Source of the DNA: an uncultured Verrucomicrobiota bacterium
GTDB taxonomy: Bacteria; Verrucomicrobiota; Verrucomicrobiia; Chthoniobacterales; JACTMZ01
Direction: 5' to 3'
DNA length: 45,929 nt
NCBI GenBank assembly: GCA_903934135.1
Contig: CAIZMQ010000098.1
Location: 1 to 45,929 of the forward strand
A model generated the notes under the pieces. It was not told the origin of the DNA and ran no database searches. It saw only the letters and a list, made by a program, of their open reading frames with translations. The stretch's first letter is position 1, and the number at the start of each line of letters is the position of its first letter. The position numbers and the translations under genes were made by a program. Of this stretch, positions 1 through 45,929 are shown piece by piece.

Positions 1-450
1 GAACTTGGTCGCGAGCCGCATGACGCGCAACGCTTTGCGGTAGCACTCGGGGTGGGCACTACCGAAATTTCGGAGAATATTCTCCTTCGTGTTGCGCCCC
101 TTTTGGTTCGTCACCACCGCAACGGGACGTCCGTCGATCTTGGCCAACCCGCAGGGCATCGACGCATCGTCGCCGAAGAGGCGGTCGCCGTGCAGTTCCG
201 TGAAGTCTTCGAAGCACAGCCCGAGGTAATCAAGGGCGAATGGTCGAGCCGTGTGGCGGGCGATCTGCACCCGCTGCCAGGCGGTAAGGTTCTCGTAGAT
301 TTCCCTTTTCAGTGCACCGATCTTTTTCTCGATCTTGCCGACCTCCGAGTCGACCACGAGATCCGACCCGTTGGCTTTGTCGCGCAGCCTTTGCAACTGG
401 TCCTCCAGCTCGGCGATAGGTTTTTCGAAATCCAGCGGTTGGACTTTCAT
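1..450 (-). CDS. accA: acetyl-CoA carboxylase carboxyltransferase subunit alpha, N-terminal part (cut by window edge)
   Basis: The reverse strand from the ATG at 450 reads MKVQPLDFEKPIAELEDQL, then a helical stretch, then QIARHTARPFALDYL, LHGDRLFGDD and GSAHPECYRKALRVM, which is the standard AccA N-terminal half. The reading frame runs off the window at base 1 after 150 codons; the family is about 320 residues, so roughly half is missing. AccA with AccD forms the carboxyltransferase that moves CO2 from carboxybiotin to acetyl-CoA, giving malonyl-CoA for fatty-acid synthesis in the cytoplasm. The gene is divergent from an enoyl thioester reductase that starts at 578, so both may share the 127-bp intergenic region. 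The family call is very secure. Confidence 0.95.
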   Translation of the reverse strand, partial: MKVQPLDFEKPIAELEDQLQRLRDKANGSDLVVDSEVGKIEKKIGALKREIYENLTAWQRVQIARHTARPFALDYLGLCFEDFTELHGDRLFGDDASMPCGLAKIDGRPVAVVTNQKGRNTKENILRNFGSAHPECYRKALRVMRLATKF

Positions 451-577
451 CGGCAGGTATTCTGGCCGGATCACCGCGGTGTGGCAGCACAAAAAACGGC
501 CCACTGAGTGATCTCCCAGTCTCCGGTTCGGGGTGATGCGGGATTCCATCCGCCTGTTCAGTCGTTAAGCTCAAGAC

Positions 578-1558
578 ATGACTTCCTTCCTTGCTGCTCG
601 CTACCATCGTTGCGGAAGGCCCGGCGAAGTGCTCGAGGTTGATCAAGTCACCGTAGCGCCGCCCCGGAAGCATGAGGTCACTGTTGGCATGTTCTGTGCG
701 CCGATCAACCCGGCGGATCTCAATGTGATCGAGGGCAAGTATGGCGAGGCGAGGGATTTGCCCGACGTGCCGGGCAGCGAGGGTTGCGGGCGGGTGGTAG
801 CCGTGGGTGCGAGCGTGGACGGGGCATGGGTCGGCCGGAAGGTTCTCGTTGATGGCCAAGCCTGGCGGGAGTCGGGCAACTGGCCGCTGGACCGTGTGGT
901 GGCGGTGCCGGATGGACTGGCGGCGGACCATGCTGCCGTGCTGCGGGTCAACCCGCCGACTGCTTGGCTCCTTTTGCACCAATTTGCCGCACTCCAACCC
1001 GGTGATTGGGTGCTGCAGAATGCGGCGACCTCGGCGGTAGGACGGGCCGTGATCGAAATCGCGCACCAACGTGGTTGGAAAACACTCAATGTGGTCCGGC
1101 GGGCCGCTGCGGCCGAGGAACTCCGGGCCCTTGGCGCCGATGCGGTGGTGGTCGATGACGAAGACATGGGGGCAGCCGCGAAGGACGTGCTCGGCGGGGC
1201 CGCTCCGCGGCTCGCTTTGAATGCGATTGGCGGGGTGTCCGCCACGCGGCTGGCCGGACTGCTTACCTCTGGTGGCACGCTGGTTACTTATGGCGCGATG
1301 AGCAAGGAGGCGCTGAAAATCCCCAACGGCTTCCTCATTTTTCGCGATCTGATTTTCCGCGGATTTTGGCTCACCCGCTGGCTGCGTGCCGCACCGCCGG
1401 ACCAAGTCAGCTCCCTTTTCGACCAAGTTTTACGACTCGCGGCCTCCGGATGTTTCACGCCACGGGTCGTTGCGGAATTCCCGCTTGCGGAGGTTGCGGC
1501 GGCCGTGGCCCGTGCGGAGGAGGGTGGGGGCAAGGTTTTGTTGCGGATCGGGGGATAA
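578..1558 (+). CDS. MDR-family 2-enoyl thioester reductase (MECR/Etr1-like)
   Basis: A 326-residue zinc-free medium-chain dehydrogenase/reductase. The N-terminal GroES-like half contains NPADLNVIEGKYG (residues 44-56), matching the substrate/NADPH loop of mitochondrial enoyl reductases, with the candidate catalytic Tyr55. The Rossmann half has QNAATSAVGRAVIEIA (147-162), the signature that separates MECR/Etr1 from general quinone reductases (known family motif QNAxNSxVGxAVIQ). It probably reduces trans-2-enoyl-ACP or -CoA with NADPH. Its position back-to-back with accA fits a role in fatty-acid synthesis (inference). A crotonyl-CoA reductase or NADPH:quinone reductase activity is the alternative. 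It ends 124 bp before gatC. Confidence 0.8.
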   Translation: MTSFLAARYHRCGRPGEVLEVDQVTVAPPRKHEVTVGMFCAPINPADLNVIEGKYGEARDLPDVPGSEGCGRVVAVGASVDGAWVGRKVLVDGQAWRESGNWPLDRVVAVPDGLAADHAAVLRVNPPTAWLLLHQFAALQPGDWVLQNAATSAVGRAVIEIAHQRGWKTLNVVRRAAAAEELRALGADAVVVDDEDMGAAAKDVLGGAAPRLALNAIGGVSATRLAGLLTSGGTLVTYGAMSKEALKIPNGFLIFRDLIFRGFWLTRWLRAAPPDQVSSLFDQVLRLAASGCFTPRVVAEFPLAEVAAAVARAEEGGGKVLLRIGG

Positions 1559-1682
1559 AAGAACGGACGGCCATCCTACCTCGGAGCGAAGCGGACGAAC
1601 AAGCGGCCCGCTCGTCCCATCATCACGCACGGAAACGTTTCGACATCGCCATGCGGTCGCGCTAACCACAAGGGCTTGCCCC

Positions 1683-1973
1683 ATGAGCGCTCCGCACCTC
1701 GACGTCCGCTATATCGCCAATCTGGTCCGTCTGCGATTGACCGAAGAAGAAATCACCGAATTGCAACCGCAACTCGACCACGTTCTCTCCTACATCGAGC
1801 AACTCGATGAGGTGAACGTCGAGGGGATCGAGCCGACGGCCCATGCCTCGGCCGTCTACAATGTTTTCCGAGCCGACCTGCCGCGCGACGGGTTCACCCA
1901 GGAGCAGGCCACGGCGAATGCCCCGCATTCCGGAAACGGGCTTTTTCTCGTGCCCAAGGTGGTGGAGGGGTGA
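1683..1973 (+). CDS. gatC: Asp-tRNA(Asn)/Glu-tRNA(Gln) amidotransferase subunit C
   Basis: A 96-residue protein starting MSAPHLDVRYIANLVRL, with the typical GatC pattern (YIANLVRLRLTEEE, LDHVLSYIEQLDEVN, P-H-S near the C-terminus). The frame is open upstream to 1386, but homology begins at the ATG at 1683, so that start is chosen. GatC is the small wrapping subunit of GatCAB, which amidates misacylated Glu-tRNA(Gln) and/or Asp-tRNA(Asn). Its stop overlaps the gatA start by one base (TGATG), implying translational coupling. gatB is not in the window. Confidence 0.93.
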   Translation: MSAPHLDVRYIANLVRLRLTEEEITELQPQLDHVLSYIEQLDEVNVEGIEPTAHASAVYNVFRADLPRDGFTQEQATANAPHSGNGLFLVPKVVEG

Positions 1974-3400
1974 TGAATCTCGAGGGACTGACCATCGCCA
2001 AGGCCCGCCGCTTGATCCAAGCCGGCGAATTGTCCCCCGTGCAACTGGTCGACGCAGTCCAGGCCGCGATCGAACGGACCGATCCGGCCGTCGGCGGTTA
2101 CCTTTCCCGTGATTACGAGCGTGCCCGTGCCCTGGCTGAAAAGACCGACGTCACTCTGCCGCTCGGCGGGATTCCGGTGGCGATCAAAGATGTGATCAAT
2201 GTCGAGGGTGAATCCTGCACTTGCGCGTCGCAAATTCTCCAAGGCTATGTCGCGCCCTATGATGCCACGGTCATCACCAAGCTCCGCGCCGCGGGGGCCA
2301 TTCCTTTCGGCCGCACCAACATGGACGAATTCGCCATGGGATCATCCACCGAGAATTCCTCGCTCCGCATCACGCGCAATCCGCGCGATCCGGAGCGTAT
2401 CCCGGGCGGCTCGAGCGGAGGTTCCGCCGCAGTCGTTGCCGCGGATGAAGCACTGGCCTCGCTCGGCTCGGATACCGGCGGTTCGATCCGCCAACCCGCG
2501 GCTCTTTGCGGTTGTGTCGGTTTGAAGCCGAGCTACGGACGCGTCTCACGCTACGGTCTGGTTGCTTTTGCCTCCTCGCTTGACCAGATCGGACCTTTCA
2601 CCCACACGGTGGAGGATGCGGCCCTCGTGCTGCAGGCCATTGCCGGCCACGATCCGCTGGATTCCACCTCGCTCGACCTGCCAGTGCCGGATTACTCGGC
2701 CCCGCTGAACGACGGAGTCAAGGGCCTGAAGCTCGGCGTGCCCAAGGAATACTTCGTCGAGGGGATGGACCCCCAAGTTGAGGCACGCGTGCGGGCGGCT
2801 ATCGAGGTCTACCGCGGCCTGGGCGCGGAAATTGTCGAGGTCTCGCTGCCGCATACCAAATACGCGGTGGCCGACTACTACATCATTGCTACGGCGGAAG
2901 CTTCGGCCAATCTGGCCCGTTTCGACGGCGTGCGTTACGGCCAACGCGCCTCCGCGCCGCGCGACCTGGCCGACCATTACGGACGCACCCGCGGCGAGGG
3001 CTTCGGCAAGGAAGTGAAACGCCGGATCATCCTCGGCACCTATGTGCTGAGCAGCGGCTACTACGACGCCTTTTACCTCCGCGCGCAGAAAGTCCGCACC
3101 CTGATCCGCCGCGACTTCGAAGAAGCCTTCCGAAAAGTCGACGGCCTCCTCTCTCCGACCTCGCCGGTGCCTGCCTTCAAAATCGGCGAGCGCATGGCCG
3201 ACCCGCTCCAGATGTATCTCGCCGACATCTTCACCATCGCGGCGAATCTGGCCGGCATTTGCGGGATAAGCATTCCCTGCGGTGACGTCGAGGTGGACGG
3301 CAAGAAGTTGCCGGTCGGCCTGCAAATCATGGCTCCGGCCTTTGAAGAAGCCCGCCTGCTGCGCATTGCCCGTGCTTACGAGACAGCCTGCTCGGCCTGA
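1973..3400 (+). CDS. gatA: Asp-tRNA(Asn)/Glu-tRNA(Gln) amidotransferase subunit A
   Basis: A 475-residue amidase-signature protein. The catalytic Ser-cisSer-Lys triad is visible: Lys72 in AIKDVINVEG, cis-Ser147 in PGGSSGGS and nucleophile Ser171 in DTGGSIRQPA. GatA hydrolyses glutamine and feeds ammonia to GatB for transamidation of tRNA. The ATG at 1973 overlaps the gatC stop; a GTG one codon upstream is also in frame but less likely. The stop abuts the stop of the convergent thioredoxin-like gene with no gap, leaving no room for a separate terminator. Confidence 0.97.
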   Translation: MNLEGLTIAKARRLIQAGELSPVQLVDAVQAAIERTDPAVGGYLSRDYERARALAEKTDVTLPLGGIPVAIKDVINVEGESCTCASQILQGYVAPYDATVITKLRAAGAIPFGRTNMDEFAMGSSTENSSLRITRNPRDPERIPGGSSGGSAAVVAADEALASLGSDTGGSIRQPAALCGCVGLKPSYGRVSRYGLVAFASSLDQIGPFTHTVEDAALVLQAIAGHDPLDSTSLDLPVPDYSAPLNDGVKGLKLGVPKEYFVEGMDPQVEARVRAAIEVYRGLGAEIVEVSLPHTKYAVADYYIIATAEASANLARFDGVRYGQRASAPRDLADHYGRTRGEGFGKEVKRRIILGTYVLSSGYYDAFYLRAQKVRTLIRRDFEEAFRKVDGLLSPTSPVPAFKIGERMADPLQMYLADIFTIAANLAGICGISIPCGDVEVDGKKLPVGLQIMAPAFEEARLLRIARAYETACSA

Positions 3401-3883
3401 TCAGTTTCCGCCGACGATCTCTTCGATCTTGGAGAGGACTTCCTGCGGCGATTGCCACTCGTTGTCCGGTTGGGCCGTCACGGCGTTGCCCTCGTTGTCG
3501 ATGAGCACGAGGTAGGGGATGCCGCTGGAACCGAATTTCCGGAATGTCTCGTTCTGCGCCTGGTCGAACTTCACCGCGGGCCAAGGCATGTTATCACCCT
3601 TGATGTATTCCTCCATGGCCGCTTGGTCGCGGTCCGAGCTGACAAAAACCAACTCGAAGTCCGGGTGCTTGGGTTTGAAGTTGTTGTACCACTCGACGAG
3701 CTTTGGCGTGAACATGCGGCAGGGCGGGCACCAATGGGCCGAGAAATAAAGCGCGGTGTATTTCGGCGAGCCTTCCACGGCGGGTCCGGTCAGGTCGCCC
3801 TTGATGTCGTCGAAAAATCCGGCGCGGGCGGTGGTGGTGACGGCCAGGGCGGCCACAAGGAGGAAAAGGAGACGGGTCTTCAT
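3401..3883 (-). CDS. secreted thioredoxin-like (nucleoredoxin/tryparedoxin-type) protein
   Basis: 160 residues with a cleavable signal peptide (MKTRLLFLLVAALAVTTTARA, likely cut after residue 21) and a thioredoxin fold with the active site WCPPC (Cys52, Cys55) in the context YFSAHWCPPCRMFTPKL. This context, the FVSSDRD segment and the cis-Pro region GIPYLVLID are typical of nucleoredoxin-like proteins. It is expected to act as a periplasmic thiol-disulfide oxidoreductase. The partner is unknown. The gene is convergent with gatA and divergent from the secreted protein at 3986. Confidence 0.85.
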   Translation of the reverse strand: MKTRLLFLLVAALAVTTTARAGFFDDIKGDLTGPAVEGSPKYTALYFSAHWCPPCRMFTPKLVEWYNNFKPKHPDFELVFVSSDRDQAAMEEYIKGDNMPWPAVKFDQAQNETFRKFGSSGIPYLVLIDNEGNAVTAQPDNEWQSPQEVLSKIEEIVGGN

Positions 3884-3985
3884 TTCTCCGGAAAATGGAC
3901 CCGCGCCGCGACTTTGGCAACTCCATCGTGGCCGCGATGGCGCCTTGGCCGTTGTTTTTTCCTTTAGTGCGACGATAGTGCGGCC

Positions 3986-4741
3986 ATGAGGACAGTTATG
4001 GCCTTCTTTCTCGCCGGAATAGCGGTGGCCACGGCCGGGCCGATTGTCCGCGAGCCCGGGGTCATTTACCTATCCGACTTCCACGAGCGCCTGCCACGCT
4101 ACCAGCTGACCGGCCCGGCCCCTTGTTTCTTCGAGGCCACGATGAAGCGCTTTGCCGGCACCCTGCGTTTTCCGCAGGCTGTGCAACTCGACGCCATTTC
4201 CTCGGATGGTCTGTTGCGTGTGCGTGGCAATGCCCAGCAAGGCGGCGTGGTGGCCTGGATCGAGCCGCTCTACGTGGCGGGTTTGCCCGAGAACTATCTG
4301 GAAATTGCGGTCCGCGCCGAGCAACGGCGGCGGGAAGTGGAAGACCTCATTGCCCGCAAGGAAGTGGCGGTGGGCATGACGCTCGAGGAGGTAACGCGCA
4401 GTCTGGGCAAGCCGCAGAAGCGTTCGAGCAAGACCGGTCGCGAGGGGTCCACGCAAACCTACGAATACGTGAAATACAAACTGATCCCGCAGACGGTTTA
4501 CACGCCGTCCTACGCGCAGTCTCTCACCGGCTCCCGGCCCGATCCGCGCGCGAAACTCGAGAGGGTGGTGGTGCGCAGCGGCTACGGCTACGACGCCTCG
4601 ACCGTCTACTTGAAGGTGCCGGTCGGCACGACCACCGTCGGCTTCGTCAACGGCTTGGTCGAAACGGTGGAAGAGTCCGAGGGAACATTGACCGGTGCCA
4701 ACGCCTCGATTGTCGTGCCGCCGATTGATCTCGTCTGGTAG
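3986..4741 (+). CDS. secreted protein of unknown function with a BamE/SmpA-like segment
   Basis: 251 residues beginning with a short signal peptide (MRTVMAFFLAGIAVATAGP). A charged helical stretch near residues 110-130 is followed by VAVGMTLEEVTRSLGKPQKRSS, which resembles the G-M-x2-x-EV-x2-LG-P pattern of BamE/SmpA-type lipoprotein domains, then YEYVKYK. There is no lipobox. The rest is not recognised. It is probably periplasmic. An outer-membrane assembly role would be speculative because the resemblance covers only about 40 residues. Confidence 0.6.
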   Translation: MRTVMAFFLAGIAVATAGPIVREPGVIYLSDFHERLPRYQLTGPAPCFFEATMKRFAGTLRFPQAVQLDAISSDGLLRVRGNAQQGGVVAWIEPLYVAGLPENYLEIAVRAEQRRREVEDLIARKEVAVGMTLEEVTRSLGKPQKRSSKTGREGSTQTYEYVKYKLIPQTVYTPSYAQSLTGSRPDPRAKLERVVVRSGYGYDASTVYLKVPVGTTTVGFVNGLVETVEESEGTLTGANASIVVPPIDLVW

Positions 4742-4789
4742 CACCATCCGGGCTTTACAAAATCCGCGCCCGAGAGCATTCCGGTAGGG

Positions 4790-5029
4790 ATGGATGCAAT
4801 GTCCGATTTCCTCCAGGCCCGCTACGAGGTGCGACGACCCGACGGCACCGCGTTCGGTCCGGTCAGTGCTTGGACTCTGGCCGAGTGGCGCGAAAGCAAA
4901 CGCATTTTCGACACCGATGAAATCCGCCGCATCAACGGTGAGACCGACCGCCATTGGGTCGTTCTGCGCGACTCAACATTCTTACGCAACCTGCCTGAGG
5001 AACCCCTGGGTTGGGACGGCGAGCCCTGA
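4790..5029 (+). CDS. small hypothetical protein (possible GYF_2-like domain)
   Basis: 79 residues (76 if the second ATG at 4799 is used; the GGTAGGG just before 4790 is better spaced for 4799). The pattern YEVRRPDGTAFGPVSAWTLAEWRESKRI resembles the G-x-x-GPxS-x-x-x-L-x-x-W core of GYF_2-type domains, which bind peptides or sit beside membrane segments. No signal peptide or transmembrane segment is seen. Function unknown; the domain suggestion is weak. Confidence 0.5.
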   Translation: MDAMSDFLQARYEVRRPDGTAFGPVSAWTLAEWRESKRIFDTDEIRRINGETDRHWVVLRDSTFLRNLPEEPLGWDGEP

Positions 5030-5080
5030 ACTTTTCCCCTTGCCGCCGCCGCGCATCAAGAGATTATGAGACTCTCCTCC

Positions 5081-5154
5081 GCGGGTGTAGTTCAATGGTA
5101 GAACGGCAGCTTCCCAAGCTGCATACGAGGGTTCGATTCCCTTCACCCGCTCCA
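5081..5154 (+). tRNA. tRNA-Gly (anticodon CCC), CCA encoded
   Basis: A full cloverleaf: acceptor GCGGGTG pairs with CACCCGC, D-arm GTAGTTCAATGGTAGAAC, anticodon stem GCAGC/GCTGC around loop TTCCCAA (anticodon CCC, reads GGG), and T-arm GAGGGTTCGATTCCCTT. The 3' CCA is encoded. A weak promoter (TTGCCG at 5040, GATTAT at 5062, 16-bp spacer) may lie just upstream. Confidence 0.95.
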
Positions 5155-5198
5155 CTTTTCTTGAACGTCCGCCTGCATGAAGCGGTCCCATCATCACA

Positions 5199-7154
5199 AT
5201 GTTTCGTCCACTCTTCTCCCTTCTGTTCGTTCTACCCGCCTTTGCTTCCGCCATGGAAATCAGTCCGCCCAAAACCGTGGAACCGCCGTCCATCATCCCC
5301 CTTCGCGATTTTTTCCGCAACCCGGAGGGTGTATCCTATCAGGTCAGTCCCGGCGGCGACTACATTTCGTGGATGGCGCCGTGGGAAAGCCGCCTCAATG
5401 TTTTCGTCCAAGCGGTGGGTGGCGGCGACCCGCAGCGTCTGACCGGTGCGACCAAGCGCGACATCGCCGGCTACTTTTGGGCCGCGAAGGACCAGATCGT
5501 TTACCTGCAGGACGACGGCGGGGATGAGAATTTCCACCTCTACGCGGTCAACGCTGACGGCGGCAACCGCCGTGACCTCACGCCCTTTCCTGGGGTGCGG
5601 GTCGGCGTGGTCGACGACTTGCGTGATGATGAGGACCATCTCCTGATCAGTATGAACAAACGCGATGCGCGTGTCTTCGATGTTTTCCGTCTCAACACCC
5701 GCGACGGGGAGATGGAATTGGTCGCGGAAAACCCCGGCAGTGTCTCCTCCTGGATCACGGACCACAACGGTCAAGTGCGGGCCGCGGTGCAGACGGACGG
5801 CGTCAATACCGAGTTGCTCACCCGCGCCACGCCGGACGAGCCATTCAAGAAGGTGATCAGCACCAATTTCCGCGAAAGCGCCGATCCGCTCTTCTTCACC
5901 TATGACAACAAGGATCTTTATGCGTCGTCCAATATCGGCCGCGACAAGGCAGCCATCGTGCGCCTCGATCCCTCCACAGGGAAGGAACAGGAGGTCATCT
6001 TCGAACATCCCGAGGTCGATGTCGGCAGTTTGGTCGGTTCGGACAAGCGCAAGGTGCTCACCGCCGCCGCATTCACCCGCGACAAGCAGGAATACCATTT
6101 CTTCGACGATCGGCGCCGCGACCTCCAGGCCAAGCTGGAGGAAAAGCTCCCCGGTGAGGAGGTCGTGCTCAGCTCGGCCAATCGTGAGGAGGACAAATTC
6201 ATCGTCCGAACCCACAGCGACCGTTCGCGCGGAGCGTTTTACTATTATGACAGCACTACGGAGGAGCTCCGCAAGCTGGCCGAGGTGTCGCCTTGGCTCG
6301 ACGAGGAGAAGCTCGCCCCGATGGAGCCGGTGCGCATTCCGGCACGCGACGGTCTCGAGTTGCCCGCGTATCTCACCCTGCCTCCCGGAGTCGAAGCGAA
6401 GAATTTGCCGGCTGTGTTGCTTGTGCATGGTGGGCCGTGGGCGCGTGACGCGTGGGGATTCGACGGGGAGGCGCAATTCCTAGCCAACCGCGGCTATGCC
6501 GTGCTGCAGGTCAACTTCCGCGGCTCGACCGGCTACGGACGCGAGTTCTGGGAGAAAAGTTTCAAGCAATGGGGCAAGGCGATGCAGGACGACCTGACCG
6601 ACTCGGTCAAGTGGCTGGTCGACCGCGGCATTGCCGATCCTCAGCGGATCGCCATCTACGGCGGCAGTTATGGCGGTTATGCCGCGCTGGCCGGCATGGC
6701 CTTCACCCCGGAGGTCTATGCGGCGGGGATCAGCTTTGTCGGCCCGTCGAACATTTTCACCTTGCTGGCCAGCGTCCCTCCGTATTGGGAGCCTTACCGT
6801 CAGATGCAGTATGAAATGATCGGCAACCCCGAGACCGAGAAAGATCTACTCACCGCGGCATCACCGCTTTTTTCGGCGGACAAAATTTCTTCCCCCTTGC
6901 TCATTGCCCAAGGGGCGAACGATCCGCGGGTGAAGAAAGCCGAGAGCGACCAGATCGTCGAAGCGCTGCAGACCCGCGGCATTGATGTCCCCTACATCGT
7001 GAAGGACAACGAAGGCCACGGTTTTGCCAACGAGGAAAACCGCCTCTATTTCTACCGGGCGGTCGAACGATTCCTCGCCAAACACCTCGGGGGACGGGTT
7101 GAGGAGAGCAACGAGAAGATTGCGGAGCTCGACGGAGTGGAAAAAGAGGGCTGA
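5199..7154 (+). CDS. secreted S9-family prolyl oligopeptidase/acylaminoacyl peptidase
   Basis: 651 residues: a signal peptide (MFRPLFSLLFVLPAFASA), a beta-propeller region to about residue 380, then an alpha/beta hydrolase catalytic domain. The triad is visible: Ser490 in GGSYGGY, Asp575 in GANDPRV and His607 in EGHGF. VHGGPWARD forms the oxyanion-side loop. This layout is that of S9C peptidases, which cleave short peptides or acylated N-termini and are usually periplasmic. Exact specificity cannot be read from sequence. It stands alone after tRNA-Gly and is convergent with the chromate transporter. Confidence 0.9.
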   Translation: MFRPLFSLLFVLPAFASAMEISPPKTVEPPSIIPLRDFFRNPEGVSYQVSPGGDYISWMAPWESRLNVFVQAVGGGDPQRLTGATKRDIAGYFWAAKDQIVYLQDDGGDENFHLYAVNADGGNRRDLTPFPGVRVGVVDDLRDDEDHLLISMNKRDARVFDVFRLNTRDGEMELVAENPGSVSSWITDHNGQVRAAVQTDGVNTELLTRATPDEPFKKVISTNFRESADPLFFTYDNKDLYASSNIGRDKAAIVRLDPSTGKEQEVIFEHPEVDVGSLVGSDKRKVLTAAAFTRDKQEYHFFDDRRRDLQAKLEEKLPGEEVVLSSANREEDKFIVRTHSDRSRGAFYYYDSTTEELRKLAEVSPWLDEEKLAPMEPVRIPARDGLELPAYLTLPPGVEAKNLPAVLLVHGGPWARDAWGFDGEAQFLANRGYAVLQVNFRGSTGYGREFWEKSFKQWGKAMQDDLTDSVKWLVDRGIADPQRIAIYGGSYGGYAALAGMAFTPEVYAAGISFVGPSNIFTLLASVPPYWEPYRQMQYEMIGNPETEKDLLTAASPLFSADKISSPLLIAQGANDPRVKKAESDQIVEALQTRGIDVPYIVKDNEGHGFANEENRLYFYRAVERFLAKHLGGRVEESNEKIAELDGVEKEG

Positions 7155-7192
7155 AACTCGAGCCGGAAGTTGGAGTGAAGCTGTCGTAGCGG

Positions 7193-8440
7193 CTACCAAA
7201 TGGCGCGCAGCAGCCCGGCCGCCCCGGCGAGGCCCACGACCGCGGGGATGGACCATTGCCGGCCGACCAGTAGCCAGAGGCTGACGCCCGCGATGACAGC
7301 GTGAAGTACGGACGGTTGATCCGGGCCGAAAACGCCGGCGGCAAACCATACAGCCAGACTGGCGATTACCCCGATCACCGCGGCTGTGACCGTATCGAGG
7401 ACCATCCGCGCTCGCGGGTTCTCCGCCAGTAGCTCGACAAAGGGCGCGCCGGCGAGGATGAAGAGAAAGCTGGGCACAAAAGTGACCCATGAGGTGAGGA
7501 AGGCACCGAGCGTGGCCATGGCCCAAGGTCCTAGCGGCGCCGGGTTATTCCATCCGGCGAAGAAGCCGGCGAATTGCAGCACTTTGACCAACGGCCCGGG
7601 CAGGCACTCGGCTAAGGCGAGGCCATCCTTCATCGCCTCCGACGAAAGCCATCCGGCGTGGTTGACCGCGTGGTCGGCCACATACGGCAATACGGCATAG
7701 GCGCCTCCGAAGGTGACCACCGCAACCTTGCTGAAGAAAAATCCGAGCGAAGCAAGGAGACTGTCCCATCCGAAAACCAAGCCGGCCAGCAGAACCGGCG
7801 CGAACCAGGCGAGGAGTCCGAGGCCGAGTGTACGCCACGGGATGGACGGACGCGGGGTCGCCGGGGTCGCGGCCGGTGCGGGTGGTGCGGTGAGGTGTTT
7901 CGCCGCCCCGAGCCCGACGGCCGCGAGGACGATCCAAGGGAAGGGGACTTGGAAAAAATAAATCGCGGCAAAGGCCGCCGCGGCGAGTAACCAAGCGCGG
8001 GGGCCGGCGAGATGATGCCGCGCCATTCGGACCAAGGCTGCGAGGATGATGGCCAGCACGGCCGGTCGCACGGTGGCAAAAAGGGTCTGCACCCCGTCGA
8101 GTTGCCCGAACATCGTGTACAGCCCCGCCGCGGCCCAGAGCAGCAGCATGGCCGGAAGCACGAAGAGCGCGCCGGCCGCGATCGCCCCGCGCAGCCCGTG
8201 CAGTTTCCAACCCGAATAAATGACCAGTTGATGGGCCTCGGGTCCGGGCAGGAGCATGCTGAAATTCAAACCGGCGGAAAATTCGTGCGGGGTCAGCCAG
8301 CGCCGGCGCTCGACCAACTCTTCGCGCAGGATGGCAATCTGTCCGGCCGGGCCACCGAAGCTGACCCAGCCCAATCGGGCGAAGAAGCGCCGTGCTTCTT
8401 TCCAATCGGGAACCGCTTTGTCTTGGCAAGGTTGACGCAT
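7193..8440 (-). CDS. chrA: chromate transporter, two-domain CHR family
   Basis: 415 residues with about ten hydrophobic segments in two homologous halves. The N-terminal half has FGGPAGQIA and PGPEAHQLV; the C-terminal half has FGGAYAVLPYV and PGPLVKVLQ. These FGG and PGP pairs are the hallmark of the long-chain CHR family. A proline/alanine linker near residues 185-205 joins the halves. It is expected to export chromate across the inner membrane. The start at 8440 is 34 bp from the divergent ferredoxin start. No chrB-like regulator is adjacent. Confidence 0.9.
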   Translation of the reverse strand: MRQPCQDKAVPDWKEARRFFARLGWVSFGGPAGQIAILREELVERRRWLTPHEFSAGLNFSMLLPGPEAHQLVIYSGWKLHGLRGAIAAGALFVLPAMLLLWAAAGLYTMFGQLDGVQTLFATVRPAVLAIILAALVRMARHHLAGPRAWLLAAAAFAAIYFFQVPFPWIVLAAVGLGAAKHLTAPPAPAATPATPRPSIPWRTLGLGLLAWFAPVLLAGLVFGWDSLLASLGFFFSKVAVVTFGGAYAVLPYVADHAVNHAGWLSSEAMKDGLALAECLPGPLVKVLQFAGFFAGWNNPAPLGPWAMATLGAFLTSWVTFVPSFLFILAGAPFVELLAENPRARMVLDTVTAAVIGVIASLAVWFAAGVFGPDQPSVLHAVIAGVSLWLLVGRQWSIPAVVGLAGAAGLLRAIW

Positions 8441-8474
8441 CTTTTTATCGTTCCCTCTCGAATCACATTACGCC

Positions 8475-8708
8475 ATGGCTGAACTCGAAAACAAATACTC
8501 TGAAAACGTCCCCGGTAAGTTTTACGTCGATGACCAGTGCATCGATTGCGATCTGTGCCGCGAGACGGCCCCGGCCAATTTCACCCGCAGCGATGACGGC
8601 GGATATTCCTACGTTTACAAGCAGCCTGGCACGCCGGAAGAGGAGGCGCAGTGCAAAGAGGCGATGGAAGGCTGCCCGGTCGAAGCGATCGGGGACAACG
8701 GCTCCTAG
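8475..8708 (+). CDS. 4Fe-4S ferredoxin
   Basis: 77 acidic residues with CIDCDLC (Cys22, 25, 28) and GCPVEAI (Cys67) as ligands for one [4Fe-4S] cluster. Cys60 is an extra cysteine that may form a disulfide, as in other single-cluster ferredoxins. It is a soluble low-potential electron carrier; the partner enzyme is not evident from context. It lies just upstream of dciA on the same strand with a 50-bp gap. Confidence 0.9.
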   Translation: MAELENKYSENVPGKFYVDDQCIDCDLCRETAPANFTRSDDGGYSYVYKQPGTPEEEAQCKEAMEGCPVEAIGDNGS

Positions 8709-8758
8709 TGCCGCGGCCGGGCGGAATGCTTTTTCTCCGCTTCTGATCCTCAACTGAC

Positions 8759-9112
8759 ATGAGCCGCTGGGCCGACACCGTAATGGCCGAGTGGCGGCGT
8801 TACCGTGAGCCGCGCGATCCGGATCAGCGCACTTCCATCTTTGCCGACGCTCTGCGCGGACTCCTCCCCAAGCTCGGCTTGGGGCAGTCGCTCGACGAGC
8901 ACGCCGTCCGGCGCGCGTGGGCCGGACTGGTCGGGCCTTTCATTGCGGGTCAATCCGAACCCGACCGTATCCGCGGCGGCATCCTTTATGTGCGGGTGCA
9001 CCAATCGAGCGTGCGCTTTGAACTCGAACGCGTCTGGAAAGCCGACATCGAATCCAAACTGGCCGCCGAATTCGGCCCGGAAACCATCCGTTCGGTCAAA
9101 TTTTTCGGCTGA
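8759..9112 (+). CDS. dciA: DciA/DUF721-family protein (replicative helicase loader type)
   Basis: 117 residues with the DUF721 pattern: an N-terminal basic segment, W-x2-LVGPFIAGQSEPDRIRGGILYVRVHQSSVRFELE, and I-x-SVKFFG at the end. Known family members assist loading of the DnaB helicase in bacteria lacking DnaC. The gene precedes the HAD-FolB gene by 2 bp, so the two are probably co-transcribed. The family match is good; the helicase-loading role is by family only. Confidence 0.8.
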   Translation: MSRWADTVMAEWRRYREPRDPDQRTSIFADALRGLLPKLGLGQSLDEHAVRRAWAGLVGPFIAGQSEPDRIRGGILYVRVHQSSVRFELERVWKADIESKLAAEFGPETIRSVKFFG

Positions 9113-9114
9113 TC

Positions 9115-10113
9115 ATGCTGCGCAATCTCCTCCTCGATTGGTCCGGCACGCTGGTCGATGATCTGCCGCCGGTCATCGGCGCGACGAATTACGTGCTCGG
9201 GCAATTCGGTAAGCCGGCCCTGACCCGCGACGAGTTCAGGAAGCATTTCCGGTTGCCCTTCACCGATTTCTACGAGGAGTTCCTCCCCGAGGTTCCGCTG
9301 CCCGAGCTCGATGCGTTGTTCCACCGGCGTTTTGTCGAAATTCAGGACGAAGTGTCTCCCTTGCCGGGGCTCTACGAATTCCTCGACTTCTGCCGCGCGA
9401 GCGGGCGCCGTCTTTTCCTCCTCAGTTCGATGAAGCCGGAGCATTTCGACGTGCAGTCCGCCAAGCTCGGTCTGCGTCATTATTTCGAGCATCCCTATGC
9501 CGGTGTGATGGACAAGCGAGCCAAGATCGGAGAAATCCTCGATAGGCACGGGCTCGCGCGCAGCGAAACCGCCTTTGTCGGCGACATGATCCACGATGTC
9601 GAAACGGCGCGCCACGGCGGCGTGATGAGCATCGCCGTTCTCACTGGTTACGACTCGATGGAAAAGCTCACGCCGTCCAAACCCGATGTGGTCGTCTCGT
9701 CGCTCGATGCCTTGCGCCGGTTGTTGCAGGATCCGCGGGATTTGCTCCGCGGCGGCCCCGATTGCATCCGTATCCACGGGCTCGAGGTGCCAACCCGTAT
9801 CGGCGTGGGCGAGGAGGAAAGGTCGCAACCGCAGAAACTCGTGCTGGACGTGCAGCTCGAAACCGATTTTGGCGGGACCGCCGATGATATCGGCCGCGCC
9901 ACCGATTATGCGGTGGTTGCGGAATGGTTGACTGCGGAATGCACGCGCCGCGAGGTGCGGCTGCTCGAGACTTTGATCGAGGATCTGGCCGAGGGACTAC
10001 TTGCGGTCTCCCCGCGGGTCTCCGCTGTTTGGCTCGAGATCCGCAAGTTCGTCCTGCCCAACACGGAAAGTGTTTCGGTGCGGATCCGCCGCACGAGGGC
10101 GGCCTCCATTTAG
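9115..10113 (+). CDS. fusion: HAD-family hydrolase + dihydroneopterin aldolase (FolB)
   Basis: 332 residues. Residues 1-205 are a HAD domain: motif I LLLDWSGTLVDD (Asp8 nucleophile, but Ser10 in place of the usual second Asp), motif II LLSSMK, motif III Lys in DKRAKIG and motif IV VGDMIHDVETA (Asp157, Asp161). Residues 217-327 are a dihydroneopterin aldolase: IRIHGLEVPTRIGVGEEE, TDYAVVAEWL (Tyr265), LLETLIEDLAE (Glu285) and IRKFVLP with the catalytic Lys311. FolB converts 7,8-dihydroneopterin to 6-hydroxymethyl-dihydropterin in folate synthesis. The fusion suggests the HAD part removes a phosphate from a pterin precursor (inference). The start follows the dciA stop by 2 bp. Confidence 0.85.
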   Translation: MLRNLLLDWSGTLVDDLPPVIGATNYVLGQFGKPALTRDEFRKHFRLPFTDFYEEFLPEVPLPELDALFHRRFVEIQDEVSPLPGLYEFLDFCRASGRRLFLLSSMKPEHFDVQSAKLGLRHYFEHPYAGVMDKRAKIGEILDRHGLARSETAFVGDMIHDVETARHGGVMSIAVLTGYDSMEKLTPSKPDVVVSSLDALRRLLQDPRDLLRGGPDCIRIHGLEVPTRIGVGEEERSQPQKLVLDVQLETDFGGTADDIGRATDYAVVAEWLTAECTRREVRLLETLIEDLAEGLLAVSPRVSAVWLEIRKFVLPNTESVSVRIRRTRAASI

Positions 10114-10190
10114 CCGCGGCTGGCTTTGCCGGGCCGGCGGGGCGGGGTTTTTGTCCTGCCGCCATCTTTACTGCGCGTTGGGGCCGCCGC

Positions 10191-10227
10191 ACCCTAACTT
10201 GTGGAGTGGGGGGTCGGTGGTTAGGGT
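10191..10227 (+). promoter_or_regulatory. stem-loop over the ribosome-binding site of the epimerase gene
   Basis: A perfect 8-bp inverted repeat, ACCCTAAC (10191-10198) and GTTAGGGT (10220-10227), with a 21-nt G-rich loop. The right arm contains AGGG, the best Shine-Dalgarno candidate for the ATG at 10236, so the hairpin would mask it. It could equally be a protein operator. Confidence 0.4.
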
Positions 10228-10235
10228 CTCCGTTT

Positions 10236-11288
10236 ATGCGCGTTCTGATCAGCGGCGTCTGTGGATTTGTGGGGTCCGAATTGGCCCTCGGACTCCGTTC
10301 GGCCGGCTATGAGGTCTGCGGGTTCGATAATTTTAGCCGTCCGGGCAGTGAGCGGAACCGTCCGCGTATCGAGGCGGCGGGCATCGAGTTTTGGCGTGGC
10401 GACGTGCGTCAGGAGGAAGATCTGGCCCGGGTCAAAGGTATCGATTGGGTGATCGATGCGGCGGCCAACCCGAGCGTGCTGGCCGGAGTCGACGGCAAGA
10501 CCGGGAGCAAAGAACTGCTCGAGCATAATCTTTGGGGCACGGTCAACCTGCTCGAAGTCTGCAAGCGCGAGCAGGCCGGCATGATCCTCCTCAGCACAAG
10601 TCGTGTTTATTCGATCGATGCTTTGTGCGCCTTGCCGGTTGTCTCCAAGGACGGCGCCTTCGTCCTGCCCGAATCGCTGGCTGCGGTCGGACCGCGTGGT
10701 GTCGCCGAGGGTTTTTCCACCGCCGCGCCGGTTTCGCTCTATGGCGCGAGCAAGCTGGCCAGCGAGCAAATCGCCTTGGAATACGGCTCGGCGTTCGGTT
10801 TTCCCGTGTGGGTCAACCGCTGCGGGGTGATGGCCGGCGCGGGGCAATTCGGCAAGCCCGACCAGGGGATTTTCAGCTATTGGATTCACAGTTGGGCGCA
10901 GCGTGCGCCACTCAAATACATCGGCTTCGGCGGCACCGGCCACCAAGTGCGCGACTGTCTGCACCCGGATGACCTGCTTGCCCTTTTGGTCAAGCAAATG
11001 GATGCGGGTGCGCGCGCAGGACGCCGAATTTTCAACGTGAGCGGCGGTGCGGCTTCGGCCCGGTCGTTGCGGCAGTTGTCAGACTGGTGCGGGCGGGAGT
11101 TCGGGCCGCACGAGGTGGCGGTCGACTTGTCGCCCCGGCCCTTTGATCTGCCCTGGGTGGTGCTTGATGCAGCCTGCGCGGGTCAGGAATGGGACTGGCG
11201 ACCTGAGAAGACGGTGGACGAGATTTGTCGGGAGATTGCCGGGCATGCGCGCGAGCATCCGGAGTGGTTGGAAGTTTCTCGGGGTTGA
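10236..11288 (+). CDS. NAD-dependent nucleotide-sugar epimerase/dehydratase (extended SDR)
   Basis: 350 residues. MRVLISGVCGFVGSELA is the NAD-binding GxxGxxG, LLSTSRVYS gives the catalytic Ser region and YGASKLASE the YxxxK pair. It is closest in style to CDP-paratose/CDP-tyvelose 2-epimerases (NRCGVMAGAGQFGKPDQGIFSYWI, RDCLHPDDL). The substrate is probably a nucleotide-activated sugar for surface glycans. The open frame extends upstream to 9924, but homology starts at 10236. It is followed within 2 bp by a phosphopantetheinyl transferase. Confidence 0.85.
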   Translation: MRVLISGVCGFVGSELALGLRSAGYEVCGFDNFSRPGSERNRPRIEAAGIEFWRGDVRQEEDLARVKGIDWVIDAAANPSVLAGVDGKTGSKELLEHNLWGTVNLLEVCKREQAGMILLSTSRVYSIDALCALPVVSKDGAFVLPESLAAVGPRGVAEGFSTAAPVSLYGASKLASEQIALEYGSAFGFPVWVNRCGVMAGAGQFGKPDQGIFSYWIHSWAQRAPLKYIGFGGTGHQVRDCLHPDDLLALLVKQMDAGARAGRRIFNVSGGAASARSLRQLSDWCGREFGPHEVAVDLSPRPFDLPWVVLDAACAGQEWDWRPEKTVDEICREIAGHAREHPEWLEVSRG

Positions 11289-11290
11289 CC

Positions 11291-11929
11291 ATGGCGGCTG
11301 ACTATTTGCTGCAGTTGGCTGTGCTCCATCAGGCGGAAGAATTTTCCGTCTGGCTGACATCGGGGGAAAGGGACCGGGCGGCGTGCCTGCCCGACGGTCC
11401 ATCGCGCACGCGCTTTGTTGTCTCGCGCGGTCTGCGGCGGCAGATGTTGTCCGCCTGCACCGGTCGTCCGGCCCGAACCCTCGAATTCGAGGAGGATGGC
11501 ACGGCCAAGCCGCGCTTGGTCGATGGCGAGGGTTGGGACTTCAACCTCTCCCACGCCGGCGAGCATGTGGCTGTCGTGGTCCGACGCGGCGCGGTCGGGA
11601 TCGATCTCGAACATCATCGCGAGGTGCGTGACCAACAAGGGATCGTGTCCCGCTACTTCCACCCCGACGAGGCGCAGGCTTGGCAACGTCTGCCGGCAGA
11701 ACTTCAGGCCGGCGCCTTTTTTCGGCTGTGGTCGGCGCGCGAGGCTGCGATGAAGTGTGCCGGCTTAGGGCTGGCCCGGGGAATCGGGGTAACCCGGATC
11801 GCCCCGGGTTTTGTCGAGACCGGCGCAGCCATAGCAAGGGTGGGGGAGAGGATTTTTGCGGTCAATGTGTTGGCAGCCCCGGCCGGTTGTACCTTGGTTG
11901 TCGCGATCTCTCCGGCGGATGATTCCTAG
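11291..11929 (+). CDS. Sfp-type 4'-phosphopantetheinyl transferase
   Basis: 212 residues. FNLSHAGEHVAVV, VGIDLEHH (Asp105, Glu107 for Mg2+) and FRLWSAREAAMKCAGLGL (Glu151, Lys155) are the three motifs of Sfp/Gsp-type transferases; the usual K-E-A reads R-E-A here, a tolerated change. It transfers phosphopantetheine from CoA to carrier proteins of fatty-acid, polyketide or peptide synthesis. The ATG at 11291 lies 2 bp after the epimerase stop. No carrier protein or synthase is nearby, so the client is unknown. Confidence 0.88.
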   Translation: MAADYLLQLAVLHQAEEFSVWLTSGERDRAACLPDGPSRTRFVVSRGLRRQMLSACTGRPARTLEFEEDGTAKPRLVDGEGWDFNLSHAGEHVAVVVRRGAVGIDLEHHREVRDQQGIVSRYFHPDEAQAWQRLPAELQAGAFFRLWSAREAAMKCAGLGLARGIGVTRIAPGFVETGAAIARVGERIFAVNVLAAPAGCTLVVAISPADDS

Positions 11930-12245
11930 GGCGGTCGCCCGGCCGGCCATGCTGCACCGGATAAATGGCGACGGCACTGAGGCGAAACGTGGTACAACCT
12001 TGGGCGCAACGATGCCATACGCAAAGGCGGCAGCAGTGCGCTGCGGCCCAGTTTTCTTAGCGTTCTGCCCGCACCCGCGCGGGTTGTCTTGTTTTGCAGT
12101 GACGCTCGCATCGGCGATGTCCCGGCGGGAGGGAGCTGGTCGCGGTCTCGAGAGTCTCGGCGGGTCCGTGCGAACCGGCCGACAAATTCCTTGTTGATCG
12201 TCCTGCTCTGGCCCGACATTGCTAAAGAATTCCTTTCAGACATCC
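11930..12245. other. 316-bp intergenic region without a credible gene
   Basis: Only short overlapping frames without family features are present. A short GC hairpin (cccgcacccgcgcggg) lies near 12070. The stretch just before 12246 probably carries the promoter of the TPR gene, but no convincing -35/-10 pair stands out. Confidence 0.4.
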
Positions 12246-13100
12246 ATGAACGAAAAAGCAACACCTCCTTCCCGCCTGTCCCTTGGCCTGGCGATTGCTG
12301 CCGCTGCGGTTTCCATTGTTCTGTTGTTCCTGGTCATCGGGCTGAACAGCCAAGTGCGCGATCTGCGCGCTATGGTGCTCAACGACCGCGCCAATCTAGC
12401 CTTGAATACGGGCGCTGGTGCCGAGGCTGAAGCCATGCTCGCTGAAGTGGCAGCCCTGGCCCCCAATACGCCGGCGCTATGGAACCGCCGCGCGCTCGCC
12501 CGCATGGTGGCCGGCCAGCCGTCCGAGGCTGCCGAGGCTGCCCGCCAATTCCTCCAATTGAACCCCGGTGACCCCAGCATGTCCGCCTTGCTCAGTGCGG
12601 CGCAAATCCGGGCCAGCGAATTCGACGATGCCGAGCAGACGCTCACCTCCGCACTCCAACTCAACCCGCTACAGCGTGACCTCATGCAAAACCTCTCCGA
12701 GCTGCGCCGCCTGCAAGGTCGTCCGTCCGAGGCCGCCATGATTATCGATCAATATCTCGCGGCGAATCCCACTGATGGATTTTTCCAATACAAGCGTGCC
12801 ATGGCCGACGTGGCCGGCAACTTGGGCGATGATCGTCGAAAGGAGATCACCAAGGCCATCAAGAGCGGCGATGCCACCGCCGGTATTTATGTGGTCGGTG
12901 CAGCCATTGACTTCCGCGACGACAACCCCGCTGCAGCCCGGGCCAAGCTCGGGGAGGCCTCCCGGCGCGCCTCCACGCAGGACATGCGGACCATGCTGGA
13001 GGACGTTTTCTTCGCGTCCTATCTCCAACTCGCACCCGCAGGCACCCCGGCCGCTTCTCCGTCTCCTTCCCCGGCCGATGGTGTCCGTACCGACGACTAA
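12246..13100 (+). CDS. membrane-anchored TPR-repeat protein
   Basis: 284 residues: a short cytoplasmic tail, one transmembrane helix (LSLGLAIAAAAVSIVLLFLVIGL, about residues 11-33), then degenerate tetratricopeptide repeats (ALWNRRALARMVAGQPSEAAEAARQFLQLNPGDP; DAEQTLTSALQLNPLQRDLMQNLSELRRLQGRPSEAAMIIDQYLAANP). The C-terminus is low-complexity Pro/Ser. It is probably a periplasmic protein-interaction scaffold. An in-frame ATG at 12219 exists, but the start at 12246 gives a normal membrane anchor. Partner unknown. Confidence 0.75.
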   Translation: MNEKATPPSRLSLGLAIAAAAVSIVLLFLVIGLNSQVRDLRAMVLNDRANLALNTGAGAEAEAMLAEVAALAPNTPALWNRRALARMVAGQPSEAAEAARQFLQLNPGDPSMSALLSAAQIRASEFDDAEQTLTSALQLNPLQRDLMQNLSELRRLQGRPSEAAMIIDQYLAANPTDGFFQYKRAMADVAGNLGDDRRKEITKAIKSGDATAGIYVVGAAIDFRDDNPAAARAKLGEASRRASTQDMRTMLEDVFFASYLQLAPAGTPAASPSPSPADGVRTDD

Positions 13101-13282
13101 TCCCATCATCATTGACCAAGCAGGTTTGCCGGGAACGGTGCTGCCTTCGACGGCAGGTCAACGCCAGCGCGGGCCTGCGGTTCGGTTGTAGCCATCGGAG
13201 GATGTCCGGGGGGAGCTTTGCCTTCTCCCATCGGGAGTCTGTTCCCTCTGGCGGGTGACGCAGCTGCCTTGGGGGAAAACAC

Positions 13283-13311
13283 TTGTCAACACGTGGTGGG
13301 ACCTTTATCTT
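13283..13311 (+). promoter_or_regulatory. sigma-70-like promoter for tRNA-Gly(GCC)
   Basis: TTGTCA (13283-13288), 17-bp spacer, TATCTT (13306-13311). The expected start site is about 58 bp before the tRNA. It is the best promoter match in the 275-bp gap between the TPR gene and the tRNA. Confidence 0.5.
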
Positions 13312-13375
13312 TCATCGATCATTCGGCCGGAATCTGGGAACTGTCCTGCAGCCTCCTTCCGTCGGTTGACGCGCC

Positions 13376-13448
13376 GCGGGTGTAGCTCAGTTGGTAGAGC
13401 ACTTCCTTGCCAAGGAAGATGTCGCGAGTTCGAGTCTCGTCACCCGCT
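13376..13448 (+). tRNA. tRNA-Gly (anticodon GCC), host gene of the integrated element
   Basis: A complete cloverleaf: acceptor GCGGGTG/CACCCGC, D-arm GTAGCTCAGTTGGTAGAGC, anticodon stem CTTCC/GGAAG around TTGCCAA (GCC, reads GGC/GGU), T-arm TCGCGAGTTCGAGTCTCGT. CCA is not encoded. Its last 27 nt are part of the 31-bp direct repeat that recurs at 20330, so the gene stayed intact after integration. Confidence 0.96.
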
Positions 13449-13452
13449 CTCC
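13422..13452 (+). repeat. attachment site direct repeat, tRNA side
   Basis: 31 bp from tcgcgagttcg to acccgctctcc, identical to 20330-20360. It covers the last 27 nt of tRNA-Gly(GCC) plus 4 flanking bases. The base just outside differs (G here, A in the other copy), marking the repeat edge. Confidence 0.92.
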
Positions 13453-13500
13453 CCTCTTATTACCAACGCTTTACGCAAAAGTAGGGGCAGTAAAAGGGCC

Positions 13501-13523
13501 AAAAGCATAGGAAAAGCATAACA
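13501..13523 (+). repeat. left arm-type repeat pair (AAAAGCATA x2)
   Basis: AAAAGCATAG and GAAAAGCATAACA occur in tandem with an 11-bp period, 48 bp inside the left direct repeat. The same tandem arrangement, including the 13-mer GAAAAGCATAACA, recurs in the same orientation at 20236-20256 near the right end. One-helical-turn spacing and placement in both arms suggest binding sites for the integrase N-terminal domain or the excisionase. Confidence 0.6.
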
Positions 13524-14140
13524 CCTCGCGCCCGTGCTCTAGGCGTTCAAGCGTGTTTGCCCGTGTGTGGAATTGCCTAGCCCCTAGTATAAAGGCTGCC
13601 GCCGGCCGTGTTACCCAAGTGCCCGCAGGTGGGTCGCTGGTATCGCGTGTGTCCAGCAACAGGAGAAGTGTCCCGTAAGCCCCCCCGCTGTGAAGGCGCC
13701 GGCAGGGTTTAAGCGTCACCTGCACCTTCTTTATAAGCGGAGCGCCGAAAAATGTCCGCAGCTATAACCTACAACCATAGTTTGGCGCTTATGGCTCTCT
13801 CTCAAAACGCGCCACGTTGCGGCTACTTGCGGCGCCATCGCCCGCGAAAGCTGTCTACCCCGGGCGTAAGGGAACCTTCTGGCGTCCGCGAGCGGGGGGA
13901 GCTTGTGACTTCCACGCTTTGCGCGCGAATTTATTGCGATTGGCCAAAGTAAACAAAGCCCTTCTCAGTTATCGCTGCCAGCAGAGAGACTAAGGTTCTT
14001 TAGCGCGTCCGGTCTTTTTCTTTGTGTGGACGAGGTAGACCGGCGGGGGGAATCAGCAAAGCTGAGAATTCGCAATACCCCGCCAGCGATCCGGGGTCAG
14101 CCGTTGGAAAACAAAAGCTATGATACTCTTTGCGCCAACC
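13524..14140. other. non-coding, dyad-rich region of the element
   Basis: About 620 bp with no credible gene (frames at 13471-13725 minus and 13752-13952 plus lack family features). Dyads seen: CTAGGC/GCCTAG (13539-13544 with 13575-13580); TTATAaGCGGA pairing with TCCGCagcTATAA (13731-13767, 10 bp, 13-nt core loop); and a nested structure in which GGCGGGG (14042-14048) pairs with CCCCGCC (14078-14084) around a perfect TCAGC-AAA-GCTGA hairpin (14053-14065). It could hold the replication origin, cargo terminator or an RNA. Which one cannot be decided by eye. Confidence 0.45.
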
Positions 14141-15112
14141 CTACCGCCGTCTCTTCGCAAACCACAGGGCGCCAGCGCCGGTCATGAGGAGCAATGCGTA
14201 AGTTGAGGGTTCGGGGACACTCGCGACACGAAAACCGAGATAATGCGCAGCAAAGTCACTCTGGCCAGCAAAAGGTTCTCGACCAGAGGAAACCAAGAAC
14301 TCTTGTTCGTCCCAAAAGTTGCCGCCCCGATGTACACCTGGTTCTGTGATCTCCCACACATTGCCACCCTGTCCCATCGTGTTATACGGGCTCAAGCCGC
14401 CGGCAGCAGTCACGCTAGCGGGGAGATCATTCACTTTGTTGTAGACTGCTGTGCTGGCATCTGCCCCTCCGGCCACGGCAATTGGCGGAGTGTCGCTCGC
14501 CGTTGGATAGAGAAAGTAGCTTGATCCGGGCGCGTTGTGATACGCCGCTTTATACCACTCGTTCTCGCTGGGCAGAAAATAAAAGGCGTCCTTGTTCCGG
14601 TAGAGATTGGTTCCTCCCGCTGTCCACGCCTGGTCGCTGCTCCAAAGCGCCATGCTCCAAGCGGCACCACTCCATGATAAATCGTAAGCCGCCGTCTTTC
14701 CCGAGCTGGTGTTAAGGAAATTGACAAAGGCCGCCGCCTCATACCACGAGATATTTACCGCTGGCTTGTCATGCCAATCTTCCACATCCGCGCCGGCGGA
14801 GCGGTCGGTCCAATCCAAGCCGCCGCCAGTGGTCGCGTTGCCGGACGAGTCCCACGTTACGTTGAAAAGCCCACTGGCCGTCGCTCTGGTGATGGCATCC
14901 TGCGATATCTCGTATTTGCCAATCCGGTATTCATAATGCACCGCCCCATAGGTAGTGGTATCAGCTGCATTGCCCGCATTGCCTATGTCGACAAAGTCGA
15001 TGGTAAACTCGTTGCCGCTCGTACCGAACGTGTCGGCTTGAACGGAGGCTTGAATGCTGAAGGTAATCGCAGCAAAGAACACCGCGACAATAGAGGAAAA
15101 CAAACGACTCAT
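14141..15112 (-). CDS. PEP-CTERM surface protein with FGE-sulfatase-like (SUMF1) fold, element cargo
   Basis: 323 residues from the ATG at 15112 (a longer frame starts at 15130). It has a signal peptide (MSRLFSSIVAVFFAAITFSIQASVQA) and then a formylglycine-generating-enzyme-like domain: YRIGKYEISQDAI, PAVNISWYEAAAFVNFLN, YFLPSENEWYKAAYH, GQGGNVWEITE, HRGGNFWDE and LGFRVAS. The C-terminus VPEPSTYALLLMTGAGALWFAKRRR is a PEP-CTERM exosortase sorting signal: motif, hydrophobic helix, basic tail. The mature part has no cysteine, so the copper-binding Cys pair of true FGE is absent and the domain is probably structural or ligand-binding. It lies inside the element downstream of the replication cassette. 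Confidence 0.85.
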   Translation of the reverse strand: MSRLFSSIVAVFFAAITFSIQASVQADTFGTSGNEFTIDFVDIGNAGNAADTTTYGAVHYEYRIGKYEISQDAITRATASGLFNVTWDSSGNATTGGGLDWTDRSAGADVEDWHDKPAVNISWYEAAAFVNFLNTSSGKTAAYDLSWSGAAWSMALWSSDQAWTAGGTNLYRNKDAFYFLPSENEWYKAAYHNAPGSSYFLYPTASDTPPIAVAGGADASTAVYNKVNDLPASVTAAGGLSPYNTMGQGGNVWEITEPGVHRGGNFWDEQEFLVSSGREPFAGQSDFAAHYLGFRVASVPEPSTYALLLMTGAGALWFAKRRR

Positions 15113-15259
15113 GCGCGAGCATTGAGTCATCTACACGCCCTCGGCAACCATAAAACAATCAGCGATTCGCGATATCTAACGCTTGTCCCTGCCGGTCAGG
15201 CTGATGCCACAACCCAAGCCCCATCAAAGTCGTGACAACGCGACAGCGATCACCGCATA

Positions 15260-15289
15260 CCCAAAACCCCCAGAACCCCCAATACCCCC
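15260..15289 (-). other. G-quadruplex-type motif upstream of the PEP-CTERM gene
   Basis: On the minus strand the order is G5-N4-G5-N4-G5-N4-G3, with T-rich loops. It lies in the 283-bp gap between the DUF3987 gene and the cargo gene and would be in the leader RNA of the latter, about 150 nt before its start. The rest of this gap shows only a TTTCCCG direct repeat near 15374-15390 and no gene. Confidence 0.55.
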
Positions 15290-15395
15290 GGCAGGAAGGC
15301 TACCGGGGCAAGGCCGGCGCCCGGAGATTAGGCGCCATGCCCCATCCAAGGGGGCGTTTCCTGTGCATCTAATCGGGAAACACGGGAAACAGCCG

Positions 15396-16889
15396 TTACG
15401 GTGCTTTCATTACTACTTCGGAAGGCCGGCCGCCGTGGGGGTGCTGCCGCTGTTCGGTGGCGAGCACAGCAGGGAAGGCCGCGCATAGCGTCCGTATTTC
15501 GCCTTCGGGGTAGCTGTGGGATTTCGCCGCGTCCCGAAGGGTGATAGCGCCGCCGGCTTTATCAATCAGCCGGCACAGCCGTTCCAGCCTTTCCAGCTGC
15601 CGGTCCGCGCGCCCACTGTGCAGGATCGCTAGCTGTTGTGCCACGCACCAGCGCGCAATCTGTATTGCCCGTTCGGCCACATCGGCGCCGATAATGCCCA
15701 GTGGCATATCCGGATCATCTGCCACGGCCAGCACTGCGCCTAGGCGTATAGCCAGTTCCCGCGCCCGTCCCAGCTGTTCCTGTATGTCTGGCACCTGCCG
15801 CCGCAGTTCCACGGTTTCGTTGTGGAAGTCCCGGAAGGTATCACGCGCCCGCGAATCAAAGTGCATTGCCACGGGCCCAGCCCCCGGGTTCGCCGGCCGG
15901 CGTTCACACACTTCGTTTATCAGCCTGCCCCACCTTTCCAAGGCGCCCTTGTCCAGCTGACCTTCGTCGCCTTCGTCCAGCTGGGGTTCTATATCACAGA
16001 TAACCGGCAGCAGGCGCGCACAGAATCCGCGTTCAAGGAATTCCCGGTTGCCATACACTTCCCGCATTACGGAAGGCTGCACCAGCAGCAGGGCTACAAG
16101 GCATGGGTGCGCGTCCACGCTTCGCCCCATCCTGTCCTGCTGTATGGGTTCACAGCTGAAGCCCTTCAGCCATATTTCGCAATCGCCCTTGCCGTCTCCC
16201 CGGTAGCGGCCGCCTAGGATTCGGAACACCTCGGCGCCTTCGGTGGAATAGACAAAGGCCGCGCCGTCCGGGTTGCGCCCGCAGATTTCGATTAGCTTCT
16301 GGCTGGTGAAATCTTCCACCAGCATACGCGGTGCCGGCAGTTCGCGCTTTGCCCGGGCTAGGTTCTTTTCAAGTTCCACCTGTTCGTTTTCATCCTCTGC
16401 CGCTGAGCGGCCGCTCCTTTCGCGCGCCTTGGGATTTTGGAAGCGCGCCCGTATGCCTTTCAGCTGGGCTTCCAGCCGGCCGATTTCCGCCAGCAACAAA
16501 GGCTGGGTGAATTCCCGAAATAGCTTCGCCCGGTGTGCGCTGAATTCCACCAGCGGCCGCGCCAGAATCGCCGCTGTGGCCTTCCCGGTGCCGATTGGCG
16601 CCGCCACACCCACGTAAAGATTGCCGTGGGTTTCCTGCCCGTCACGGGCCGCCCCGGTAAATGCCCACGTGCGCCCCATTGCCCCGGATAGGGTGGCAAG
16701 CGCGCACATGGCCGGCATCTGCACGGGCACGCTGTGAACGTCCGCTACAGTCGCCGCTGCATCGCGCGCGGCCGCCGGCAGCGCATCAATCGGGAAGGTT
16801 CTGCCGTAGTTCTCAATCCATAGGGTTTCGGCGCTTTGCTGTTCGCCGGGTTCGGATTGCCGCCATGTTCTTGCTTTCTGTTCAGTCAT
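15396..16889 (-). CDS. DUF3987-like primase-helicase/ATPase of the mobile element
   Basis: 497 residues from the ATG at 16889, which overlaps the upstream stop (ATGA). The frame is open further upstream, but that part overlaps the primase gene. It matches the DUF3987 pattern: FPIDALPAAARDAAATVADVHSVPVQMPAMCALATLSGAMG, a Walker-A-like LYVGVAAPIGTGKATAA (Lys103), a charged coiled segment (about 125-180), LVEDFTSQKLIEIC and STEGAEVFRILGGRYRGDG. The C-terminal 60 residues resemble a winged-helix. Such proteins occur in phages and satellites as replication ATPases working with a primase. Lys follows GTG but Ser/Thr is replaced by Ala-Thr, a slight Walker deviation. Confidence 0.75.
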   Translation of the reverse strand: MTEQKARTWRQSEPGEQQSAETLWIENYGRTFPIDALPAAARDAAATVADVHSVPVQMPAMCALATLSGAMGRTWAFTGAARDGQETHGNLYVGVAAPIGTGKATAAILARPLVEFSAHRAKLFREFTQPLLLAEIGRLEAQLKGIRARFQNPKARERSGRSAAEDENEQVELEKNLARAKRELPAPRMLVEDFTSQKLIEICGRNPDGAAFVYSTEGAEVFRILGGRYRGDGKGDCEIWLKGFSCEPIQQDRMGRSVDAHPCLVALLLVQPSVMREVYGNREFLERGFCARLLPVICDIEPQLDEGDEGQLDKGALERWGRLINEVCERRPANPGAGPVAMHFDSRARDTFRDFHNETVELRRQVPDIQEQLGRARELAIRLGAVLAVADDPDMPLGIIGADVAERAIQIARWCVAQQLAILHSGRADRQLERLERLCRLIDKAGGAITLRDAAKSHSYPEGEIRTLCAAFPAVLATEQRQHPHGGRPSEVVMKAP

Positions 16890-17854
16890 AAAATCACGCT
16901 GGGGTTGAAGTAGTGCACGCGCTGGCGCTTGCCGTGTTTCGCGTTCCAACCTTCGGGCAGGCGCACCAGCTGGCACCGGGTGAAGGTGTGGTAATCGGCG
17001 CCCAGCCGGCAGGCGCGGCGCATGAATAGCCGTAGAGCTTCTTCGGGCTGGCCGGCGCAATAGAACCAGCCGTGCACACTCCGGCCGCCGCTGTGCAGCG
17101 CCAGCGCCAGCGGGGCTTCCTTGGCTAGGTGCAAAAGGATTGCTGCCTGTTCGTCCGCTGTGCCCGTATCGGCTTCAATCACCAGATAGCGCCGTGCCCC
17201 GGTGTTCTGCAGGCAGCGCGGGGTATCGTCCCCGTCTTGATTAAGCCCGGTGCGCGCCGTCATCGGGCTGGGCACAATGAATTGCCAGCCGGCCAGCCGG
17301 GAGCGCCACTCATCGCGGGGCAGCGTAGCCGCAAAGTTCTGGGCCTTTGCCACGCACAGCAGGGCACCAGCAGGGAAAAGCGCGTCCGCGTAAAATTCCG
17401 CGTTCATGCTTTCATCCGGGCGCACGGGGCTTTCTTCCCACAAGTCCACCAGCCCGCCGCCGCCGGCCGTGATTGCCTTCCGTGCTACTTCATCTACCGG
17501 GGGCCAGGCTTTCTTTTGCTGTGCGCTGTAGGGCTGCCGCGCGTGCGCTGTGCGTGCCGCGTTCTTTATCGCGTCATCAATCTCCCGGGCGGGCACGTTG
17601 CGCCCGCAAGCATCAGCCGCGTTTTCAAGTATGGCGCGCACATCGGCTTCATTGCGCCCGCAGGTTAACAGTCCGCGCGCCACACGAAACAGCCAGCCGT
17701 GAAAGCCGGTGCCGGCCGTGGGTGGGGACGCCAGCAGATCGCGCATCCAAGGGGGAAGCGCTTTGACTTCGCTCCTATAGTTAGTAGTTTGGCTTTGTTC
17801 AGTCTTTACCCCTGTGGCGCCGCCCTGCGTCACGGGGGTTTCTTTTGCCGTCAC
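16886..17854 (-). CDS. primase-like protein of the mobile element
   Basis: 322 residues, GTG start at 17854 overlapping the stop of the HTH gene (GTGA). Residues 35-110 (MRDLLASPPTAGTGFHGWLFRVARGLLTCGRNEADVRAI, VPAREIDDAIKNA) look like the helical PriCT-type domain of mobile-element primases. The later part has YLVIEADTGTADEQAA, LALHSGGRSVHGWF and QLVRLPEGWNAKHGKRQRVHYFNP, as in archaeo-eukaryotic-type primase modules (acidic pair, S-G-x-H, RLP-x-x-x-x). It probably primes replication of the element. The fold assignment is by pattern only. Confidence 0.65.
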   Translation of the reverse strand: MTAKETPVTQGGATGVKTEQSQTTNYRSEVKALPPWMRDLLASPPTAGTGFHGWLFRVARGLLTCGRNEADVRAILENAADACGRNVPAREIDDAIKNAARTAHARQPYSAQQKKAWPPVDEVARKAITAGGGGLVDLWEESPVRPDESMNAEFYADALFPAGALLCVAKAQNFAATLPRDEWRSRLAGWQFIVPSPMTARTGLNQDGDDTPRCLQNTGARRYLVIEADTGTADEQAAILLHLAKEAPLALALHSGGRSVHGWFYCAGQPEEALRLFMRRACRLGADYHTFTRCQLVRLPEGWNAKHGKRQRVHYFNPSVIL

Positions 17855-18147
17855 GGTGCCACCAGCGTTTCAGCCTGCCCGTGCAGGTAGTTGAGCAGGC
17901 TTTCCAAGTGCACCAGCCGCGCGCCCTTGGCCGCCCCCGGGCGCCGCAGGCAAACGGTTTTGATCGGCGCCGTTTCCAGCAGTTGCCACATCTTCGAACG
18001 GGAAAGCCCCGTCCACGGGCACAGCGTGCCGGGCTTCGGCAGTCTGCAGAATTCCGGCCGAAAGCCGGCTGGCAGTTGCGAGTTATCGGCAACGTGAATT
18101 GCTTCAACGGTGCCGCCAATGTTGCGGTGTTTCGTAGTCACGGGCAT
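17851..18147 (-). CDS. small HTH DNA-binding protein (AlpA/excisionase-like)
   Basis: 98 residues from the ATG at 18147 (a TTG at 18168 is the alternative). LPKPGTLCPWTGLSRSKMWQLLETAPIKTVCLRRPGAAKGARLVHLESLLNYL has the layout of the winged MerR/AlpA-type helix-turn-helix of excisionases and satellite regulators. It may be the recombination directionality factor binding the AAAAGCATA repeats, a regulator of the integrase, or both (inference). Gene order next to an integrase supports this. The stop overlaps the primase GTG start. Confidence 0.7.
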   Translation of the reverse strand: MPVTTKHRNIGGTVEAIHVADNSQLPAGFRPEFCRLPKPGTLCPWTGLSRSKMWQLLETAPIKTVCLRRPGAAKGARLVHLESLLNYLHGQAETLVAP

Positions 18148-18174
18148 ACGATTGCCCGCGCGTGTCAAACTCGT

Positions 18175-19005
18175 CTATTTGCCGCGATTAGGTTTTGAAA
18201 CTTTGTTAAGTGCGGCCGCCTTTGCGCTCATCTTGTCGATCAGCCCCGGGGGCATAGCATTGAACATTCTCACGCCGCCGGCCGCACGGCCCTCAACTTC
18301 CTTTTGCGCGCTCTGGCAGGCACGTGCGCGTTGTATCGGATTAATAACTTTGCCTACGCCGCCCGCGCTTTGAAGAAAAGGGTGCGTCAGTTCGTAGGTG
18401 GCCTTCATTGTTAGCCCCGCGCGGCGCGCTCTCCATATCACCAAATCACAAAGCGCCGGCGCACTAGATTTCGGGCCGGTTTTGTTTTGCGGCCGCAGTT
18501 GCGAAAGAAAGCCGCGTTTTTCTTTTCGTCCTTGTTCTAGCCATTCTGCGAATTTCCGCACCAGAGCCTTATCCTTCGCGCGCCAATCCACATCGAACAC
18601 GACACGTTCGGCAAAGTTGCTATCCGGGGTTCCAAGTGCAGCGGGCTTAACTTCCGTTAAAGGTTCAAGCGCACCGTCGGATTTATGCCGCTGCCATTCG
18701 CCACACCTAGCAACCAGAGCCGCGCGCAGGCGCGCTGGCAGCGCTGGCCATGGCTTTTGTTGCTGTGGGTTAGTGCTTTCGGGTAGGCCATTGCCGGCCA
18801 GCCAAAAGGCCCAGAATTGCTTTAACTCTTTGGGGGTTGCCTTAGGCTTAAGCATGGCTGCCGCGTCCCTTTGGTATTCGTAGTTCGTCGCCGCGTCCCA
18901 CTCGCGCACAGGCACACGGTGGAAGGCCCACTCTTCGGCAGCCAGAGCCGGCTTGTCCGTTTTGGGGCTTTTGGGGGTTTTGGGTTTCGGGGGTTTGCGT
19001 TTCAC
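18175..19005 (-). CDS. element-encoded protein of unknown function
   Basis: 276 residues, GTG start at 19005 overlapping the integrase stop (GTGA). The N-terminus is a Lys/Pro repeat (KRKPPKPKTPKSPKTDKP) encoded by a G/C-run tract. The rest is rich in Trp, Arg and Lys (QFWAFWLAGNGLPE, LPARLRAALVARCGEWQRH, VRKFAEWLEQGRKEKRGFLSQLRPQNK, HPFLQSAGGVGKVINPIQRARACQSAQKE). No known family is recognised. The basic character and place between integrase and excisionase-like genes suggest nucleic-acid binding. No membrane segment or signal peptide is seen. Confidence 0.75.
   Translation of the reverse strand: MKRKPPKPKTPKSPKTDKPALAAEEWAFHRVPVREWDAATNYEYQRDAAAMLKPKATPKELKQFWAFWLAGNGLPESTNPQQQKPWPALPARLRAALVARCGEWQRHKSDGALEPLTEVKPAALGTPDSNFAERVVFDVDWRAKDKALVRKFAEWLEQGRKEKRGFLSQLRPQNKTGPKSSAPALCDLVIWRARRAGLTMKATYELTHPFLQSAGGVGKVINPIQRARACQSAQKEVEGRAAGGVRMFNAMPPGLIDKMSAKAAALNKVSKPNRGK
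18964..18993 (+). other. second G-run tract of the element
   Basis: Plus strand: G4-N5-G5-N4-G3-N4-G5. Its complement encodes the Lys/Pro N-terminus of the unknown protein. The complement shares the 13-mer ACCCAAAACCCCC with the tract at 15260-15289, so the two copies are in opposite orientation. Coding constraint could explain it. Confidence 0.45.
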
Positions 19006-20231
19006 GCTTTCTTCTTCGCCTTCGCTCTGGGCTTCGGCGCCGGCGTTCCCGGCACGGGGATAGATTCCACGGCCGCCCGCAGGGTTTCTAGTTCGTAATG
19101 CGTGTAGCCTTCGTGCACACGGTCATCAGCGTGCCCTGTGAGCGCTTTTCTCGTATCGGCCGCTACGCCGGCATTAGCCAGCAGGGAAGTAGCCGTGTGG
19201 CGCAAGCTGTGGAAGGAAAGCGCGCTGATAGTGCGCCCGGTGCGCGCTTTGTTCTCTGCCTTCTTCTTCGCTTCGGCCGTTACCCCTTTGCGAATCACGG
19301 CGCCGGCCACGCCGGCTTTTTCCATGATTGCCCGGAATACTTGCGAAAGGCCACGGCAGCCGCCGGTTTTGCGCCCGTGTAATTCGGGGAACACCGGGGC
19401 TTTGCTTATGCCACGCGTTTGCTTCTTCAGCCATGCAATGAAGGCCGGGTGCAGCGGGGTAGTTTGCTCGGCTTCGGTTTTGCTGGCCGTTGTGACGAGC
19501 ACACGCGCCCCCAGATCAACCTGCCCCCATGTAAGCGCCGCAATATCGCCCAGCCGCAGGGCCGTAGTTAGCCCGCAGAGTATGGCGCCTTCCCAATTCG
19601 TGCCCGGGGTCGCCTGCAGCAGGGCTTCAATCTGCCCGTGGGTGAAGGGCAGCCGGCGAGCCTTTGATTTCGCCACGTTATCACGCACGGGCTTAACAGC
19701 CGCGCACGGGTTAACCGTCACGTAGCCCAGCTTTCGGGCCGCTTCGAACGGGGCGTGAAGGGTTTTGCGTATGGCTAGGTTAATGGTGGAAGCTGCCAGC
19801 CCGCGCCCCTGCAGCGCATCGCGATAGGCTAACACTTCCTTGGGGGTAATGCTCGCTAGCGGCGCACCGTCCCGCTTGCCTAGGAATTCGCGAAAATCGT
19901 CCACCGTGCCCCGGTATTTCTCGTAGGTGCCGCCCTTCACGGTTGCCTTCGTGTTCGCCAGCCATTCGCCCAGCCATGCCCCGCAGGTGTGGAAGTTCAA
20001 CTGTTCGCCGGCCGTGCGTTCGTAAAGTTCGGAAGCTACCCGGCGGTAATGCGCTTCGGTAACGTGCCCCCGGGCCATGCGTTCGAATTCCATTGCCACG
20101 GCCAGCGCATCCGCGCGGGTTTTTTTCTTCGTGCTCTTAAAAAAAGCCCTACCATCAGCCGAACGAAAGGCCGCATACCAAAACGGGGAAGATTTCCCAT
20201 CGGTGCGGTTAACTTTGTGAACGCTCGCCAT
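19002..20231 (-). CDS. int: tyrosine recombinase/integrase of the element
   Basis: 409 residues from the ATG at 20231 (the longer frame to 20375 only translates attachment-site DNA). It has an N-terminal arm-binding-like region, a SAM-like core-binding domain (TYEKYRGTVDDFREFLG) and a catalytic domain with Arg226 (TTALRLGDIAALTW), Lys251, HSLRH (His341, Arg344), His367 and Tyr376 in GYTHY. All catalytic residues are present, so it should be active. It would recombine the 31-bp repeats in tRNA-Gly. It is the first gene of the leftward cassette, starting 99 bp inside the right repeat and next to the right arm repeats, which may allow autoregulation. Confidence 0.93.
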   Translation of the reverse strand: MASVHKVNRTDGKSSPFWYAAFRSADGRAFFKSTKKKTRADALAVAMEFERMARGHVTEAHYRRVASELYERTAGEQLNFHTCGAWLGEWLANTKATVKGGTYEKYRGTVDDFREFLGKRDGAPLASITPKEVLAYRDALQGRGLAASTINLAIRKTLHAPFEAARKLGYVTVNPCAAVKPVRDNVAKSKARRLPFTHGQIEALLQATPGTNWEGAILCGLTTALRLGDIAALTWGQVDLGARVLVTTASKTEAEQTTPLHPAFIAWLKKQTRGISKAPVFPELHGRKTGGCRGLSQVFRAIMEKAGVAGAVIRKGVTAEAKKKAENKARTGRTISALSFHSLRHTATSLLANAGVAADTRKALTGHADDRVHEGYTHYELETLRAAVESIPVPGTPAPKPRAKAKKKA

Positions 20232-20235
20232 GACA

Positions 20236-20256
20236 ATGCATAAGAAAAGCATAACA
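20236..20256 (+). repeat. right arm-type repeat pair (GCATAA/AAAGCATAACA)
   Basis: Two GCATA cores 11 bp apart (20238 and 20249), the second inside GAAAAGCATAACA, identical to the left arm copy at 13511-13523 and in the same orientation. It lies just before the integrase start and 73 bp inside the right direct repeat, so binding could also control integrase transcription. Confidence 0.6.
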
Positions 20257-20329
20257 GTTACCCGTGTTTCAAGTGTTTTCTGTGTTAATCCTACAGAGAA
20301 AACGGCACGGCCAGATTGATAGAATCGTA

Positions 20330-20360
20330 TCGCGAGTTCGAGTCTCGTCACCCGCTCTCC
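20330..20360 (+). repeat. attachment site direct repeat, distal side
   Basis: An identical 31-bp copy of 13422-13452, carrying only the tRNA T-arm and acceptor 3' half. It is not a functional tRNA. It is followed by eight T residues (20361-20368), which before integration would have lain directly after tRNA-Gly. Confidence 0.92.
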
Positions 20361-20375
20361 TTTTTTTTGATCCAC

Positions 20376-20939
20376 GTGAAGCTCCTCTCCCCGCTTGTTT
20401 TGTTGCCACTCGCCGCCGGTTACCTTTTGGCCGGTTGTGGGCAGCCCGTGCCGGAATCTTCCAAAGTGGAGGCGGGCCAGGGGGATGCGGAGGTGGTGGA
20501 GATCGTGGAGTCGACCACGGTGGGTGAAGAGGCTCCCTCAGCGGTTCTTCTCGACACGAGGGTTGAGTCAGTCTCTCCCGACGCACTGCCCGGGAGCTAC
20601 CAGGACCCGGATGTTCCGGAAGTCATCTACACTTTTGCCGCCGACAAATCATGGGAAGCTGTCTGGCAACCGCAGGATGAGTCGCGCGGCCTTCTGATGA
20701 GCGGCGTCTACATGGTGGAGGACGGAGGCCTGTTGCATCTGCGTGTGCTCTCCTTCGGACGGCGCGAGTCCTTCCTCGGTGACGACTGGGACCGGCGTGC
20801 CCCGCCGCACCCGCGTCCGCGCGCCTATTTCCGGGTCGAGGGCGGGCAACTTGTCATGATAGCGGACAATACCGCGCAGGCTTTCACTATGGCGCCGTTC
20901 ACCGCGGCGCGTTTGGTCAGGGTAGCGGATAAGGAATGA
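20376..20939 (+). CDS. lipoprotein of unknown function
   Basis: 187 residues from a GTG at 20376 (VKLLSPLVLLPLAAGYLLAGCGQPVP); the lipobox LLAGC predicts lipid attachment. An in-frame ATG at 20316 lies in attachment-site DNA and is rejected. The mature part is acidic, then has PGSYQDPDVPEVIYTFAADKSWEAVWQPQDESRGLLMSGVYMVEDGGLLHLRVLS, a compact beta-rich fold resembling lipocalin-like small lipoproteins. The element inserted only 15 bp upstream, so its promoter may have changed. Function unknown. Confidence 0.7.
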   Translation: MKLLSPLVLLPLAAGYLLAGCGQPVPESSKVEAGQGDAEVVEIVESTTVGEEAPSAVLLDTRVESVSPDALPGSYQDPDVPEVIYTFAADKSWEAVWQPQDESRGLLMSGVYMVEDGGLLHLRVLSFGRRESFLGDDWDRRAPPHPRPRAYFRVEGGQLVMIADNTAQAFTMAPFTAARLVRVADKE

Positions 20940-20978
20940 CTGGTTGAGCGTGCGGGGTCGGGGTGCTATCACTGCGCC

Positions 20979-21218
20979 ATGAACGAGCCGCACGTGTGTC
21001 AAAAGTCGCCCCTGGTGGAGGAAATGGAACCGGGCACTTATTGGTGGTGTTCCTGCGGGTATTCGACCACGCAACCTTTTTGCAACGGGATGCACAAGGA
21101 CAAGGGATTCAAGCCGGTCAAGGTGGTCATCACGGAGAAGAAGAGGGTGGCTTGGTGCATGTGCAAGCACACGGCGTCTCCGCCATTCTGCGACGGCTCG
21201 CACGCCAAACTTGGTTAA
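20979..21218 (+). CDS. dual CDGSH-type iron-sulfur protein
   Basis: 79 residues with two CDGSH units: Cys24-x-Cys26, Cys35 and His39 (PFCNGMH), and Cys60-x-Cys62, Cys71 and His75 (PFCDGSH). Each 3Cys-1His set binds a [2Fe-2S] cluster. The known family includes mitoNEET and Miner2-like tandem types and handles redox or cluster transfer. No membrane anchor is seen. It stands alone, with a 39-bp gap to the lipoprotein. Confidence 0.9.
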   Translation: MNEPHVCQKSPLVEEMEPGTYWWCSCGYSTTQPFCNGMHKDKGFKPVKVVITEKKRVAWCMCKHTASPPFCDGSHAKLG

Positions 21219-21242
21219 GCCGGAAGGGGGCGGCATTTTCTG

Positions 21243-21274
21243 CTTCCGCGGGACTTTTGTTCTGCCTTCCGCGG
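21243..21274. repeat. direct repeat CTTCCGCGG, 23-bp period
   Basis: CTTCCGCGG at 21243-21251 and 21266-21274, in the gap before the membrane protein. Spacing near two helical turns would suit an operator, but chance in GC-rich DNA is possible. Confidence 0.3.
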
Positions 21275-21337
21275 AGTTGAACCGGCGGCGCAGTTCGTTC
21301 ATCGTGCATCGGTAGAGCCTGCCAAGACACCAAGACC

Positions 21338-22237
21338 TTGAAACCGATCCAGCAAAAAATACCTCCCGCCGGGGCTGTCCCCGACAAGGTGCCGATGGCC
21401 CCGTCGTCGGCTTCGAATTCAAGGCCGTCGGTCCCGGCCGGGGCCTCTCCGGTGCCTCGGGCGGATGCAGGCTTGCCGCCAAAGCCCGGGAATACGGCAC
21501 TTCCTGCGGTGACCCCGGGCAGTCGTCCTCAAGCCGGGAGGTGGCGTGCCGTTGCCTTGGCCGTGCTTTTTGCCGGATTGGCAGGCGGAGCAGGCTGGTG
21601 GTGGATCAATTCGGAACCCGCCCCGATTTCCGGGCGCGTGTTGCTCTCCGGCGACGAAACCGGTGCGGTCGAGATTCGCGTCTTCCAGAGGGAAGATTTG
21701 TCGGCTTCCTGGCGGGAATTGCTCGCCGCGGCGGAGGTGCGGGCGGCGGAGTTGGCCGGACTTTCGGCCGAGGCGTTGGCGCGGCACCGCCAAGCGTGGC
21801 TTGCCTATGACGAAGCGTCGCGTGTTTGCGCCGTCGGCGAGGAATACAATATGCCCGACTTGGCCGAACTCCGGGCGGAGCGCGACGCGAAGCAAGCCGG
21901 GGAAGTCGCCGCGATGGAGGAGTTGAAGAGACTGTCGGCCGAAAAGGAGGGCTTGGTAACCCTTGAGGGATTATTGGGTGTCCTGCCTGCGCCGCTGCAG
22001 ACCGTGACGGCCGATGCGCAGGGAATTTTTGCTCTGCCCCCGCCCGAGGGCACCGGGGTTGTTCTTGTGGCCGTCTCTCCGTCCGGCTCGGACGGAGGCA
22101 TCCAGTTGCGCGGTTGGTTTGAGGTACTGGAACTGGAGGCCGACGGCAGATTGCCGGACACCGTGGAATTGTCCGGCGAGGACCAGCTTGAGGTGGATGC
22201 GATCCGCCGGTTCGTTGCTGGGGATGACAGCCGGTAG
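21338..22237 (+). CDS. single-pass membrane protein with proline-rich N-terminus and coiled coil
   Basis: 299 residues from a TTG at 21338 (an ATG at 21395 gives 280). It has a Pro/Ala/Ser-rich N-terminal 65 residues, a transmembrane helix (WRAVALAVLFAGLAGGAGWWWI), then a charged helical region (about 120-205: ELLAAAEVRAAELAGLSAEALARHRQAW, AELRAERDAKQAGEVAAMEELKRLSAEKEG) and a C-terminal beta part (TVTADAQGIFALPPPEGTGVVLVAVSPSG) like a carboxypeptidase-regulatory repeat. No known family. Probably a cell-envelope protein. The start is uncertain. Confidence 0.6.
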   Translation: MKPIQQKIPPAGAVPDKVPMAPSSASNSRPSVPAGASPVPRADAGLPPKPGNTALPAVTPGSRPQAGRWRAVALAVLFAGLAGGAGWWWINSEPAPISGRVLLSGDETGAVEIRVFQREDLSASWRELLAAAEVRAAELAGLSAEALARHRQAWLAYDEASRVCAVGEEYNMPDLAELRAERDAKQAGEVAAMEELKRLSAEKEGLVTLEGLLGVLPAPLQTVTADAQGIFALPPPEGTGVVLVAVSPSGSDGGIQLRGWFEVLELEADGRLPDTVELSGEDQLEVDAIRRFVAGDDSR

Positions 22238-22305
22238 CCCGGGGGCGGCGAGCTCATCCAAAGCGGCGCGGTGCAGTCGCTTCCCACCGCAGCACATCCG
22301 GTCGA

Positions 22306-22324
22306 TTGCTGCGAGACGCAGCAA
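22306..22324. other. perfect stem-loop in the 315-bp gap before hiuH
   Basis: TTGCTGCG-AGA-CGCAGCAA, an 8-bp stem with a 3-nt loop. There is no T-run, so a terminator for the upstream gene or an operator of the purine operon are both possible. The rest of 22238-22552 holds no gene; its 3' part (22480-22552) should carry the operon promoter, but no clear consensus is seen. Confidence 0.4.
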
Positions 22325-22552
22325 CCACATTTGGCTTGGTGCGGCGGAGGAATCGGTTGCCGGTCGGACGCGCCTCCGGCATGTGGACTCAGCGGGAGCG
22401 ACACTTTTCGGACTCGCATTTCGGCTCTTCAGACACCGGATCGTCGACCGTCCCGTTCATCTCTGGGGAGAAGAGAATCCTGGTGCTGACCACGTGGTTT
22501 CCACTCGGATTCTTCTTCGTATTCCGGCAGGTATTCTGTTTAAGTCCGCGCT

Positions 22553-22876
22553 ATGGAGAAACTCACGACCCATGTTTTGGACACGGCGCACGGCAAGCCC
22601 GCAGCAGGGGTCAGTGTTTTCCTTTTCCAAGGCGACCGGCTGGTCTCACAGTCCGTGACCAATGCCGACGGCCGGTGTCCGGAGCCGCTTGCCCTCAAGC
22701 TTCCGTCCGGGGTTTACCGGATTGAATTCGCGGTGGGCGATTATTTCCGCAAGCTCGGGGTGGAGTCGCCGTTTCTCGATTGCGTGCCGGTCCAGTTCAC
22801 TGCGGCGGCCGGTCAGTCTTATCATGTTCCGCTCGTGTGCACACCGTGGTCTTACTCTGCCTACCGGGGCAGCTAA
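22553..22876 (+). CDS. hiuH: 5-hydroxyisourate hydrolase (transthyretin-related)
   Basis: 107 residues. LTTHVLDTAHGKPA (His7), Arg41, His91 and the C-terminal YRGS are the signature and active-site positions of HIU hydrolases, separating them from transthyretin. It hydrolyses 5-hydroxyisourate, the uricase product, to OHCU. It is the first gene of a rightward operon with allC 3 bp downstream. No signal peptide, so cytoplasmic. Confidence 0.94.
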   Translation: MEKLTTHVLDTAHGKPAAGVSVFLFQGDRLVSQSVTNADGRCPEPLALKLPSGVYRIEFAVGDYFRKLGVESPFLDCVPVQFTAAAGQSYHVPLVCTPWSYSAYRGS

Positions 22877-22879
22877 ATC

Positions 22880-24100
22880 ATGGGTCTGATGCTCAACAGG
22901 GCCTTGGAACGGCTCGATTTTCTCGGGCATATTTCCGACAACCCGTGTTACTTGGTGCGGACCTACCTTTCGCCTGCAAACCGGCGGGCGGCGGGGTGCC
23001 TGCTTGGCTGGATGGCGGAGCTGGGGATGCAAACCCAGCACTTGCCGGACGGCACGGTGCGGGGTGTTCTTCCCGGCGCCGCACCGGAGGCCAAGCCGCT
23101 GCTGTTGGGGTCGCATCTGGACACGGTGACCAACGCCGGGAAATACGACGGCGCGCTCGGCCTGATCGCAGCTCTTGCGGCGCTTGAGGAACTCCGGGAC
23201 CAGGGGATTCAACTGCCGTTTCCCGTGCATCTTCTCGGATTTTCCGACGAGGAGGGCGTCCGATTTCAAACGACCTACCTTGGCAGCCGCGGCGTGACCG
23301 GTCAGTTGGACCTTGAAACCCGTGCCCGGCTGGACGCCGCAGGCCAAAGCCAGTCCCTGGTGCTGGCGACCGAGGGTTGGCACGAAGACGCGTCGAACAT
23401 CCATTACGTAGCCGGAAGTGTCCGCGGATACGTGGAGCTCCATATCGAACAGGGCCGCAGTCTCGAGGAATTTGACGAGGCGGCTTGCGTGGTGTCCGGA
23501 ATCAACGGGCAATCGCGCCTGCTGGTGACCCTGACCGGCCGCGCCGACCACGCCGGCACCACGCCCATGGAGTTCCGACGCGACTCCCTGACCGGCGCTG
23601 CCGAGGCTATTCTGGCGACCGAGAAACTCGCCCGCGACCACCCCGGGCTGGTGGCGACGGTCGGCAAGATCGAGGTTCTTCCCGGTGGCTCGAATTCGAT
23701 TCCCGAGGTGACGAGCTTCACCCTTGATTTCCGCCACGCGGTCGATGCCGAGCGAGTCCGCTTGCTGAAGGCTTTGGAAAATTCGGTGAGGAAGATTACT
23801 GCCTCCCGTGAGCTGGAGCTGAATTGGCAGCTGGTACAGGAAAATGATGCGGTTGTCTGTGACGCGGAGCTCGCCAGAAATCTTTGCGACGCTTTGGAAC
23901 GCGTCACCGGTTCGCGGCGACAGCTCGCCAGCGGCGCCGGGCATGACGGGGTCGCGATTTCGAAGGTGGCGCCGATCGGGATGATTTTCGTCCGCTGTCG
24001 GGGCGGGCTTTCCCACCATCCGGATGAATATGTTTCTCCAGCCGACATCGGGGTGGGCATCCGGGTGCTTGTTGAATTCCTAAAATCGCTGCCGGCATGA
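22880..24100 (+). CDS. allC: allantoate amidohydrolase (M20 family)
   Basis: 406 residues with the M20 metal-ligand motifs GSHLDTVTNAGKYDGALG, DEEGVRF, HIEQG and SGAGHDG, plus the dimerisation-domain segment GRADHAGTTPM typical of allantoate/N-carbamoyl amidohydrolases. Context (HIU hydrolase before, allantoinase after) favours allantoate over N-carbamoyl amino acids or ureidopropionate. It releases ammonia and CO2, giving (S)-ureidoglycine. Its end overlaps the allB start by 4 bp (ATGA). Confidence 0.9.
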   Translation: MGLMLNRALERLDFLGHISDNPCYLVRTYLSPANRRAAGCLLGWMAELGMQTQHLPDGTVRGVLPGAAPEAKPLLLGSHLDTVTNAGKYDGALGLIAALAALEELRDQGIQLPFPVHLLGFSDEEGVRFQTTYLGSRGVTGQLDLETRARLDAAGQSQSLVLATEGWHEDASNIHYVAGSVRGYVELHIEQGRSLEEFDEAACVVSGINGQSRLLVTLTGRADHAGTTPMEFRRDSLTGAAEAILATEKLARDHPGLVATVGKIEVLPGGSNSIPEVTSFTLDFRHAVDAERVRLLKALENSVRKITASRELELNWQLVQENDAVVCDAELARNLCDALERVTGSRRQLASGAGHDGVAISKVAPIGMIFVRCRGGLSHHPDEYVSPADIGVGIRVLVEFLKSLPA

Positions 24101-25356
24101 GCGACTTTGATCTTTTGGTGCATACGCCGGACCTGAGCCTGGGCGTGATCGACGGACTTGTGGCGGCGAAGGGTCCCTCGTTGGCCGGCCCGGCGAAACA
24201 GGTGGTCGAGGTGCCGGACGGGCGGATCGTTCCGGGGTGGATTGACGCCCATGTGCATTTCAACGAGCCCGGCCGCACCGAGTGGGAAGGCTTGGAAACC
24301 GGAAGTCTCGCGCTCGCGGCGGCCGGCGGCACGACCTTCTTCGACATGCCACTGAACTCGACGCCTCCGGTGGTGGATGCGGCATCGCTGGAAAGAAAGC
24401 GGCTCATCGCCGGGGAGAAATCGCATTTGGATTTCGCGCTCTGGGGAGGACTCACGCCGGACTCGCTCGCCCACTTGGAGGCCATGGCGGAAGGCGGTGC
24501 GATCGGCTTCAAGGCCTTCATGTGTCACTCCGGACTCGATGAGTATCCATTGGCCGACGCGGCGACCTTGAGGAGGGGGATGAAGATTGCTGCCGGCTTG
24601 AACCTGCCCGTTTCGGTCCACGCCGAGATTTCCCGTGACTTGCCGTGCGTGGGTCACGACATGGCGGCGTGGCTGGCCTCTCGACCGCAGAGCTTTGAAC
24701 AGGTGGCCATTCGGCTCGCCCTTGATCTCGCCGGGGAAACCGGATGCGCCCTGCACATCGTCCACGTCACCTGTCCGGAGGGAATTGACTTGGTGACCCG
24801 AGCCAAGAAACAAGGCGTCGATGTCACGGTCGAGACCTGTCCCCATTACCTTTTGCTCGACGAGGAGGATGCTATCGCGATCGGCGCCCCGGCAAAATGC
24901 GCGCCGCCGCTGCGTCCTGCGGAGACCGTGGCGAGAATGTGGGAAAAGCTGCGGGCGGGCGAAATCGATACGCTCGGTTCCGACCATTCGCCCTCGAGTC
25001 CCGATCTGAAAACTGGCGATGATTTGTTTGCGATATGGGGCGGCATCGCCGGAATTCAACATGGTTACCCACTGCTGCTCGACCGGGAACCAAATCTCAC
25101 GGAGTCCGCCAGCGTGAATGTCGCGAAGCGTTTCAAGCTGTGTCGCAAGGGCTCGCTTTCGATAGGAAAACACGCGGACTTCTCAATTTTCATCCCGGAT
25201 GACCGACCCATCGAACGGTTCGAGCTTTTGACCCGCCATCCGAGCTCCCCTTACCTCGGAATGCCGCTCAGGCATCGGGTGAAGGCGACATTTCTGCGGG
25301 GCGCTAAGGTGGACATTCAAACAAAAGGCCGTTTCCTTCGTCCCGATTTCTTCTAA
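24097..25356 (+). CDS. allB: allantoinase
   Basis: 419 residues of the amidohydrolase superfamily. GWIDAHVHFNEPGRTEWEG holds the HxH metal ligands, GFKAFMCHSG the lysine expected to be carboxylated, then SVHAEIS, HIVHVTCPEG and LGSDHSPSS give the remaining ligands. The R-T-E-W-E-G stretch and neighbours separate it from dihydroorotase and hydantoinase. It opens allantoin to allantoate. It is coupled to allC by a 4-bp overlap and followed 10 bp later by the ureidoglycine aminohydrolase. Confidence 0.93.
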   Translation: MSDFDLLVHTPDLSLGVIDGLVAAKGPSLAGPAKQVVEVPDGRIVPGWIDAHVHFNEPGRTEWEGLETGSLALAAAGGTTFFDMPLNSTPPVVDAASLERKRLIAGEKSHLDFALWGGLTPDSLAHLEAMAEGGAIGFKAFMCHSGLDEYPLADAATLRRGMKIAAGLNLPVSVHAEISRDLPCVGHDMAAWLASRPQSFEQVAIRLALDLAGETGCALHIVHVTCPEGIDLVTRAKKQGVDVTVETCPHYLLLDEEDAIAIGAPAKCAPPLRPAETVARMWEKLRAGEIDTLGSDHSPSSPDLKTGDDLFAIWGGIAGIQHGYPLLLDREPNLTESASVNVAKRFKLCRKGSLSIGKHADFSIFIPDDRPIERFELLTRHPSSPYLGMPLRHRVKATFLRGAKVDIQTKGRFLRPDFF

Positions 25357-25366
25357 CCTAACAATC

Positions 25367-26095
25367 ATGCATACTCGAAGCGTAGTCTCCAGCCGTCACG
25401 CCCTCATCGCCCCCGACGGGCATGTGCCCTCCGCGTTCCCCGGTTGGGAAAAGGCAGTGGGCTTCGTCTTGTTGTCACCGGCGATGGGTGCGTCCCTCTC
25501 CCAAATCCTCATTACCTTTCAAGAAGACGGCGGCAGTGCGGTCCTTGCTGCGGATCAAAAGGAGCATGCCTTTTATGTTGAGACTGGAACCTGCCGGATT
25601 CATCTCGGCGACGGCGAAGCCATCGAATTGGGCGCAAGCGGGTTTGCTTTCATTCCCGCGGAAACGGCGTGCCGGGTCGTCGGATCGGCAGACGCCCGGG
25701 TGACAGTGTTCCGCAAGGACTTCGAGCCACTTGCGGGGTTGGAGTCGCCGCCGGTGACCTTCGGCCATGCCAACGAAGTCAAAGGAGAACCCTTTCTAGG
25801 TAACGAGCGGGCGGTTTTGCAGACCCTACTGCCGATTGATCCGCGGTTTGACCTCGCGATCAATATTTTTACCTACCAACCGGGGGCGACTCTTCCCTTT
25901 GTCGAGACCCACATGATGGAACACGGCTTGCTGATGCTGTCCGGCCAGGGCGTCTATCGGTTGGAGGGTGCGTATTATCCGGTCGAGCCCGGGGATGCGA
26001 TCTGGATGGCACCCTACTGTCCGCAGTGGTTCGCGGCCATCGGGGACGTCCCGGCATCTTACCTCTATTACAAAAACATCCACCGGATGCCCTGA
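25367..26095 (+). CDS. allE: (S)-ureidoglycine aminohydrolase (bicupin)
   Basis: 242 residues forming two cupin domains: about 45-120 (EHAFYVETGTCRIHLGD) and 160-235 (PGATLPFVETHMMEHGLLMLSGQGVYRLEGAYYPVEPGDAIWMAPYCPQWF). The C-terminal domain has the E-x-H-x4-H metal set. It converts ureidoglycine to (S)-ureidoglycolate and ammonia with Mn2+ (family knowledge). It follows allB by 10 bp and fits the pathway order exactly. Confidence 0.92.
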   Translation: MHTRSVVSSRHALIAPDGHVPSAFPGWEKAVGFVLLSPAMGASLSQILITFQEDGGSAVLAADQKEHAFYVETGTCRIHLGDGEAIELGASGFAFIPAETACRVVGSADARVTVFRKDFEPLAGLESPPVTFGHANEVKGEPFLGNERAVLQTLLPIDPRFDLAINIFTYQPGATLPFVETHMMEHGLLMLSGQGVYRLEGAYYPVEPGDAIWMAPYCPQWFAAIGDVPASYLYYKNIHRMP

Positions 26096-26102
26096 AGCTT
26101 CA

Positions 26103-29100
26103 TTGTCCGCTTTTATTACCATCAACGGCGACCCGGTCGAGGTCTCGTCGGCTCCACTCCACCAAAATCTGTTGGAGTTCCTTCGCTTCTCCGGCCGCAC
26201 GGGCTCCAAGACGGGCTGCAACGAGGGCGACTGCGGGGCCTGCACTGTGCTGCTCTTAGAACCCGGCCGGCCGCCGCGGGCCATCAATTCCTGCTTGGCC
26301 CTGGTACATTCCTTGATCGGCCGGGAAGTGGTGACAGCGGAGGGACTGGGCGGTAGCGGGCTTCATGCGGTCCAGCAGGCGATGATCGCAAGCAACGGCT
26401 CGCAGTGCGGTTACTGCACGCCAGGATTTGTCTGTTCTATGGCCGAGGCTTCCGCTCGCGGGGTGGCCGGTGATCCGATGGCGGTCGCGGACCAGCTCTG
26501 CGGAAACCTTTGTCGCTGCACCGGGTATCGGCCGATCCGCGACGCGCTGGACGGCGTTCCGGACCTGCCGATGGCAAGCTCTGTCCAGCCATCAGAAGCG
26601 GGCAGTCCCGCTTATCTGACTCCCGCTACTCTCGACGCGGCGCTGCGATTGAAGTCAGAGCATCCGGACGCACCTTTCATCGTCGGCGCGACCGAGCTGG
26701 CGGTATTAATCAACAAGCGACACTTGCGCCCGGAGAAATTGATCTCCTTGGAGCACGTGGACCGGCTTCTCAGCGTTGAGGAAACCGAGAGTCACTGGCA
26801 TGTCGGGGCGGCGGTTCGCTTGACTGATTTGGTGGATCGCTTGAAAGGCGAGTTTCCGGCGCTCGACCAGATGTTCCGGCTCTTCGCCTCGCGGCAAATC
26901 CGGCATCGCGCCTCGCTGGGTGGAAATTTGGTGACGGCGTCACCCATCGGGGACTCTGCCCCGGTTCTTTTAGCGCTTGATGCGACGGTTACGCTGGCCT
27001 CGCTTACCGGGGAGCGCGTGGTGCCACTGGCGGAGTTTTTCACCGGTTACCGGAAGACGGTCCTCTCCTCGGGAGAGATCCTGGTGACTATCTCCCTCCC
27101 AAGGAATCTCCCGGGTCGCTGTGTCTTCTACAAGGTGTCCAAACGGCGAGAGATGGACATCTCGGCAGTCTCCGCCGCCATCCGGTTGGTGGTGGATGAC
27201 GAGAAGGTCATCACCAACGCGCGCCTCGCCTACGGCGGAGTCGCGGCGACTCCGGCCCGGGCGACGAAGACCGAGCGCTTGCTCGTGGGGAGATACTATC
27301 AGGACGCTGCAGATGACGAGGTACTGGAAGCTCTGGCCGCCGAATTCCAGCCGCTCGATGATCTGCGGGCTTCGGTGGACTATCGCCAGGCATTGATCCG
27401 GGATTTGTTCTTGAAGGCGCTGAGCGGTGCCGAGGACGTGATCGCAGCGCCGGTGATTCGGCCCTTGCCGCCGCGTGATCTGCCGCACGAATCCTCCGTC
27501 GGTCACGTGACCGGCGAGGCGCTTTATACCCAGGACTTGGCTCTGCGCCGCAACGCGCTGCAGGTTTGGCTGGTGCGCTCGGAGCACGCTCACGCCCGGC
27601 TGACACGCGTCGATGTGAGCCGAGCACGGAACGCCGCGGGCGTGCGTGCGGTGCTAACGGCCGGCGACATTCCAGGGCACAACAACACGGGCTGTTCGCG
27701 GGATGACGAGCCCTTGTTCGCATCGGACCTGATTCAATTCCACGGTCAGGTGATTGCCGCGGTGGTGGCCGGATCTCTGGAGCAAGCCCGCCTCGCGGCC
27801 CAATTGGTGGTGGTGGAGTATGAGCCGCTGGATCCGTTGTTAGGGATCGAGGCCGCGTTGGAAAAACAGTCGTTCCACACCGATCCCCACACCCTCCGCC
27901 GCGGGGCGGTTGATGAGGCCTTGCGCGATGCACCCCGGGTGATCGAGGGGGATTTCCATATCGGCGGACAGGAGCATTTTTATCTCGAAAGCCAGGCCGC
28001 TTTTGCCGAGCCGGACGGTGACGGGGTTTTTGTTTTCTCCTCGTCGCAGCACCCGAGTGAGACCCAGATGATTGTCTCGGAGGTCCTCGGCTGGCCGAAA
28101 CACCGGGTGGTGGTCGAGTCGCCCCGGTTGGGCGGCGGATTCGGGGGAAAAGAAACCCAGGCCAATCCGTGGGCTGCGATCTGCGCCCTGGCGGCGTACC
28201 GCACCGGCTGCGCGGTGGCCATGCAGCTGGACCGGGATCACGACATGGAATGCTCCGGGAAACGTCATCCATTTTTCGCCCGCTACCGGGTGGGTTTTCT
28301 TCCGGACGGCAGGCTGGAGGCGGCAGACATCCAGCTTTTTTCCGACGGGGGATGGTCGCTGGACCTCTCGCAACCGGTGAACGACCGGGCTCTGTTCCAT
28401 CTGGACAACGCCTACTTCATCCCGCACGTCCGTTTCGAAGGGCGGGTTTGCAAGACCAACGTCACCTCGCACACCGCGTTCCGGGGATTCGGCGGTCCGC
28501 AGGGGATGCTCGTGATCGAGGAAATCATCGCCCGGATCGCAGGGGAACTCGGGCTTGCTCCGGATGAAGTCCGCGCCCGGAATTTCTATCGGGGCGAGGG
28601 AGAAAGCAACACCACCCATTACGGCGAGGTGGTCGAAGGAAACCGCCTGGCGAGGATCTGGTCGGAGCTCAAGGAGAGCGCGTCGTTTGGAAAACGTCGC
28701 GGGGAAATCGCGGAATGGAACACCGCGCATCCCTACCGGAAGCGCGGGCTTGCCATCACTCCGGTGAAGTTTGGCATCAGCTTTACGCTGAAGCACTACA
28801 ACCAGGCCGGGGCCTTGGTGCTGGTCTATGCCGATGGCTCGGTGCAGGTGAACCACGGCGGCACGGAGATGGGCCAGGGACTGCACACCAAGATTCTCGG
28901 CGTGGCGATGAGGGAACTGGGGCTGCCCCGGGAGCTAATCCGCCTGATGCACACCCGCACCGACAAGGTGCCTAACACCTCTGCGACCGCGGCGAGCTCG
29001 GGTTCTGATTTGAATGGAATGGCGGTCGCCGATGCCTGCCGGACCTTGATCGGCCGCCTGATCCCGGTGGCCGCCGCGATGCTTTCCTGCCGTGAGGATG

Positions 29101-29738
29101 AGTTGCGGTTCTCCGAGGGAATGGTGCGCGGGGGTGGGCGGGAGGTATCATTCGCCGCCGTTGCGGGCAAGGCCTACACGGAGCGGATCCCGTTGTCTGC
29201 GACCGGATTTTACAAAACGCCGGGTCTTCATTGGGACTGGTCGATGGAGAATCCCAAGGGCCGGCCATTCCACTACTACGCCTTCGGGGCCTCGGTATGC
29301 GAAGTGGAGCTGGACGGCTTCACTGGAATGCACCATCTGCGCCGCGTCGACATTCTCCATGATGTCGGCGACTCGCTGAACCCGGACATCGACCGGGGGC
29401 AGATCGAAGGTGGCTTCGTGCAGGGCGCGGGATGGCTGACCAGCGAGGAGCTGAAGTGGAGCAAGGAAGGCCGGCTGCAATCTCACAGCGCCAGCACTTA
29501 CGCCATTCCGACGATTTCTGACGCACCTCTGGATTTCCGGGTCAATCTGTTGGCCGATGCAGCGCAGCCCCACACCATCCACGGCTCGAAGGCGGTGGGT
29601 GAGCCCCCCTTGATGTTGGCCATCTCGGTGAGGGAGGCACTTCGGGACGCGCTGGCGGCCTTCGGCAGCCAGACGCAGTTTTCCTCCCCGCTCACGCCCG
29701 AGGTTCTCAAGCAGGCGATCGGAAAAATTCCGCTCTAA
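26103..29738 (+). CDS. xdh: xanthine dehydrogenase, single-chain (FeS-FAD-Mo domains fused)
   Basis: 1,211 residues from a TTG at 26103, the first codon matching homology, 7 bp after the allE stop; the frame is open upstream but overlaps allE. Domains in order: plant-type [2Fe-2S] (Cys39, 44, 47, 64), second [2Fe-2S] (QCGYCTPGF, NLCRCTGY), FAD domain (FIVGATELAVL, ASLGGNLVTASPIGDSAPVLLALDA; about 175-450) and a molybdopterin domain with GGGFGGKET, AFRGFGGPQG, HGGTEMGQGLH, SGSDLNG and GSKAVGEPPL (catalytic Glu1167). It oxidises hypoxanthine/xanthine to urate. Fusion of XdhA and XdhB into one chain is like eukaryotic XDH. The matching XdhC lies at 33138. Confidence 0.92.
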   Translation: MSAFITINGDPVEVSSAPLHQNLLEFLRFSGRTGSKTGCNEGDCGACTVLLLEPGRPPRAINSCLALVHSLIGREVVTAEGLGGSGLHAVQQAMIASNGSQCGYCTPGFVCSMAEASARGVAGDPMAVADQLCGNLCRCTGYRPIRDALDGVPDLPMASSVQPSEAGSPAYLTPATLDAALRLKSEHPDAPFIVGATELAVLINKRHLRPEKLISLEHVDRLLSVEETESHWHVGAAVRLTDLVDRLKGEFPALDQMFRLFASRQIRHRASLGGNLVTASPIGDSAPVLLALDATVTLASLTGERVVPLAEFFTGYRKTVLSSGEILVTISLPRNLPGRCVFYKVSKRREMDISAVSAAIRLVVDDEKVITNARLAYGGVAATPARATKTERLLVGRYYQDAADDEVLEALAAEFQPLDDLRASVDYRQALIRDLFLKALSGAEDVIAAPVIRPLPPRDLPHESSVGHVTGEALYTQDLALRRNALQVWLVRSEHAHARLTRVDVSRARNAAGVRAVLTAGDIPGHNNTGCSRDDEPLFASDLIQFHGQVIAAVVAGSLEQARLAAQLVVVEYEPLDPLLGIEAALEKQSFHTDPHTLRRGAVDEALRDAPRVIEGDFHIGGQEHFYLESQAAFAEPDGDGVFVFSSSQHPSETQMIVSEVLGWPKHRVVVESPRLGGGFGGKETQANPWAAICALAAYRTGCAVAMQLDRDHDMECSGKRHPFFARYRVGFLPDGRLEAADIQLFSDGGWSLDLSQPVNDRALFHLDNAYFIPHVRFEGRVCKTNVTSHTAFRGFGGPQGMLVIEEIIARIAGELGLAPDEVRARNFYRGEGESNTTHYGEVVEGNRLARIWSELKESASFGKRRGEIAEWNTAHPYRKRGLAITPVKFGISFTLKHYNQAGALVLVYADGSVQVNHGGTEMGQGLHTKILGVAMRELGLPRELIRLMHTRTDKVPNTSATAASSGSDLNGMAVADACRTLIGRLIPVAAAMLSCREDELRFSEGMVRGGGREVSFAAVAGKAYTERIPLSATGFYKTPGLHWDWSMENPKGRPFHYYAFGASVCEVELDGFTGMHHLRRVDILHDVGDSLNPDIDRGQIEGGFVQGAGWLTSEELKWSKEGRLQSHSASTYAIPTISDAPLDFRVNLLADAAQPHTIHGSKAVGEPPLMLAISVREALRDALAAFGSQTQFSSPLTPEVLKQAIGKIPL

Positions 29739-32239
29739 CGAAAACCGGCGACCGCGGCGAGCGGGTCTTCCGCCTCGCGGATGAGGTCGAAGGTGAACGG
29801 CATGAGTAGCTCTGTCGCAAACTCGACCGGATCGGGATCAGTGACGAGCTGGCGGAGAAGGGCGATGGCGACCGGATACCACCGCCCGCTCCTAGCGTTC
29901 CAGGCTACCTGGATGCGCTTGTCGGGAAGGTCCTTGCCTTCCCGGATGAAGGCCGCTTCCTGCTGGAGGATTTCCTCGAACTGCTCGTGTGAGACACGGC
30001 CGTGTGCAACCTCGGCCCAGAGCTCCCAGCGTGACCGCTCGGTGGTGGCGAGGTCGTCCATCACGCGGACGAAGATGTTTTCCCCCTGGCTGTTCTTTAT
30101 GGTCGCGGGCAGGGCGACGCAGCCGTTTCCGGAGAGCCAGTCGCAGAGATATTGGAGGGCTTGGAAGACATTGTAGCGGACTTCCTCGGGATCGTCGTTG
30201 GCGATGACGTCGGAGACTTCCAGGGTGGCGGCGAGAACGCTGCGTGGATAATTGGGGTCCTTAAGGTCAAGGCCTTCGGCGTCGGGAGCGGAGACAAACT
30301 CGAGCAGCGGCTCGTGCTCGGCTGGATTCGGGACGAGAGCTTTGACGAGTGCGGTGAAGGTTTCCGGTCCGCGGCGCCAAGCCTCGACCATCGCCAGACC
30401 AGTGCGGACGAAGGCGGGGTGGGCAACCCAGAAACCGTTGAGCCCTCGCTTGAGCTGGGTGGAAACATCGCGGATGTAGCCGACCATGCACATTTCGTAG
30501 GATGCTGGGTTTCCCTCTTCGTAGAGCATTCCATACATGCCGCCGATGCCGATTGCGCCGATCGGCGCAAGTGCGTTGACGAGAATCTTGTGCGACTCGC
30601 GGATGTGGTTGATCACGATGTTGGGGTCAGCCTTGACTGGGATCCGGTAGTTGGGGTCGTTCTTGAAAAGCCGGGCGGCGGAGGCGATAAAATCATGCCA
30701 GCCGAGGCTGCCGCCGAGGAAATGCGGATGCAGCGTGTGCGCGATTTCGCGGATGCGGAAAATGGCGCGCGGGTTTTCGAAAACGATGAAGAGCTTGATA
30801 GTCCCGGACTGATAGGAGGGCTCGACTTCTTGAATGGCGGCCTCCGCCTGGTCGATGAGATCTTTCAGGTAAGCGGCTTCCTCTTCGTTCTCAAGTTTCG
30901 GGATGTAGAAAGCGAGCGCCTCAGGCCGGTTTCGGTTGTGCCAGAGGTGTGTCGCGAAGTCGTAGAGGTGGAGCGGAAGCGGACAGCCGTTGAGCAAGTG
31001 GTTGCCATCGGGAAGAGCGAGTCCGGGAATGCGCTTGATCGGTTTGGACAGGCCGGTTTCGTCGAGTCGATAGATGCGTCCGGTTTTTGCTTCCTCGAAA
31101 CGAAGTGTCCGGTCGAAGCAGCCGATGAGGTTCTCACAGGCACTAAGAAGACTGGCCATTATAGGGGTCTTGGAGTCCTCGTTGTCAGCCCCCCAGCGGG
31201 GAACCTGGCCGGCGGCCTCCGCCAGTTCGGTGACGATGGCGGGTTCGTCGGGTGGATGCCGGTTGAAGGCGTTCATGGCATTGATCGACATCTTGGCCGT
31301 ATCGGGAGGACCGAAGAGGGTGACTTGGTCGCCTTTGAGGAAATCGGGAACAACGACCGGTTTCGGTTGGTTCACGGGAGGAGGGAGCGGGCCAATGACA
31401 ATGCGGCCCTGACCGTCTTTGATACCGATGGCGGTTTTGTAGTCCGGGGAGTCGTAGGCGACTTGCGAATTCGCGGACACGGCCTCGGCGGTGACCTGGT
31501 CCATCAATGCACGGTCAAGGATGCGCTGGTCGAGGACTGTGCGGAGGTGGTCGCGTGTGCCGAGATAGAGGCGGGTGGCGAAGGCGAGCGCCTCGTCGGT
31601 TTCGATGGTCGGAAATTTTTCACGAAGTCCGGCGGCGACCCGCAGTCCGGGAACGGCGGAGACGGGCTCTGAAATCTGATAAAGCCTGCCGAGAAGCGGG
31701 GCGGAAATGAAAGGGAGATAAGCCGGTATGTCAGGCGCGACAAGGTCCTCAATCCGGAGGCGGGCGATCTCGTGGATTTGCCGCAGGGCTTCCACCATTT
31801 CCTCCGGGCGGGAGTTTTCGATCCGGGAATGAAAGGCGGCGAGGATACCTTTCTTGGTGGTGAGCCGCGCGCAGATGATGAAGGGAAATTCAAAGCGTTC
31901 ACGGTAGCGCGCGTTGAGTGCGTTGAACTCGTCGTATTCGGATTCGGAAAGGTGGTCGAGTCCGAGGCCGCCCTGTTCGCGGGCGGATTCGGAGGTGAGA
32001 GCGCCGGCCTGGGCCACCTTGCCTGCGAGGTCCGGGTGGGCGCGGATGAGTCTGAGTTTTTGGTCCTCGGTGCCGGCGTCGACAACAGCGCGCATTTTGG
32101 CGACGAGATCCGCCCGATCGAGGAACGGGCGCATGGCGGCGGCACGTCCTGCCACCCATTCCGAGTGCTCATAGACGCGGCCAAGCAATTCGATAAAGTT
32201 TGCAGCCTGGAGTGGATTCAGCTGGGATGTGTGCGTCAT
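29735..32239 (-). CDS. fusion: OHCU decarboxylase (UraD) + malate-synthase-A-like domain
   Basis: 834 residues from the ATG at 32239 (the frame reaches 32311, inside the uricase). Residues 5-165 are UraD: AHPDLAGK (His68), SAREQ (Glu88), GLGLDHLSESEYDEF, FEFPFIICARL, ARLR (Arg160). Residues about 175-834 follow malate synthase A: TLFGPPDTAKMSINAMN, NEDSKTP, LYDFATHLWHN, FYIPKLENEEEAAY, IVFENPRAIFRI (Glu488), GSLGWHDFI (Asp516), NGFWVAHPAF, LSGNGCVAL and VMDDLATTERSR (Asp729). The canonical R-P-R-G-W-H motif reads KRIPGLAL, so one catalytic Arg appears lost. UraD makes (S)-allantoin; malate synthase would use glyoxylate, the pathway end product. It is convergent with xdh (stops overlap by 2 bp) and divergent from uricase. 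Confidence 0.88.
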   Translation of the reverse strand: MTHTSQLNPLQAANFIELLGRVYEHSEWVAGRAAAMRPFLDRADLVAKMRAVVDAGTEDQKLRLIRAHPDLAGKVAQAGALTSESAREQGGLGLDHLSESEYDEFNALNARYRERFEFPFIICARLTTKKGILAAFHSRIENSRPEEMVEALRQIHEIARLRIEDLVAPDIPAYLPFISAPLLGRLYQISEPVSAVPGLRVAAGLREKFPTIETDEALAFATRLYLGTRDHLRTVLDQRILDRALMDQVTAEAVSANSQVAYDSPDYKTAIGIKDGQGRIVIGPLPPPVNQPKPVVVPDFLKGDQVTLFGPPDTAKMSINAMNAFNRHPPDEPAIVTELAEAAGQVPRWGADNEDSKTPIMASLLSACENLIGCFDRTLRFEEAKTGRIYRLDETGLSKPIKRIPGLALPDGNHLLNGCPLPLHLYDFATHLWHNRNRPEALAFYIPKLENEEEAAYLKDLIDQAEAAIQEVEPSYQSGTIKLFIVFENPRAIFRIREIAHTLHPHFLGGSLGWHDFIASAARLFKNDPNYRIPVKADPNIVINHIRESHKILVNALAPIGAIGIGGMYGMLYEEGNPASYEMCMVGYIRDVSTQLKRGLNGFWVAHPAFVRTGLAMVEAWRRGPETFTALVKALVPNPAEHEPLLEFVSAPDAEGLDLKDPNYPRSVLAATLEVSDVIANDDPEEVRYNVFQALQYLCDWLSGNGCVALPATIKNSQGENIFVRVMDDLATTERSRWELWAEVAHGRVSHEQFEEILQQEAAFIREGKDLPDKRIQVAWNARSGRWYPVAIALLRQLVTDPDPVEFATELLMPFTFDLIREAEDPLAAVAGFR

Positions 32240-32291
32240 TATAAGGAACACAGCTGGGATACGGGCGTCACTAGGAGGGTTACAGAGTGAG
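32240..32291. promoter_or_regulatory. 52-bp divergent control region between the uraD fusion and uricase
   Basis: The only space for both promoters of these divergent genes. A GGAGGG lies 15 bp before the uricase start and GAGTGAG directly before it. The uraD-fusion start has no recognisable Shine-Dalgarno. No clear operator palindrome is seen. Confidence 0.4.
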
Positions 32292-33131
32292 ATGAGCCGT
32301 TTAAAATGCAATCAATATGGTAAGGCCCTGGTGCGGGTCTTGAAGGTCCTCCGTGGTGCCCAACACGAAGTGTGCGAACTGGAGGCAGATGTGCTTTTGC
32401 GCGGAGACTTGGAGGGTTCGTATCTTGGGCCTGACAATTCGTCGATCGTGCCGACGGACACGGTAAAGAACACCGTGCGTGTGCTGGCATACGATTCGCT
32501 GGGAACTTGCCGCACCAGCTTCGCCAAGGTTCTTGGCGAGCATTTCTTGGGACAGTACGTTCACCTGGACGGGGTCTCCGTCGAGTTGCGTGAGCGGCGC
32601 TGGAAGAGGATGAACGTGGAAAATGACGGCCGGGCGCATTCGTTCGTGGCCGAGGACAATGGAGAGTGGTTTTGCCGCGGTGAGTTTGTCCGCGCAGGCA
32701 CGGGGATTTTGAGTGCCGGGATACGGAATCATTTGATCATGAAAACCACCGGGTCTGGTTTCGAGGGCTATCCTCAATGTGAGTTGACCACCCTACCTCC
32801 GACCAACGACCGGATCCTCTCGACCCGTTTGACTGCCGAATGGATATTTTCCGATCAGGCGCGGGATTACGGCGCCGCGGACGAAGCGATCCTGAAGGCC
32901 GCCTACGAGGTTTTTTCCGGAACCTACAGCCCGTCGGTGCAACGGACTTTATTTCAGATCGGGGAAGCGGCGCTGGCAGCGGTTCCCGGGATTGACGAGA
33001 TCGCTCTCACCCTGCCCAACGTGCATTTTCTCGGTATGGACCTGGCGAACTTGGGACGCCCGGGGAACGATTGCCTGTTCCTCCCCACCGATGAGCCGCA
33101 CGGACAGATTGAGGCTGTGGTGACCCGCTAG
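32292..33131 (+). CDS. urate oxidase (cofactor-free uricase)
   Basis: 279 residues from the ATG at 32292. Tandem T-fold (tunnelling-fold) protein with the uricase catalytic residues: Lys11 in QYGKALVRVLKV, Thr55 in IVPTDTVKNTV, the urate-binding MKTTGSGFEGY, and ALTLPNVHFLGMDL with the Asn-His pair. It oxidises urate to 5-hydroxyisourate and H2O2 without cofactor. The product goes to HiuH and the UraD domain encoded nearby. xdhC follows 6 bp later. Confidence 0.95.
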   Translation: MSRLKCNQYGKALVRVLKVLRGAQHEVCELEADVLLRGDLEGSYLGPDNSSIVPTDTVKNTVRVLAYDSLGTCRTSFAKVLGEHFLGQYVHLDGVSVELRERRWKRMNVENDGRAHSFVAEDNGEWFCRGEFVRAGTGILSAGIRNHLIMKTTGSGFEGYPQCELTTLPPTNDRILSTRLTAEWIFSDQARDYGAADEAILKAAYEVFSGTYSPSVQRTLFQIGEAALAAVPGIDEIALTLPNVHFLGMDLANLGRPGNDCLFLPTDEPHGQIEAVVTR

Positions 33132-33137
33132 CAGCGC

Positions 33138-33908
33138 ATGGCGAATCCCTGGAGCGAGATCGGTCGTTTATGCGCAGGCGGGGAAACCGTGACTGTGGTG
33201 ACGGTCACCGGCACAAGGGGAAGCGTGCCCGGAGAGGTCGGGGCGAAAATGGTCGTGGGCGCGAACGGCCGGATGCTCGGAACCGTGGGTGGAGGCAAGG
33301 TGGAGTCCAAGGCTGTTGCAACCGCCGCGGCAATGCTGAGTGGGGGTGCGAGGTGCGCGCTGGCAACCTGGAACCTTCAGCGGGACGTCGGGATGACCTG
33401 CGGTGGCGAGATGTCGTTTTTGTTCGAGCGGGTGGCTGGGGTGCCGGACTGGCACGTGGTGATTTTTGGAGCGGGCCATGTCGCTCAGGCCTTGGTGCAT
33501 GTGCTTGGAAAAATGGCGTGCCGCATCGATGTCGTCGACGAGCGGGCGGAATGGTTGGAGCGGCTTCCGGTCGGGCGGAACATTTCAACCCATCAGGTTG
33601 CCCGCTTCGAGGACGGGGTACGGCTGGTTCGTCAAGGCAGCATGCTGGTATGCATGACGAAGGGACACTCCACGGACCGCCCCGTGCTGCGGGAGGTTTT
33701 TCTCAATGGTTTGGGGGTTTCGTTCTTGGGGGCCATCGGGAGCGCGGCCAAGCGGGCGGTGCTGCTACGCGAGCTGCGGGAAGACGGGGTGGGCGAAGAG
33801 GTTTTGCAAAGCTTGGTTTGCCCCTTGGGCTTGCCCGTTGGTGGAAACGACCCTGCGGAAATCGCGGTGAGTATCGCCGCGCAGTTGCTGGAGCGCCGAG
33901 GGCCCTGA
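33138..33908 (+). CDS. xdhC: XdhC-family molybdenum cofactor insertion/sulfuration chaperone
   Basis: 256 residues. The N-terminal XdhC/CoxI domain has VTVTGTRGSVPGEVGAKMVV, GTVGGGKVES and MTCGGEMSFLFE; the C-terminal Rossmann domain has VVIFGAGHVAQALVHVL and ending GLPVGGNDPAEIAVSIAAQLL. XdhC binds Moco, promotes its sulfuration and inserts it into xanthine dehydrogenase (family knowledge). It is co-oriented with uricase, apart from xdh at 26103, yet in the same locus. Confidence 0.92.
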   Translation: MANPWSEIGRLCAGGETVTVVTVTGTRGSVPGEVGAKMVVGANGRMLGTVGGGKVESKAVATAAAMLSGGARCALATWNLQRDVGMTCGGEMSFLFERVAGVPDWHVVIFGAGHVAQALVHVLGKMACRIDVVDERAEWLERLPVGRNISTHQVARFEDGVRLVRQGSMLVCMTKGHSTDRPVLREVFLNGLGVSFLGAIGSAAKRAVLLRELREDGVGEEVLQSLVCPLGLPVGGNDPAEIAVSIAAQLLERRGP

Positions 33909-33912
33909 AGAC

Positions 33913-34298
33913 TCATCGCAATTTGCCGCCGCAGGGGTTGAAATGGCCGATTGGGTCAATGTCAAAGGACAAGATTTCGCGCGGGCAGGGAGCCGGCTAG
34001 TCTTTCGGGCACGAGGGCAAACCAGCCCCGCGTTCGAAGAGCTCTGCGGATCGCGCATGATGGGCTGTAGCTCGTCGGGGCGGGTGACGAGCCAGCGGTT
34101 TCACTTTGCGCACCGGTAAACCGGCGCCTCCTCGCGGCTCCGATGGTCTATGGGGAGAGGGTCAAGGTAGAGTACCTCGGTACCTAAGAGGTCTTCCAAT
34201 TCCGAGATGGCCGGCTTTTTATCGGGTGGGATTCCTAATGCGGTTTGGTGCGATCCTACCAGATTGTCTCGACCAATAAACCATCGATAGGGTCCCAA
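33913..34298 (-). pseudogene. possible decayed gene in the 460-bp gap after xdhC
   Basis: The minus strand shows protein-like pieces in different frames: a 65-codon frame (34298-34101) ending YRCAK-stop, then NRWLVTRPDELQPIM in the next part (about 34098-34054), and finally CPKD-stop-PAPCPREILSFDIDPIGHFNPCGGKLR ending at 33913. The frames are broken by an in-frame TGA, a shift and a TAG. The family is not recognised. Short stretches can look coding by chance in GC-rich DNA, so this is tentative. The remainder (34299-34368) shows nothing. Confidence 0.25.
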
Positions 34299-34368
34299 GG
34301 TTTATTTTTACCAAAGGCTCTCTTGCTGTGATCGGTGCATCGGATACGGCGCTGCTGAAATCGCCCGG

Positions 34369-35118
34369 TCAGGGAAGAACTCTCATCCACAGGTTGCCGG
34401 CGACGATCAGGATGATGAGTCCGGTGATTTGGCGTACGCGGACTGCCGGCAAGATCGAGCAACCGCAACGCGCACCGATGAGCCCGCCGGCCAGGACGGC
34501 CGCCGGCAGTGGCCAGAAGTTCAGCGCGGCCTCCGTGCTCCAGCCGTGTTTTTGCAATTGTCCGACCAGTCCTGCCGCGCTGTTGACGAAGATAAATCCC
34601 GCAGCCAAAGCGGCCACTTGTTTGGCCGGCGCCCAGCGGGCCAGATGCAGGATTGGCGCAAGGAAGATGCCGCCGCCGATGCCCACGATGCCGCTGATGA
34701 ATCCCAAGCCTGCGCCGATCAACGGGCTACCCAGTCCGGTGATACGTCGCGCGAGGTCGCCGGCTGGCCGGTGGTAATCGCGCGACGGGACAAGAAGGAG
34801 GCATCCTGCGGCGGTGAGCGAGGCCGCGAGGAGGAAGAGAAACGTCGACTCCCTCACCGGAAAAAGTCCGCCGAGGTAGGATGCCGGGACGGAAAACGCG
34901 AGGAAGGGAAGACTGCGCCGCCACGGAAAATGACCGGCGTACGTGAATTGGGCGAAGCCTTGCGCCGAGACGATGAGGTTGCAGGAAAGTCCAAGAATGG
35001 GCAGCACCGCGGGCGCGACCCCATGCCAATGGAGGAGGGCGAGATAGGAGGAGCCGCCGCCGAAGCCGACGCTCGAGTAAACCAGTGCGACGAGGAAAAA
35101 AAGAACGGTCAGGATCAT
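34369..35118 (-). CDS. TauE/SafE-family permease (sulfite/organosulfonate exporter type)
   Basis: 249 residues with about eight hydrophobic segments in two repeats: SSVGFGGGSSYLALL near the N-terminus and ISGIVGIGGGIFLAPILHL in the middle are the duplicated G-x-GGG motifs of TauE/SafE (DUF81). The family moves small anions such as sulfite or sulfoacetate across the inner membrane. It lies 10 bp downstream of moaA on the same strand, suggesting co-transcription. Molybdate or sulfur-compound transport linked to cofactor synthesis is possible but unproven. Confidence 0.85.
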   Translation of the reverse strand: MILTVLFFLVALVYSSVGFGGGSSYLALLHWHGVAPAVLPILGLSCNLIVSAQGFAQFTYAGHFPWRRSLPFLAFSVPASYLGGLFPVRESTFLFLLAASLTAAGCLLLVPSRDYHRPAGDLARRITGLGSPLIGAGLGFISGIVGIGGGIFLAPILHLARWAPAKQVAALAAGFIFVNSAAGLVGQLQKHGWSTEAALNFWPLPAAVLAGGLIGARCGCSILPAVRVRQITGLIILIVAGNLWMRVLP

Positions 35119-35128
35119 GAAGCGGCCC

Positions 35129-36157
35129 TCAGCCCCCGATGAAGGACATCTCGACCTTGGGTGCGCCGCCGGCGGCCCCGGCGCGGATTTCCGAATAGCG
35201 GTCCGCCCGCCGACTCCAAAGTCCGGCCACCAACCGGTAGAGTTCCTCGTTGTCGAGGTTGTCCGCCCGCATGGCGCCGACGAGATCGAATCCTTCGGAC
35301 GCGAAGAGGCAGGTGAAGAGCCGCCCGTCGGCCGACAACCGCGCCCGCGTGCAATCGCGACAGAACGGCGCGGAGATCGAGGTGATCAGCCCGAATTCGC
35401 AACCATCATCGCGGTGGCGGTAGCGGGCAGCCACTTCGCCGTATTGCGCGGGCGATACCGGTTCGAAAGCGAATTCCCGCGCGAGCCGTTCGAGGATTTC
35501 GCGGCCGGACACGACCATGGCGGGATCCCAATGATTGGAATTGCCGACGTCCATGAATTCGATGAAGCGCAGGACGAGGCCCTCGCGTTTACAGTGGCGG
35601 GCTATGGGCAGTATTTCGCCGTCGTTCACGCCGCGCTGCACGACCATGTTGATTTTTACGCCCAGCCCCGCGGCGCGCGCCGCGGCGATGCCCTCGAGCA
35701 CGCGACCCGGATGGTGTCCGCGTCCGTTCATCGCCCCGAAAATCCCCGGATCCAGCGCGTCGAGGCTCACGGTCACGCGGTGCAGGCCCGCCTCGGCCAG
35801 TCCGGCCGCCAATTCCGGCAGGAGCAGCCCGTTGGTCGTCATGGCGATATCCTGCAAGGCGGGAAAACGGCGCAGCCCCTGCAGGAATTTTCTCACTCCG
35901 CGCCGCAGGAGAGGTTCGCCGCCGGTGATGCGCAGCTTGCCGACCCCGCAGCGGACGAAGGCGCCGATGATGCGGTCGAGTTCGGGCAGTCGCAGGAGTT
36001 GATCTTTGCGCAGAAAAACGTGGTTGTGGTCGAAAACCTCCGCCGGCATGCAGTAGGTGCAACGCAGATTGCAGCGATCCGTGAGAGAAATGCGCAGATC
36101 ACGCACCGGGCGGGCGAGAAGATCGAGAGGCTGGCTGTTGGGGGTCGGCGGGGTCAT
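35129..36157 (-). CDS. moaA: GTP 3',8-cyclase MoaA (radical SAM)
   Basis: 342 residues from the ATG at 36157 (the longer frame to 36217 overlaps moeA). Radical-SAM cluster CNLRCTYCMP (Cys29, 33, 36); ITGGEPLLRRG; second cluster FCRDCTRARLSADGRLFTCLF; C-terminal Gly-Gly (EMSFIGG). It converts GTP to 3',8-cyclo-7,8-dihydro-GTP, the first step of Moco synthesis with MoaC. It is divergent from moeA with 47 bp between starts. Confidence 0.96.
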   Translation of the reverse strand: MTPPTPNSQPLDLLARPVRDLRISLTDRCNLRCTYCMPAEVFDHNHVFLRKDQLLRLPELDRIIGAFVRCGVGKLRITGGEPLLRRGVRKFLQGLRRFPALQDIAMTTNGLLLPELAAGLAEAGLHRVTVSLDALDPGIFGAMNGRGHHPGRVLEGIAAARAAGLGVKINMVVQRGVNDGEILPIARHCKREGLVLRFIEFMDVGNSNHWDPAMVVSGREILERLAREFAFEPVSPAQYGEVAARYRHRDDGCEFGLITSISAPFCRDCTRARLSADGRLFTCLFASEGFDLVGAMRADNLDNEELYRLVAGLWSRRADRYSEIRAGAAGGAPKVEMSFIGG

Positions 36158-36204
36158 TGATCGTCGCCAGGGCGGACCATCCAAGCTATCCGTCATCCAT
36201 CGCC

Positions 36205-37404
36205 ATGGAAACCCCAAGCACGCCAGCGCGGGCCGCGGAACTCATTTTCGCCCTGCGCGGGACAACACCCTCGCAACGTCGTCCGCTCGGCGACGCGGCC
36301 GGCCGCATTCTGCGTCAGGAGGTGGTGGCGGACGCCGACTTTCCGCCGTTCGATCGTGTGATGATGGACGGGTTGGCCGTGCGTCACCATGAGGTGACGG
36401 GCGGACGGCGCGGGTTCACGGTGCTCGGATCGGCGCCGGCGGGGCGCGGTCGGACGACTCTGCCGGCGCAGCCCGGCGCGGCTTTGGAAATCATGACCGG
36501 CGCGGTCCTGCCGGAGGGCGCCGATTGCATCCTGCCTTGCGAGTGGTATGACCTGTCTGGTGCTGCCGCCGTCTTGCGCGCGCAGTCTTCGGTGCAGCCG
36601 GGCGCTTTTATCCACCGCCGCGGCTCGGACCATCGCACTGGTGATGTCCTGCTCCGGCCCGGTGTGCGCATGGGGCCTGTCGAGGTCAGTATCGCGGCGG
36701 CTTGCGGGTGTGCCGAGGTTGAGGTGTCCGAGTCGCTCCGAATCGCGGTACTCGGCACCGGTGACGAACTGGTTGCGGTCGGGGATGTGCCGCGCGAGGG
36801 GCAGATCCGGCAGACCAATGTTTCCGCGCTGTCTGCTGCGCTGAGGTTGTCCGGCTACGGACCGGTCGAAACCGGCGCATTGCCTGACGAAGCGCCGGCG
36901 TTGCGGGAGGGCCTGGTTTCCTCCCTGGCACGCCACGATGTGATCGTTGTCACCGGCGGTGTTTCCAAAGGGCATCGCGACTTGGTCCCGGCGATTCTCG
37001 GGGAGACGGGGGCTTCGCGCATCCTGCACGGCGTGACCCAGCGTCCCGGGAAACCGATGGGCGTGTGGCATGTGGCGGGCGGCCCAGTGGTTTTCGGCCT
37101 GCCCGGCAATCCGGTGTCCGCCCTCGTATGCCTGCGCCGCTACGTCCTGCCCGCGCTATTCCGGTGGAGCGGGGGGACGGAGGGTCCGCCGCCGCGGAGG
37201 ATTTTGCGCGGGTCGTTCGCGAGGCCGCACGGACTGACCTTGTTTCTCCCGGTCTTGGAAGGCGGGGACGGGAATCTCGCTCCGGCACCCGTGGCCAATT
37301 CCGGGGATTTTTGCGGCCTGGCCGGGAGTTGCGGATTTGTGGAGGTGGACGAAAGTTTTGCCGAAGGTGCGCCCCTTCCGTATTTTCGTTGGTGCGAAAT
37401 ATGA
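36205..37404 (+). CDS. moeA: molybdopterin molybdotransferase MoeA
   Basis: 399 residues from the ATG at 36205 (an upstream in-frame TTG at 36157 is less likely). FPPFDRVMMDGLAV (usual Y replaced by L), GAALEIMTGAVLPEGADCI, VLGTGDELV, VVTGGVSKG, PGKPMG and VFGLPGNPVSA are MoeA motifs. It inserts molybdate into adenylylated molybdopterin. No MogA/MoaB partner is in the window. Its stop overlaps the moaC start (ATGA). Confidence 0.95.
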   Translation: METPSTPARAAELIFALRGTTPSQRRPLGDAAGRILRQEVVADADFPPFDRVMMDGLAVRHHEVTGGRRGFTVLGSAPAGRGRTTLPAQPGAALEIMTGAVLPEGADCILPCEWYDLSGAAAVLRAQSSVQPGAFIHRRGSDHRTGDVLLRPGVRMGPVEVSIAAACGCAEVEVSESLRIAVLGTGDELVAVGDVPREGQIRQTNVSALSAALRLSGYGPVETGALPDEAPALREGLVSSLARHDVIVVTGGVSKGHRDLVPAILGETGASRILHGVTQRPGKPMGVWHVAGGPVVFGLPGNPVSALVCLRRYVLPALFRWSGGTEGPPPRRILRGSFARPHGLTLFLPVLEGGDGNLAPAPVANSGDFCGLAGSCGFVEVDESFAEGAPLPYFRWCEI

Positions 37405-37889
37405 CCTCCGACCCTTCCTGGACCCACCTTGATCCGGACAACAATCCCGCCATGGTGGACATTTCGGCCAAGCCGGTGACTGTCCGCACCGCGGTGGCCG
37501 GCGCAGAACTATTGCTGCCTCCCGGGGTCCTCGCGCAACTGCTGGACGGCGAGATCCGTTCGCCGAAGGGCCCGGTCTTCCAGACGGCGATCATCGCCGG
37601 CACGATGGCGGCGAAGCAGACCTCCGGCCTCATCCCTTTCTGTCATCTGTTGCCGCTCGACGCGGTCCGCATCACCATCGAGCCGCCGGAAAGTGGGATT
37701 CTCCGCATCGAAGCCATGGTCAAGACGAGCCACAAAACCGGCGTCGAAATGGAGGCCCTCGTCGCGGCGAGCGTGGCCGCGCTGACCGTTTATGACATGT
37801 GCAAGGCTTTTTCCCCGGCGATAGAAATCCGCCGCGTCCGCCTCCTCAGTAAGTGTGGTGGAAAAAGCGATTACACCGCGGACGAATGA
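37401..37889 (+). CDS. moaC: cyclic pyranopterin monophosphate synthase MoaC
   Basis: 162 residues from the ATG at 37401. MVDISAKPVTVRTAVA, LIPFCHLLPLDAVRI, VKTSHKTGVEMEALVAASVAALTVYDMCKA (Asp and Lys of the active site) match MoaC. It forms cPMP from the MoaA product. It overlaps both neighbours by 4 bp (ATGA), so it is tightly coupled in the Moco operon. Confidence 0.96.
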   Translation: MTSDPSWTHLDPDNNPAMVDISAKPVTVRTAVAGAELLLPPGVLAQLLDGEIRSPKGPVFQTAIIAGTMAAKQTSGLIPFCHLLPLDAVRITIEPPESGILRIEAMVKTSHKTGVEMEALVAASVAALTVYDMCKAFSPAIEIRRVRLLSKCGGKSDYTADE

Positions 37890-38722
37890 GCAACGCGCTG
37901 CACGGACTTCTCCTTGCTGGGGGCAAAAGCTCGCGCATGGGGTGCGACAAAGCGTCCATGGTCCTCGGGGATGGTGGACTAACGCAGGCCGGGCGGGCCC
38001 TCGGGCTCTTGCGGCAATTTTGCGGGCCGGTTTATCTTTCACTCCGCGAGGGGCAGCCGGTGCCGGCCGGCGGCGAGGGTGTGCCGGTGCTGCGCGACGC
38101 CCCGGGAGCGCAAGGCCCGCTGGCCGGGCTCCTCGCCGCTTTCCGCCAAGCTCCCGGCGCATCGTGGCTCGTCCTGGCCTGCGATTTGCCTTTGGTCCGC
38201 CCCGGCGTCGTCGCCCGCCTCGTGGCGCGTCATGCGGAGGACCCGTCATCGCCCTTTGTCGCCTATGCCAGTGCGCTGGACGGACTGCCCGAACCGCTCT
38301 GCGCGATTTACGGGCCGTCTGCTTTCCCGGTTCTCGGACGGCACGCCGCGCGCGGACATTTTTGTCCCCGTCGTATCCTGCGCGAGGAAAGCGTGCCGCT
38401 TCTCGCTCTGCCCGAAGCGGACACCTGGGCGCTGACCAACGTGAACACCCCGCAGGACGTGGCCGGAGCGCAGACCGGAGCCCGCGAGGTCCGGGTCGCC
38501 TGGTTCGGCCGCCTCGCCGAGCAGCGGGGTTTGCGCGAGGAAAGCGTGATCACGAAGGCGGAGACGGCCGGTGATTTCCGGCGTGAGATGAGCGATCTCC
38601 ACCGCCTCGACCTCGACTCCGGGGTGGTCCGGGTTGCGGTCAACGACGAGTTTGCGGTCGACGGGCACCGGCTGCAAGCCGGAGACAGAGTTGTCTTTCT
38701 TTCGCCGTTTGCCGGAGGATGA
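37886..38722 (+). CDS. fusion: MobA (Mo-cofactor guanylyltransferase) + MoaD (sulfur carrier)
   Basis: 278 residues from the ATG at 37886. Residues 1-196 are MobA-like: GLLLAGGKSSRMGCDKA, LVLACDLPLV, TNVNTPQD. Residues 202-278 are MoaD-like: VRVAWFGRLAEQRG, VRVAVNDEF, GDRVVFLSPFAGG. The MoaD Gly-Gly is at the true C-terminus, so it can still be adenylylated and thiocarboxylated. MobA links GMP to molybdopterin for bis-MGD enzymes such as the FdhF-like protein downstream; MoaD donates sulfur with MoaE, encoded next. Confidence 0.9.
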   Translation: MSNALHGLLLAGGKSSRMGCDKASMVLGDGGLTQAGRALGLLRQFCGPVYLSLREGQPVPAGGEGVPVLRDAPGAQGPLAGLLAAFRQAPGASWLVLACDLPLVRPGVVARLVARHAEDPSSPFVAYASALDGLPEPLCAIYGPSAFPVLGRHAARGHFCPRRILREESVPLLALPEADTWALTNVNTPQDVAGAQTGAREVRVAWFGRLAEQRGLREESVITKAETAGDFRREMSDLHRLDLDSGVVRVAVNDEFAVDGHRLQAGDRVVFLSPFAGG

Positions 38723-38729
38723 CACCGTA

Positions 38730-39164
38730 ATGTTCCAGCTTGGAAATCATCCGATCAACCCCGCCCCGCTGCGCCGGGACCTGGCTGCCGACGATTGCGG
38801 GGGATTTGTTTTTTTCGAGGGTCGGGTCCGCGACCATCATGAGGAGCGGTCCGTTACCGGGCTCTATTATGAAGCTTACCGGGAGCTGGCGGAAAAGGAG
38901 GGCCAAAGGCTTGTGCGGGAAATCGCGCAAAAGCACGGCGTGCGGGCCGGGGCCATCCACGCGACCGGCGACCTTGCGCCCGGGGATCTCGCTGTCTGGG
39001 TCGGGGCGGCCGCCGCGCACCGCGAGGAAGCCTTTGCCGCCTGCCGCGAATTGATCGACGCGATCAAGGCGCGCGTGCCCATTTGGAAACGCGAATCTTA
39101 CAGCGACGGTCAGGGCGAGTGGGTCGAAGGGTGCGTTTGCGGGGCGCGCGGTGGTGACGGGTGA
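38730..39164 (+). CDS. moaE: molybdopterin synthase catalytic subunit MoaE
   Basis: 144 residues from the ATG at 38730, 7 bp after the mobA-moaD stop. GGFVFFEGRVRDHHEERSVTGLYYEAY, HATGDLAPGDLAVWVGAAAAHREEAFAACRELIDAIKARVPIWKRE are MoaE signatures, including the catalytic Lys in WKRE. With the MoaD domain it converts cPMP to molybdopterin. The frame is open upstream, but that part overlaps MoaD. Its stop overlaps the next start (TGATG). Confidence 0.94.
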   Translation: MFQLGNHPINPAPLRRDLAADDCGGFVFFEGRVRDHHEERSVTGLYYEAYRELAEKEGQRLVREIAQKHGVRAGAIHATGDLAPGDLAVWVGAAAAHREEAFAACRELIDAIKARVPIWKRESYSDGQGEWVEGCVCGARGGDG

Positions 39165-40429
39165 TGAACATCATCGTCCACGACATCTGGATTTCCCCCG
39201 GCCACGATTTCAAGGGACGCCACGGCCTCGGACGGCTCGAACACGGCATGACTCGCGTGGCCGAGGCACCCTGCGAGGCGGGTCTTGGGATCGCGTGTGA
39301 CCGTTACCATGGCAAGGACCCGGGGGCCAAGAGCCAGATAACTTTTCTCGCCCGCGAGGTGGTAGAAGAAATGTGCCGCACGCTCGGGGTGGCGGACCTC
39401 GATTATTCCGTGCTACGCCGCAACGTGCTCGTCTCCGGTGCCGACCTCAACGCCCTCACCGGGAGGATCTTTTCCATCGACGGGCTCGTTTTCGAAGGCG
39501 TCGAGGAATGCAAGCCGTGCTATTGGATGGACGAGGCAGTCGCCCCCGGGGCCAACGCCTTCCTTGCCGGCCGCGGCGGCCTGCGCTGCCGGATCCTGTC
39601 CGGCGGCATCCTGCGCTGCGGCGAGACCCGCCTCGAATTACCGCCCCCGCCGCCCTTCTTCCCCGCGCTGCGCCAGGAAGGGGTGCGCTGCGAAGAGGTG
39701 GCCGATCCGCTCACGCCGGAGCGTCCACTCCAGATCATGGTCAACGGACAGCCTTATTCGGTAACCATGCAGACGCCGGGCGCAGAGCGTTATTTGGTGC
39801 GCGGACTTTTGCACTCTGAGGGTGCAGGGGAGGGTGGTTTCATCATTTATGCGCAGGAGGAACGCGGACCGGCGACCGTAGTCGACGTGGAAATCGAATG
39901 CCCTGACGTTCCTGTTGGTGCGCGGCGGCTGGCCGCGACGTCTTCCTGCGGGCTGTGCGGCAAGGAATCGCTCGACGATGTGCTGCGCGACGTAGTGCCG
40001 GTCACCCGCAATATTCCTATCGATGCAGTGCGTTTGCAGGCGATCCACGGGGCGATGCGCCAAAAGCAATCGACCTTTTCCGGGACTGGCGGTAGCCACG
40101 CCGCCGCGGCGGCCACCGCCGCGGGGGAAATCCTCGCCGTTTTCGAGGATGTCGGACGGCACAACGCGGTGGACAAGGTGGTCGGCTTCCTTCTTGAGCA
40201 GGGTCTGCTCCCTCGCGCCGACGTCCTCGCGGTGAGCGGACGGGTATCCTTCGAAATTGTGCAGAAGTGCGCACGCGCCGGCCTGCCCGTGCTTTCGGCC
40301 ATTTCCGCGCCTTCATCACTTGCCGTCGAATGTGCGCACCGCTGGGGCATCACGCTGGCTGGCTTTTGCCGCGGGGACCGGGCAACCTTTTACAGCGGTC
40401 TCGGCCGGGTCGAACGTTCTGGAGGCTGA
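39164..40429 (+). CDS. fusion: MOSC domain + FdhD (Moco sulfurtransferase)
   Basis: 421 residues. Residues 1-160 are a MOSC domain (GIACDRYHGKDPGAKSQITFLAREVV, RRNVLVSG, Cys116 and Cys119 in EECKPCYWMDEA). From about 178 the protein is FdhD-like: IMVNGQPYSVTMQTPGAERYLVRGLLHSEG, SSCGLCGKESLDDV (Cys262, Cys265), FSGTGGSHAAAAA, EDVGRHNAVDKVVGF. FdhD passes sulfur from a cysteine desulfurase to the Mo of formate-dehydrogenase-type enzymes. MOSC domains handle sulfur or Moco. It sits between moaE and the FdhF-like enzyme, its likely client. Confidence 0.88.
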   Translation: MNIIVHDIWISPGHDFKGRHGLGRLEHGMTRVAEAPCEAGLGIACDRYHGKDPGAKSQITFLAREVVEEMCRTLGVADLDYSVLRRNVLVSGADLNALTGRIFSIDGLVFEGVEECKPCYWMDEAVAPGANAFLAGRGGLRCRILSGGILRCGETRLELPPPPPFFPALRQEGVRCEEVADPLTPERPLQIMVNGQPYSVTMQTPGAERYLVRGLLHSEGAGEGGFIIYAQEERGPATVVDVEIECPDVPVGARRLAATSSCGLCGKESLDDVLRDVVPVTRNIPIDAVRLQAIHGAMRQKQSTFSGTGGSHAAAAATAAGEILAVFEDVGRHNAVDKVVGFLLEQGLLPRADVLAVSGRVSFEIVQKCARAGLPVLSAISAPSSLAVECAHRWGITLAGFCRGDRATFYSGLGRVERSGG

Positions 40430-40435
40430 CCAATC

Positions 40436-42670
40436 ATGGCGAAACCCAAGAAAATAGCCGGTGGATGGGGGGCGCTCAGCTCCTCCCTGCATTTCCTGCG
40501 CCGGGAAAGCTTCCTCAAGGGCAACGCGACGCTCTTGCGCATGAACCAGCCGCGCGGCTTCGACTGCCCTGGCTGCGCCTGGCCCGACCCGAAGGATGCC
40601 TCCGTCACGGAATTCTGCGAGAACGGGGTAAAAGCGCTGACTTACGAAACGACGTCCAAGCGCGCCACGCCGGAGCTTTTCGCCAGGAACACCGTGACCG
40701 AGATGGGCACTTGGGATGATTTCACCCTGGAGAACACCGGGCGCCTGACGCATCCCATGGCCTACAATGCGATGACCGACCATTACGAGCCGATCGGATG
40801 GGACGAGGCTTTCGCGCGCATCGCGGACCACCTGCGCTCGCTCGCCACGCCGGACGAGGCGATCCTTTACACGTCGGGGCGGACAAGCAACGAGGCCGCT
40901 TTCCTTTACCAGCTGCTCGGCCGGCTTTACGGAACGAACAATTTCCCAGACTGCTCGAATATGTGCCATGAATCGACCGGAGTAGGCATGCGCGAGTCGT
41001 TGGCCACGGGCAAGGGGACGGTGACGCTGGAAGATTTCGAAGAGGCCGATGCCATCTTCATTTTTGGACAGAATCCGGGGACGAACCACCCGCGCATGCT
41101 CCGCGAGCTGGAAAAAGCCTCCAAGCGCGGCGCGCGCATCGTCAGTTTCAATCCGCTGCGCGAAGCGGGGTTACTCAACTTCACGCATCCGCAGCACGCG
41201 ATGGACATGGTTTTCGGACGCAGCACGCCGATTAGCTCGCACTATTATCAGCTGCGCGTCGGCGGCGACCTCGCCGCGATCCGCGCCGTGGCCAAGCACA
41301 TTTTGGAAAAAGCGGCAGAGAATCCTGCGTTGCTCGATGGCGACTTTCTCACGCGTGAAACCCATGGTTTCGAAGAGTACCGGCGCCTGGTCGTGGAGAC
41401 ACCGTGGGATCTCCTGCTCGACCAATGCGGCCTGACCCGCGGGGAGATCGCCGAAGCGGCCGATGTTTATCTCGGGGCCAAGAGCGTTATCTGCTGTTGG
41501 GCCATGGGCATCACCCAGCACCGCCACGGCGTGGCCAACGTGCAGGAAATCGTCAACCTTCTCCTTCTGCGCGGCAACATCGGGCGTCCGGGGGCGGGTC
41601 CGTGTCCGGTGCGCGGACACAGCAACGTGCAGGGTGACCGCACCATGGGCATCACCGAGGAACCTTCCGAGGATTTTCTCGTCCGGTTGGAAAGGGAATT
41701 CGGTTTCACCGCGCCGCGCCGCCATGGGTATCCGGTCGTCCACGCGATCAAGGCCATGGCCGAAGGTCGGGCCAAATTTTTCTTCGGCATGGGTGGCAAT
41801 TTTGCCTCGGCCACGCCAGATGCGGATTTCACCTGGGAAGCGCTGCGCCGTTGCGACATGACCGTGCACGTCTCAACGCACCTCAACCGCAGCCACGTCG
41901 TGCACGGCAAGCAGGCCCTCATCCTTCCCTGCCTCGGACGCTCCGAGACCGACTTGCAGGCGTCCGGCCGCCAGTCGGTCACGGTCGAAGACTCGATGAG
42001 TATGGTCCACGCCTCGACCGGGACGAATCGCCCCGCCTCGGAGCACCTCAAGTCGGAGCCCGCCATTGCGGCCGGACTAGGCCAAGCGCTTTTTCCCGGG
42101 GGTCCGGTCGATTGGGATGCGCTGGTCGCCGACTACGACCGCATCCGCGAGCGCATCGAGGCGGTCGTTCCCGAGTTTAATGATTACAACGCGAAGATCC
42201 GCCGGCCGGGCGGATTCCAGCTGCGCAATCCCGCCGCCCACCGCGAATGGAAAACGGCCACAGGCCGGGCCAATTTCAGCATCAATCCTTTGCCCGACCT
42301 GACCGTCGCTCCCGGCCGCCTGCGCCTCATGACCCTGCGCTCGCACAACCAATACAACACGACGATCTATGCCAGCGGGGACCGCTACCGCGGGATTGAG
42401 GGCGAACGTCGCGTCCTGTTCCTTAACCCGGTGGATATGCACGAGCTCGGGTTGGACGAAAAGTCTCGGGTGACCATCCGCAGCCACGCGGCCGACGGCC
42501 GCGAGCGCCGTGCGCCGGGTTTCCGTCCGGTGTTTTATGACATCCCCCGCGGCTGCGCCGCCGCTTACTACCCCGAGACCAATGTGCTCGTCGGAATCGA
42601 CGAACACGCAGTGAAAAGTTTTACCCCGATGTCAAAATACATCGAGGTGACGCTTGAGGCGGAGTGCTGA
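40436..42670 (+). CDS. YdeP/FdhF-like molybdopterin oxidoreductase
   Basis: 744 residues, 6 bp after the FdhD fusion. FDCPGCAWPDP...EFCENG (Cys44, 47, 61) and CSNMCHESTGVGM (Cys173, Cys177) are typical of the YdeP/FdhF-alpha family; Cys177 probably coordinates Mo. GQNPGTNHPRML, LLLLRGNIGRPGAGPCPVRGHSNVQGDRTMGI and a C-terminal molydop-binding domain (LRLMTLRSHNQYNTTIY) follow. The usual N-terminal four-Cys [4Fe-4S] pattern is altered. No Tat signal, so cytoplasmic. The family is annotated as formate dehydrogenase-like but the physiological substrate is unproven. No partner electron-transfer subunit is adjacent. Confidence 0.88.
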   Translation: MAKPKKIAGGWGALSSSLHFLRRESFLKGNATLLRMNQPRGFDCPGCAWPDPKDASVTEFCENGVKALTYETTSKRATPELFARNTVTEMGTWDDFTLENTGRLTHPMAYNAMTDHYEPIGWDEAFARIADHLRSLATPDEAILYTSGRTSNEAAFLYQLLGRLYGTNNFPDCSNMCHESTGVGMRESLATGKGTVTLEDFEEADAIFIFGQNPGTNHPRMLRELEKASKRGARIVSFNPLREAGLLNFTHPQHAMDMVFGRSTPISSHYYQLRVGGDLAAIRAVAKHILEKAAENPALLDGDFLTRETHGFEEYRRLVVETPWDLLLDQCGLTRGEIAEAADVYLGAKSVICCWAMGITQHRHGVANVQEIVNLLLLRGNIGRPGAGPCPVRGHSNVQGDRTMGITEEPSEDFLVRLEREFGFTAPRRHGYPVVHAIKAMAEGRAKFFFGMGGNFASATPDADFTWEALRRCDMTVHVSTHLNRSHVVHGKQALILPCLGRSETDLQASGRQSVTVEDSMSMVHASTGTNRPASEHLKSEPAIAAGLGQALFPGGPVDWDALVADYDRIRERIEAVVPEFNDYNAKIRRPGGFQLRNPAAHREWKTATGRANFSINPLPDLTVAPGRLRLMTLRSHNQYNTTIYASGDRYRGIEGERRVLFLNPVDMHELGLDEKSRVTIRSHAADGRERRAPGFRPVFYDIPRGCAAAYYPETNVLVGIDEHAVKSFTPMSKYIEVTLEAEC

Positions 42671-42748
42671 GGCGGGAACTCGGGTGAAGCAGAAGTTCTC
42701 ACGAAGGTACGGGAACCCGGGAGGGTTTTGGGCCGCCGCCGCAAAGGC

Positions 42749-42797
42749 GGGCAACTCTGGACCCTGATAAAGGGTGCCCGTTGCTCCTCAAAGGAGC
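42749..42797. terminator. paired hairpins between convergent genes
   Basis: A stem-loop with ACCCT-GATAA-AGGGT inside an outer GGGC/GCCC pairing (42749-42779), followed by GCTCCT-CAA-AGGAGC (42783-42797), which overlaps the stop of the convergent 173-aa gene. T-runs are missing, so Rho-independent function is uncertain. Confidence 0.4.
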
Positions 42798-43309
42798 CCG
42801 CGGCGTTTCCATTCCTCCATATTGCCCCCGGCGGAGCGCCGTGCGGTGTCGACCGCCAGTTTGAGCAGGGAGACTTCCCAGGCGTCATCCACGCTCTCGA
42901 CCACGGCGCGCCGCGTCTCGCCCTCGTCGCGGGCACGATTCACGGCCTCGGCCACAACTTTGTCGAGTTGTCCGCTGACAATTTCCTCCTGCAGGTTGCT
43001 TTTGGTGAATTGGAAGCCGTAGCGGAGGAACTTGAGATCTTCGCCGTTTGCCTCCAGCCAGTCGGCGAACTCGCGGGCCTTCTCGCCGAATCCCTCGAGC
43101 ATGATGCGGGCGTAGTTGCCCGGTGACATGATGCGCGGGCGCTCGGCTTGCAGGGTGCCGCGACGGAGGCGGACACGATTGACTTCGTCCATCAATTCGC
43201 TGACTAGCACAAAGTCGAATGCGGTCGACCCGAATGTCTCGATGAGACTGGCGGGTTCCAGATGTGTTCTGGTGTTTTCCAGAGCGTAGAGAAAGCTGTC
43301 GCGGTCCAT
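42788..43309 (-). CDS. conserved-looking hypothetical protein, 173 aa
   Basis: 173 mostly helical, charged residues starting MDRDSFLYALENTRTHLEPASLIETFGSTAFDF. MSPGNYARIMLEGFGEKAREFADWLEANGEDLKFLRYGFQFTK and the C-terminal helix have no motif that I recognise. No signal peptide or membrane segment. It is divergent from ispH with about 100 bp between starts and convergent with the molybdoenzyme. The start at 43309 gives a compact protein. Function unknown. Confidence 0.65.
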   Translation of the reverse strand: MDRDSFLYALENTRTHLEPASLIETFGSTAFDFVLVSELMDEVNRVRLRRGTLQAERPRIMSPGNYARIMLEGFGEKAREFADWLEANGEDLKFLRYGFQFTKSNLQEEIVSGQLDKVVAEAVNRARDEGETRRAVVESVDDAWEVSLLKLAVDTARRSAGGNMEEWKRRGLL

Positions 43310-43411
43310 GGTGGTGGTGGCAAGACGATAAGCGCCCGGGGTGCGGATGCAAGAATGGGTGAACGTTCCCGTTGGACGCCGGGCCGGCCGGCGTTAGATT
43401 GCATGCTGTCC

Positions 43412-44617
43412 ATGAGCACCGCGGTCCCGACCAAGCGCATAAATCTCCGTACCCCGGAGGTCATGGAGGAGGTGCAGGCGGCGGTCGAATCACACTACCA
43501 TAGTCCCATGGTGGAGCGTTTGCGGTCCTCGGGGGGCGTTGCCACCTTCGGCGATGTGACCGTGCGTCTGGCCAAGCAGTTCGGCTTTTGTTACGGCGTC
43601 GAGCGGGCTATCGACCTGGCTTACGCGGCGCGGAAAGTTTTTGCCGATCGCAATATCTTCCTGGTCGGCGAAATCATCCACAATCCGGACGTTAACACGC
43701 AACTCGCCGCCATGGGCATCCGCACGCTCTCCGGGCCGTGCAAGCTGGCCGATATCGACAAGCTATCAGCCGAGGACGTGGTTATTGTGCCCGCTTTCGG
43801 TGCCGAGGTGGCGGTGCAGGAGCGGATCAAGGCCCGGGGTTGCCAGATTGTCGACACTACCTGCGGCGATGTCATGAGCGTGTGGAAGCGGGTACGCCAA
43901 TACGCCAACGATGGTGTGACTTCGATTATCCACGGCAAGTCCGATCATGAAGAGACGCGGGCCACCAGTTCCCGCGCGCGATCCACGGGGGGTGGCGGCC
44001 ACTTCGTTGTGGTCTATGACCTTGAGGAGACGGACTTTCTTTGCGCCTACCTGCGCCAGGGCGGCGACCGTGCGGCTTTTCTGGACAAGTTTCGTGGTGC
44101 TTGCTCCGAGGGATTCGACCCCGATCTGCATTTGCGCAAGGTCGGCGTGGCCAACCAGACCACCATGCTGCGTTCTGAAACCGAGGAAGTGCAGCGGCGT
44201 ATCCGCTCCGCCGTGACGGCCCGCGACGGGACGGAGGACAACTTCCGCGTTTTCGACACGATTTGCGGTGCCACGCAGGAGCGGCAAGATGCGCTCCTCG
44301 ACCTGCTCTCCGAACCACCCGACCTCATGCTCGTGGTTGGAGGCTACAACAGCTCAAACACCACGCACCTCGCCGACATGGCCCGGGAAAAATTACCGAC
44401 CTATTTCGTCCTCAATGCCGGCTGCCTCGAGTCCCCGCAACTTATCCGTCACTTCGACACTGGCGCGGGCCGCGAAACGACAACCGGAGACTGGTTGCCG
44501 TCCGGCCCGGTTTCTCTCGGCATCACCGCCGGCGCTTCGTGCCCGAGCAATTTGATCGAAGACGTCCTGCTCCGGGTTCTGGAGTTGCGCAAAGTTGCCG
44601 GTCCGGCAGTGGTTTGA
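43412..44617 (+). CDS. ispH: 4-hydroxy-3-methylbut-2-enyl diphosphate reductase, long (plant/cyanobacterial) type
   Basis: 401 residues from the ATG at 43412 (an ATG at 43403 adds three residues; the frame is open further upstream without homology). The three [4Fe-4S] cysteines are in QFGFCYGVERAI, VDTTCGDVMSVWKRV and AGASCPSNLIEDV. VGEIIHNPDVN and VTSIIHGKSDHEETRATSS match the plant/cyanobacterial branch, longer than the E. coli 316-residue form. It makes IPP/DMAPP in the MEP pathway. Electron donor is usually ferredoxin; one is encoded at 8475, though not linked. Convergent with cysI. Confidence 0.94.
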   Translation: MSTAVPTKRINLRTPEVMEEVQAAVESHYHSPMVERLRSSGGVATFGDVTVRLAKQFGFCYGVERAIDLAYAARKVFADRNIFLVGEIIHNPDVNTQLAAMGIRTLSGPCKLADIDKLSAEDVVIVPAFGAEVAVQERIKARGCQIVDTTCGDVMSVWKRVRQYANDGVTSIIHGKSDHEETRATSSRARSTGGGGHFVVVYDLEETDFLCAYLRQGGDRAAFLDKFRGACSEGFDPDLHLRKVGVANQTTMLRSETEEVQRRIRSAVTARDGTEDNFRVFDTICGATQERQDALLDLLSEPPDLMLVVGGYNSSNTTHLADMAREKLPTYFVLNAGCLESPQLIRHFDTGAGRETTTGDWLPSGPVSLGITAGASCPSNLIEDVLLRVLELRKVAGPAVV

Positions 44618-44624
44618 GCCCAGC

Positions 44625-45929
44625 TCAAACCATGATTTCCTCGTGGAAGAGGCGACCCTCGGTCGTGGCCTTGACGTATCCGGCGCGGATGGTGAAGTCG
44701 CCGAAGTGTTCCCCCTCCTGACGTTCCGTGGCATAGCGGCGGATGATCGGCGCGAGTTCTTTGACGATGTCCTCCGCTTTGACCGAGGGCTTGTAGAGTT
44801 TGTTCAGCCGTGAGCCGTCATGGGCGGCGCCGAGGTAGATGTTGTATTTGCCCGGCGCGCGACCGACAAAACCGATTTCCCCGAGGTAAGGCCGGGCGCA
44901 ACCGTTCGGGCAACCGGTCATACGGATGAGGATAGCATCGTGGTGCAGACCGCACTCCTCGATAATTTCGTCCAGTTCGCTTACCAGTTGGGGCAAATAG
45001 CGTTCGCTTTCCGCGAGGGCGAGGCCGCAGGTCGGAAGGGCGACGCAAGCCATCGAATTGAGCCGCAGACCGGTGATGCGCTCGGGGACATCGAGTTTGT
45101 ATTGTTTGAGCAGCGCCTCGATGCGCGGCTTTTGCTCCGCAGTCACGCCGCCGATGACCAGGTTCTGGTTGGCGGTGAGACGGAAGTCGCCGGTGTGGAT
45201 CTTGGCAATTTCGCGTAGTCCGGTCTTGGCCGGGAGGTCATCGGTATCGCGCAGGCGGCCGTTCTGGATAAAGAGCCCGTAATACCAGCGTCCATCCGTG
45301 CCCTCGCTCCAACCGTAGCGGTCGCCCGAGCTGGTGAATTCAAAGGGGCGCGCCTCGCCGAGGCTCCACCCGAGACGGCTTTCCAGTTCGTTTTTGAACC
45401 AGTCCACCCCGCGGTCCTCGATGGTGTATTTGAGGCGCGCGTGCTTGCGGTTGGTGCGGTCGCCGAAATCGCGTTGGACGGTCAGAACTTTTTCCGCGAC
45501 CTCCACGACCTTTTCCCGAGGGAGGTAACCGATGACGTTGGCCAGACGCGGGTAGGTCTTGGTGTCGCCGTGCGACATGCCGAGACCGCCGCCGACCGAG
45601 AGGTTGTAGCCGAGCAGTTTGCCCTCCTCGCCGATGGCGATGAAACCGAGGTCTTGGGTGTAGACATCAATGTCGTTGCTCGGGGGCACGGCAAAGCCGG
45701 TTTTGAATTTGCGCGGGAGGTAAGTTTTCCCGTAGAGCGGTTCTTCTTCGGCTTCGTCGGAAACTTTTTCCCCGTCGAGCCAGATTTCGTGGTAAGCGCT
45801 GGTGCTGGGGGTCAAGTGGGTGCTGACCGCGCGGGCGTCGTCGAGCACGGGAGCATGCAGGGCGGACTGCCACGGATTCGGGTTGGCCATGACGTTGCGA
45901 TTCACATCGCCGCAGGCCGCGATGCAGTC
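44625..45929 (-). CDS. cysI: assimilatory sulfite reductase hemoprotein subunit, C-terminal part (cut by window edge)
   Basis: 434 residues are visible; the frame continues beyond the right edge (first visible residues [20 protein letters not shown]), and the family is about 570 residues. Substrate-side RxxK regions, [43 protein letters not shown], and the siroheme/[4Fe-4S] cysteines in [16 protein letters not shown] and [30 protein letters not shown] are present. It reduces sulfite to sulfide for cysteine synthesis. NADPH-flavoprotein or ferredoxin dependence cannot be told from this part. Confidence 0.94.

Follow-up and report, generated by a model that had tools for sequence, protein, structure and literature searches.

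The window, by which we mean the whole analysed stretch of 45,929 nt, holds a single reading frame in which an OHCU decarboxylase (UraD) is followed by a malate synthase (MS), and the question is what such a protein would do within a gene cluster for urate breakdown. The first-pass annotation had placed the frame at 29735-32239 with 834 residues. These coordinates were borne out and no stop was found; the strand, which had not been given, is minus. The frame is open over 29735-32311 (858 aa if a TTG start is taken), and stops are present on the plus strand across the region. Codon-position GC is coding-like in both halves (0.70/0.42/0.73 and 0.66/0.42/0.74), and the MS half lies directly behind the UraD end (...LVAPD/IPAY...). 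The features of the gene are the following.

29735..32239, minus strand: UraD-malate synthase fusion gene with an uninterrupted frame; starting at the ATG at 32239 it gives 834 aa
31748..32218, minus strand: OHCU decarboxylase (UraD) domain, by Pfam PF09349, NCBIfam TIGR03164 and motifs; His68, Glu88 and Arg162, numbered from the ATG
29738..31732, minus strand: long-form malate synthase half, by alignment, standalone homologue and structure model; starts where standalone homologues start
30395..31033, minus strand: TIM-barrel domain of the MS half, Pfam PF01274; holds Arg403, Glu488 and Asp516 (from the ATG)
29810..30187, minus strand: malate synthase C-terminal domain PF20659
31205..31264, minus strand: 20-residue insertion in the MS half, carried by the three long rows displayed and lacking in the single classical MS-A row displayed

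The Pfam domains expected from the first-pass annotation were all found in the translation above their cut-offs: OHCU_decarbox scored 158.7 bits (cut-off 24), MS_TIM-barrel 73.1 bits (26.4) and MS_C 39.0 bits (23.1), the latter two placing the C-terminal half in the malate synthase superfamily. The UHCUDC equivalog TIGR03164 of NCBIfam gave 177.4 bits (cut-off 96.25), which assigns the N-terminal half to UraD. In the UraD alignment, the row of the fusion carries the His, the Glu-Gln motif and the C-terminal Arg, to which we assume a catalytic role. Thus the full OHCU decarboxylase domain described earlier stands together with its His68 and Glu88, but not with Arg160, which is variable; the family-wide Arg is Arg162, whose motif is present in 67 of 67 aligned rows. 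The models of two known fusions matched by the UraD part alone (PRK13799, 135.6 of 1087 bits; PRK13797, 42.8 of 814 bits). As these whole-model scores are under cut-off, we rejected the idea that the protein is a known UraD-amidase or allantoicase-UraD enzyme.

The C-terminal half had been called malate-synthase-A-like. This holds only as distant kinship, because the malate_syn_A equivalog scored 120.3 bits versus a cut-off of 594.5; by this score and by its place in a separate long clade of the MS tree, where a fully supported long branch splits off the classical rows, the half is not a plain malate synthase A (aceB). Among the 6 NCBIfam families matching the fusion protein at E<=0.01 there is no model of malate synthase G (glcB), which the library presumably contains. 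The structure model of the MS half (pLDDT 92.4, pTM 0.92) has malate synthase A, 3cuz, as its best PDB match (E 4.8e-26; TM-score 0.65 by query, 0.82 by target), and MS-G structures match by fold too, ranking behind MS-A. The catalytic residues align with those of the E. coli MS-A chain 3cuz and are invariant in 28 rows; three are those of the TIM barrel and the fourth, Asp729 (from the ATG), lies in the C-terminal part. All 53 long MS rows have the Arg, Glu and Asp; the final Asp is present in 51 of them, with a gap at that place in the remaining two. We take the Arg and one Asp to be catalytic and the Glu and the other Asp to be Mg ligands. Over residues 1-653 of its 664, the half is 74% identical to a standalone frame of 697 aa, and it is the sole PF01274 match in its genome (182 contigs, 88.9% complete). 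Judged from alignment and model, its clade is one apart, of long proteins (~650 aa) that have a predicted malate-synthase fold and retain the four catalytic residues.

The uricase, HIU hydrolase, allantoinase, allantoate amidohydrolase and ureidoglycine aminohydrolase that the first-pass annotation had named as neighbours were all recognised by NCBIfam or Pfam models, the amidohydrolase only as "-like".

22553..22876, plus strand: 5-hydroxyisourate hydrolase; PF00576, 110.3 bits
22880..24100, plus strand: allantoate amidohydrolase-like M20 amidase; PRK09290.2-5, 442.5 bits (just below the cut-off of 479); hydantase subfamily, 336.7 bits (cut-off 204)
24097..25356, plus strand: allantoinase; TIGR03178, 431.5 bits (cut-off 357.85)
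25367..26095, plus strand: (S)-ureidoglycine aminohydrolase; TIGR03214, 268.5 bits (cut-off 200)
26058..29738, plus strand: xanthine dehydrogenase, one frame covering both the small and the large part; TIGR02965, 983.3 bits (cut-off 849.5); TIGR02963, 417.1 bits (below 467)
32292..33131, plus strand: uricase; TIGR03383, 259 bits (cut-off 168.4); start by inspection
33138..33908, plus strand: XdhC-type protein; PF13478, PF02625

By these models the neighbours cover the pathway from xanthine to ureidoglycolate. The xanthine dehydrogenase gene is convergent with the fusion gene and overlaps it by 4 bp; the uricase gene is divergent from it, with 52 bp separating the start codons. Xanthine dehydrogenase and XdhC are additional to the neighbours named before.

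We consider it likely, on residues, fold model and gene context, that the fusion gene encodes a bifunctional enzyme of purine catabolism, the predicted MS half of which disposes of the glyoxylate of the pathway. Inferred here are the two activities, what the MS half takes as substrate, and the benefit of fusion. The N-terminal half would decarboxylate OHCU to (S)-allantoin, and the C-terminal half would make malate by condensing acetyl-CoA and glyoxylate, the latter being the carbon product with which the pathway ends. Between these two steps would act allantoinase, allantoate amidohydrolase, ureidoglycine aminohydrolase and the ureidoglycolate step. Since the fused steps are not consecutive, co-production or co-location is most likely what the fusion serves, rather than channelling of an intermediate: it would fix the entry enzyme and the glyoxylate sink together, and the sink would take away a reactive aldehyde and save its carbon. 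The earlier reading of the fusion as coupling purine breakdown to glyoxylate use thus gains support from the retained family residues, the modelled MS fold, the urate cluster and the second fusion order described below.

The source of the glyoxylate is not fully accounted for, because ureidoglycolate lyase (PF04115) had no match in G000 or in two sets of 32 and 41 genomes carrying a long MS or a remnant of one (two genomes being in both sets). The missing step would be supplied by the long clade if its substrate had shifted, either to ureidoglycolate itself, with urea released and glyoxylate condensed in place, or to another 2-oxo acid or acyl-CoA. The distance of the clade from MS-A and the 20-residue insertion also point that way, but all four malate-synthase catalytic residues are retained, an M20-type ureidoglycolate amidohydrolase could perform the ureidoglycolate step, and ureidoglycolate also decays spontaneously. 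We therefore regard a shifted substrate as unlikely.

Among the genomes sampled, only that of the window has UraD and MS joined intact in this order; no second case occurred among 384 genomes of the class or 387 of the phylum (overlapping samples). The genome G010 of the same genus has a syntenic locus with 75-93% DNA identity and a UraD protein 80% identical, in which the MS half is mostly deleted and scraps of both MS ends are left; the MS half can therefore be dispensable. G010 and two further genomes of the genus, G005 and G008, carry an unfused equivalent, one stretch with UraD, HIUase, allantoinase (only a fragment in G010), ureidoglycine aminohydrolase and classical MS-A; in G006 the equivalent genes are spread over two contigs.

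The long MS clade is rare in the sampled Verrucomicrobiota and commoner in Myxococcota and Bdellovibrionota, the share in Myxococcota being a biased rate because at least 17 of the genomes in that sample were known beforehand. The bacteria that carry the clade are mainly represented by genome bins: 30 of 31 record titles say MAG. Of 31 long-MS loci, 14 have ureide enzymes next to the MS or fused with it; in the other 17, several of them on short contigs, no ureide gene was found nearby, and two standalone verrucomicrobial long-MS genes had none within the fetched flanks. We inspected 62 neighbours from 16 loci, of which 14 lacked a ureide match and two, L052 and L060, had one and contributed two neighbours each: no pathway was shared among the families listed (25 of 83), and ten neighbours read singly included nothing of the pathway. 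The long N-terminal extensions of Myxococcota MS frames showed no Pfam domain beyond the MS part in the 6 scanned and no UraD by blastp. A search of plasmid DNA gave no match, and matches to plasmid proteins were all below 60% identity, the 20 listed being at 24-28%.

In Bdellovibrionota, long MS is fused in the opposite order, MS-UraD-BLAC-allantoicase (BLAC, a serine hydrolase of the beta-lactamase family), in giant proteins of ~1550 aa; this order was found in 24 of 24 scanned. Three giant frames (L074, L137, L138) are broken and were kept uncorrected. In the MS tree, the AU test rejected one common origin for the fused MS halves (p 1.84e-6; quick tree, with 17 rows set against 57). The UraD tree also separates the fused rows, but one clade was unrejected at 0.05 (p 0.0677), with long branches flagged. 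Common descent of the UraD-MS and MS-UraD fusions is thus rejected by the MS tree and not by the UraD tree alone, and by the MS tree the two fusions appear to have arisen independently. Duplicates, stretches containing X and those shorter than 120 aa were left out of the UraD tree. For the MS tree, duplicates and rows with over 5 X or a length below 430 aa were dropped, classical frames were kept only at 480-700 aa, and no more than 12 giants were used. Loci L001, L002, L028 and L121, copies of the window, were excluded as tree rows. A mixed alignment (A3), in which UraD pieces fell onto the MS region, was discarded; row L076, labelled MSA in the MS tree and alignment, is a truncated long-type row.

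This second fusion bears on the view that both halves are functional and their joining is neutral or transient, without meaning for the pathway. The single intact case, the retention of UraD with loss of MS in G010, and the variety of UraD fusion partners (allantoicase, N-carbamoyl amidase, plant HIU hydrolase) would agree with it, but UraD has joined the same MS clade a second time, independently by the MS tree, and long MS clusters with ureide genes; we hold a neutral fusion to be very unlikely. That assembly or binning joined two genes has a negligible chance and was rejected, for although the assembly is incomplete and fragmented, the frame is uninterrupted with even codon-position GC, and the syntenic copy in G010, with the same arrangement and scars of both MS ends, shows that the junction is no artefact.

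Glyoxylate disposal by the fused MS half, our preferred reading, can be extended to the giants. Among the stretches fetched around them, PuuD urate oxidase is present in 22 of 23 and HIU hydrolase in 21 of 23. In L079, the gene upstream of the giant is not PuuD. Allantoinase (TIGR03178) was found above 357.85 bits in none of 41 giant-fusion genomes; all 41 do have amidohydrolase matches under that threshold, the best at 290.9 bits, and a divergent allantoinase is possible among these matches. In genome G429 an allantoinase above the cut-off occurs together with a BLAC-allantoicase fusion (locus L069), so BLAC and allantoinase are not strictly mutually exclusive. The SxxK motif of BLAC is invariant; its stretch had only weak sequence matches in PDB (alkaline D-peptidase and D-Ala-D-Ala carboxypeptidase), and the BLAC-allantoicase model is poor (4 rows, pLDDT 64.9, pTM 0.50). 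We tentatively suggest, with rather less than even confidence, that the long MS clade serves urate catabolism specifically as its glyoxylate sink and was fused to UraD at least twice, that the giant with PuuD and HIU hydrolase leads from urate to malate in three proteins, and that BLAC is a previously unknown, non-homologous allantoinase.

If the proposed function is true, purine nitrogen scavenging and carbon recovery are tied in one polypeptide, a pairing that arose twice in opposite orders. The fusion also marks a separate malate-synthase clade, not accepted by the curated malate-synthase-A model at its cut-off, and gives a lead toward an unrecognised allantoinase and the missing ureidoglycolate step in bacteria mostly known from bins.

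Among known systems, the classical MS-A (3cuz) shares with the MS half the fold, the four catalytic residues, the TIM barrel and the C-terminal domain, but is only 22% identical to it in the fold alignment, and the classical form is ~130 residues shorter than the long one. The giants of Bdellovibrionota combine the same long MS clade with UraD, but in the opposite order, with two further domains and, by the MS tree, from a separate origin. UraD is fused to HIU hydrolase in plants (TTL; PMC3646786), and NCBIfam has models of allantoicase-UraD and UraD-N-carbamoyl amidase fusions (for UraD fusions see also PMC2834698); there the partner is a same-pathway or amidase-type enzyme, whereas here it is a malate synthase, outside the nitrogen-releasing steps. 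The Cryptococcus protein DAL2,3,3, an allantoicase-ureidoglycolate hydrolase fusion, is likewise a multi-enzyme ureide protein, but its fused steps are consecutive and no malate synthase is named in it in the relevant part of PMC3646786. The malate synthase Dal7 of the yeast DAL (allantoin) gene cluster disposes of the glyoxylate from allantoin breakdown, according to that part of PMC3646786, as the MS half of the fusion would, but Dal7 appears there as a separate gene.

The first-pass annotation had placed two enzymes, a complete OHCU decarboxylase (UraD) and a malate-synthase-A-like region, in one frame of 834 aa. This was borne out by Pfam searches, in which OHCU_decarbox, MS_TIM-barrel and MS_C all scored above cut-off; the open frame extends to 32311, giving 858 aa. 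The features are as follows.

29735-32239, minus strand: UraD-malate synthase (MS) fusion gene, 834 aa from ATG
Residues 32-188 of the 858-aa frame: OHCU_decarbox domain (Pfam, above cut-off)
Residues 427-639 of the 858-aa frame: MS_TIM-barrel domain (Pfam, above cut-off)
Residues 709-834 of the 858-aa frame: MS_C domain (Pfam, above cut-off)

The N-terminal half is a true OHCU decarboxylase by NCBIfam (177.4 bits, cut-off 96.25), as proposed earlier, and GC at the three codon positions is coding-like in both halves. The likeness of the C-terminal half to MS-A held only in part: it carries the MS Pfam domains and its best PDB match is MS-A, but the NCBIfam malate_syn_A score was just 120.3 against a cut-off of 594.5. 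Family searches also confirmed the urate-pathway neighbours and added xanthine dehydrogenase and XdhC, the gene order being 5-hydroxyisourate (HIU) hydrolase, allantoate amidohydrolase-like amidase, allantoinase, ureidoglycine aminohydrolase, xanthine dehydrogenase, the fusion gene, uricase and XdhC. The fusion gene is convergent with xanthine dehydrogenase, and uricase is divergent from it. Xanthine dehydrogenase-type enzymes require molybdenum cofactor, and a MoaA-type cofactor gene (PF06463) lies near the xanthine dehydrogenase and XdhC genes at 35129-36217. Elsewhere in the window, minus-strand frames at 15396-20375 resemble by eye, in translation, a primase/helicase-type protein and an integrase, and an adjoining stretch near 13.4 kb resembles in the same way a tRNA gene; together they are perhaps an integrated element. 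The frame at 14141-15130 encodes a secreted-looking protein with a VPEP...R tail at its C-terminus that, by eye, resembles PEP-CTERM sorting signals.

The MS half belongs to a separate clade of long malate synthases. A standalone frame in another verrucomicrobial genome (G248, whose class is also that of the window genome and places the latter in Verrucomicrobiota), at the same place as locus L049 (NZ_BMXI01000007.1, Roseibacillus persicicus), is 74% identical to it and starts where the MS half starts. Scanning GTDB genomes with these two sequences yielded 31 long MS loci (best segments 45-74% identical), which by the records' own labels span Verrucomicrobiota, Myxococcota, Bdellovibrionota, one Planctomycetaceae bin and others. 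The Arg, Glu, Asp and Asp that have catalytic roles in malate synthase are aligned in the MS half; Arg, Glu and the first Asp are kept in 53 of 53 long MS rows and the last Asp in 51, the other two having a gap there. The AlphaFold model of the MS half (pLDDT 92.4, pTM 0.92) is closest in fold to E. coli MS-A (E 4.8e-26; TM 0.65 by query, 0.82 by target), followed by malate synthase G. In a 74-row tree, a fully supported long branch parts the long clade from classical MS-A, and the window row clusters with two other verrucomicrobial rows (SH-aLRT 100).

The reality of the junction was assessed in relatives of the window genome, itself a fragmented assembly (182 contigs, 88.9% complete). The congeneric genome G010 has a syntenic locus (L022, G010:C12:368000-387500; DNA identity 75-93%), whose UraD is 80% identical in protein to that of the window and has a stop codon at the point where the MS half would start; only scraps of the MS half remain, matching window 31223-31316 and 29735-29815. 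Because of this syntenic UraD and these scraps, the fusion most likely arose before the two lineages diverged, and the MS half was most likely lost secondarily in G010. The locus is decaying: besides most of the MS half it has lost most of uricase and parts of the genes for ureidoglycine aminohydrolase and XdhC. On another contig G010 has a second urate cluster with separate UraD and classical MS-A; a cluster of this kind is also present in the congeneric G005 and G008. The proposed count of genomes sharing the architecture was run: among 97 genomes of the genus and order, only the window genome matched both halves over their whole length. Beyond the G010 scraps, the overlapping class (384 genomes) and phylum (387) samples contained only the standalone R. 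persicicus-type gene (G248); a third verrucomicrobial long MS, also standalone, comes from an Akkermansiaceae bin.

A second kind of fusion was found at L072, L078 and L079: a frame of 1513-1601 aa that opens with long MS and continues with OHCU_decarbox, Beta-lactamase (PF00144; BLAC) and Allantoicase twice. Bdellovibrionota examples of such giants are L072:7989-12620 and L100-L119. Among 290 genomes of Bdellovibrionota (phylum name by record titles), 50 had long MS above 500 bits. In 41 of these it sat in a frame of 1500 aa or more; the remaining nine include G429, which has two separate genes, genomes whose frame is truncated by a contig end, and others with a shorter or broken frame. Long MS above 500 bits was also found in 54 of 377 Myxococcota genomes (named in the same way), which is no unbiased rate since the sample shares at least 17 genomes with the 31-locus scan; the frames include 43 of 600-800 aa and one 1608-aa giant. 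All four families were present in 24 of 24 giants scanned, including that from the Myxococcota sample (L129). Of the stretches fetched around 23 giant loci, 22 contained a PuuD-type urate oxidase, 21 an HIU hydrolase, 8 a xanthine dehydrogenase and none an allantoinase. The gene upstream was PuuD-type (Pfam) in four of five giants, L079 being the exception.

A single origin of the window fusion and the giants was considered. The window UraD falls among those of its own class (28 rows, support 100/99) and those of the giants make up a separate group (30 rows, 100/98); forcing the UraD halves together was not rejected at 0.05 (p 0.0677), but forcing the MS halves together was (p 1.84e-6). Since the domain order is also opposite (UraD-MS and MS-UraD), the best reading of the sequences is that UraD and long MS were probably fused twice, independently.

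Ureide enzymes adjoin or are fused to long MS in 14 of the 31 loci (L052, L057, L058, L060, L066-L070, L072, L074, L077-L079; blastp, fetched flanks up to 8 kb), in L079 solely within the fused frame; several of the 17 loci lacking a match have only short flanks. Two-domain allantoicase-UraD frames occur near long MS genes in Myxococcota-type loci (L058, L066, L126, L131). At L070:10089-14269, a class-V aminotransferase gene, which could encode ureidoglycine-glyoxylate aminotransferase, is flanked on one side by an allantoicase-like gene with a single repeat and on the other by a BLAC-allantoicase fusion, beside standalone long MS.

Allantoinase was above cut-off in 24 of 32 genomes (the window genome, G010, G248 and 29 behind long MS loci). 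Among the 41 genomes with giants in the Bdellovibrionota sample, neither allantoinase TIGR03178 (best 290.9, cut-off 357.85) nor PuuE TIGR03212 exceeded cut-off, and ureidoglycolate lyase PF04115 gave no match whatever. Because no allantoinase exceeded cut-off there and BLAC is the sole giant domain without an assigned pathway step, we infer that BLAC, whose SxxK motif keeps its serine and lysine in all 24 rows, may open the allantoin ring as a putative allantoinase. Against this, G429 carries allantoinase as well as a BLAC-allantoicase fusion.

In the window organism, the UraD half would yield (S)-allantoin, which allantoinase, the amidase and ureidoglycine aminohydrolase would convert to ureidoglycolate; glyoxylate would then be released in a step for which the analysis gave no candidate enzyme, and the MS half would turn it into malate. 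As the fused activities are not adjacent in the pathway, the likeliest benefit is that the entry enzyme and the glyoxylate sink are produced together and kept in one place. Neither fusion is described in the titles or abstract starts listed for open-licence papers on malate synthase, UraD, ureide enzymes and purine catabolism, a coverage that gives no proof of absence. A comparable division of labour is seen in yeast, where Dal7, a malate synthase encoded in the allantoin cluster, disposes of excess glyoxylate (PMC3646786).
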